The notes beneath the pieces were generated by a model, which was not told the DNA's origin, did no database searches, and worked only from the letters and a program-made list of their open reading frames with translations. From Strigamia acuminata (Eukaryota; Arthropoda; Chilopoda; Geophilomorpha; Linotaeniidae): a DNA stretch of 57,000 nt. Location of the stretch: NCBI GenBank assembly GCA_949358305.1, contig CASHSZ010000118.1:1-57000 (forward strand). The letters run 5' to 3'. Positions within the stretch are counted from its first letter, which is position 1; each line of letters opens with the position of its first letter. Shown piece by piece: positions 1 through 57,000 of the stretch. Position numbers and translations under genes: made by a program.

Positions 1-3000
1 ACCCAAGCAATAAATTTTGAAAAAAAAATTTTGAGCTTATTTCACATCGCAGTTGACTTAGCACAAACACCACAAGACCAATGTCTCTGAATGTTCAGAA
101 ATAGTGTTTAAACCTTAGTAGAAGGCTCCAATGTAAGTTTTAGAAACATCCAACCAATGATTTGGGAGAATAGACTTTTGATCTCATCACAGTTGACTTA
201 GCACAAACACCACAAGTCCAATGTCTCTGAATGTTTAGAAATAGTGTTTAAACCTTAGTAGAAGCCTTCAATATAAGTTTTAGCAACACCCAAGCAATAA
301 ATTTTGAAAAAAAAATTTTGAGCTTATTTCACATCGCAGTTGACTTAGCACAAACACCACAAGACCAATGTCTCTGAATGTTCAGAAATAGTGTTTAAAC
401 CTTAGTAGAAGGCTCCAATGTAAGTTTTAGAATCATCCAACCGATGATTTGGGCGAATAGACTTTTGATCTCATCACAGTTGACTTAGCACAAACACCAC
501 AAGACCAATGTCTCTGAATGTTCAGAAATAGTGTTTAAACCTTAGTAGAAGGCTCCAATGTAAGTTTTAGAAACATTCAACCGATGATTTGGGAGAATAG
601 ACTTTTGATCTCATCACAGTTGACTTAGCACAAACACCACAAAACCAATGTCTCTGAATGTTCAGAAATAGTGTTTAAACCTTAGTAGAAGGCTTCAATG
701 TAAGTTTTAGAAACATCCAACCGATGATTTGGGCGAATAGACTTTTGATCTCATCACAGTTGACTTAGCACAAACACCACAAGACCAATGTCTCTGAATG
801 TTCAGAAATAGTGTTTAAACCTTAGTAGAAGGCTCCAATGTAAGTTTTAAAAACATTCAACCGATGATTTGGGAGAATAGACTTTTGATCTCATCACAGT
901 TGACTTAGCACAAACACCACAAAACCAATGTCTCTGAATGTTCAGAAATAGTGTTTAAACCTTAGTAGAAGGCTCCAATGTAAGTTTTAGAAACATCCAA
1001 CCAATGATTTGGGAGAATAGACTTTTGATCTCATCACAGTTGACTTAGCACAAACACCACAAGACCAATGTCTCTGAATGTTCAGAAATAGTGTTTAAAC
1101 CTTAGTAGAAGGCTCCAATGTAAGTTTTAGAAACATCCAACCAATGATTTGGGAGAATAGACTTTTGATCTCATCACAGTTGACTTAGCACAAACACCAC
1201 AAGTCCAATGTCTCTGAATGTTTAGAAATAGTGTTTAAACCTTAGTAGAAGCCTTCAATATAAGTTTTAGCAACACCCAAGCAATAAATTTTGAAAAAAA
1301 AATTTTGAGCTTATTTCACATCGCAGTTGACTTAGCACAAACACCACAAGACCAATGTCTCTGAATGTTCAGAAATAGTGTTTAAACCTTAGTAGAAGGC
1401 TCCAATGTAAGTTTTAGAAACATCCAACCGATGATTTGGGCGAATAGACTTTTGATCTCATCACAGTTGACTTAGCACAAACACCACAAGACCAATGTCT
1501 CTGAATGTTCAGAAATAGTGTTTAAACCTTAGTAGAAGGCTCCAATGTAAGTTTTAGAAACATTCAACCGATGATTTGGGAGAATAGACTTTTGATCTCA
1601 TCACAGTTGACTTAGCACAAACACCACAAGACCAATGTCTCTGAATGTTCAGAAATAGTGTTTAAACCTTAGTAGAAGGCTCCAATGTAAGTTTTAGAAA
1701 CATTCAACCGATGATTTGGAAGAATAGACTTTTGATCTCATCACAGTTGACTTAGCACAAACACCACAAGACCAATGTCTCTGAATGTTCAGAAATAGTG
1801 TTTAAACCTTAGTAGAAGGCTCCAATGTAAGTTTTAGAAACATCCAACCAATGATTTGGGAGAATAGACTTTTGATCTCATCACAGTTGACTTAGCACAA
1901 ACACCACAAGACCAATGTCTCTGAATGTTCAGAAATAGTGTTTAAACCTTAGTAGAAGGCTCCAATGTAAGTTTTAGAAACATCCAACCAATGATTTGGG
2001 AGAATAGACTTTGATCTCATCACAGTTGACTTAGCACAAACACCACAAGACCAATGTCTCTGAATGTTCAGAAATAGTGTTTAAACCTTAGTAGAAGCCT
2101 TCAATGTAAGTTTTAGAAACATCCAACCAATGATTTGGGAGAATAAACTTTTGATCTCATCACAGTTGACTTAGCACAAACACCACAAGTCCAATGTCTC
2201 TGAATGTTTAGAAATAGTGTTTAAACCTTAGTAGAAGCCTTCAATATAAGTTTTAGCAACACCCAAGCAATAAATTTTGAAAAAAAAATTTTGAGCTTAT
2301 TTCACATCGCAGTTGACTTAGCACAAACACCACAAGACCAATGTCTCTGAATGTTCAGAAATAGTGTTTAAACCTTAGTAGAAGGCTCCAATGTAAGTTT
2401 TAGAAACATCCAACCAATGATTTGGGAGAATAGACTTTTGATCTCATCACAGTTGACTTAGCACAAACACCACAAGTCCAATGTCTCTGAATGTTTAGAA
2501 ATAGTGTTTAAACCTTAGTAGAAGCCTTCAATATAAGTTTTAGCAACACCCAAGCAATAAATTTTGAAAAAAAAATTTTGAGCTTATTTCACATCGCAGT
2601 TGACTTAGCACAAACACCACAAGACCAATGTCTCTGAATGTTCAGAAATAGTGTTTAAACCTTAGTAGAAGGCTCCAATGTAAGTTTTAGAAACATCCAA
2701 CCGATGATTTGGGCGAATAGACTTTTGATCTCATCACAGTTGACTTAGCACAAACACCACAAGACCAATGTCTCTGAATGTTCAGAAATAGTGTTTAAAC
2801 CTTAGTAGAAGGCTCCAATGTAAGTTTTAGAAACATTCAACCGATGATTTGGGAGAATAGACTTTTGATCTCATCACAGTTGACTTAGCACAAACACCAC
2901 AAAACCAATGTCTCTGAATGTTCAGAAATAGTGTTTAAACCTTAGTAGAAGGCTCCAATGTAAGTTTTAGAAACATCCAACCGATGATTTGGGCGAATAG

Positions 3001-3584
3001 ACTTTTGATCTCATCACAGTTGACTTAGCACAAACACCACAAGACCAATGTCTCTGAATGTTCAGAAATAGTGTTTAAACCTTAGTAGAAGGCTCCAATG
3101 TAAGTTTTAGAAACATTCAACCGATGATTTGGGAGAATAGACTTTTGATCTCATCACAGTTGACTTAGCACAAACACCACAAAACCAATGTCTCTGAATG
3201 TTCAGAAATAGTGTTTAAACTTTAGTAGAAGGCTCCAATGTAAGTTTTAGAAACATCCAACCAATGATTTGGGAGAATAGACTTTTGATCTCATCACAGT
3301 TGACTTAGCACAAACACCACAAGACCAATGTCTCTGAATGTTCAGAAATAGTGTTTAAACCTTAGTAGAAGGCTCCAATGTAAGTTTTAGAAACATCCAA
3401 CCAATGATTTGGGAGAATAGACTTTTGATCTCATCACAGTTGACTTAGCACAAACACCACAAGACCAATGTCTCTGAACGTTCAGAAATAGTGTTTAAAC
3501 CTTAGTAGCAGGCTCCAATGTAAGTTTTAGAAACATCCAACCAATGATTTGGGAGAATAAACTTTTGATCTCATCACAGTTGAC
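1..3584. repeat. Satellite array, left block
   Basis: Tandem monomers in head-to-tail order. The common monomer (A) is 140 bp, counted from one cagttgactta to the next (for example 51 to 191). A variant (B) is 147 bp (191 to 338); its last third reads caacacccaagcaataaatt followed by an A9 tract and a T-run. B monomers begin near 1, 288, 1272, 2261 and 2551 and divide the A monomers into higher-order units. One A monomer near 2009 lacks a T (gactttgatc), a marker that recurs elsewhere in the array. There is no coding potential. The block ends where element 1 inserted. Confidence 0.97.
3581..3584. other. Target site duplication, element 1, left copy (TGAC)
   Basis: The satellite reads cagtTGAC up to the LTR, and TGAC followed by ttagcac resumes at 12908-12911. 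Removing one copy plus the element restores a normal 140-bp satellite monomer. A 4-bp duplication fits BEL/Pao integration. Confidence 0.95.
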
Positions 3585-3878
3585 TGTTGCGGTCTGTCAA
3601 CACCAAACAGCTAGGAATGGGGTCGGGGCTATTTGAATTTCCCGCTTCTAAAAACTCAAGTGATCGTATTGTTAAATTCGTACGAAAACCGCGCTGAGAA
3701 CACAAATCCGCACTGAAAACTATTGTTGAATGCATGGAACATTGATGGGAACACCGTTGATTAATATCCAATGGAGTGCTGAATCAATGGCTAATCCAGG
3801 GAAAGGCTTAACTACTCACAACACATTGAAAACTAAGGTTGAAAATAGAAAACACGGGAGTTAACAAAAAACAACTTG

Positions 3879-3884
3879 TTTATT
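3879..3884 (-). terminator. Polyadenylation signal AATAAA in element 1 LTR
   Basis: AATAAA reads on the minus strand about 295 bp before the LTR end; the 5' LTR copy is at 11635-11640. Elements 2 and 3 have AATAAA at a comparable place (43922, 50241, 56486), which makes it the likely 3' end signal of the retroelement transcript. Confidence 0.6.
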
Positions 3885-4376
3885 AAAAAGTTGGTTGAGA
3901 ACTGAATAAAATACACTGATTACATTGGTTCCTGAGGAACCGCACATGCGCAGTACCCAATACGGCACGCGCCAAGCCGATAGCGGCGAAATACAGATAC
4001 AAAAGAAACTCCGTTGTCATAGCAACGGAGGAAACGAAATCACAGCAAAGTTGTAGTTACATAAAAACTGCACGAATTAACGATTGTGATACACTAAAAT
4101 GATCACAAGAATACCAGGAATATTTAATCTAATCACAACAATAAGATCAGAAGAGTAAAACAGTGCAAACGGAACGAAAACAATGATCGTCAAGCAGACG
4201 ATCGAGACAGCCAATCAGCGTCAAGCAAAATGATGCAATCAAAACATTTGAATTCCGAACGGAATAAAAATGCAAAGAATACAGGTGAAAACACTTCGAA
4301 ATGAAATAGTAAATGCAGATTATAAGAATATAAAATACAAAAATAACGGTTACATTGTGTAATCGTCGCTTGGGAC

Positions 4377-4440
4377 AAACATGGCGACCGGCGAACATAA
4401 CAAAGGTATTGGATCAAACATGGCGTCCGGCGAACATTGC
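4377..4440 (-). promoter_or_regulatory. Duplicated ATGGCG box in U3 of element 1 (YY1-like)
   Basis: Two imperfect copies of caaacATGGCGnCCGGCGAAC lie 39 bp apart (ATGGCG at 4381 and 4420); the same pair is in the 5' LTR near 12146 and 12185. The core resembles the YY1/Pleiohomeotic site AANATGGCNNC. Duplicated boxes upstream of the polyadenylation signal suggest promoter or silencing elements. Function is inferred from the motif only. Confidence 0.4.
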
Positions 4441-5142
4441 AAAAGCGTCAAAACAATTCGGAATTGGAAAATAAAGCATTTAATGTAAATAACAAATAAA
4501 GTATCGAATAAAATACAAGAGTAATTATTAATTCTTATCACAAAATACTGAAAGAAAACACACAAGTTTAATAAATACGAAAATGTTGAACGAACCGAAC
4601 ATTCTCGGCTACGCTTTTACGGCAGCCGACAACGAACGTTAGAAACAACCGATCGAAGCATTTTGGGCAGTTCTAATGCATCCAGAAAGAAAGAACAGAC
4701 TTGAATTAGTCAGAAACAAATGTAAAAAGAAATCCAAATGAATTCTAAAGCACAAAACGAAAGGTTAGAAGACGGAAGCAAAAGTCCGCTAGGAACCGAA
4801 AAATGACGTATCGAGCATCGCAAATGTATGCCAGAAAACGAAGAAAACATTAGAACTGTACGCAATAAACACAAAATCAGGGAAAATTAATAGAAAGGTT
4901 CATAAATGCACTCAAAAAGACACGAATAAAATAATAGCAAGGTATTAACAGTACATTAAATCGAAAAGTGACAATAAAAATCAGTGAAAAACATTTTAAT
5001 AAGTCAAAATTCCTGTAAAGTGAAAAATATCAATTAATTATGAAAAATAAAACACTAAAGGAAAATTAAACAAATAAAAGCAATTAGTAATATTTATTGA
5101 AACAATCTCAGCACAACAATTCTTCCACGCTGTCTTGCAACA

Positions 5143-5160
5143 GCGAATTGCCGGCGAGAG
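5143..5160 (-). other. Plus-strand priming region of element 1 (non-purine)
   Basis: On the element's own strand, a pyrimidine-rich run followed by CGCCGGCAAT (5147-5156) lies four bases before the 3' LTR, where LTR elements normally carry a polypurine tract. The same CGCCGGCAAT stands three bases before the 3' LTR of element 2 (49135-49144), so it is a conserved feature. Confidence 0.6.
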
Positions 5161-5195
5161 AACAGAGAAGAGAAAACACAACGAGCTCAAACAAA

Positions 5196-8100
5196 TCAGT
5201 CCAGTTCAAGAGCTCTCACATGCTTAACTGATCTTTTCAGTTCACGTCCATCTGGTAGCACTACTTTAATGACTCGAGTAAAACCATCCTCACCTGGAAA
5301 AATCTCCTTTATCCGGGCAAGTGGCCAAAAATAGGGATTTGTTCCTATTTTTTCTAACAACACAATCTGATTCACTTTGGGACTTTTGAAATTTCTATCG
5401 CCTTTGGTTTCATAAAAATTTCGCAATTGCATAAGGTAACTTTTTCTCCACACTCTCCAAAATTCCCAAATGAACTGTCTGCGTTTAATGTCTAATTTTC
5501 TTAAATCCGTCTTTTTGATGGCACTCAATCTTTTGTTTATAAGGTATTTTGGTAAACCACCGGTTAAAAAATTTTCAGGCGCCAAAATTCTGCCTCCATC
5601 AACACTGTCGGGAACGTAGGATAAAGGTCTTGAATTTAATACGGAACTAATTTCCAAAGCTAAGGTTTGAAGAGTCTCCAAATCAACGGTATATCGAAGC
5701 AAAGTTTTTCGAAGTTTATCTTTAACTGAACGAACAAGGCGTTCCCATGCCCCTCCCATCCAGGGGGACAGTGGTGGAATAAAAGTCCATAACACTCTTT
5801 TTTCAGATAGGAAAGTCTGTATGTCCTTGTGACCAATGAGCTTGCCCCATGATTGTAACTCCACACTACCAAGTTCGAATGTTTTGCTATTATCTGAGAA
5901 TATTTTGGCAGGATAGCCAAAACGAGCTCCAAATCGTCGCATTGCTAACAAAAACTTGGGAACAGAAAGATCTTCGGACACTTCTAAGTGCAAGCTTCTT
6001 GTCACCATGCACGTGAATAAAAGAATATAAACCTTTTTTCGTTCCTTTTTGTTGTTGCCAACATAAATGGGTCCAAGATGATCAATTCCAGTGTGTTGGA
6101 ATGGAGCCGCTGGAGTTACGCGTTCAGTGGGAAGGTCACCAGTAGAAGGGTTATTTCTCGCAAGTTTAGCACGTCTGCAAATTGCACACTCTCGAATCAC
6201 TGTCTGAATTGTTTTTCTTCCTCTTATGATCCAAAATTGTTCACGTAAGTGATAAAGGGTTTCACTAATATCACCGTGAAGTAGTTCTAGATGTGCTTTT
6301 CTGATCAACAGTCGTGTTATCCAACTATCGTAATGCAAAATAATGGGATAGACTTCATCAAATGTCAACAAAGATTTTTTCAAACGGCTTCGAAGTCTCA
6401 GTAATCCGTTTTCGTCAATAAAGAGCTCAAAATTCTTTAAAGTGGAATGTTTGCTTAATTCCTTTTTGTTTTTCACATCCTCAACTTCCTCCAAAAAATG
6501 CAATTTCTGCGAAAGTTTTAGGATCTTCAGTTGGTTTGCCTCCAACTCGAGTGGCGAGAGGGGCTCACCGCGAACAAGTTGACTTTTCCATCTCATTATG
6601 TAGGAAAACACTCTCAAAAGTCGATTGTAATTGCTAAAACGTCGAAAAAATTTGTAAATAAAATTCTCTTTTACTTGAATAGTCATAACAATTAATTTTC
6701 TCTCTTCATCGGGTGGGTTTTCCTGTATAACTTCTTTCTTTTCCAGTTTTGATACATCAACACCGTCCCACCAAAGTTTATTGTTCATCAATGTTTTTGA
6801 GTTGTGTGGACGGGTCAATAGGTCAGCTGGGTTGAATTCGGTTGGCACATGAGACCATTGCTCAGGCTTGGAAAAGGAAACAATTTCCTGAACACGGTTT
6901 GAGACATACGGTTTCCAAACATTTTTTTCAGAATTAATCCAGGCGAGTGTGATAGTGGAGTCCGAGTAGTAACGAACTTCAGTGACGGGGTATCCAGGAA
7001 GAAAGTTCTCGAGCAGATATTTTGTCATTCTGACTCCAACCACTGCTGCTGTTAATTCGAGTCGAGGAAGAGTAACTTTTTTGGCCGGCGCAATGCGGCA
7101 TTTACTTAACAACAATGTTCTTTTGCCCTCCACGTTGACGACAAAAATCGTGCAGCCAAATGCTTTTGTGCTGGCGTCGCAAAAAACTTCAAGGGTTATT
7201 TCCTGACCTGAATAAGTGTTTAACCAACGTTGAACTTTTAGTTCCTTGAGTTGTTGGATGTCGGAATTCCATTCTTCAATTTCTTTTTTCTCTGAATCAA
7301 GAATCTTTTCATCCCATTTTTTCGTCCGAGCCCAGATCGCTTGAATGAGCAATTTCATTTGAAGAATCACAGGAGCCAAGAGTCCCATGGGATCGAAAAT
7401 TGATGCTAAAAATGAGACAACTTCTCGCTTCGTAATCGGAATTTTTTCAATTTTCGGTATTTTAAACATTATCATGTCCTTTTCTGTGTCCCACAGTATG
7501 CCGAGCATTTTAATGATTCCAAGACTAGAAAATTCCTCGCCCCGCATGTGGAATCCCTCTTTTTTCAAGTTCTCGAAGACGTCTTTACTGCAAGTCGCCC
7601 ACTTCACAAGGGGAAGTTTTCCGCTGTCTAAAATCATTTTTAATCTCTCGCAATGTGTCGTCGTGTCGGCTGGAAAATCTCCTCCAGATGTTAAGTCATC
7701 CATAAAAATTCCATCATCAAGCGCATCAACTTCTTTTGCGTGTGTTTTCTCGAATTGTTTTGCATGTTTTCGAATGGTTGCGCATAGGAGGAATGGTGAG
7801 GAAATAACACCAAAGGGCACGACGATCATTCTCAGGATCATAATATTGTTCCACAGGTTTTGCCACGAATAAGGCTGCTTAAAATAATCACGAGCCACCC
7901 ACAGAAAGCGTAGAAAGTTTCTTTGAGTCGGGTTGATCATAACCTGCAGAAATGCCTGCTTGATATCCGCTATTATCGGGATGCAATAGAGGCGAAATCT
8001 CACAATAACAAGAATTAAGTCAGGGTTGAGGGAAGGTCCCGGAAATAAACAGTCATTGAGGGAAAGTTTTCCCTTCTTGGATGAAGAAGCGTTAAATACT

Positions 8101-10430
8101 ATTCTAAATTTAGAAGTATCACGATCCTCTTTTATGACGGGGTGGTGAGGTATATTATATATCCCCTTCTTGAGAAAACGTTCCTCCTTTGGGACTTCCT
8201 CCGCGTGATTTTCCTCGATGTACTGCCACATCGAGTCGTCGTATCGTTTTTTATAGTCCTCATTTGCATCGATTCGTTTAAGCGTGTTGGCTAATTGGTT
8301 CATGGCGAGTTCCCAGTTGGAATCTAAGTCAGTTTCTTGTCCATTAAAGGGAAGCATCACTTCATATCTTCCGTCGTCAAGACGTTTCGTTGTGGCTTCA
8401 AAGCGATCTCTTGTGAAATCGGATTCTTTTTCACCAGCATTTATACCAATTGCCTCCAAATTCCACAATTTGTCCAACTTCTCATTTATGTCAACGTTGC
8501 AAGTGTTGCAACACGTGGTTAAGTCGGCTTCATCATCAAACAAATCGATGTTTCCAGCTGCACCGGTGAGAACCCAGCCAAATAAAGTGTTTATAAGGCC
8601 CAAATCCTCGTTGATTTTCCTCTTGCCGTCTTTCAGAATTTTCCACCAAACATCCACTCCTAATAAAATGTCAATTTGGGATGTTTTGGCAGGTAATTCT
8701 TCAGCCAACTCAAGATTTAATCCTTTCACCTTTTCTATTACAGTGGAGTTTAAAATTCCTTGCACTCTTGGTAGATTCTCGACCGATAACATTGTCATTT
8801 TGATTTCTTGCGTGTCATTTCTGCTTTTCAAAGTAACGTTAAAAACGTCATAATCCGTTGAAGCAGGAGTAGAATCATTAAAGCGTTGTGTCGTGGCCGA
8901 AATGCTGCCGCATTTTTTCAACTTGATTCTTTCTACTAACTCAGTAGTTATGAAGGATCGGTGACTGCCTGGATCTATCATTCCTCTGATGTTGTGGGAT
9001 CCTCCATTTTTGGTTTTGAGGTTCGCAGTAAATATCATTAATTGAAGAGTCGCGGAGATCGCGCACGAGACGTGTGTTGTCACTTGTGACTCCTTGGGCT
9101 TCTCGACAACGCTTGATGAATTCTTCACATCTGACTTTTTGCAAATTGTGGAGTGGTGTCTTCCGCCACAATGTTTGCAGGAAAACTTCACTTTACAGTC
9201 CCCGACGCGATGGCCAGTTCTAAAACAATTGAAGCAAAGTCTATTTTTCTTGATGATTTCAATCTTCGCATTAACTTCGAATTCCTTTTTGCATGAACCA
9301 TTCAAATGGTCTTCTTCACAAAAAATACACTTGATGGTCTTCGAGTTGGAAGATTTGTTGTCTTGTTTGGACTCTCCGGACTTCACTTTAGCATTTGATT
9401 GCGGCTTAGAATCTTGAGTCGCAGCACACGTGGTCATGGAACCCTTTTGCTTGCCTTTCTCGACTTCAGTTTTCTCCTTCTTCACCTTTTCAGAATGAGA
9501 AGAATTGTCAGTTCTTTCCGCCATAGCTACTTCTTTCAAGAAAAAGTCAAGTAGTGTCATAATGTTTTTGTTTTGAATTCCATGCACCTGATAAAAACGC
9601 AATGCCATCTGAGTTGGAAATTTGCTGATAATATCCGGCATGAGAAAAGCACCTGAAGTTTGTATTGGTATTTTCAATTGCTCAAGGAGTCTGACGGTGG
9701 AAGAAATTTTGGTTAAATTTGTTCTTAACGCTTTAGTTGGATAGACACTCGTAACAATTTTCATTTCTCTAATTGATCTGATGAGGGCAGTTTGCTGTGC
9801 GTCCTCATCCCCGTAGTTCCTCTCCAACTCTTCACGAGCCAAATGGTATGATTCCTCGATCAAGGGAAAAGTTGAAATCAAAGTGGCTGCTTCGCCAACA
9901 CACATTGTTTGTAGATATTGAAGCTTTTCCACATCGCTTAAGTCTGGGTCCTTATGAACTGAAGTTTCGAAGTTACTTTTGAAGGTCTTGTACTTCAAAA
10001 TGTCCCCATCGAACTTCACAGACTCCAATTTTGGCAATTTCTGGATTTTTCGGAAAGAAGCATTCATTGTCGTATGACCGCCAGATGCAGTTGACATATT
10101 TAGTCGTCCTCCCAGTGTAGGAAGGGACCGTTTCGATACTTCCCAACGTCCGCGGAGAAGATCCACTCTTGTTTGAACTGCCTCGAGTTTTTCAATGGCT
10201 TCAAGATAAAATCCATGTTCAGAATGTATTTGAAGATCATTGAGTTCATTGACAGCACGTGTCTCTCGAATATTTGCTGTAGATAGCAGCGCCTCCAACT
10301 CTCCCGGGTCACTGGTCTGCTCCGATACAGTCAGCAAAGCGGAGAGTGAAGTGAGTAGCGCTTCCCATTTTGTCTCCAAAATTTCGAGTTGTTCTGGAGT
10401 GATCATGTTTTGCACGGAAGGATCTGCCAT
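5196..10430 (-). CDS. BEL/Pao Gag-Pol polyprotein
   Basis: 1744 residues, ATG at 10430 and TGA at 5198-5196, one uninterrupted frame. Order: N-terminal coiled-coil-like segment (1-105) and DUF1759-type Gag (about 125-305); three zinc knuckles (C368/C371/H375/C380; C399/C402/H407/C412, a perfect CX2CX4HX4C; C418/C421/H426/C430); aspartic protease of DUF1758 type with catalytic D486 in DPGS; reverse transcriptase (about 740-980) with D822 in ADIKQAF and the FMDD box at 909-912; Pao-specific region about 1000-1060; RNase H with D1085, E1125, D1157 and D1203; integrase with zinc ligands H1380, H1385, C1415, C1418 and D1450, D1513, E1563 (D-D50-E); and a C-terminal basic region ending in the PDGRELKRSVKHV motif typical of BEL/Pao. 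It makes the virus-like particle, copies the RNA to cDNA and integrates it. Nothing essential appears missing. The protease has P where D-T/S-G is usual. Confidence 0.97.
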   Translation of the reverse strand: MADPSVQNMITPEQLEILETKWEALLTSLSALLTVSEQTSDPGELEALLSTANIRETRAVNELNDLQIHSEHGFYLEAIEKLEAVQTRVDLLRGRWEVSKRSLPTLGGRLNMSTASGGHTTMNASFRKIQKLPKLESVKFDGDILKYKTFKSNFETSVHKDPDLSDVEKLQYLQTMCVGEAATLISTFPLIEESYHLAREELERNYGDEDAQQTALIRSIREMKIVTSVYPTKALRTNLTKISSTVRLLEQLKIPIQTSGAFLMPDIISKFPTQMALRFYQVHGIQNKNIMTLLDFFLKEVAMAERTDNSSHSEKVKKEKTEVEKGKQKGSMTTCAATQDSKPQSNAKVKSGESKQDNKSSNSKTIKCIFCEEDHLNGSCKKEFEVNAKIEIIKKNRLCFNCFRTGHRVGDCKVKFSCKHCGGRHHSTICKKSDVKNSSSVVEKPKESQVTTHVSCAISATLQLMIFTANLKTKNGGSHNIRGMIDPGSHRSFITTELVERIKLKKCGSISATTQRFNDSTPASTDYDVFNVTLKSRNDTQEIKMTMLSVENLPRVQGILNSTVIEKVKGLNLELAEELPAKTSQIDILLGVDVWWKILKDGKRKINEDLGLINTLFGWVLTGAAGNIDLFDDEADLTTCCNTCNVDINEKLDKLWNLEAIGINAGEKESDFTRDRFEATTKRLDDGRYEVMLPFNGQETDLDSNWELAMNQLANTLKRIDANEDYKKRYDDSMWQYIEENHAEEVPKEERFLKKGIYNIPHHPVIKEDRDTSKFRIVFNASSSKKGKLSLNDCLFPGPSLNPDLILVIVRFRLYCIPIIADIKQAFLQVMINPTQRNFLRFLWVARDYFKQPYSWQNLWNNIMILRMIVVPFGVISSPFLLCATIRKHAKQFEKTHAKEVDALDDGIFMDDLTSGGDFPADTTTHCERLKMILDSGKLPLVKWATCSKDVFENLKKEGFHMRGEEFSSLGIIKMLGILWDTEKDMIMFKIPKIEKIPITKREVVSFLASIFDPMGLLAPVILQMKLLIQAIWARTKKWDEKILDSEKKEIEEWNSDIQQLKELKVQRWLNTYSGQEITLEVFCDASTKAFGCTIFVVNVEGKRTLLLSKCRIAPAKKVTLPRLELTAAVVGVRMTKYLLENFLPGYPVTEVRYYSDSTITLAWINSEKNVWKPYVSNRVQEIVSFSKPEQWSHVPTEFNPADLLTRPHNSKTLMNNKLWWDGVDVSKLEKKEVIQENPPDEERKLIVMTIQVKENFIYKFFRRFSNYNRLLRVFSYIMRWKSQLVRGEPLSPLELEANQLKILKLSQKLHFLEEVEDVKNKKELSKHSTLKNFELFIDENGLLRLRSRLKKSLLTFDEVYPIILHYDSWITRLLIRKAHLELLHGDISETLYHLREQFWIIRGRKTIQTVIRECAICRRAKLARNNPSTGDLPTERVTPAAPFQHTGIDHLGPIYVGNNKKERKKVYILLFTCMVTRSLHLEVSEDLSVPKFLLAMRRFGARFGYPAKIFSDNSKTFELGSVELQSWGKLIGHKDIQTFLSEKRVLWTFIPPLSPWMGGAWERLVRSVKDKLRKTLLRYTVDLETLQTLALEISSVLNSRPLSYVPDSVDGGRILAPENFLTGGLPKYLINKRLSAIKKTDLRKLDIKRRQFIWEFWRVWRKSYLMQLRNFYETKGDRNFKSPKVNQIVLLEKIGTNPYFWPLARIKEIFPGEDGFTRVIKVVLPDGRELKRSVKHVRALELD

Positions 10431-10457
10431 GTTTTCTCTCCTCTCACAAATTCACGG

Positions 10458-10489
10458 CTGCAAATTTCGAAAAGGAAGATAAAATCTCG
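10458..10489 (-). promoter_or_regulatory. Predicted 3' splice site before Gag-Pol start
   Basis: On the minus strand a pyrimidine-rich stretch leads to TTTGCAG, with the AG at 10459-10458, 27 bases before the ATG. Together with the donor-like GTGAGTAG in the 5' LTR (11575-11568) it would remove a leader intron of about 1.1 kb that contains the primer site and upstream ORF. This is a sequence-based prediction. Confidence 0.4.
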
Positions 10490-11083
10490 TTTGACAAAAA
10501 ACACTTCGCTTTCAATTTTTTTAAAAGAATAAAATTTGTTATTTTATCCCCCAAAAATACACAGAATTTTTCAACGTTTAATTGCCCAAATGACAAAAAA
10601 TCAATTGAAAATGCACAAGAATATCGAGTGTTTTGACAATCAAGGATGCCAAAACAAACGAGCGACCTTGATCACGTATGAAAAACGTGACTCAAAAAGT
10701 CCTACACAAGTTTGAAATATTTTCGGCGATTCGTTTGGAACGAAATTCGCACGAAAATCACTATTAAATTTTAACGTTAATAACTGACAGCTCTTGCAAT
10801 GAGAGACTGACCAGCGACTAGCTTCAAAAAATCTAAATCTCCCCTGGTTATGCCAGTTATATGGAGATGCATGCATAAAATTAAAGAAAACACTAAAACA
10901 ATTTGCAATAAAATTCACTTTTACTAAATTTCCCTTAAGATTAGCATATGAAACAGCAATAACACCAAAAGGAATACCCAAAACAATACCCTCATGCAAA
11001 CAAAACCTCCAAAATAAATGCACTGAATGATAAAACACAAGAAAAGCAATAAATCCAGGGGCGAATCGACTTCTCAGCACAGC

Positions 11084-11093
11084 GCGTTGTGTT
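11084..11093 (-). promoter_or_regulatory. Shared leader motif AACACAACGC
   Basis: The ten bases AACACAACGC occur on the element strand about 250 nt after the 5' LTR. The same ten bases are at 44477-44486 in element 2 and 56988-56997 in element 3, at comparable distances (about 290 and 220 nt), though the surrounding leaders are dissimilar. A packaging or dimerisation signal is possible. Confidence 0.4.
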
Positions 11094-11303
11094 ATCCTTA
11101 TCCAAGATGGCGACCGTAGAAAATCGTTGCTGGCACTCAAATGTTCGTAATCGACGCACAAAATGTCACCGTTGCGACTGTAGTCACATTGAACGACGAC
11201 ACGCTTTGCTGACGACGACACACGAACGTAAATTCCGCTGCTCGAACCAGATGAACAAGCAAACGTATCACTGACGTAACGGAAACACTCACGAAAAGCA
11301 GAC

Positions 11304-11325
11304 GATATCCTGGTCACGTGCACCA
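11304..11325 (-). other. Primer-binding site of element 1
   Basis: On the element strand TGGTGCACGTGACCAGGATATC begins 15 bases after the 5' LTR. Its complement ends in ACCA and fits a tRNA T-arm and acceptor (A58-U-C-C61 at the right spacing). I cannot name the tRNA. Elements 2 and 3 have related sites starting TGGTACCGTGA. Confidence 0.65.
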
Positions 11326-11340
11326 AAAGAACGTATTCGA

Positions 11341-12907
11341 TGTTGCGGTCTGTCAACACCAAACAGCTAGGAATGGGGTCGGGGCTATTTGAATTTCCCG
11401 CTTCTAAAAACTCAAGTGATCGTATTGTTAAATTCGTACGAAAACCGCGCTGAGAACACAAATCCGCACTGAAAACTATTGTTGAATGCATGGAACATTG
11501 ATGGGAACACCGTTGATTAATATCCAATGGAGTGCTGAATCAATGGCTAATCCAGGGAAAGGCTTAACTACTCACAACACATTGAAAACTAAGGTTGAAA
11601 ATAGAAAACACGGGAGTTAACAAAAAACAACTTGTTTATTAAAAAGTTGGTTGAGAACTGAATAAAATACACTGATTACATTGGTTCCTGAGGAACCGCA
11701 CATGCGCAGTACCCAATACGGCACGCGCCAAGCCGATAGCGGCGAAATACAGATACAAAAGAAACTCCGTTGTCATAGCAACGGAGGAAACGAAATCACA
11801 GCAAAGTTGTAGTTACATAAAAACTGCACGAATTAACGATTGTGATACACTAAAATGATCACAAGAATACCAGGAATATTTAATCTAATCACAACAATAA
11901 GATCAGAAGAGTAAAACAGTGCAAACGGAACGAAAACAATGATCGTCAAGCAGACGATCGAGACAGCCAATCAGCGTCAAGCAAAATGATGCAATCAAAA
12001 CATTTGAATTCCGAACGGAATAAAAATGCAAAGATAGCAAAGAATACAGGTGAAAACACTTCGAAATGAAATAGTAAATGCAGATTATAAGAATATAAAA
12101 TACAAAAATAACGGTTACATTGTGTAATCGTCGCTTGGGACAAACATGGCGACCGGCGAACATAACAAAGGTATTGGATCAAACATGGCGTCCGGCGAAC
12201 ATTGCAAAAGCGTCAAAACAATTCGGAATTGGAAAATAAAGCACTTAATGTAAATAACAAATAAAGTATCGAATAAAATACAAGAGTAATTATTAATTCT
12301 TATCACAAAATACTGAAAGAAAACACACAAGTTTAATAAATACGAAAATGTTGAACGAACCGAACATTCTCGGCTACGCTTTTACGGCAGCCGACAACGA
12401 ACGTTAGAAACAACCGATCGAAGCATTTTGGGCAGTTCTAATGCATCCAGAAAGAAAGAACAGACTTGAATTAGTCAGAAACAAATGTAAAAAGAAATCC
12501 AAATGAATTCTAAAGCACAAAACGAAAGGTTAGAAGACGGAAGCAAAAGTCCGCTAGGAACCGAAAAATGACGTATCGAGCATCGCAAATGTATGCCAGA
12601 AAACGAAGAAAACATTAGAACTGTACGCAATAAACACAAAATCAGGGAAAATTAATAGAAAGGTTCATAAATGCACTCAAAAAGACACGAATAAAATAAT
12701 AGCAAGGTATTAACAGTACATTAAATCGAAAAGTGACAATAAAAATCAGTGAAAAACATTTTAATAAGTCAAAATTCCTGTAAAGTGAAAAATATCAATT
12801 AATTATGAAAAATAAAACACTAAAGGAAAATTAAACAAATAAAAGCAATTAGTAATATTTATTGAAACAATCTCAGCACAACAATTCTTCCACGCTGTCT
12901 TGCAACA
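11341..12907 (-). repeat. Element 1 5' LTR
   Basis: 1567 bp, the right-hand LTR. It equals the left LTR except for an extra 9-bp unit near 12033 and one substitution near 12243. It should contain the promoter of the element. AATAAA is at 11640-11635 and a donor-like GTGAGTAG at 11575-11568 on the minus strand. TATA and initiator elements are not clear. Confidence 0.96.
11568..11575 (-). promoter_or_regulatory. Conserved donor-like GTGAGTAG in element 1 LTR
   Basis: GTGAGTAG on the minus strand, 60 bp after the AATAAA signal. The identical octamer is in the LTRs of element 2 (43989-43996) and element 3 (56503-56510), also after AATAAA. It matches a 5' splice site; see the predicted acceptor at 10458. 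Confidence 0.4.
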
Positions 12908-15900
12908 TGACTTAGCACAAACACCACAAGACCAATGTCTCTGAATGTTCAGAAATAGTGTTTAAACCTTAGTAGAAGCCTTCAATATAAGTTTTAGCAA
13001 CACCCAAGCATTAAATTTTGAAAAAAAAATTTTGAGCTTATTTCACATCGCAGTTGACTTAGCACAAACACCACAAGACCAATGTCTCTGAATGTTCAGA
13101 AATAGTGTTTAAACCTTAGTAGAAGGCTCCAATGTAAGTTTTAGAAACATCCAACCAATGATTTGGGAGAATAGACTTTTGATCTCATCACAGTTGACTT
13201 AGCACAAACACCACAAGTCCAATGTCTCTGAATGTTTAGAAATAGTGTTTAAACCTTAGTAGAAGCCTTCAATATAAGTTTTAGCAACACCCAAGCAATA
13301 AATTTTGAAAAAAAAATTTTGAGCTTATTTCACATCGCAGTTGACTTAGCACAAACACCACAAGACCAATGTCTCTGAATGTTCAGAAATAGTGTTTAAA
13401 CCTTAGTAGAAGGCTCCAATGTAAGTTTTAGAAACATCCAACCGATGATTTGGGCGAATAGACTTTTGATCTCATCACAGTTGACTTAGCACAAACACCA
13501 CAAGACCAATGTCTCTGAATGTTCAGAAATAGTGTTTAAACCTTAGTAGAAGGCTCCAATGTAAGTTTTAGAAACATTCAACCGATGATTTGGGAGAATA
13601 GACTTTTGATCTCATCACAGTTGACTTAGCACAAACACCACAAGACCAATGTCTCTGAATGTTCAGAAATAGTGTTTAAACCTTAGTAGAAGCCTTCAAT
13701 ATAAGTTTTAGCAACACCCAAGCATTAAATTTTGAAAAAAAAATTTTGAGCTTATTTCACATCGCAGTTGACTTAGCACAAACACCACAAGACCAATGTC
13801 TCTGAATGTTCAGAAATAGTGTTTAAACCTTAGTAGAAGGCTCCAATGTAAGTTTTAGAAACATCCAACCAATGATTTGGGAGAATAGACTTTTGATCTC
13901 ATCACAGTTGACTTAGCACAAACACCACAAGTCCAATGTCTCTGAATGTTTAGAAATAGTGTTTAAACCTTAGTAGAAGCCTTCAATATAAGTTTTAGCA
14001 ACACCCAAGCAATAAATTTTGAAAAAAAAATTTTGAGCTTATTTCACATCGCAGTTGACTTAGCACAAACACCACAAGACCAATGTCTCTGAATGTTCAG
14101 AAATAGTGTTTAAACCTTAGTAGAAGGCTCCAATGTAAGTTTTAGAAACATCCAACCGATGATTTGGGCGAATAGACTTTTGATCTCATCACAGTTGACT
14201 TAGCACAAACACCACAAGACCAATGTCTCTGAATGTTCAGAAATAGTGTTTAAACCTTAGTAGAAGGCTCCAATGTAAGTTTTAGAAACATTCAACCGAT
14301 GATTTGGGAGAATAGACTTTTGATCTCATCACAGTTGACTTAGCACAAACACCACAAGACCAATGTCTCTGAATGTTCAGAAATAGTGTTTAAACCTTAG
14401 TAGAAGGCTCCAATGTAAGTTTTAGAAACATTCAACCGATGATTTGGGAGAATAGACTTTTGATCTCATCACAGTTGACTTAGCACAAACACCACAAGAC
14501 CAATGTCTCTGAATGTTCAGAAATAGTGTTTAAACCTTAGTAGAAGGCTCCAATGTAAGTTTTAGAAACATCCAACCAATGATTTGGGAGAATAGACTTT
14601 TGATCTCATCACAGTTGACTTAGCACAAACACCACAAGACCAATGTCTCTGAATGTTCAGAAATAGTGTTTAAACCTTAGTAGAAGGCTCCAATGTAAGT
14701 TTTAGAAACATCCAACCAATGATTTGGGAGAATAGACTTTGATCTCATCACAGTTGACTTAGCACAAACACCACAAGACCAATGTCTCTGAATGTTCAGA
14801 AATAGTGTTTAAACCTTAGTAGAAGCCTTCAATGTAAGTTTTAGAAACATCCAACCAATGATTTGGGAGAATAAACTTTTGATCTCATCACAGTTGACTT
14901 AGCACAAACACCACAAGTCCAATGTCTCTGAATGTTTAGAAATAGTGTTTAAACCTTAGTAGAAGCCTTCAATATAAGTTTTAGCAACACCCAAGCAATA
15001 AATTTTGAAAAAAAAATTTTGAGCTTATTTCACATCGCAGTTGACTTAGCACAAACACCACAAGACCAATGTCTCTGAATGTTCAGAAATAGTGTTTAAA
15101 CCTTAGTAGAAGGCTCCAATGTAAGTTTTAGAAACATCCAACCAATGATTTGGGAGAATAGACTTTTGATCTCATCACAGTTGACTTAGCACAAACACCA
15201 CAAGTCCAATGTCTCTGAATGTTTAGAAATAGTGTTTAAACCTTAGTAGAAGCCTTCAATATAAGTTTTAGCAACACCCAAGCAATAAATTTTGAAAAAA
15301 AAATTTTGAGCTTATTTTACATCGCAGTTGACTTAGCACAAACACCACAAGACCAATGTCTCTGAATGTTCAGAAATAGTGTTTAAACCTTAGTAGAAGG
15401 CTCCAATGTAAGTTTTAGAAACATCCAACCGATGATTTGGGCGAATAGACTTTTGATCTCATCACAGTTGACTTAGCACAAACACCACAAGACCAATGTC
15501 TCTGAATGTTCAGAAATAGTGTTTAAACCTTAGTAGAAGGCTCCAATGTAAGTTTTAGAAACATCCAACCGATGATTTGGGCGAATAGACTTTTGATCTC
15601 ATCACAGTTGACTTAGCACAAACACCACAAGACCAATGTCTCTGAATGTTCAGAAATAGTGTTTAAACCTTAGTAGAAGGCTCCAATGTAAGTTTTAGAA
15701 ACATTCAACCGATGATTTGGGAGAATAGACTTTTGATCTCATCACAGTTGACTTAGCACAAACACCACAAAACCAATGTCTCTGAATGTTCAGAAATAGT
15801 GTTTAAACCTTAGTAGAAGGCTCCAATGTAAGTTTTAGAAACATCCAACCAATGATTTGGGAGAATAGACTTTTGATCTCATCACAGTTGACTTAGCACA

Positions 15901-18900
15901 AACACCACAAGACCAATGTCTCTGAATGTTCAGAAATAGTGTTTAAACCTTAGTAGAAGGCTCCAATGTAAGTTTTAGAAACATCCAACCAATGATTTGG
16001 GAGAATAGACTTTTGATCTCATCACAGTTGACTTAGCACAAACACCACAAGACCAATGTCTCTGAACGTTCAGAAATAGTGTTTAAACCTTAGTAGAAGG
16101 CTCCAATGTAAGTTTTAGAAACATCCAACCAATGATTTGGGAGAATAAACTTTTGATCTCATCACAGTTGACTTAGCACAAACACCACAAGACCAATGTC
16201 TCTGAATGTTCAGAAATAGTGTTTAAACCTTAGTAGAAGCCTTCAATATAAGTTTTAGCAACACCCAAGCATTAAATTTTGAAAAAAAAATTTTGAGCTC
16301 ATTTCACATCGCAGTTGACTTAGCACAAACACCACAAGACCAATGTCTCTGAATGTTCAGAAATAGTGTTTAAACCTTAGTAGAAGGCTCCAATGTAAGT
16401 TTTAGAAACATCCAACCGATGATTTGGGCGAATAGACTTTTGATCTCATCACAGTTGACTTAGCACAAACACCACAAGACCAATGTCTCTGAATGTTCAG
16501 AAATAGTGTTTAAACCTTAGTAGAAGGCTCCAATGTAAGTTTTAGAAACATCCAACCGATGATTTGGGCGAATAGACTTTTGATCTCATCACAGTTGACT
16601 TAGCACAAACACCACAAGACCAATGTCTCTGAATGTTCAGAAATAGTGTTTAAACCTTAGTAGAAGGCTCCAATGTAAGTTTTAGAAACATTCAACCGAT
16701 GATTTGGGAGAATAGACTTTTGATCTCATCACAGTTGACTTAGCACAAACACCACAAAACCAATGTCTCTGAATGTTCAGAAATAGTGTTTAAACCTTAG
16801 TAGAAGGCTCCAATGTAAGTTTTAGAAACATCCAACCAATGATTTGGGAGAATAGACTTTTGATCTCATCACAGTTGACTTAGCACAAACACCACAAGAC
16901 CAATGTCTCTGAACGTTCAGAAATAGTGTTTAAACCTTAGTAGAAGGCTCCAATGTAAGTTTTAGAAACATCCAACCAATGATTTGGGAGAATAAACTTT
17001 TGATCTCATCACAGTTGACTTAGCACAAACACCACAAGACCAATGTCTCTGAATGTTCAGAAATAGTGTTTAAACCTTAGTAGAAGCCTTCAATATAAGT
17101 TTTAGCAACACCCAAGCATTAAATTTTGAAAAAAAAATTTTGAGCTCATTTCACATCGCAGTTGACTTAGCACAAACACCACAAGACCAATGTCTCTGAA
17201 TGTTCAGAAATAGTGTTTAAACCTTAGTAGAAGGCTCCAATGTAAGTTTTAGAAACATCCAACCAATGATTTGGGAGAATAGACTTTTGATCTCATCACA
17301 GTTGACTTAGCACAAACACCACAAGACCAATGTCTCTGAATGTTCAGAAATAGTGTTTAAACCTTAGTAGAAGGCTCCAATGTAAGTTTTAGAAACATTC
17401 AACCGATGATTTGGGAGAATAGACTTTTGATCTCATCACAGTTGACTTAGCACAAACACCACAAAACCAATGTCTCTGAATGTTCAGAAATAGTGTTTAA
17501 ACCTTAGTAGAAGGCTCCAATGTAAGTTTTAGAAACATCCAACCGATGATTTGGGCGAATAGACTTTTGATCTCATCACAGTTGACTTAGCACAAACACC
17601 ACAAGACCAATGTCTCTGAATGTTCAGAAATAGTGTTTAAACCTTAGTAGAAGGCTCCAATGTAAGTTTTAGAAACATTCAACCGATGATTTGGGAGAAT
17701 AGACTTTTGATCTCATCACAGTTGACTTAGCACAAACACCACAAGACCAATGTCTCTGAATGTTCAGAAATAGTGTTTAAACCTTAGTAGAAGCCTTCAA
17801 TATAAGTTTTAGCAACACCCAAGCATTAAATTTTGAAAAAAAAATTTTGAGCTCATTTCACATCGCAGTTGACTTAGCACAAACACCACAAGACCAATGT
17901 CTCTGAATGTTCAGAAATAGTGTTTAAACCTTAGTAGAAGGCTCCAATGTAAGTTTTAGAAACATCCAACCAATGATTTGGGAGAATAGACTTTTGATCT
18001 CATCACAGTTGACTTAGCACAAACACCACAAGACCAATGTCTCTGAATGTTCAGAAATAGTGTTTAAACCTTAGTAGAAGGCTCCAATGTAAGTTTTAGA
18101 AACATTCAACCGATGATTTGGGAGAATAGACTTTTGATCTCATCACAGTTGACTTAGCACAAACACCACAAGACCAATGTCTCTGAATGTTCAGAAATAG
18201 TGTTTAAACCTTAGTAGAAGGCTCCAATGTAAGTTTTAGAAACATTCAACCGATGATTTGGGAGAATAGACTTTTGATCTCATCACAGTTGACTTAGCAC
18301 AAACACCACAAGACCAATGTCTCTGAATGTTCAGAAATAGTGTTTAAACCTTAGTAGAAGGCTCCAATGTAAGTTTTAGAAACATCCAACCAATGATTTG
18401 GGAGAATAGACTTTTGATCTCATCACAGTTGACTTAGCACAAACACCACAAGACCAATGTCTCTGAATGTTCAGAAATAGTGTTTAAACCTTAGTAGAAG
18501 GCTCCAATGTAAGTTTTAGAAACATCCAACCAATGATTTGGGAGAATAGACTTTGATCTCATCACAGTTGACTTAGCACAAACACCACAAGACCAATGTC
18601 TCTGAATGTTCAGAAATAGTGTTTAAACCTTAGTAGAAGCCTTCAATGTAAGTTTTAGAAACATCCAACCAATGATTTGGGAGAATAAACTTTTGATCTC
18701 ATCACAGTTGACTTAGCACAAACACCACAAGTCCAATGTCTCTGAATGTTTAGAAATAGTGTTTAAACCTTAGTAGAAGCCTTCAATATAAGTTTTAGCA
18801 ACACCCAAGCAATAAATTTTGAAAAAAAAATTTTGAGCTTATTTCACATCGCAGTTGACTTAGCACAAACACCACAAGACCAATGTCTCTGAATGTTCAG

Positions 18901-21900
18901 AAATAGTGTTTAAACCTTAGTAGAAGGCTCCAATGTAAGTTTTAGAAACATCCAACCAATGATTTGGGAGAATAGACTTTTGATCTCATCACAGTTGACT
19001 TAGCACAAACACCACAAGTCCAATGTCTCTGAATGTTTAGAAATAGTGTTTAAACCTTAGTAGAAGCCTTCAATATAAGTTTTAGCAACACCCAAGCAAT
19101 AAATTTTGAAAAAAAAATTTTGAGCTTATTTCACATCGCAGTTGACTTAGCACAAACACCACAAGACCAATGTCTCTGAATGTTCAGAAATAGTGTTTAA
19201 ACCTTAGTAGAAGGCTCCAATGTAAGTTTTAGAAACATTCAACCGATGATTTGGGAGAATAGACTTTTGATCTCATCACAGTTGACTTAGCACAAACACC
19301 ACAAGACCAATGTCTCTGAATGTTCAGAAATAGTGTTTAAACCTTAGTAGAAGGCTCCAATGTAAGTTTTAGAAACATTCAACCGATGATTTGGGAGAAT
19401 AGACTTTTGATCTCATCACAGTTGACTTAGCACAAACACCACAAGACCAATGTCTCTGAATGTTCAGAAATAGTGTTTAAACCTTAGTAGAAGGCTCCAA
19501 TGTAAGTTTTAGAAACATCCAACCAATGATTTGGGAGAATAGACTTTTGATCTCATCACAGTTGACTTAGCACAAACACCACAAGACCAATGTCTCTGAA
19601 TGTTCAGAAATAGTGTTTAAACCTTAGTAGAAGGCTCCAATGTAAGTTTTAGAAACATCCAACCAATGATTTGGGAGAATAGACTTTGATCTCATCACAG
19701 TTGACTTAGCACAAACACCACAAGACCAATGTCTCTGAATGTTCAGAAATAGTGTTTAAACCTTAGTAGAAGCCTTCAATGTAAGTTTTAGAAACATCCA
19801 ACCAATGATTTGGGAGAATAAACTTTTGATCTCATCACAGTTGACTTAGCACAAACACCACAAGTCCAATGTCTCTGAATGTTTAGAAATAGTGTTTAAA
19901 CCTTAGTAGAAGCCTTCAATATAAGTTTTAGCAACACCCAAGCAATAAATTTTGAAAAAAAAATTTTGAGCTTATTTCACATCGCAGTTGACTTAGCACA
20001 AACACCACAAGACCAATGTCTCTGAATGTTCAGAAATAGTGTTTAAACCTTAGTAGAAGGCTCCAATGTAAGTTTTAGAAACATCCAACCAATGATTTGG
20101 GAGAATAGACTTTTGATCTCATCACAGTTGACTTAGCACAAACACCACAAGTCCAATGTCTCTGAATGTTTAGAAATAGTGTTTAAACCTTAGTAGAAGC
20201 CTTCAATATAAGTTTTAGCAACACCCAAGCAATAAATTTTGAAAAAAAAATTTTGAGCTTATTTCACATCGCAGTTGACTTAGCACAAACACCACAAGAC
20301 CAATGTCTCTGAATGTTCAGAAATAGTGTTTAAACCTTAGTAGAAGGCTCCAATGTAAGTTTTAGAAACATCCAACCGATGATTTGGGCGAATAGACTTT
20401 TGATCTCATCACAGTTGACTTAGCACAAACACCACAAGACCAATGTCTCTGAATGTTCAGAAATAGTGTTTAAACCTTAGTAGAAGGCTCCAATGTAAGT
20501 TTTAGAAACATCCAACCGATGATTTGGGCGAATAGACTTTTGATCTCATCACAGTTGACTTAGCACAAACACCACAAGACCAATGTCTCTGAATGTTCAG
20601 AAATAGTGTTTAAACCTTAGTAGAAGGCTCCAATGTAAGTTTTAGAAACATTCAACCGATGATTTGGGAGAATAGACTTTTGATCTCATCACAGTTGACT
20701 TAGCACAAACACCACAAAACCAATGTCTCTGAATGTTCAGAAATAGTGTTTAAACCTTAGTAGAAGGCTCCAATGTAAGTTTTAGAAACATCGAACCAAT
20801 GATTTGGGAGAATAGACTTTTGATCTCATCACAGTTGACTTAGCACAAACACCACAAGACCAATGTCTCTGAATGTTCAGAAATAGTGTTTAAACCTTAG
20901 TAGAAGGCTCCAATGTAAGTTTTAGAAACATCCAACCAATGATTTGGGAGAATAGACTTTTGATCTCATCACAGTTGACTTAGCACAAACACCACAAGAC
21001 CAATGTCTCTGAACGTTCAGAAATAGTGTTTAAACCTTAGTAGAAGGCTCCAATGTAAGTTTTAGAAACATCCAACCAATGATTTGGGAGAATAAACTTT
21101 TGATCTCATCACAGTTGACTTAGCACAAACACCACAAGACCAATGTCTCTGAATGTTCAGAAATAGTGTTTAAACCTTAGTAGAAGCCTTCAATATAAGT
21201 TTTAGCAACACCCAAGCATTAAATTTTGAAAAAAAAATTTTGAGCTCATTTCACATCGCAGTTGACTTAGCACAAACACCACAAGACCAATGTCTCTGAA
21301 TGTTCAGAAATAGTGTTTAAACCTTAGTAGAAGGCTCCAATGTAAGTTTTAGAAACATCCAACCGATGATTTGGGCGAATAGACTTTTGATCTCATCACA
21401 GTTGACTTAGCACAAACACCACAAGACCAATGTCTCTGAATGTTCAGAAATAGTGTTTAAACCTTAGTAGAAGGCTCCAATGTAAGTTTTAGAAACATCC
21501 AATCGATGATTTGGGCGAATAGACTTTTGATCTCATCACAGTTGACTTAGCACAAACACCACAAGACCAATGTCTCTGAATGTTCAGAAATAGTGTTTAA
21601 ACCTTAGTAGAAGGCTCCAATGTAAGTTTTAGAAACATTCAACCGATGATTTGGGAGAATAGACTTTTGATCTCATCACAGTTGACTTAGCACAAACACC
21701 ACAAAACCAATGTCTCTGAATGTTCAGAAATAGTGTTTAAACCTTAGTAGAAGGCTCCAATGTAAGTTTTAGAAACATCCAACCAATGATTTGGGAGAAT
21801 AGACTTTTGATCTCATCACAGTTGACTTAGCACAAACACCACAAGACCAATGTCTCTGAATGTTCAGAAATAGTGTTTAAACCTTAGTAGAAGGCTCCAA

Positions 21901-24900
21901 TGTAAGTTTTAGAAACATCCAACCAATGATTTGGGAGAATAGACTTTTGATCTCATCACAGTTGACTTAGCACAAACACCACAAGACCAATGTCTCTGAA
22001 CGTTCAGAAATAGTGTTTAAACCTTAGTAGAAGGCTCCAATGTAAGTTTTAGAAACATCCAACCAATGATTTGGGAGAATAAACTTTTGATCTCATCACA
22101 GTTGACTTAGCACAAACACCACAAGACCAATGTCTCTGAATGTTCAGAAATAGTGTTTAAACCTTAGTAGAAGGCTCCAATGTAAGTTTTAGAAACATCC
22201 AACCAATGATTTGGGAGAATAGACTTTGATCTCATCACAGTTGACTTAGCACAAACACCACAAGACCAATGTCTCTGAATGTTCAGAAATAGTGTTTAAA
22301 CCTTAGTAGAAGGCTCCAATGTAAGTTTTAGAAACATCCAACCGATGATTTGGGCGAATAGACTTTTGATCTCATCACAGTTGACTTAGCACAAACACCA
22401 CAAGACCAATGTCTCTGAATGTTCAGAAATAGTGTTTAAACCTTAGTAGAAGGCTCCAATGTAAGTTTTAGAAACATTCAACCGATGATTTGGGAGAATA
22501 GACTTTTGATCTCATCACAGTTGACTTAGCACAAACACCACAAGACCAATGTCTCTGAATGTTCAGAAATAGTGTTTAAACCTTAGTAGAAGCCTTCAAT
22601 ATAAGTTTTAGCAACACCCAAGCATTAAATTTTGAAAAAAAAATTTTGAGCTCATTTCACATCGCAGTTGACTTAGCACAAACACCACAAGACCAATGTC
22701 TCTGAATGTTCAGAAATAGTGTTTAAACCTTAGTAGAAGGCTCCAATGTAAGTTTTAGAAACATCCAACCAATGATTTGGGAGAATAGACTTTTGATCTC
22801 ATCACAGTTGACTTAGCACAAACACCACAAGACCAATGTCTCTGAATGTTCAGAAATAGTGTTTAAACCTTAGTAGAAGGCTCCAATGTAAGTTTTAGAA
22901 ACATTCAACCGATGATTTGGGAGAATAGACTTTTGATCTCATCACAGTTGACTTAGCACAAACACCACAAGACCAATGTCTCTGAATGTTCAGAAATAGT
23001 GTTTAAACCTTAGTAGAAGGCTCCAATGTAAGTTTTAGAAACATTCAACCGATGATTTGGGAGAATAGACTTTTGATCTCATCACAGTTGACTTAGCACA
23101 AACACCACAAGACCAATGTCTCTGAATGTTCAGAAATAGTGTTTAAACCTTAGTAGAAGGCTCCAATGTAAGTTTTAGAAACATCCAACCAATGATTTGG
23201 GAGAATAGACTTTTGATCTCATCACAGTTGACTTAGCACAAACACCACAAGACCAATGTCTCTGAATGTTCAGAAATAGTGTTTAAACCTTAGTAGAAGG
23301 CTCCAATGTAAGTTTTAGAAACATCCAACCAATGATTTGGGAGAATAGACTTTGATCTCATCACAGTTGACTTAGCACAAACACCACAAGACCAATGTCT
23401 CTGAATGTTCAGAAATAGTGTTTAAACCTTAGTAGAAGCCTTCAATGTAAGTTTTAGAAACATCCAACCAATGATTTGGGAGAATAAACTTTTGATCTCA
23501 TCACAGTTGACTTAGCACAAACACCACAAGTCCAATGTCTCTGAATGTTTAGAAATAGTGTTTAAACCTTAGTAGAAGCCTTCAATATAAGTTTTAGCAA
23601 CACCCAAGCAATAAATTTTGAAAAAAAAATTTTGAGCTTATTTCACATCGCAGTTGACTTAGCACAAACACCACAAGACCAATGTCTCTGAATGTTCAGA
23701 AATAGTGTTTAAACCTTAGTAGAAGGCTCCAATGTAAGTTTTAGAAACATCCAACCAATGATTTGGGAGAATAGACTTTTGATCTCATCACAGTTGACTT
23801 AGCACAAACACCACAAGTCCAATGTCTCTGAATGTTTAGAAATAGTGTTTAAACCTTAGTAGAAGCCTTCAATATAAGTTTTAGCAACACCCAAGCAATA
23901 AATTTTGAAAAAAAAATTTTGAGCTTATTTCACATCGCAGTTGACTTAGCACAAACACCACAAGACCAATGTCTCTGAATGTTCAGAAATAGTGTTTAAA
24001 CCTTAGTAGAAGGCTCCAATGTAAGTTTTAGAAACATTCAACCGATGATTTGGGAGAATAGACTTTTGATCTCATCACAGTTGACTTAGCACAAACACCA
24101 CAAGACCAATGTCTCTGAATGTTCAGAAATAGTGTTTAAACCTTAGTAGAAGGCTCCAATGTAAGTTTTAGAAACATTCAACCGATGATTTGGGAGAATA
24201 GACTTTTGATCTCATCACAGTTGACTTAGCACAAACACCACAAGACCAATGTCTCTGAATGTTCAGAAATAGTGTTTAAACCTTAGTAGAAGGCTCCAAT
24301 GTAAGTTTTAGAAACATCCAACCAATGATTTGGGAGAATAGACTTTTGATCTCATCACAGTTGACTTAGCACAAACACCACAAGACCAATGTCTCTGAAT
24401 GTTCAGAAATAGTGTTTAAACCTTAGTAGAAGGCTCCAATGTAAGTTTTAGAAACATCCAACCAATGATTTGGGAGAATAGACTTTGATCTCATCACAGT
24501 TGACTTAGCACAAACACCACAAGACCAATGTCTCTGAATGTTCAGAAATAGTGTTTAAACCTTAGTAGAAGCCTTCAATGTAAGTTTTAGAAACATCCAA
24601 CCAATGATTTGGGAGAATAAACTTTTGATCTCATCACAGTTGACTTAGCACAAACACCACAAGTCCAATGTCTCTGAATGTTTAGAAATAGTGTTTAAAC
24701 CTTAGTAGAAGCCTTCAATATAAGTTTTAGCAACACCCAAGCAATAAATTTTGAAAAAAAAATTTTGAGCTTATTTCACATCGCAGTTGACTTAGCACAA
24801 ACACCACAAGACCAATGTCTCTGAATGTTCAGAAATAGTGTTTAAACCTTAGTAGAAGGCTCCAATGTAAGTTTTAGAAACATCCAACCAATGATTTGGG

Positions 24901-27900
24901 AGAATAGACTTTTGATCTCATCACAGTTGACTTAGCACAAACACCACAAGTCCAATGTCTCTGAATGTTTAGAAATAGTGTTTAAACCTTAGTAGAAGCC
25001 TTCAATATAAGTTTTAGCAACACCCAAGCAATAAATTTTGAAAAAAAAATTTTGAGCTTATTTCACATCGCAGTTGACTTAGCACAAACACCACAAGACC
25101 AATGTCTCTGAATGTTCAGAAATAGTGTTTAAACCTTAGTAGAAGGCTCCAATGTAAGTTTTAGAAACATCCAACCGATGATTTGGGCGAATAGACTTTT
25201 GATCTCATCACAGTTGACTTAGCACAAACACCACAAGACCAATGTCTCTGAATGTTCAGAAATAGTGTTTAAACCTTAGTAGAAGGCTCCAATGTAAGTT
25301 TTAGAAACATCCAACCGATGATTTGGGCGAATAGACTTTTGATCTCATCACAGTTGACTTAGCACAAACACCACAAGACCAATGTCTCTGAATGTTCAGA
25401 AATAGTGTTTAAACCTTAGTAGAAGGCTCCAATGTAAGTTTTAGAAACATTCAACCGATGATTTGGGAGAATAGACTTTTGATCTCATCACAGTTGACTT
25501 AGCACAAACACCACAAAACCAATGTCTCTGAATGTTCAGAAATAGTGTTTAAACCTTAGTAGAAGGCTCCAATGTAAGTTTTAGAAACATCGAACCAATG
25601 ATTTGGGAGAATAGACTTTTGATCTCATCACAGTTGACTTAGCACAAACACCACAAGACCAATGTCTCTGAATGTTCAGAAATAGTGTTTAAACCTTAGT
25701 AGAAGGCTCCAATGTAAGTTTTAGAAACATCCAACCAATGATTTGGGAGAATAGACTTTTGATCTCATCACAGTTGACTTAGCACAAACACCACAAGACC
25801 AATGTCTCTGAACGTTCAGAAATAGTGTTTAAACCTTAGTAGAAGGCTCCAATGTAAGTTTTAGAAACATCCAACCAATGATTTGGGAGAATAAACTTTT
25901 GATCTCATCACAGTTGACTTAGCACAAACACCACAAGACCAATGTCTCTGAATGTTCAGAAATAGTGTTTAAACCTTAGTAGAAGCCTTCAATATAAGTT
26001 TTAGCAACACCCAAGCATTAAATTTTGAAAAAAAAATTTTGAGCTCATTTCACATCGCAGTTGACTTAGCACAAACACCACAAGACCAATGTCTCTGAAT
26101 GTTCAGAAATAGTGTTTAAACCTTAGTAGAAGGCTCCAATGTAAGTTTTAGAAACATCCAACCGATGATTTGGGCGAATAGACTTTTGATCTCATCACAG
26201 TTGACTTAGCACAAACACCACAAGACCAATGTCTCTGAATGTTCAGAAATAGTGTTTAAACCTTAGTAGAAGGCTCCAATGTAAGTTTTAGAAACATCCA
26301 ATCGATGATTTGGGCGAATAGACTTTTGATCTCATCACAGTTGACTTAGCACAAACACCACAAGACCAATGTCTCTGAATGTTCAGAAATAGTGTTTAAA
26401 CCTTAGTAGAAGGCTCCAATGTAAGTTTTAGAAACATTCAACCGATGATTTGGGAGAATAGACTTTTGATCTCATCACAGTTGACTTAGCACAAACACCA
26501 CAAAACCAATGTCTCTGAATGTTCAGAAATAGTGTTTAAACCTTAGTAGAAGGCTCCAATGTAAGTTTTAGAAACATCCAACCAATGATTTGGGAGAATA
26601 GACTTTTGATCTCATCACAGTTGACTTAGCACAAACACCACAAGACCAATGTCTCTGAATGTTCAGAAATAGTGTTTAAACCTTAGTAGAAGGCTCCAAT
26701 GTAAGTTTTAGAAACATCCAACCAATGATTTGGGAGAATAGACTTTTGATCTCATCACAGTTGACTTAGCACAAACACCACAAGACCAATGTCTCTGAAC
26801 GTTCAGAAATAGTGTTTAAACCTTAGTAGAAGGCTCCAATGTAAGTTTTAGAAACATCCAACCAATGATTTGGGAGAATAAACTTTTGATCTCATCACAG
26901 TTGACTTAGCACAAACACCACAAGACCAATGTCTCTGAATGTTCAGAAATAGTGTTTAAACCTTAGTAGAAGCCTTCAATATAAGTTTTAGCAACACCCA
27001 AGCATTAAATTTTGAAAAAAAAATTTTGAGCTCATTTCACATCGCAGTTGACTTAGCACAAACACCACAAGACCAATGTCTCTGAATGTTCAGAAATAGT
27101 GTTTAAACCTTAGTAGAAGGCTCCAATGTAAGTTTTAGAAACATCCAACCAATGATTTGGGAGAATAGACTTTTGATCTCATCACAGTTGACTTAGCACA
27201 AACACCACAAGTCCAATGTCTCTGAATGTTTAGAAATAGTGTTTAAACCTTAGTAGAAGCCTTCAATATAAGTTTTAGCAACACCCAAGCAATAAATTTT
27301 GAAAAAAAAATTTTGAGCTTATTTCACATCGCAGTTGACTTAGCACAAACACCACAAGACCAATGTCTCTGAATGTTCAGAAATAGTGTTTAAACCTTAG
27401 TAGAAGGCTCCAATGTAAGTTTTAGAAACATCCAACCGATGATTTGGGCGAATAGACTTTTGATCTCATCACAGTTGACTTAGCACAAACACCACAAGAC
27501 CAATGTCTCTGAATGTTCAGAAATAGTGTTTAAACCTTAGTAGAAGGCTCCAATGTAAGTTTTAGAAACATTCAACCGATGATTTGGGAGAATAGACTTT
27601 TGATCTCATCACAGTTGACTTAGCACAAACACCACAAGACCAATGTCTCTGAATGTTCAAAAATAGTGTTTAAACCTTAGTAGAAGCCTTCAATATAAGT
27701 TTTAGCAACACCCAAGCATTAAATTTTGAAAAAAAAATTTTGAGCTCATTTCACATCGCAGTTGACTTAGCACAAACACCACAAGACCAATGTCTCTGAA
27801 TGTTCAGAAATAGTGTTTAAACCTTAGTAGAAGGCTCCAATGTAAGTTTTAGAAACATCCAACCAATGATTTGGGAGAATAGACTTTTGATCTCATCACA

Positions 27901-30900
27901 GTTGACTTAGCACAAACACCACAAGTCCAATGTCTCTGAATGTTTAGAAATAGTGTTTAAACCTTAGTAGAAGCCTTCAATATAAGTTTTAGCAACACCC
28001 AAGCAATAAATTTTGAAAAAAAAATTTTGAGCTTATTTCACATCGCAGTTGACTTAGCACAAACACCACAAGACCAATGTCTCTGAATGTTCAGAAATAG
28101 TGTTTAAACCTTAGTAGAAGGCTCCAATGTAAGTTTTAGAAACATCCAACCGATGATTTGGGCGAATAGACTTTTGATCTCATCACAGTTGACTTAGCAC
28201 AAACACCACAAGACCAATGTCTCTGAATGTTCAGAAATAGTGTTTAAACCTTAGTAGAAGGCTCCAATGTAAGTTTTAGAAACATTCAACCGATGATTTG
28301 GGAGAATAGACTTTTGATCTCATCACAGTTGACTTAGCACAAACACCACAAGACCAATGTCTCTGAATGTTCAGAAATAGTGTTTAAACCTTAGTAGAAG
28401 GCTCCAATGTAAGTTTTAGAAACATTCAACCGATGATTTGGGAGAATAGACTTTTGATCTCATCACAGTTGACTTAGCACAAACACCACAAGACCAATGT
28501 CTCTGAATGTTCAGAAATAGTGTTTAAACCTTAGTAGAAGGCTCCAATGTAAGTTTTAGAAACATCCAACCAATGATTTGGGAGAATAGACTTTTGATCT
28601 CATCACAGTTGACTTAGCACAAACACCACAAGATCAATGTCTCTGAATGTTCAGAAATAGTGTTTAAACCTTAGTAGAAGGCTCCAATGTAAGTTTTAGA
28701 AACATCCAACCAATGATTTGGGAGAATAGACTTTGATCTCATCACAGTTGACTTAGCACAAACACCACAAGACCAATGTCTCTGAATGTTCAGAAATAGT
28801 GTTTAAACCTTAGTAGAAGCCTTCAATGTAAGTTTTAGAAACATCCAACCAATGATTTGGGAGAATAAACTTTTGATCTCATCACAGTTGACTTAGCACA
28901 AACACCACAAGTCCAATGTCTCTGAATGTTTAGAAATAGTGTTTAAACCTTAGTAGAAGCCTTCAATATAAGTTTTAGCAACACCCAAGCAATAAATTTT
29001 GAAAAAAAAATTTTGAGCTTATTTCACATCGCAGTTGACTTAGCACAAACACCACAAGACCAATGTCTCTGAATGTTCAGAAATAGTGTTTAAACCTTAG
29101 TAGAAGGCTCCAATGTAAGTTTTAGAAACATTCAACCGATGATTTGGGAGAATAGACTTTTGATCTCATCACAGTTGACTTAGCACAAACACCACAAGAC
29201 CAATGTCTCTGAATGTTCAGAAATAGTGTTTAAACCTTAGTAGAAGGCTCCAATGTAAGTTTTAGAAACATTCAACCGATGATTTGGGAGAATAGACTTT
29301 TGATCTCATCACAGTTGACTTAGCACAAACACCACAAGACCAATGTCTCTGAATGTTCAGAAATAGTGTTTAAACCTTAGTAGAAGGCTCCAATGTAAGT
29401 TTTAGAAACATCCAACCAATGATTTGGGAGAATAGACTTTTGATCTCATCACAGTTGACTTAGCACAAACACCACAAGATCAATGTCTCTGAATGTTCAG
29501 AAATAGTGTTTAAACCTTAGTAGAAGGCTCCAATGTAAGTTTTAGAAACATCCAACCAATGATTTGGGAGAATAGACTTTGATCTCATCACAGTTGACTT
29601 AGCACAAACACCACAAGACCAATGTCTCTGAATGTTCAGAAATAGTGTTTAAACCTTAGTAGAAGCCTTCAATGTAAGTTTTAGAAACATCCAACCAATG
29701 ATTTGGGAGAATAAACTTTTGATCTCATCACAGTTGACTTAGCACAAACACCACAAGTCCAATGTCTCTGAATGTTTAGAAATAGTGTTTAAACCTTAGT
29801 AGAAGCCTTCAATATAAGTTTTAGCAACACCCAAGCAATAAATTTTGAAAAAAAAATTTTGAGCTTATTTCACATCGCAGTTGACTTAGCACAAACACCA
29901 CAAGACCAATGTCTCTGAATGTTCAGAAATAGTGTTTAAACCTTAGTAAAAGGCTCCAATGTAAGTTTTAGAAACATCCAACCAATGATTTGGGAGAATA
30001 GACTTTTGATCTCATCACAGTTGACTTAGCACAAACACCACAAGTCCAATGTCTCTGAATGTTTAGAAATAGTGTTTAAACCTTAGTAGAAGCCTTCAAT
30101 ATAAGTTTTAGCAACACCCAAGCAATAAATTTTGAAAAAAAAATTTTGAGCTTATTTCACATCGCAGTTGACTTAGCACAAACACCACAAGACCAATGTC
30201 TCTGAATGTTCAGAAATAGTGTTTAAACCTTAGTAGAAGGCTCCAATGTAAGTTTTAGAATCATCCAACCGATGATTTGGGCGAATAGACTTTTGATCTC
30301 ATCACAGTTGACTTAGCACAAACACCACAAGACCAATGTCTCTGAATGTTCAGAAATAGTGTTTAAACCTTAGTAGAAGGCTCCAATGTAAGTTTTAGAA
30401 ACATTCAACCGATGATTTGGGAGAATAGACTTTTGATCTCATCACAGTTGACTTAGCACAAACACCACAAAACCAATGTCTCTGAATGTTCAGAAATAGT
30501 GTTTAAACCTTAGTAGAAGGCTCCAATGTAAGTTTTAGAAACATCCAACCGATGATTTGGGCGAATAGACTTTTGATCTCATCACAGTTGACTTAGCACA
30601 AACACCACAAGACCAATGTCTCTGAATGTTCAGAAATAGTGTTTAAACCTTAGTAGAAGGCTCCAATGTAAGTTTTAGAAACATTCAACCGATGATTTGG
30701 GAGAATAGACTTTTGATCTCATCACAGTTGACTTAGCACAAACACCACAAAACCAATGTCTCTGAATGTTCAGAAATAGTGTTTAAACCTTAGTAGAAGG
30801 CTCCAATGTAAGTTTTAGAAACATCCAACCAATGATTTGGGAGAATAGACTTTTGATCTCATCACAGTTGACTTAGCACAAACACCACAAGACCAATGTC

Positions 30901-33900
30901 TCTGAACGTTCAGAAATAGTGTTTAAACCTTAGTAGCAGGCTCCAATGTAAGTTTTAGAAACATCCAACCAATGATTTGGGAGAATAAACTTTTGATCTC
31001 ATCACAGTTGACTTAGCACAAACACCACAAGACTAATGTCTCTGAATGTTCAGAAATAGTGTTTAAACCTTAGTAGAAGCCTTCAATATAAGTTTTAGCA
31101 ACACCCAAGCATTAAATTTTGAAAAAAAAATTTTGAGCTCATTTCACATCGCAGTTGACTTAGCACAAACACCACAAGACCAATGTCTCTGAATGTTCAG
31201 AAATAGTGTTTAAACCTTAGTAGAAGGCTCCAATGTAAGTTTTAGAAACATCCAACCAATGATTTGGGAGAATAGACTTTTGATCTCATCACAGTTGACT
31301 TAGCACAAACACCACAAGTCCAATGTCTCTGAATGTTTAGAAATAGTGTTTAAACCTTAGTAGAAGCCTTCAATATAAGTTTTAGCAACACCCAAGCAAT
31401 AAATTTTGAAAAAAAAATTTTGAGCTTATTTCACATCGCAGTTGACTTAGCACAAACACCACAAGACCAATGTCTCTGAATGTTCAGAAATAGTGTTTAA
31501 ACCTTAGTAGAAGGCTCCAATGTAAGTTTTAGAAACATCCAACCGATGATTTGGGCGAATAGACTTTTGATCTCATCACAGTTGACTTAGCACAAACACC
31601 ACAAGACCAATGTCTCTGAATGTTCAGAAATAGTGTTTAAACCTTAGTAGAAGGCTCCAATGTAAGTTTTAGAAACATTCAACCGATGATTTGGGAGAAT
31701 AGACTTTTGATCTCATCACAGTTGACTTAGCACAAACACCACAAGACCAATGTCTCTGAACGTTCAGAAATAGTGTTTAAACCTTAGTAGAAGGCTCCAA
31801 TGTAAGTTTTAGAAACATCCAACCAATGATTTGGGAGAATAAACTTTTGATCTCATCACAGTTGACTTAGCACAAACACCACAAGACCAATGTCTCTGAA
31901 TGTTCAGAAATAGTGTTTAAACCTTAGTAGAAGGCTCCAATGTAAGTTTTAGAAACATCCAACCAATGATTTGGGAGAATAGACTTTTGATCTCATCACA
32001 GTTGACTTAGCACAAACACCACAAGTCCAATGTCTCTGAATGTTTAGAAATAGTGTTTAAACCTTAGTAGAAGCCTTCAATATAAGTTTTAGCAACACCC
32101 AAGCAATAAATTTTGAAAAAAAAATTTTGAGCTTATTTCACATCGCAGTTGACTTAGCACAAACACCACAAGACCAATGTCTCTGAATGTTCAGAAATAG
32201 TGTTTAAACCTTAGTAGAAGGCTCCAATGTAAGTTTTAGAAACATCCAACCGATGATTTGGGCGAATAGACTTTTGATCTCATCACAGTTGACTTAGCAC
32301 AAACACCACAAGACCAATGTCTCTGAATGTTCAGAAATAGTGTTTAAACCTTAGTAGAAGGCTCCAATGTAAGTTTTAGAAACATTCAACCGATGATTTG
32401 GGAGAATAGACTTTTGATCTCATCACAGTTGACTTAGCACAAACACCACAAGACCAATGTCTCTGAATGTTCAGAAATAGTGTTTAAACCTTAGTAGAAG
32501 GCTCCAATGTAAGTTTTAGAAACATTCAACCGATGATTTGGGAGAATAGACTTTTGATCTCATCACAGTTGACTTAGCACAAACACCACAAGACCAATGT
32601 CTCTGAATGTTCAGAAATAGTGTTTAAACCTTAGTAGAAGGCTCCAATGTAAGTTTTAGAAACATTCAACCGATGATTTGGGAGAATAGACTTTTGATCT
32701 CATCACAGTTGACTTAGCACAAACACCACAAGACCAATGTCTCTGAATGTTCAGAAATAGTGTTTAAACCTTAGTAGAAGGCTCCAATGTAAGTTTTAGA
32801 AACATCCAACCAATGATTTGGGACAATCGACTTTTGATCTCATCACAGTTGACTTAGCACAAACACCACAAGACCAATGTCTCTGAATGTTCAGAAATAG
32901 TGTTTAAACCTTAGTAGAAGCCTTCAATGTAAGTTTTAGCAACATCCAAGCAATGATTTGGGAGAATAGACTTTTGATCTCATCACAGTTGACTTAGCAC
33001 AAACACCACAAGACCAATGTCTCTGAATGTTCAGAAATAGTGTTTAAACCTTAGTAGAAGGCTCCAATGTAAGTTTTAGAAACATCCAACCAATGATTTG
33101 GAAGAATAGACTTTTGATCTCATCACAGTTGACTTAGCACAAACACCACAAGACCAATGTCTCTGAACGTTTAGAAATAGTGTTTAAACCTTAGTAGAAG
33201 CCTTCAATATAAGTTTTAGCAACACCCAAGCATTAAATTTTGAAAAAAAAATTTTGAGCTTATTTCACATCGCAGTTGACTTAGCACAAACACCACAAGA
33301 CTAATGTCTCTGAATGTTCAGAAATAGTGTTTAAACCTTAGTAGAAGGCTCCAATGTAAGTTTTAGAAACATTCAACCGATGATTTGGGAGAATAGACTT
33401 TTGATCTCATCACAGTTGACTTAGCACAAACACCACAAGACCAATGTCTCTGAATGTTCAGAAATAGTGTTTAAACCTTAGTAGAAGGCTCCAATGTAAG
33501 TTTTAGAAACATTCAACCGATGATTTGGGAGAATAGACTTTTGATCTCATCACAGTTGACTTAGCACAAACACCACAAGACCAATGTCTCTGAATGTTCA
33601 GAAATAGTGTTTAAACCTTAGTAGAAGGCTCCAATGTAAGTTTTAGAAACATTCAACCGATGATTTGGGAGAATAGACTTTTGATCTCATCACAGTTGAC
33701 TTAGCACAAACACCACAAGACCAATGTCTCTGAATGTTCAGAAATAGTGTTTAAACCTTAGTAGAAGGCTCCAATGTAAGTTTTAGAAACATCCAACCAA
33801 TGATTTGGGACAATCGACTTTTGATCTCATCACAGTTGACTTAGCACAAACACCACAAGACCAATGTCTCTGAATGTTCAGAAATAGTGTTTAAACCTTA

Positions 33901-36900
33901 GTAGAAGCCTTCAATGTAAGTTTTAGCAACATCCAAGCAATGATTTGGGAGAATAGACTTTTGATCTCATCACAGTTGACTTAGCACAAACACCACAAGA
34001 CCAATGTCTCTGAATGTTCAGAAATAGTGTTTAAACCTTAGTAGAAGGCTCCAATGTAAGTTTTAGAAACATCCAACCAATGATTTGGAAGAATAGACTT
34101 TTGATCTCATCACAGTTGACTTAGCACAAACACCACAAGACCAATGTCTCTGAACGTTCAGAAATAGTGTTTAAACCTTAGTAGAAGCCTTCAATATAAG
34201 TTTTAGCAACACCCAAGCATTAAATTTTGAAAAAAAAATTTTGAGCTTATTTCACATCGCAGTTGACTTAGCACAAACACCACAAGACTAATGTCTCTGA
34301 ATGTTCAGAAATAGTGTTTAAACCTTAGTAGAAGGCTCCAATGTAAGTTTTAGAAACATCCAACCAATGATTTGGGAGAATAGACTTTTGATCTCATCAC
34401 AGTTGACTTAGCACAAACACCACAAGACCAATGTCTCTGAATGTTCAGAAATAGTGTTTAAACCTTAGTAGAAGCCTTCAATGTAAGTTTTAGCAACATC
34501 CAAGCAATGATTTGGGAGAATAGACTTTTGATCTCATCACAGTTGACTTAGCACAAACACCACAAGACCAATGTCTCTGAATGTTCAGAAATAGTGTTTA
34601 AACCTTAGTAGAAGGCTCCAATGTAAGTTTTAGAAACATCCAACCAATGATTTGGAAGAATAGACTTTTGATCTCATCACAGTTGACTTAGCACAAACAC
34701 CACAAGACCAATGTCTCTGAACGTTCAGAAATAGTGTTTAAACCTTAGTAGAAGCCTTCAATATAAGTTTTAGCAACACCCAAGCATTAAATTTTGAAAA
34801 AAAAATTTTGAGCTTATTTCACATCGCAGTTGACTTAGCACAAACACCACAAGACTAATGTCTCTGAATGTTCAGAAATAGTGTTTAAACCTTAGTAGAA
34901 GGCTCCAATGTAAGTTTTAGAAACATTCAACCGATGATTTGGGAGAATAGACTTTTGATCTCATCACAGTTGACTTAGCACAAACACCACAAGACCAATG
35001 TCTCTGAATGTTCAGAAATAGTGTTTAAACCTTAGTAGAAGGCTCCAATGTAAGTTTTAGAAACATTCAACCGATGATTTGGGAGAATAGACTTTTGATC
35101 TCATCACAGTTGACTTAGCACAAACACCACAAGACCAATGTCTCTGAATGTTCAGAAATAGTGTTTAAACCTTAGTAGAAGGCTCCAATGTAAGTTTTAG
35201 AAACATTCAACCGATGATTTGGGAGAATAGACTTTTGATCTCATCACAGTTGACTTAGCACAAACACCACAAGACCAATGTCTCTGAATGTTCAGAAATA
35301 GTGTTTAAACCTTAGTAGAAGGCTCCAATGTAAGTTTTAGAAACATCCAACCAATGATTTGGGACAATCGACTTTTGATCTCATCACAGTTGACTTAGCA
35401 CAAACACCACAAGACCAATGTCTCTGAATGTTCAGAAATAGTGTTTAAACCTTAGTAGAAGCCTTCAATGTAAGTTTTAGCAACATCCAAGCAATGATTT
35501 GGGAGAATAGACTTTTGATCTCATCACAGTTGACTTAGCACAAACACCACAAGACCAATGTCTCTGAATGTTCAGAAATAGTGTTTAAACCTTAGTAGAA
35601 GGCTCCAATGTAAGTTTTAGAAACATCCAACCAATGATTTGGAAGAATAGACTTTTGATCTCATCACAGTTGACTTAGCACAAACACCACAAGACCAATG
35701 TCTCTGAACGTTCAGAAATAGTGTTTAAACCTTAGTAGAAGCCTTCAATATAAGTTTTAGCAACACCCAAGCATTAAATTTTGAAAAAAAAATTTTGAGC
35801 TTATTTCACATCGCAGTTGACTTAGCACAAACACCACAAGACTAATGTCTCTGAATGTTCAGAAATAGTGTTTAAACCTTAGTAGAAGGCTCCAATGTAA
35901 GTTTTAGAAACATCCAACCAATGATTTGGGAGAATAGACTTTTGATCTCATCACAGTTGACTTAGCACAAACACCACAAGACCAATGTCTCTGAATGTTC
36001 AGAAATAGTGTTTAAACCTTAGTAGAAGGCTCCAATGTAAGTTTTAGAAACATTCAACCGATGATTTGGGAGAATAGACTTTTGATCTCATCACAGTTGA
36101 CTTAGCACAAACACCACAAGACCAATGTCTCTGAATGTTCAGAAATAGTGTTTAAACCTTAGTAGAAGGCTCCAATGTAAGTTTTAGAAACATCCAATCG
36201 ATGATTTGGGCGAATAGACTTTTGATCTCATCACAGTTGACTTAGCACAAACACCACAAGACCAATGTCTCTGAACGTTCAGAAATAGTGTTTAAACCTT
36301 AGTAGAAGGCTCCAATGTAAGTTTTAGAAACATCCAACCAATGATTTGGGAGAATAAACTTTTGATCTCATCACAGTTGACTTAGCACAAACACCACAAG
36401 ACCAATGTCTCTGAATGTTCAGAAATAGTGTTTAAACCTTAGTAGAAGGCTCCAATGTAAGTTTTAGAAACATCTAACCAATGATTTGGGAGAATAGACT
36501 TTGATCTCATCACAGTTGACTTAGCACAAACACCACAAGACCAATGTCTCTGAATGTTCAGAAATAGTGTTTAAACCTTAGTAGAAGGCTCCAATGTAAG
36601 TTTTAGAAACATCCAACCGATGATTTGGGAGAATCGACTTTTGATCTCATCACAGTTGACTTAGCACAAACACCACAAGACCAATGTCTCTGAATGTTCA
36701 GAAATAGTGTTTAAACCTTAGTAGAAGGCTCCAATGTAAGTTTTAGAAACATCCAACCAATGATTTGGGAGAATAGACTTTTGATCTCATCACAGTTGAC
36801 TTAGCACAAACACCACAAGACCAATGTCTCTGAACGTTCAGAAATAGTGTTTAAACCTTAGTAGAAGCCTTCAATATAAGTTTTAGCAACACCCAAGCAT

Positions 36901-39900
36901 TAAATTTTGAAAAAAAAATTTTGAGCTCATTTCACATCGCAGTTGACTTAGCACAAACACCACAAGACCAATGTCTCTGAATGTTCAGAAATAGTGTTTA
37001 AACCTTAGTAGAAGGCTCCAATGTAAGTTTTAGAAACATCCAACCAATGATTTGGGAGAATAGACTTTTGATCTCATCACAGTTGACTTAGCACAAACAC
37101 CACAAGACCAATGTCTCTGAACGTTCAGAAATAGTGTTTAAACCTTAGTAGAAGGCTCCAATGTAAGTTTTAGAAACATCCAACCAATGATTTGGGAGAA
37201 TAAACTTTTGATCTCATCACAGTTGACTTAGCACAAACACCACAAGACCAATGTCTCTGAATGTTCAGAAATAGTGTTTAAACCTTAGTAGAAGCCTTCA
37301 ATATAAGTTTTAGCAACACCCAAGCATTAAATTTTGAAAAAAAAATTTTGAGCTCATTTCACATCGCAGTTGACTTAGCACAAACACCACAAGACCAATG
37401 TCTCTGAATGTTCAGAAATAGTGTTTAAACCTTAGTAGAAGGCTCCAATGTAAGTTTTAGAAACATCCAACCAATGATTTGGGACAATCGACTTTTGATC
37501 TCATCACAGTTGACTTAGCACAAACACCACAAGACCAATGTCTCTGAATGTTCAGAAATAGTGTTTAAACCTTAGTAGAAGCCTTCAATGTAAGTTTTAG
37601 CAACATCCAAGCAATGATTTGGGAGAATAGACTTTTGATCTCATCACAGTTGACTTAGCACAAACACCACAAGACCAATGTCTCTGAATGTTCAGAAATA
37701 GTGTTTAAACCTTAGTAGAAGGCTCCAATGTAAGTTTTAGAAACATCCAACCAATGATTTGGAAGAATAGACTTTTGATCTCATCACAGTTGACTTAGCA
37801 CAAACACCACAAGACCAATGTCTCTGAACGTTCAGAAATAGTGTTTAAACCTTAGTAGAAGCCTTCAATATAAGTTTTAGCAACACCCAAGCATTAAATT
37901 TTGAAAAAAAAATTTTGAGCTTATTTCACATCGCAGTTGACTTAGCACAAACACCACAAGACTAATGTCTCTGAATGTTCAGAAATAGTGTTTAAACCTT
38001 AGTAGAAGGCTCCAATGTAAGTTTTAGAAACATCCAACCAATGATTTGGGAGAATAGACTTTTGATCTCATCACAGTTGACTTAGCACAAACACCACAAG
38101 ACCAATGTCTCTGAATGTTCAGAAATAGTGTTTAAACCTTAGTAGAAGGCTCCAATGTAAGTTTTAGAAACATTCAACCGATGATTTGGGAGAATAGACT
38201 TTTGATCTCATCACAGTTGACTTAGCACAAACACCACAAGACCAATGTCTCTGAATGTTCAGAAATAGTGTTTAAACCTTAGTAGAAGGCTCCAATGTAA
38301 GTTTTAGAAACATCCAACCAATGATTTGGGACAATCGACTTTTGATCTCATCACAGTTGACTTAGCACAAACACCACAAGACCAATGTCTCTGAATGTTC
38401 AGAAATAGTGTTTAAACCTTAGTAGAAGGCTCCAATGTAAGTTTTAGAAACATCCAATCGATGATTTGGGCGAATAGACTTTTGATCTCATCACAGTTGA
38501 CTTAGCACAAACACCACAAGACCAATGTCTCTGAACGTTCAGAAATAGTGTTTAAACCTTAGTAGAAGGCTCCAATGTAAGTTTTAGAAACATCCAACCA
38601 ATGATTTGGGAGAATAAACTTTTGATCTCATCACAGTTGACTTAGCACAAACACCACAAGACCAATGTCTCTGAATGTTCAGAAATAGTGTTTAAACCTT
38701 AGTAGAAGGCTCCAATGTAAGTTTTAGAAACATCCAACCGATGATTTGGGAGAATCGACTTTTGATCTCATCACAGTTGACTTAGCACAAACACCACAAG
38801 ACCAATGTCTCTGAATGTTCAGAAATAGTGTTTAAACCTTAGTAGAAGGCTCCAATGTAAGTTTTAGAAACATCCAACCAATGATTTGGGAGAATAGACT
38901 TTTGATCTCATCACAGTTGACTTAGCACAAACACCACAAGACCAATGTCTCTGAACGTTCAGAAATAGTGTTTAAACCTTAGTAGAAGGCTCCAATGTAA
39001 GTTTTAGAAACATCCAACCGATGATTTGGGAGAATCGACTTTTGATCTCATCACAGTTGACTTAGCACAAACACCACAAGACCAATGTCTCTGAATGTTC
39101 AGAAATAGTGTTTAAACCTTAGTAGAAGGCTCCAATGTAAGTTTTAGAAACATCCAACCAATGATTTGGGAGAATAGACTTTTGATCTCATCACAGTTGA
39201 CTTAGCACAAACACCACAAGACCAATGTCTCTGAACGTTCAGAAATAGTGTTTAAACCTTAGTAGAAGGCTCCAATGTAAGTTTTAGAAACATCCAACCG
39301 ATGATTTGGGAGAATCGACTTTTGATCTCATCACAGTTGACTTAGCACAAACACCACAAGACCAATGTCTCTGAATGTTCAGAAATAGTGTTTAAACCTT
39401 AGTAGAAGGCTCCAATGTAAGTTTTAGAAACATCCAACCAATGATTTGGGAGAATAGACTTTTGATCTCATCACAGTTGACTTAGCACAAACACCACAAG
39501 ACCAATGTCTCTGAACGTTCAGAAATAGTGTTTAAACCTTAGTAGAAGCCTTCAATATAAGTTTTAGCAACACCCAAGCATTAAATTTTGAAAAAAAAAT
39601 TTTGAGCTCATTTCACATCGCAGTTGACTTAGCACAAACACCACAAGACCAATGTCTCTGAATGTTCAGAAATAGTGTTTAAACCTTAGTAGAAGGCTCC
39701 AATGTAAGTTTTAGAAACATCCAACCAATGATTTGGGAGAATAGACTTTTGATCTCATCACAGTTGACTTAGCACAAACACCACAAGACCAATGTCTCTG
39801 AATGTTCAGAAATAGTGTTTAAACCTTAGTAGAAGGCTCCAATGTAAGTTTTAGAAACATTCAACCGATGATTTGGGAGAATAGACTTTTGATCTCATCA

Positions 39901-42828
39901 CAGTTGACTTAGCACAAACACCACAAGACCAATGTCTCTGAATGTTCAGAAATAGTGTTTAAACCTTAGTAGAAGGCTCCAATGTAAGTTTTAGAAACAT
40001 CCAATCGATGATTTGGGCGAATAGACTTTTGATCTCATCACAGTTGACTTAGCACAAACACCACAAGACCAATGTCTCTGAACGTTCAGAAATAGTGTTT
40101 AAACCTTAGTAGAAGGCTCCAATGTAAGTTTTAGAAACATCCAACCAATGATTTGGGAGAATAAACTTTTGATCTCATCACAGTTGACTTAGCACAAACA
40201 CCACAAGACCAATGTCTCTGAATGTTCAGAAATAGTGTTTAAACCTTAGTAGAAGGCTCCAATGTAAGTTTTAGAAACATCTAACCAATGATTTGGGAGA
40301 ATAGACTTTGATCTCATCACAGTTGACTTAGCACAAACACCACAAAACCAATGTCTCTGAATGTTCAGAAATAGTGTTTAAACCTTAGTAGAAGGCTCCA
40401 ATGTAAGTTTTAGAAACATCCAACCGATGATTTGGGAGAATCGACTTTTGATCTCATCACAGTTGACTTAGCACAAACACCACAAGACCAATGTCTCTGA
40501 ATGTTCAGAAATAGTGTTTAAACCTTAGTAGAAGGCTCCAATGTAAGTTTTAGAAACATCCAACCAATGATTTGGGAGAATAGACTTTTGATCTCATCAC
40601 AGTTGACTTAGCACAAACACCACAAGACCAATGTCTCTGAACGTTCAGAAATAGTGTTTAAACCTTAGTAGAAGCCTTCAATATAAGTTTTAGCAACACC
40701 CAAGCATTAAATTTTGAAAAAAAAATTTTGAGCTCATTTCACATCGCAGTTGACTTAGCACAAACACCACAAGACCAATGTCTCTGAATGTTCAGAAATA
40801 GTGTTTAAACCTTAGTAGAAGGCTCCAATGTAAGTTTTAGAAACATCCAACCAATGATTTGGGAGAATAGACTTTTGATCTCATCACAGTTGACTTAGCA
40901 CAAACACCACAAGACCAATGTCTCTGAACGTTCAGAAATAGTGTTTAAACCTTAGTAGAAGGCTCCAATGTAAGTTTTAGAAACATCCAACCAATGATTT
41001 GGGAGAATAAACTTTTGATCTCATCACAGTTGACTTAGCACAAACACCACAAGACCAATGTCTCTGAATGTTCAGAAATAGTGTTTAAACCTTAGTAGAA
41101 GCCTTCAATATAAGTTTTAGCAACACCCAAGCATTAAATTTTGAAAAAAAAATTTTGAGCTCATTTCACATCGCAGTTGACTTAGCACAAACACCACAAG
41201 ACCAATGTCTCTGAATGTTCAGAAATAGTGTTTAAACCTTAGTAGAAGGCTCCAATGTAAGTTTTAGAAACATCCAACCAATGATTTGGGAGAATAGACT
41301 TTTGATCTCATCACAGTTGACTTAGCACAAACACCACAAGACCAATGTCTCTGAATGTTCAGAAATAGTGTTTAAACCTTAGTAGAAGGCTCCAATGTAA
41401 GTTTTAGAAACATTCAACCGATGATTTGGGAGAATAGACTTTTGATCTCATCACAGTTGACTTAGCACAAACACCACAAGACCAATGTCTCTGAATGTTC
41501 AGAAATAGTGTTTAAACCTTAGTAGAAGGCTCCAATGTAAGTTTTAGAAACATCCAATCGATGATTTGGGCGAATAGACTTTTGATCTCATCACAGTTGA
41601 CTTAGCACAAACACCACAAGACCAATGTCTCTGAACGTTCAGAAATAGTGTTTAAACCTTAGTAGAAGGCTCCAATGTAAGTTTTAGAAACATCCAACCA
41701 ATGATTTGGGAGAATAAACTTTTGATCTCATCACAGTTGACTTAGCACAAACACCACAAGACCAATGTCTCTGAATGTTCAGAAATAGTGTTTAAACCTT
41801 AGTAGAAGGCTCCAATGTAAGTTTTAGAAACATCTAACCAATGATTTGGGAGAATAGACTTTGATCTCATCACAGTTGACTTAGCACAAACACCACAAAA
41901 CCAATGTCTCTGAATGTTCAGAAATAGTGTTTAAACCTTAGTAGAAGGCTCCAATGTAAGTTTTAGAAACATCCAACCGATGATTTGGGAGAATCGACTT
42001 TTGATCTCATCACAGTTGACTTAGCACAAACACCACAAGACCAATGTCTCTGAATGTTCAGAAATAGTGTTTAAACCTTAGTAGAAGGCTCCAATGTAAG
42101 TTTTAGAAACATCCAACCAATGATTTGGGAGAATAGACTTTTGATCTCATCACAGTTGACTTAGCACAAACACCACAAGACCAATGTCTCTGAACGTTCA
42201 GAAATAGTGTTTAAACCTTAGTAGAAGCCTTCAATATAAGTTTTAGCAACACCCAAGCATTAAATTTTGAAAAAAAAATTTTGAGCTCATTTCACATCGC
42301 AGTTGACTTAGCACAAACACCACAAGACCAATGTCTCTGAATGTTCAGAAATAGTGTTTAAACCTTAGTAGAAGGCTCCAATGTAAGTTTTAGAAACATC
42401 CAACCAATGATTTGGGAGAATAGACTTTTGATCTCATCACAGTTGACTTAGCACAAACACCACAAGACCAATGTCTCTGAACGTTCAGAAATAGTGTTTA
42501 AACCTTAGTAGAAGGCTCCAATGTAAGTTTTAGAAACATCCAACCAATGATTTGGGAGAATAAACTTTTGATCTCATCACAGTTGACTTAGCACAAACAC
42601 CACAAGACCAATGTCTCTGAATGTTCAGAAATAGTGTTTAAACCTTAGTAGAAGCCTTCAATATAAGTTTTAGCAACACCCAAGCATTAAATTTTGAAAA
42701 AAAAATTTTGAGCTCATTTCACATCGCAGTTGACTTAGCACAAACACCACAAGACCAATGTCTCTGAATGTTCAGAAATAGTGTTTAAACCTTAGTAGAA
42801 GCCTTCAATATAAGTTTTAGCAACACCC
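12908..42828. repeat. Satellite array, central block (about 30 kb)
   Basis: Roughly 210 head-to-tail monomers of the 140-bp A and 147-bp B types, all in one orientation. It starts with the right-hand TGAC duplication of element 1 and ends with ACCC at the element 2 junction. B monomers recur every three to eleven monomers. Rare markers reveal copied segments: tcgaacc (20791, 25590), aatcgatg (21501, 26300, again after 36 kb), ggacaatcga (32821, 33808, 35362, after 37 kb), catctaacc (36471, 40279, 41831). There is no gene, RNA gene or other transposon in it. Confidence 0.97.
17490..26970. repeat. Tandem duplication of satellite, 4799-bp period
   Basis: Two adjacent copies, about 17.5-22.2 kb and 22.3-27.0 kb. 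Matching markers all differ by 4799 bp: the B-monomer aagcatta at 17821/22620, the T-deletion monomers at 18551/23350 and 19684/24483, the rare tcgaacc at 20791/25590 and aatcgatg at 21501/26300. Left and right limits are approximate, set where marker variants stop agreeing. Confidence 0.85.
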
Positions 42829-43921
42829 TGTTGCTAGCAACATAAAGGAAAGCTGCTAAACGTCTTAAAAATTAGTCATCTGGAATTATTAAAAAGGGTT
42901 TTTAATATTTATCTTAGATTGGGAATTTAATTAGACACTTATTTGAATATAAGTCTTCTTTGAGTTAGTTTGAGTGAATTTCTCAGTACTGGTTGATCTG
43001 ACCGGATAAATCTGGGAAGAAAAGAGTTCTTACATTAGTTATTTATCCACTTAGAATTTATTTTCTATCTTGTTTACCTGTGTTATGCATGTTTTGATGT
43101 TTCCAAGTGTTTTCCTGTTTCCAGTCCACTACTGTCAATGTAGTGACAAGGTGTAATGATGCTCTCAGACAGCAAAAGGGTACTAGAATGAGAAATGTAT
43201 GTTATTATCAGTTTTAAGCTGTTTCAATCAATTTCTGTTTGTTTTCTGTATATTACTAACCAATTAAGCGTTTTGTTAACTTAGATTGTGTGTAGCCTGT
43301 CTAGTGAGCTAATTTCAAGCCTTTTTATCTTCCTGCAAGTGATCTCTGTTTACATTGTCGGCCATTACTGTGGGAGTGGTCTACTTGTATCTGTAAAGAG
43401 AGGAGAAAATGTTTAATCCCAAAGAGTTTTTGTGGGTTCTGATTAATAATTAATCACTTAATTATTATGCAATGTAAAAGTGTTAAGTTTAAGATTTATC
43501 TGTGTTGATTTATAACTTAACTTCTGCACTTACTGTAAAGTTGCCAGCTCATTGGTCTAAAATGTCTTTACTTATTCTTTTCTCTATTTTATGAGTTGTT
43601 CAGTGTGTTTTAGAGTGAATAATTTAGTTCTCAATGAGCATTGTGTTTAGAGACTGTTGTTAATGTATACTTTTGCATTTAATGTCAAATACTTGCTGTT
43701 AGGCTTATGTGTTTTCAACTATTAACTTCTACGGTAGTTTTGTTGTGCCAGCATTACTTATTTCTCTTTACAAGCACTTAGAGACCTCTGTAACTTTAAG
43801 TGCAAGTGTCCTTATACAATGTGGAGATAGTTACACTTGTTGTTTCTTATTATTGTTAAAGTGTGACTTCTTTGTAAAATCCTCGTGATTCAATTGTAGT
43901 AGTGTTGTTAAGAATTTAGAG

Positions 43922-43927
43922 AATAAA
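43922..43927 (+). terminator. Polyadenylation signal AATAAA in element 2 LTR
   Basis: AATAAA in the 5' LTR, with its functional counterpart in the 3' LTR at 50241-50246. The position matches elements 1 and 3. Confidence 0.6.
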
Positions 43928-43988
43928 ATGGTTGCTTTTTATTTCTCTCCAAGTCTCATTTCTCTATACAACCAGAAAGCAATGTGCA

Positions 43989-43996
43989 GTGAGTAG
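43989..43996 (+). promoter_or_regulatory. Conserved donor-like GTGAGTAG in element 2 LTR
   Basis: Preceded by GCA, this is the best splice-donor match of the three elements. A matching acceptor-like pyrimidine tract ending TTCAG lies at 44872-44895, 112 bp before the ORF start. Splicing would skip the primer site and leader ORFs. Confidence 0.4.
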
Positions 43997-44186
43997 AAAA
44001 ATCCTCCTTCCTCCTCCTTGAACTCACCAGTGGCAGATCATCATGTGAAGCAGCAAGTTCAAGTCCAGTGTTTGCATTTCTTCAAGTCTTTGGCCAACTT
44101 CTGTGTATCAATTTTAGCCAAGCAGCAGTCAAGTATTGCCGCCCCTCCTTCTGGCCTGGTTGTCGCCTGCGACCTTGCCAGAAACA

Positions 44187-45007
44187 ATTTGGTACCGTGA
44201 ACCCAGGATTTCTTCCAGTTATCTCAGTGGACCTTCATGTGTGCTGCAAAATTCATCAGTGGGTTTTGTTCTCAAGCTGTGCAAAGCTTTTATGTGTAAA
44301 GTGCCATTGAAGTTGTGCCACTACAGTGAAGTGTATGCTCTCGTCCGCCTTTCACAGGCAAAAAAGTGGGTTTTTCAAGTTGGATTCTCAAATTGTCAAG
44401 ATGGTCAAGATGTTTTTCAACTTGGATCAAGCAAGGCTTCGAGAGTACGAGCGATCCTGCACGACAATCAATTCCAAACACAACGCAATGTACATCCTAC
44501 AAGAAGATTTGAAGAAATAATTATTAAGAATTATTATTTAAATAGAATAATATCCGAATTTGCTGCTGTAATTATTTCAAAAAGAGTTTTTGATTAGAAA
44601 CTGGTGTAGTTGGGGGGAGAAGAAGTTTAAGTCTTAACAGTTTGAATAAATTCTCGATTCCAGTTTGTGGAATTTAGAGAATATCCAGTGAATTAGTGAA
44701 TAATACCAAGCTTTAGTGTTGGTATCCCAATTTAAAACGAGTATCTAGTCAGAAACTCAATTGTGAAAATAAGAGAATTGTCAATTACCTTTAATTATTG
44801 AATTTTGGGGGTTAATTTGCCAATCCTTTTAACATCTCGTGTGTTTCAATCCTGTTAACAGCTTGTGGATATCCATCCTGTTTTTGTGTGTTCAGTAAAT
44901 CCTAGAGTGTAAAAGAATTAGACAATTTCTTGTTAACCAATTTAGTCAGTTAAGTTGAGTTTGAATCCTGAACTGATCCTTGAATTCTTCATTTCTCGGT
45001 GAGGATT
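44187..45007 (+). other. 5' leader of element 2
   Basis: 821 bp. It contains the primer-binding site (44190 onward), the shared motif AACACAACGC (44477-44486) and an acceptor-like tract ending at 44895. An open frame of up to 153 codons (44136-44597, start codon not ATG) crosses the LTR end and primer site and has no recognisable product. Confidence 0.8.
44190..44209 (+). other. Primer-binding site of element 2
   Basis: TGGTACCGTGAACCCAGGAT begins three bases after the LTR. It begins TGG, as the complement of a tRNA CCA end should, and element 3 has the same TGGTACCGTGA. The tRNA is not identified. Confidence 0.6.
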
Positions 45008-47848
45008 ATGGCTACATTATCCGCTGCTGATCTCGAGGAAAAGGAGGTCATTTGGAAAGCAAAGGCTCAAGGAGCCGAGGATCTGCTGGGATCTTCAGTC
45101 AACATTCTAGACGGAGGAGAGCTGGAAGCCATGCAAATAACGGTTGACCAGCAATTGAGTGATCTCGCCGACGAATTGAAAGCTCTTAAAGACGAGTCAA
45201 AAAGAGAGGACTATTTAGCGGGGCTTCAACGAATTGAAGACATTAGAACCAGAGTAAATTTATTGAAACAAAGAGCAAAAGTGTCTGGAAAAATGGCAGG
45301 GCAATTTGGTTCCCATCCGGGACAGAATTCCAGTTTAAACCAGACGTCCGCTTCATCTAGGAGAAACACGAGATTGCCGAAAACCGACATTGCCAAATTT
45401 AGTGGCGATGCAACTGAATATAGAGGTTTTGCGAATTTATTCGAATCAGCAGTTGATCAGAACACGGAGCTTTCGAACGTGGAAAAGCTTATATATCTGA
45501 GATCATGCTGCACTGGGGCTGCAGAATCCGCAATCAAGTCGTACCCAATAACTGATGACGCCTACCCATTAGCGAAAAACACATTGGAGAGTCTATTCGG
45601 TTCTGAAAACACGCAGAGAAATGCTATTTCAAAGATGATTAGGGAGTCGAAACCCGTTTTCGATCTCTACCCAATCGAGCCACTCAAAGCTCTATTCACG
45701 TCATTGGCATCTGCTGTCCGGACCATGGCGCAACTGTCTGTGTCAGTTGACACTACTGGAACGTACCTTATTCCAGAACTACTTAGAAAATTTCCACCGG
45801 AGATCTCCCAACGTTTTTACCGAAAGCATCAAGGAAAAGTTGATGATGTTAACGTTTTTCTGGACTTCGTAGCAACCGAGATACAACTGGCTGAATTGTC
45901 GGAAGAAAGCGTTCTCCTTAAGCGCGCTCATCTGAAGAAGTCAGAAAAATTTGAGAAAACTTCAAAGGAAACAAGAGAAAGACCAACTGGAACCATGTCC
46001 TCATTCGTGACTTCCGAGAATGGAAAATTGAGTATGAATTCCAAGTCAAATCCAAACCGCAAACCCGCCTGCGCTTATTGTGAGGGTGATCACGCACACG
46101 CAAATTGTGATGCGGATCTCGATGTACCAGCGAGGATCGAAATAGTGAAGAAGAAACGACTTTGTTTCAACTGCTTGAGATATAACCACACAGCCAAAGA
46201 ATGTACCGTGAAGTTTTGTTGTCGCTTGTGTGGTGGAAGACATCACACATCGATCTGCAACAAAAACAACAAAGAAAAAGCGATTACACCAAAAGAAGAA
46301 AACGTGTCTACTAATGTATCGCTTACCGAGTCGGTGGAGATTCAACTGATGGTCTTCACTGCTCTTTTTGTGAAGAAAAATGGAGACATGTACCCCGTCC
46401 GCGGATTATTAGATCCAGGAAGCCATCGCTCCTACGTCACGAAGAGACTAGTAAATAAATTCCGGATGCAAAAGATCGAGACACTACACACGATGACACA
46501 GTGTCTGCTCAACAAAAAGCCAGTTCCGACGACACATGATGTCTTTAGATTCGAACTACAATCAAGACACGGAACAAAAAAGACATCAATCCTTGCATTA
46601 GAAACCGACACACTCCCGAAAGTCAAAGGGATAATTGGAGCAGAAGCCATAAAGCAAGTCCAATCACTCGGACTTGAGATGGCTGAGATACATCCGTCAG
46701 AATCGGAAGACATTGACGTCTTATTAGGAAGCAACGCATGGTGGAAGATTTGTCAAGGTGGAAGCCGAAAAATCAACGACGAGTTGGGATTAATGGAGAC
46801 AATTTTTGGGTGGATTCTAAACGGTCGACTGAAACCAAACAACCCGCTTGAAGAAAACATGGCAGCGTGCAACATTTCTTGCATGGCGGTCGAGTCCAAA
46901 GAAGAAGTGATCTCAAATCAACCTGAAAATGACGAAAACAAAATAGTCCAATTAATTCCGAAATCACTGCCCAACATGAATGGCGAACCCGGTGTGAATA
47001 AACAGACAGACGTCACACCTTCTTGTTTTGCCGCGAGCCTCTCCAGTGGTCTGGAGAAAGAGGAACTGGACACCACCCTCCAAAAAACGAAAAAGTCGTT
47101 TAAGGATGGAGGATTGGTCAACAGAACTCCAAGCTCGGACATGAAGCCGGAATTACGAGGGCGAAATCAGTTAGAGTCAGGGAGAAAGAACGTCGAATTA
47201 CTTACAAACCAAGTGCCCAGTTTACCCAAATTGTGTGCAATCGTGAGATGGAGTGGAAACGTGATTCTGAATTTCTGGAAAAAGAAAATTGATTTGTCAA
47301 CCAATCAAAAGGGAATTCATCTCATCATTGGTCCAATGTATGCGGGAAAAACGACCAAGTTATTGAAGCTTTTAGAAAAGGAAGAGAAGACGTCGTCCCT
47401 GCTAATTAAACACTCCAATGACGATCGTTACAGTAAAACCGAAGTCGTGACCCACGACGGTCATCGACGAGAAGCAATTGCTACCAGTAGCCTAACCAAT
47501 GCTGTGGAAAAAACGAAATTAGTGAAGACAATCAGAATTGACGAAGGACAGTTTTTTCCCGACATTTTTACTTTTTCAAATGAAATGGCTGAGCAAAAGA
47601 AAAAGGTAATAGTCGCCGCATTAGACGTCGACTTCAAGAGTAAGCTTGTTAATCCGATCCGACCCATCCGCCAATCCGCGGATCGGATCGGATCGGATCG
47701 GATGCGGATCGTATCGAAATATCCGGCCGCCATTTTTTTGCGGATCGGTTCGGCGGTCCATCCGCACGGTCAATCCGCGGATGAGAATCCGCTGATCCGC
47801 GGATTGATCCGAGCCATCTGCACGTGCGACGTTTTCTTCGTTTTTTGA
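45008..47848 (+). CDS. Gag-protease-thymidine kinase polyprotein, interrupted by an insertion
   Basis: The first ATG of the frame is 45008; three codons upstream only GTG is found. Residues 1-300 are DUF1759-type Gag, similar along its length to element 1. Zinc knuckles follow at C355-C367, C386/C389/H394/C399 and C405-C417, then DUF1758-type protease with D469 in DPGS and the end motif at about 600 (TIFGWILNG, cf. TLFGWVLTG in element 1). In element 1 the RT follows; here a 155-residue unassigned linker leads to a type II thymidine kinase from about 769: Walker A GPMYAGKT (775-782), and IDEGQFFPDI with the catalytic-base glutamate E846 and the VAALD strand (869-873). At codon 878 a DNA transposon breaks the gene, and the frame runs 69 codons into it to a false stop at 47848. 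The kinase would convert thymidine to dTMP. No RT or integrase motif is seen. A recognised kinase and Gag in one frame without introns argue for capture of an mRNA copy. Confidence 0.9.
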   Translation: MATLSAADLEEKEVIWKAKAQGAEDLLGSSVNILDGGELEAMQITVDQQLSDLADELKALKDESKREDYLAGLQRIEDIRTRVNLLKQRAKVSGKMAGQFGSHPGQNSSLNQTSASSRRNTRLPKTDIAKFSGDATEYRGFANLFESAVDQNTELSNVEKLIYLRSCCTGAAESAIKSYPITDDAYPLAKNTLESLFGSENTQRNAISKMIRESKPVFDLYPIEPLKALFTSLASAVRTMAQLSVSVDTTGTYLIPELLRKFPPEISQRFYRKHQGKVDDVNVFLDFVATEIQLAELSEESVLLKRAHLKKSEKFEKTSKETRERPTGTMSSFVTSENGKLSMNSKSNPNRKPACAYCEGDHAHANCDADLDVPARIEIVKKKRLCFNCLRYNHTAKECTVKFCCRLCGGRHHTSICNKNNKEKAITPKEENVSTNVSLTESVEIQLMVFTALFVKKNGDMYPVRGLLDPGSHRSYVTKRLVNKFRMQKIETLHTMTQCLLNKKPVPTTHDVFRFELQSRHGTKKTSILALETDTLPKVKGIIGAEAIKQVQSLGLEMAEIHPSESEDIDVLLGSNAWWKICQGGSRKINDELGLMETIFGWILNGRLKPNNPLEENMAACNISCMAVESKEEVISNQPENDENKIVQLIPKSLPNMNGEPGVNKQTDVTPSCFAASLSSGLEKEELDTTLQKTKKSFKDGGLVNRTPSSDMKPELRGRNQLESGRKNVELLTNQVPSLPKLCAIVRWSGNVILNFWKKKIDLSTNQKGIHLIIGPMYAGKTTKLLKLLEKEEKTSSLLIKHSNDDRYSKTEVVTHDGHRREAIATSSLTNAVEKTKLVKTIRIDEGQFFPDIFTFSNEMAEQKKKVIVAALDVDFKSKLVNPIRPIRQSADRIGSDRMRIVSKYPAAIFLRIGSAVHPHGQSADENPLIRGLIRAICTCDVFFVF
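47633..47640. other. 8-bp target duplication of nested transposon, left copy (TTCAAGAG)
   Basis: TTCAAGAG ends exactly where the terminal inverted repeat begins; the identical octamer is at 48720-48727. Counting one copy only, the kinase frame is continuous from one side to the other. Confidence 0.95.
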
Positions 47849-47940
47849 TTAAAAACGAAGAAAGCGTTGATTCGTGAAGAAAACGTCGGACGTTTTCTTA
47901 GTTTTTTGATTAAAAACGAAGAAAGCGTTTTCACCAAATT

Positions 47941-48007
47941 TGCAGATTCACCAAATTTGCCCCGAATTCAATAGTTTTGAATTCGGGGCAAATTTGGTGA
48001 ATCTGCA
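47941..48007. repeat. 31-bp perfect hairpin in nested transposon
   Basis: Arms 47941-47971 and 47977-48007 are exact reverse complements around the loop TAGTT. A second copy with 25-bp arms (48440-48464, 48470-48494) has the loop AACTA, so it lies in opposite orientation. Both follow a common direct repeat containing aaaaacgaagaaagcgtttt. Confidence 0.93.
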
Positions 48008-48047
48008 CGTGGGACAAGATCAAGAATCTTTTATTTTATAACAATAA

Positions 48048-48086
48048 ATAACAGTATTAGGAATTTAGGATTCCTAATACTGTTAT
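48048..48086. repeat. 17-bp hairpin in nested transposon
   Basis: Arms 48048-48064 and 48070-48086 pair perfectly around the loop TTAGG. Confidence 0.9.
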
Positions 48087-48291
48087 AAAATTCAAAAGGA
48101 TTTTTATCCATTTCATTTTTTGCAATGAAATGAATAAAATTATATTGTTCTTTATTGATTGTTTTAAATCGTATAAGTTTTAATTGTATTTTTTTTTACA
48201 ATCGTGTGTCGTGTCTCGTGTGTTCGTGTCGTATCCAAGATTCTTTCTACCCAAATCGCCGCAAACTCGAATGAATGATCGTGATTCGATT

Positions 48292-48396
48292 CGTGAAGAA
48301 AACGTCTCACATTTTCTTGGTTTTAAAAAAAAAATGTGAGACGTTTTCTTCACGTATCACGAATATTATTCGTGAATCATGATACGTGAAGAAAAC
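48292..48396. repeat. Two overlapping, mutually exclusive hairpins in nested transposon
   Basis: A 24-bp arm pair (48292-48315 with 48331-48354) and a 17-bp pair (48343-48359 with 48380-48396) share bases 48343-48354, so only one can form at a time. Confidence 0.85.
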
Positions 48397-48439
48397 ATCG
48401 CACGTTTTCTTCGTTTTGATTAAAAACGAAGAAAGCGTT

Positions 48440-48494
48440 TTCACCAAATTTGCCCCGAATTCAAAACTATTGAATTCGGGGCAAATTTGGTGAA
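48440..48494. repeat. 25-bp perfect hairpin, inverted copy of the 47941 hairpin
   Basis: Arms 48440-48464 and 48470-48494, loop AACTA. It contains the same CCGAATTC-centred palindrome as 47941-48007. Confidence 0.92.
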
Positions 48495-48719
48495 TCTGAA
48501 TTGAATTAAAGTCTGGAAAAAATAAAAGCAAAAAAAGAATTAAATCCGCAAATCGATCCGACCTATCCGCGGATCGGATCGGATTGGACGAAGATTGATC
48601 CGGATTGTGCGGTTCATCCGCACGGATCGGATCGGATTGCTTTTTCGGCAATCCGCGAGATTCGGATCGGATGCGGATTACCCGTGGATCCGCACCGATC
48701 CGATCCGTTAACAAGCTTA

Positions 48720-49112
48720 TTCAAGAGGAAGCCATTTGATCAGATATCCGAGTTAGTTCCACTAGCCGAGTCTGTTGTGAAACTACAAGCAAAATGTTAT
48801 TTTTGCGGAGATAAAGCTGAATTTTCAAGACGAATTTCGCACGAAACCAGAGTCAAGATGATAGGAGGGATCGACAAATACAAACCAACCTGTCGAGTAT
48901 GTTTCTCAAAGCCCATGAAGTCTCTAGAGACGAAAAGGAAAATCATCAACGGAATTATTCGACTTAGTTGTATGATTGTCAACCGAAGAATACCTCCGTG
49001 GATACCAAATTTGATCCGTCAAAGAATCATGCCACCCAGAGTGAAATACAAAAAGGTGAAAGAAGTCTCCCAAATATTATCATCAAAGACCAGAAGTAAT
49101 CAAACTAAATGA
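48720..49112 (+). pseudogene. Thymidine kinase C-terminal part, separated by the nested transposon
   Basis: From the right target duplication the frame gives 130 codons to TGA at 49110-49112. It carries the type II thymidine kinase features missing upstream: KPF and LVPLAESVVKL, the zinc-binding cysteines as CX2C at codons 26/29 and CX2C at codons 58/61, and between them the lasso segment with IGGIDKY, which contacts thymidine in TK1 enzymes. About 68 further residues follow, rich in K and R (ending around KYKKVKEV), with no counterpart I recognise and no KEN degradation box. Phase agrees with the upstream ORF, so the uninterrupted polyprotein would be 1005 residues. An open frame starting in the transposon (48684) merges into this but lacks the kinase N-terminus. 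Confidence 0.9.
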
Positions 49113-49130
49113 TGGGTTGTTCGCACTTTC

Positions 49131-49147
49131 TTTTCGCCGGCAATCTA
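49131..49147 (+). other. Plus-strand priming region of element 2 (non-purine)
   Basis: A pyrimidine-rich run (ctttcttttc) followed by CGCCGGCAAT (49135-49144) and three bases before the 3' LTR. It is the same arrangement as in element 1 and unlike a normal polypurine tract. Confidence 0.6.
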
Positions 49148-50505
49148 TGTTGCTAGCAACATAAAGGAAAGCTGCTAAACGTCTTAAAAATTAGTCATCT
49201 GGAATTATTAAAAAGGGTTTTTAATATTTATCTTAGATTGGGAATTTAATTAGACACTTATTTGAATATAAGTCTTCTTTGAGTTAGTTTGAGTGAATTT
49301 CTCAGTACTGGTTGATCTGACCGGATAAATCTGGGAAGAAAAGAGTTCTTACATTAGTTATTTATCCACTTAGAATTTATTTTCTATCTTGTTTACCTGT
49401 GTTATGCATGTTTTGATGTTTCCAAGTGTTTTCCTGTTTCCAGTCCACTACTGTCAATGTAGTGACAAGGTGTAATGATGCTCTCAGACAGCAAAAGGGT
49501 ACTAGAATGAGAAATGTATGTTATTATCAGTTTTAAGCTGTTTCAATCAATTTCTGTTTGTTTTCTGTATATTACTAACCAATTAAGCGTTTTGTTAACT
49601 TAGATTGTGTGTAGCCTGTCTAGTGAGCTAATTTCAAGCCTTTTTATCTTCCTGCAAGTGATCTCTGTTTACATTGTCGGCCATTACTGTGGGAGTGGTC
49701 TACTTGTATCTGTAAAGAGAGGAGAAAATGTTTAATCCCAAAGAGTTTTTGTGGGTTCTGATTAATAATTAATCACTTAATTATTATGCAATGTAAAAGT
49801 GTTAAGTTTAAGATTTATCTGTGTTGATTTATAACTTAACTTCTGCACTTACTGTAAAGTTGCCAGCTCATTGGTCTAAAATGTCTTTACCTATTCTTTT
49901 CTCTATTTTATGAGTTGTTCAGTGTGTTTTAGAGTGAATAATTTAGTTCTCAATGAGCATTGTGTTTAGAGACTGTTGTTAATGTATACTTTTGCATTTA
50001 ATGTCAAATACTTGCTGTTAGGCTTATGTGTTTTCAACTATTAACTTCTACGGTAGTTTTGTTGTGCCAGCATTACTTATTTCTCTTTACAAGCACTTAG
50101 AGACCTCTGTAACTTTAAGTGCAAGTGTCCTTATACAATGTGGAGATAGTTACACTTGTTGTTTCTTATTATTGTTAAAGTGTGACTTCTTTGTAAAATC
50201 CTCGTGATTCAATTGTAGTAGTGTTGTTAAGAATTTAGAGAATAAAATGGTTGCTTTTTATTTCTCTCCAAGTCTCATTTCTCTATACAACCAGAAAGCA
50301 ATGTGCAGTGAGTAGAAAAATCCTCCTTCCTCCTCCTTGAACTCACCAGTGGCAGATCATCATGTGAAGCAGCAAGTTCAAGTCCAGTGTTTGCATTTCT
50401 TCAAGTCTTTGGCCAACTTCTGTGTATCAATTTTAGCCAAGCAGCAGTCAAGTATTGCCGCCCCTCCTTCTGGCCTGGTTGTCGCCTGCGACCTTGCCAG
50501 AAACA
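49148..50505 (+). repeat. Element 2 3' LTR
   Basis: 1358 bp, same length as the 5' LTR and identical except C at 49890 where the 5' copy has T. Polyadenylation signal AATAAA at 50241-50246. It is followed by ACCC, the second target-site copy, and the satellite resumes as ACCCAAGCAATAAAA. Confidence 0.96.
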
Positions 50506-53500
50506 ACCCAAGCAATAAAATTTGAAAAAAAAATTTTTAGCTTATTTCACATCGCAGTTGACTTAGCACAAACACCACAAGACTAATGTCTCTGAATGTT
50601 CAGAAATAGTGTTTAAACCTTAGTAGAAGGCTCCAATGTAAGTTTTAGAAACATCCAACCGATGATTTGGGAGAATAGACTTTTGATCTCATCACAGTTG
50701 ACTTAGCACAAACACCACAAAACCAATGTCTCTGAATGTTCAGAAATAGTGTTTAAACCTTAGTAGAAGGCTCCAATGTAAGTTTTAGAAACATCCAACC
50801 AATGATTTGGGAGAATAGACTTTTGATCTCATCACAGTTGACTTAGCACAAACACCACAAGACCAATGTCTCTGAATGTTCAGAAATAGTGTTTAAACCT
50901 TAGTAGAAGGCTCCAATGTAAGTTTTAGAAACATCCAACCAATGATTTGGGAGAATCGACTTTTGATCTCATCACAGTTGACTTAGCACAAACACCACAA
51001 GACCAATGTCTCTGAATGTTCAGAAATAGTGTTTAAATCTTAGTAGAAGGCTCCAATGTAAGTTTTAGAAACATCCAACCAATGATTTGGAAGAATAGAC
51101 TTTTGATCTCATCACAGTTGACTTAGCACAAACACCACAAGACCAATGTCTCTGAACGTTCAGAAATAGTGTTTAAACCTTAGTAGAAGCCTTCAATATA
51201 AGTTTTAGCAACACCCAAGCATTAAATTTTGAAAAAAAAATTTTGAGCTTATTTCACATCGCAGTTGACTTAGCACAAACACCACAAGACCAATGTCTCT
51301 GAATGTTCAGAAATAGTGTTTAAACCTTAGTAGAAGGCTCCAATGTAAGTTTTAGAAACATCCAACCGATGATTTGGGAGAATAGACTTTTGATCTCATC
51401 ACAGTTGACTTAGCACAAACACCACAAGACCAATGTCTCTGAATGTTCAGAAATAGTGTTTAAACCTTAGTAGAAGGCTCCAATGTAAGTTTTAGAAACA
51501 TCCAACCAATGATTTGGGAGAATCGACTTTTGATCTCATCACAGTTGACTTAGCACAAACACCACAAGACCAATGTCTCTGAATGTTCAGAAATAGTGTT
51601 TAAACCTTAGTAGAAGCCTTCAATGTAAGTTTTAGCAACATCCAAGCAATGATTTGGGAGAATAGACTTTTGATCTCATCACAGTTGACTTAGCACAAAC
51701 ACCACAAAACCAATGTCTCTGAATGTTCAGAAATAGTGTTTAAACCTTAGTAGAAGCCTTCAATATAAGTTTTAGCAACACCCAAGCATTAAATATTGAA
51801 AAAAAAATTTTGAGCTCATTTCACATCGCAGTTGACTTAGCACAAACACCACAAGACCAATGTCTCTGAATGTTCAGAAATAGTGTTTAAACCTTAGTAG
51901 AAGGCTCCAATGTAAGTTTTAGAAACATCCAACCAATGATTTGGGAGAATCGACTTTTGATCTCATCACAGTTGACTTAGCACAAACACCACAAGACCAA
52001 TGTCTCTGAATGTTCAGAAATAGTGTTTAAACCTTAGTAGAAGCCTTCAATGTAAGTTTTAGCAACATCCAAGCAATGATTTGGGAGAATAGACTTTTGA
52101 TCTCATCACAGTTGACTTAGCACAAACACCACAAAACCAATGTCTCTGAATGTTCAGAAATAGTGTTTAAACCTTAGTAGAAGCCTTCAATATAAGTTTT
52201 AGCAACACCCAAGCATTAAATATTGAAAAAAAAATTTTGAGCTCATTTCACATCGCAGTTGACTTAGCACAAACACCACAAGACCAATGTCTCTGAATGT
52301 TCAGAAATAGTGTTTAAACCTTAGTAGAAGGCTCCAATGTAAGTTTTAGAAACATCCAACCAATGATTTGGAAGAATAGACTTTTGATCTCATCACAGTT
52401 GACTTAGCACAAACACCACAAGACCAATGTCTCTGAACGTTCAGAAATAGTGTTTAAACCTTAGTAGAAGCCTTCAATATAAGTTTTAGCAACACCCAAG
52501 CATTAAATTTTGAAAAAAAAATTTTGAGCTTATTTCACATCGCAGTTGACTTAGCACAAACACCACAAGACTAATGTCTCTGAATGTTCAGAAATAGTGT
52601 TTAAACCTTAGTAGAAGGCTCCAATGTAAGTTTTAGAAACATCCAACCAATGATTTGGGAGAATAGACTTTTGATCTCATCACAGTTGACTTAGCACAAA
52701 CACCACAAGACCAATGTCTCTGAACGTTCAGAAATAGTGTTTAAACCTTAGTAGAAGGCTCCAATGTAAGTTTTAGAAACATCCAACCAATGATTTGGGA
52801 GAATAAACTTTTGATCTCATCACAGTTGACTTAGCACAAACACCACAAGACCAATGTCTCTGAATGTTCAGAAATAGTGTTTAAACCTTAGTAGAAGCCT
52901 TCAATATAAGTTTTAGCAACACCCAAGCATTAAATTTTGAAAAAAAAATTTTGAGCTCATTTCACATCGCAGTTGACTTAGCACAAACACCACAAGACCA
53001 ATGTCTCTGAATGTTCAGAAATAGTGTTTAAACCTTAGTAGAAGGCTCCAATGTAAGTTTTAGAAACATCCAACCAATGATTTGGGAGAATAGACTTTTG
53101 ATCTCATCACAGTTGACTTAGCACAAACACCACAAGTCCAATGTCTCTGAATGTTTAGAAATAGTGTTTAAACCTTAGTAGAAGCCTTCAATATGAGTTT
53201 TAGCAACACCCAAGCAATAAATTTTGAAAAAAAAATTTTGAGCTTATTTCACATCGCAGTTGACTTAGCACAAACACCACAAGACCAATGTCTCTGAATG
53301 TTCAGAAATAGTGTTTAAACCTTAGTAGAAGGCTCCAATGTAAGTTTTAGAAACATCCAACCGATGATTTGGGCGAATAGACTTTTGATCTCATCACAGT
53401 TGACTTAGCACAAACACCACAAGACCAATGTCTCTGAATGTTCAGAAATAGTGTTTAAACCTTAGTAGAAGGCTCCAATGTAAGTTTTAGAAACATTCAA

Positions 53501-55199
53501 CCGATGATTTGGGAGAATAGACTTTTGATCTCATCACAGTTGACTTAGCACAAACACCACAAGACCAATGTCTCTGAATGTTCAGAAATAGTGTTTAAAC
53601 CTTAGTAGAAGCCTTCAATATAAGTTTTAGCAACACCCAAGCATTAAATTTTGAAAAAAAAATTTTGAGCTCATTTCACATCGCAGTTGACTTAGCACAA
53701 ACACCACAAGACCAATGTCTCTGAATGTTCAGAAATAGTGTTTAAACCTTAGTAGAAGGCTCCAATGTAAGTTTTAGAAACATCCAACCAATGATTTGGG
53801 AGAATAGACTTTTGATCTCATCACAGTTGACTTAGCACAAACACCACAAGTCCAATGTCTCTGAATGTTTAGAAATAGTGTTTAAACCTTAGTAGAAGCC
53901 TTCAATATGAGTTTTAGCAACACCCAAGCAATAAATTTTGAAAAAAAAATTTTGAGCTTATTTCACATCGCAGTTGACTTAGCACAAACACCACAAGACC
54001 AATGTCTCTGAATGTTCAGAAATAGTGTTTAAACCTTAGTAGAAGGCTCCAATGTAAGTTTTAGAAACATCCAACCGATGATTTGGGCGAATAGACTTTT
54101 GATCTCATCACAGTTGACTTAGCACAAACACCACAAGACCAATGTCTCTGAATGTTCAGAAATAGTGTTTAAACCTTAGTAGAAGGCTCCAATGTAAGTT
54201 TTAGAAACATTCAACCGATGATTTGGGAGAATAGACTTTTGATCTCATCACAGTTGACTTAGCACAAACACCACAAGACCAATGTCTCTGAATGTTCAGA
54301 AATAGTGTTTAAACCTTAGTAGAAGGCTCCAATGTAAGTTTTAGAAACATTCAACCGATGATTTGGGAGAATAGACTTTTGATCTCATCACAGTTGACTT
54401 AGCACAAACACCACAAGACCAATGTCTCTGAATGTTCAGAAATAGTGTTTAAACCTTAGTAGAAGGCTCCAATGTAAGTTTTAGAAACATCCAACCAATG
54501 ATTTGGAAGAATAGACTTTTGATCTCATCACTGTTGACTTAGCACAAACACCACAAGACCAATGTCTCTGAATGTTCAGAAATAGTGTTTAAACCTTAGT
54601 AGAAGGCTCCAATGTAAGTTTTAGAAACATCTAACCAATGATTTGGGAGAATAGACTTTGATCTCATCACAGTTGACTTAGCACAAACACCACAAGACCA
54701 ATGTCTCTGAATGTTCAGAAATAGTGTTTAAACCTTAGTAGAAGCCTTCAATGTAAGTTTTAGCAACATCCAAGCAATGATTTGGGAGAATAGACTTTTG
54801 ATCTCATCACAGTTGACTTAGCACAAACACCACAAGACCAATGTCTCTGAACGTTCAGAAATAGTGTTTAAACCTTAGTAGAAGCCTTCAATATAAGTTT
54901 TAGCAACACCCAAGCATTAAATTTTGAAAAAAAAATTTTGAGCTCATTTCACATCGCAGTTGACTTAGCACAAACACCACAAGACCAATGTCTCTGAATG
55001 TTCAGAAATAGTGTTTAAACCTTAGTAGAAGGCTCCAATGTAAGTTTTAGAAACATCCAACCAATGATTTGGGAGAATAGACTTTTGATCTCATCACAGT
55101 TGACTTAGCACAAACACCACAAGTCCAATGTCTCTGAATGTTTAGAAATAGTGTTTAAACCTTAGTAGAAGCCTTCAATATAAGTTTTAGCAACACCGA
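50506..55199. repeat. Satellite array, right block
   Basis: About 33 A and B monomers, same orientation as the other blocks. Local markers show short higher-order units: the variant aaatattg recurs at 51791 and 52218 (427 bp, three monomers) and atatgagttt at 53191 and 53905 (714 bp, five monomers). The first B monomer has a changed A/T-tract (aaaatttg...tttttagc). It ends at element 3. Confidence 0.97.
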
Positions 55200-55496
55200 T
55201 GTTGCGAGCAAGAACGCAACAAAAAGGATCTGGAGATTTCACGTTGTTCATCTTCTGAAAGAAAGAAAAGGCTTTTTAATTTTGTTGTCAAGTTTAGATA
55301 GATTTTTAACACATATCTGACATGCCCAGTTGGTTTGCCGCTTTGTTGTCACGATCCTGGTAGTTCAAGAGGGTTGTCACTTCGCCTGCCACACCTGGAA
55401 TGTTTGAAAGTTGTGTTTTTAGTCTTTTGTAATTAATTTATGTGTCTTTTTCACGTTTCTGAGTTATTTCTAGTATTTGTAAGTTCTCTCCTGTTT

Positions 55497-55562
55497 CCAG
55501 TTCACTTGCGAAGGAGATAGGCGTGCATCGGCAAGATGGCCGCCATAGCGCAAGTGAACTGG
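55497..55562. promoter_or_regulatory. Inverted repeat enclosing a YY1-like site in element 3 LTR
   Basis: Arms CCAGTTCACTTGCG (55497-55510) and CGCAAGTGAACTGG (55549-55562) are exact reverse complements. The 38-bp interior contains AAGATGGCCGCCAT (55533-55546), a close match to the YY1 consensus, itself nearly palindromic. The left arm overlaps the CTGTTTCCAGT string shared with element 2. Confidence 0.55.
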
Positions 55563-55908
55563 GAGATGGGAAGAACCTGAAATAAGCACAATTGTAGTTT
55601 TTGGTGCTTGTGATTTAATTTATACTAACTTGTATTGGTGTTTAAGGTAGTCCACAGGTGTCTTGGGTCGCTGGATGGGCGTTGGACATCGTTTGTGAGC
55701 GTTTGCGAGCGTCGGGCGTGAGCGTACGCCTTGCGACGCCTCTCGTGGTCGTGTGGGTCCTGCAAATGAGTTGAATTGGTCGGGTTTCAATGCCCAAGCA
55801 CTGGGAAAGCTGTACTGACCGTTCTAAGACGAAGATCCATCGTTGAGAAGGCCTGTGAGTCGCTCGCGACCTTGTTTGGCTCCATTCACGTCATTTTAGC
55901 AGTTGCAT

Positions 55909-55924
55909 GGTCGCCATCTTGGAT
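55909..55924 (+). promoter_or_regulatory. Second YY1-like site in element 3 LTR
   Basis: GGTCGCCATCTTGGAT, identical over 16 bases and in the same element orientation to a site in the element 1 leader (11115-11100, minus strand). CCATCTTGG is the reverse complement of the YY1 core. Confidence 0.45.
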
Positions 55925-56485
55925 TTGGTGCTGCACTGTTGCCCTGTTATTATTTCTTTTGGGGTTTTGAGGAGACCTGGACATAGGGAATATTTACTAG
56001 TTATTGTTTGTATAAATTACCAATATTAAGGGTTGTTAATCTAAGCTTTTACCTTTGTTATTGTATGGTTGTTACGGGTTAAGGTTTGTGACACTTTGCG
56101 CCCTCTTTTGGTGGCAATTGGGGTTTGGGCTCAGCATTGTGTTTTGAGTGCAGTTAATGTTAGTTTTAGCCTTTGAATTATCTGTTAAGTTTAAGTGAAG
56201 TGCTGTTTGCACAGGTCATACTGTTTTCAAGGTGTTAGGTTAAGTTTTGCCTTTATTTATGTTAAGTTTGACATCTGTTGTCTATATACGGAAACCTTGT
56301 TGGCACTATTGTTATTATTCAAATCTGTATTGTTTGGTCACTGACATTTATTGTAATCAGGTGACCAGTTGTTAAGAGTAGGTTGCTAAAGAAGCAACTC
56401 AGTTGTTATCAGTTGTTAAGTATTAAAGCCAGTTGATGTTTTTCCTCCTTCTTTGGATAAATTATTCCTGGGTTTATTTTACTTC

Positions 56486-56491
56486 AATAAA
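56486..56491 (+). terminator. Polyadenylation signal AATAAA in element 3 LTR
   Basis: AATAAA about 280 bp before the LTR end, followed by GTGAGTAG at 56503-56510, the same order as in the other two elements. Confidence 0.55.
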
Positions 56492-56782
56492 CAGGATGAC
56501 TTGTGAGTAGAGAGCTTTGCCTGCTCTCCTCCTCCCTGGGAGCACAGAATTTCTACCCAGCAGCTAAAGAGGTTTTGCCAATCACTTCATCTAAATGCAG
56601 TTAGGCCTAGTTTCATGCAGTCAGGCCTAATCCTTCTTCAAGTTAGGCTTGGGCTCAGAGAAAGGATTTCAGCTTGTTTCATCAACCACTATACAGTCTC
56701 GGGCGGTTTCCAGAGTTTGGTGACCAATTCGCCAGTCCTCCCCTGTGAGATCCAAGGTTGTTTGCTACAGGGAGCTGTTTTT

Positions 56783-56802
56783 TGGTACCGTGATTCCAGG
56801 AT
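56783..56802 (+). other. Primer-binding site of element 3
   Basis: TGGTACCGTGATTCCAGGAT, matching the element 2 site except for two or three central bases. A tRNA cannot be named from it. Confidence 0.55.
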
Positions 56803-57000
56803 TTCGTGCACGTGTGTACAGCGCGCATGGAAAAGAGGTCATTTGGATGTTCAGCAAGTGATTCAAGTGGGTTGGTGCGTGCCAGTTGGTTCGTTTGTAC
56901 GGCTGGTTCCGTGAGCGGCCGGCATCAAGTGCGCACGCCAGAGAGTCACGTGAGAGCGGCCATTGACGTCCTGAGTCTGCCAAGTCAAACACAACGCAAT

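Follow-up and report, generated by a model that had tools for sequence, protein, structure and literature searches.

Does the thymidine kinase (TK) encoded between two long terminal repeats (LTRs) on a contig of the centipede Strigamia acuminata belong to the retrotransposon around it, and what would such an element gain from the enzyme? The question is raised by a 57,000-nt stretch (contig CASHSZ010000118.1, positions 1 to 57,000; hereafter, the window), where the first-pass annotation had described the Gag-protease frame of a BEL/Pao element as running in frame into a TK1-type kinase. Both reading frames are present (Table 1), and the order is Gag (DUF1759), zinc knuckles, protease motif, and TK1-type kinase. 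The open frame containing Gag-protease-TK occupies 44999..47848 and ends inside a nested insertion, while the second ORF spans 48684..49112, its stop lying 35 bp 5' of the 3' LTR. The Pfam TK profile (PF00265, curated cut-off 20.6 bits) matches residues 773–897 at 2.5e-31 (109.3 bits) and the second ORF at 4.5e-19 (69.4 bits), both far above the cut-off. Hallmark motifs named in the annotation have been found: in addition to the P-loop and the DEGQFF motif, VAALD is observed at residue 872 of the first frame, and the C-terminal part, 98% identical to the intact query from one of the two families of such elements in this genome (family B, see below), holds two CX2C pairs and the IGGIDKY lasso.

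Table 1. Features of the TK element, of the transposon nested in it, and of the autonomous-type BEL element in the window.
Feature	Coordinates	Strand	Details
LTRs of the autonomous BEL	3585-5142 and 11341-12907		LTR search
Autonomous-type BEL polyprotein, 1744 aa	5196..10430	-	Gag, Peptidase_A17, integrase zinc domain
Whole LTR element	42829-50505	+	young, BEL/Pao type
5' target site duplication ACCC	42825..42828	.	ends read by eye
5' LTR, TGTTGC...AAACA, 1358 bp	42829..44186	+	LTR pairing; TG...CA ends
Primer binding site TGGTACCGTGAACCCAGGATTT	44190..44211	+	1 base away from search pattern
Gag-protease-TK frame, as far as the nested insertion	45008..47640	+	first ATG 45008
DUF1759 (BEL/Pao Gag region)	45398..45823	+	Pfam, residues 134-275, 1.8e-17
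Three zinc-knuckle-like motifs	46070..46258	+	start at residues 358, 389, 408
Aspartic protease active-site motif DPGS	46412..46423	+	residue 472
N-terminal part of TK1-type thymidine kinase	47315..47640	+	Pfam TK and motifs
Kinase P-loop GPMYAGKT	47330-47353	+	residue 778
Kinase DEGQFF motif	47540-47557	+	residue 848
8-bp duplication TTCAAGAG, left copy	47633..47640	.	flank of nested transposon
Nested non-autonomous transposon, hAT-like, 1079 bp	47641..48719	.	inverted ends TAAGCTTGTTAA/TTAACAAGCTTA
8-bp duplication TTCAAGAG, right copy	48720..48727	.	flank of nested transposon
C-terminal kinase part and element-specific tail, up to stop	48720..49112	+	Pfam TK 4.5e-19
Pre-LTR motif TTTCTTTTCGCCGGCAATCTA	49127..49147	+	sequence reading
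3' LTR	49148..50505	+	LTR pairing
3' target site duplication ACCC	50506..50509	.	ends read by eye

The element is bounded as had been claimed, with ACCC on both sides and LTRs that differ by one mismatch in 1358 bp (99.93% identity, 42829-44187 aligned with 49148-50506). Its own kinase is broken by the nested transposon, for which we infer a hAT-like class from the 8-bp duplication. Pfam scans of three TK frames, including that of the window element, detected no reverse transcriptase (RT), RNase H, or integrase, an absence that the annotation had not mentioned, and no dUTPase match at E 0.01; the protease models scored below the cut-off in family A and had no match at E 0.01 in family B or the window frame. 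No Rfam match was found in the four loci searched.

Two families of Gag-protease-TK frames occupy at least 99 places in the 237-Mb host genome, 45 in family A and 54 in family B; this is a lower bound, as 150 of 240 candidates were scored, and it does not equal the number of insertions, as places on satellite contigs may in part be segmental duplicates. The full-length frame (995, 1002, 1009, or 1013 aa), terminating after the kinase, is open in 84 of these places (37 and 47, respectively, by hand count), which rules out an assembly join or a lone odd copy. Five elements with resolved ends have five different target duplications (ACCC, ACAG, CCTT, AATC, and TTTG), and in each of them the two LTRs are identical or one base apart. 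Out of 40 LTR matches scored among 122 candidates, 34 constitute 17 pairs at family-B TK places (matched by eye). The LTRs of a pair lie 5.2 kb from each other, or 6.3 kb in the window element, a distance that fits the TK frame as their probable content. Five of the six unpaired matches adjoin a family-B copy, and the sixth, at C8:7127809, is about 5 kb upstream of one. The primer binding site is found at 91 positions genome-wide, 75 of them with a TK 2.5–4.5 kb downstream, compared to 0 for the reversed-pattern control. Three of the other 16 were read: a pol-bearing BEL element (L049, see below), interrupted pieces of a family-A leader, the 6 kb read there containing no kinase (L050), and a site with no clear frame (L051).

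The host TK1 gene is separate from the elements: it is located at C9:8319021, contains introns, and groups among animal TK1s, one of its exons being 69% identical to spider TK1, with 38–52% for the other 149 scored places. In the tree, with outside rows hand-picked from 120 listed proteins and five viral rows entered (six of eight viral loci were supplied), the LTR-element kinases form a single clade apart from host TK1 (support 100/99). A tree uniting all element kinases and host TK1 in one clade is disfavoured (p-AU 0.02), a result weakened by long branches. Recent capture of the host gene is ruled out by the grouping of the intron-bearing host TK1 with animal TK1s. The kinase is flanked by LTRs, continues the Gag-protease frame, recurs in separate insertions, and is distinct from host TK1; it is thus retroelement cargo and not a neighbouring host gene, in agreement with the first-pass annotation, and nothing that the annotation had listed as contradicting its reading was observed. 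No close DNA-virus or phage source was found among the viral contigs (eight TK loci, 30–36% identical to the family-E query row) and phage records searched (43, the five shown being 30–34% identical).

The TK elements share with BEL/Pao (Belpaoviridae) the DUF1759 Gag, zinc knuckles, a putative protease motif, TG...CA LTRs, and 4-bp duplications, and differ from it in having a TK1-type kinase where RT, RNase H, and integrase would be. The Gag-protease of the TK element is 36–38% identical to those of two autonomous BEL elements of the same genome. A search with the whole Gag-protease-TK protein (7991 candidates scored) yielded seven relatives, all with Peptidase_A17 and none with a precomputed TK domain. 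As they encode no RT, RNase H, or integrase, the TK elements are filed as non-autonomous; judged by sequence, they are a lineage related to BEL/Pao, without full membership.

An element without pol depends on mobilisation in trans. The autonomous BEL of the window, located in the same satellite as the TK element, is a possible candidate for the helper type: like the TK elements, it has a 4-bp duplication, a TGTT start, and CGGCAAT ahead of the 3' LTR (common to the window element, family A, and this BEL), while its primer site differs from theirs. Its RT and protease profiles are below the cut-off. Potential helpers are present in the genome: in the search for Peptidase_A17 all 150 scored matches, out of 1068 candidates, exceeded the cut-off. 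L049 has the primer site of the TK elements, one base off, but the sequence read around it revealed no paired LTRs; no pol-bearing element sharing the TK-element LTR was seen among the scored LTR matches.

The reading that we favour, with a probability of roughly 0.6, is a helper-dependent BEL/Pao lineage, in which a TK1-type kinase behind Gag and protease, at the place of pol, supplies dTMP for reverse transcription. The element RNA would be packaged by its own Gag or that of the helper, and autonomous BEL elements of this genome would contribute the RT and integrase for its reverse transcription and integration. The Gag fusion would bring the kinase into the particle, and the dTMP that it makes from thymidine would keep cDNA synthesis from being limited by dTTP in cells with low host TK1.

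Three further repeat families (C, D, and E) carry related kinases as stand-alone TK ORFs, one family pairing its kinase with a BAF gene. The kinases of D and E are also constrained relative to each other (dN 0.129, dS 1.04), and an enzyme free of Gag thus seems to be of use. This would fit a kinase working outside the particle, raising whole-cell dTTP or aiding the germ cell, with the Gag fusion merely an expression route. We regard this as unlikely, if worth serious consideration, as the kinase ends the Gag-protease frame at 84 of 99 family A and B places, and has done so for longer than synonymous sites record.

By its sequence, the element enzyme belongs to the TK1-type (type II) thymidine kinase family. 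Intact relatives match the Pfam TK profile at 4e-55 (family A) and 2.6e-54 (family B), and the best solved relative of the intact family-B kinase is human cytosolic TK1 (2wvj, E 7.3e-43). Among 34 fetched kinases both zinc pairs are present in all and the P-loop is kept in 32: GPMFSGKT in 12/12 of family A and GPMYAGKT in 20/22 of family B, the other two having GLMYAGKT. Two of the 22 family-B kinases have a stop codon within the examined part. The KEN motif, which has a role in TK1, is absent from the examined region of all 34. Re-purposing for assembly, as a module that binds nucleotides or zinc and has no kinase activity, might be suggested by the two altered P-loops and by ALNGD in family A at the position where TK1 has ALDG; retention of the P-loop, DEGQ motif, and lasso in nearly all fetched copies of both families makes it improbable.

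Comparison of subfamilies points to constraint on the kinase, slightly weaker than on the protease and far stronger than on the linker. Between A and A2, the values are dN 0.106 and dS 0.996 for the kinase, 0.097 and 1.37 for the protease, 0.24 and 0.54 for the linker (dN/dS 0.44), and 0.36 and 0.996 for the loosely conserved C-terminal tail; between B and B2, the kinase has dN 0.051 and dS 0.244, and for A vs B, pS is about 0.76. Two of 20 fetched family-B stretches (L046 and L047) and one of family D (L025) were dropped from this set, as their differing P-loops failed the motif filter, and one retained family-B row (L044) is truncated at an internal stop. The kinase apparently is maintained by purifying selection, and these sequences indicate that the BEL lineage has kept it for a long time. 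Chance capture of passenger DNA, open only through the youth of the copies, agrees with LTR pairs 0 or 1 base apart, but is highly improbable given kinase dN/dS of 0.11–0.21 between subfamilies, far below that of the linker, and the zinc pairs and P-loops retained in 34/34 and 32/34 kinases. Selection on the kinase could also reflect some role besides dTMP supply.

A wider picture can be offered only tentatively. The mobile and repeated elements of this genome might share a TK gene pool separate from host TK1 and exchanged among types of element, namely the two LTR families with a Gag fusion, two large repeat families, and the BAF-TK pair. The LTR lineage might be a metabolic satellite that uses the RT and integrase of autonomous BEL elements and provides dTMP, in return or for its own benefit, where reverse transcription takes place.

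The element kinase has the same family and motifs as cytosolic TK1 and DNA-virus TKs, and differs from them by its fusion to Gag-protease. TR-GAG elements of plants are non-autonomous LTR elements that code for Gag, lack pol, and rely on others; the TK elements resemble them in this Gag without pol and dependence, and differ in the protease motif and kinase. The fold and reaction of dUTPase are other than those of thymidine kinase. In retroviruses and LTR elements described as bearing dUTPase, a nucleotide-metabolism enzyme is likewise encoded in the polyprotein behind the protease, there between protease and RT, whereas in the TK elements the kinase is at the frame end. Examples are bdelloid Juno, Vesta, and TelKA, and planarian giant elements (PMC5408684, PMC6431247), in the main texts of which the words "thymidine" and "kinase" are absent; similarly, "kinase" and "non-autonomous" are absent from the main text of the 2011 survey of BEL/Pao in metazoan genomes (PMC3118150). 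The annotation knew of no described LTR element with this enzyme, and none was found by title or abstract opening in the open PMC literature.

In resting cells, retroviruses are limited by the supply of nucleotides, which is also a point of host restriction. A kinase that is under selection and tied to Gag, in elements lacking pol, would provide a natural test of dTTP as a limiting factor in retrotransposition. Element surveys based on pol domains can overlook cargo such as thymidine kinase, and kinase-bearing dependents would represent a new way for such elements and their helpers to divide labour.

The window is dominated by a 140-bp satellite and also holds two LTR elements (see the table below). 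In the thymidine kinase (TK) element the LTR pair has one mismatch over 1358 positions. Its long frame runs from a BEL-type Gag (DUF1759) through three zinc-knuckle-like motifs and a protease motif, DPGS, into an in-frame TK1-type kinase; Pfam profile search recovers Gag and kinase in the same frame. The first-pass annotation, which described the kinase as retroelement cargo between LTRs with a target duplication, is borne out by the LTR pair, the terminal dinucleotides, the duplication and the fusion. An insertion of 1079 bp breaks the kinase of this copy; its inverted ends are 12 bp long, and the 8-bp duplication that flanks it suggests a hAT-type element. The remainder of the kinase resumes past the insertion and stops 35 bp short of the 3' LTR. 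The insertion is rich in internal direct and inverted repeats and contains a 135-aa ORF.

Features of the window and of related loci in the S. acuminata genome
Feature	Position	Strand	Remarks
140-bp satellite arrays	window 1-42700 and 50540-57000		
BEL with Gag-Pol frame of 1744 aa	first LTR element of window	minus	profile matches
TK-bearing LTR element	42829-50505	plus	LTRs, TG...CA ends, ACCC duplication on either side
Gag-protease-kinase frame	start 45008, stop 49112		
Nested insertion	47641-48719		
ORF of 135 aa in nested insertion	48307..48714	minus	
Family-C places	C3:1819005, C5:11274300, C5:11757466, C13:7714048, C13:1193181		loci L014, L015, L026
Sixth BAF locus	C1:9509485		
Pol-bearing BEL L049	C5:13093100-13099100		

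A whole-genome Pfam TK profile search gave 205 candidates; the best 150 were scored, all of them above the cut-off. Sorted by hand on frame length and score, they comprise the LTR families A (41) and B (51), where the kinase is fused behind Gag-protease, and three other repeat families with TK1-related kinases, C (5), D (13) and E (40). With the family-B kinase as query, at least 45 A and 54 B places, window included, were found among the best 150 of 240 candidates; some of these are near neighbours in satellite and could stem from duplication of a single insertion, and a further A piece, C9:1046475, possibly the front half of place C9:1038317, was left out of the count. Full-length Gag-protease-TK frames occur at 84 of these 99 places, 37 in A (995 or 1002 aa) and 47 in B (1009 or 1013 aa).

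Among the best 40 of 122 candidates in a family-B LTR search, 17 pairs (paired by eye) are located at TK-B places, and of six unpaired matches five directly adjoin a TK-B copy and one sits ~5 kb upstream of one. The primer binding site (PBS) TGGTACCGTGAMCCAAGGATTT, one mismatch allowed, is present at 91 genome sites (reversed control, 0). At 75 of them a TK follows 2.5–4.5 kb downstream, the spacing taking a few almost constant values from 3.1 to 4.0 kb; 16 sites have no TK at that distance, and no PBS is listed for 24 of the 99 TK places. The target duplications of five end-resolved TK elements, determined by eye, differ (ACCC, ACAG, CCTT, AATC, TTTG), which marks the five as separate insertions; their LTR pairs show 0 or 1 base difference. 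Outside this set, L010 and L012 were also fetched, L010 being in a tandem pair with LTRs 97.4% identical. TK elements form blocks on contigs C1 (beyond 64 Mb), C5 (12–15.5 Mb), C8 (6.8–7.5 Mb), C9 (below 1.1 Mb), C13 (beyond 7.9 Mb) and small contigs. Of the 14 A or B loci of at least 2 kb that were fetched, 6 contain the satellite.

Selection was assessed by pairwise Nei-Gojobori estimates. Between family A and its subfamily A2 (L009, L002), the dN/dS ratio is 0.11 for TK (dN 0.106, dS 0.996), 0.07 for the protease (0.097, 1.37), 0.44 for the linker (0.24, 0.54) and 0.36 for the tail (0.36, 0.996); for TK of B and its subfamily B2 (L013, L045) it is 0.21 (0.051, 0.244). Between A and B synonymous sites are saturated, and dN equals 0.36 in TK, 0.35 in DUF1759, 0.27 in the protease and 0.65 in the linker. 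On these estimates constraint on the kinase is almost as tight as on the proteins native to the element. Pairwise dN averages 0.029 and dS 0.20 within A (12 rows, L002 contributing most); the corresponding means within B (20 rows) are 0.018 and 0.088. Two B rows missed by the motif filter, L046 and L047, with open kinase frames and P-loop GLMYAGKT, are outside the within-B means. Among the fetched kinases, the usual P-loop is found in 20 of the 22 from B and all 12 from A, and the zinc pairs in all 34. It is nearly certain that the kinase belongs to an LTR element and is under selection.

A geophilomorph host is the likely one by COX1 of the mitochondrial contig: among the 120 matches listed (7999 candidates scored) the nearest is the geophilomorph centipede Mecistocephalus marmoratus (86%), ahead of horseshoe crabs and the centipede Bothropolys (84%). 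The kinase is also distinct from the host gene: S. acuminata has a separate, intron-bearing TK1 on contig C9. In a tree of 54 kinases chosen by hand, the four LTR kinases group together (100/99), as do families C, D and E (98/87), and all eight element kinases are united (99/96) and separate from host TK1. The latter is placed with 12 of the 13 named non-nematode animal TK1s in a 22-row group (97/88) that excludes Oikopleura and three nematode rows. A 51-row tree without host and viral rows retains identical element groups (99/98, 97/87, 97/95). TKs of viral contigs are more distant from the element kinases. Where the element clade would be placed among eukaryotic TK1s is unsure because the branches are long.

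No A or B frame above 1022 aa was seen in either genome TK search, and profile scans of three TK frames detected neither RT nor RNase H nor integrase; the longer first-search frames, of 1118 and 1999 aa, are family-D ones that cross stretches of N. Lacking pol in A and B frames, the TK LTR lineage is therefore helper-dependent. Autonomous BEL elements are plentiful, with at least 150 matches (the best 150 of 1068 candidates, all above cut-off), mostly outside the TK-element blocks. The autonomous BEL of the window, a possible helper type, shares with TK elements the duplication length, the TGTT start and CGGCAAT before the 3' LTR, and differs from them in PBS; copies of its LTR family (best 40 of 658 candidates) are found on several TK-element contigs. 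In L049 the PBS is as in TK elements, one base off, and a search for its LTRs found none; its Gag frame terminates in a copia-type Gag match (Retrotran_gag_2, 4.1e-13). Gag-protease identity is 53% between A and B, 36–38% between A/B and these two autonomous BEL, and 45% between the latter: the lineage with TK is old and did not arise as a fresh deletion product of either BEL.

dUTPase is known as cargo of LTR elements (PMC5408684, PMC6431247); titles and abstract beginnings in the open-access PMC literature, a scope outside which Repbase falls, yielded no thymidine kinase in such an element. The element kinase aligns with human TK1 across its domain, retaining the P-loop, DEGQFF, both zinc pairs and the lasso, and has an element-specific C-terminal tail similar in A and B. 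In TK1 a KEN motif targets the enzyme for post-mitotic removal; none is present in the examined region of 34 A and B kinases. Free of cell-cycle control, the element kinase would make dTMP for reverse transcription, possibly inside the particle. To this role in nucleotide supply, proposed from sequence, we assign a probability of about 0.6, slightly reduced on account of the altered P-loops.

Of the other families, E (L021-L023, L055, L056) has a stand-alone ORF of 190 aa, located within large modular repeats in the three copies read; at E 0.01 no other Pfam domain was found on either strand of L021, nor in the plus-strand frames scanned, three from L055 and one from L056. Family D (L016-L020, L024, L025, L028) resides in another large repeat; the P-loop of L025 is altered, and L019 has, besides TK, one match above cut-off, to a Ctr copper transporter (1.2e-6), which may be a low-complexity stretch. 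Between D and E the kinases show constraint (dN 0.129, dS 1.04). All five family-C kinases of the first search have just upstream a two-exon gene of barrier-to-autointegration factor (BAF, PF02961), starting ~0.4–0.6 kb ahead of the kinase domain. A genome search for BAF (15 of 15 candidates scored) gave 12 matches at six loci, the sixth alone having no listed TK alongside and likely being the host gene. BAF and TK each bear on retroelement cDNA.
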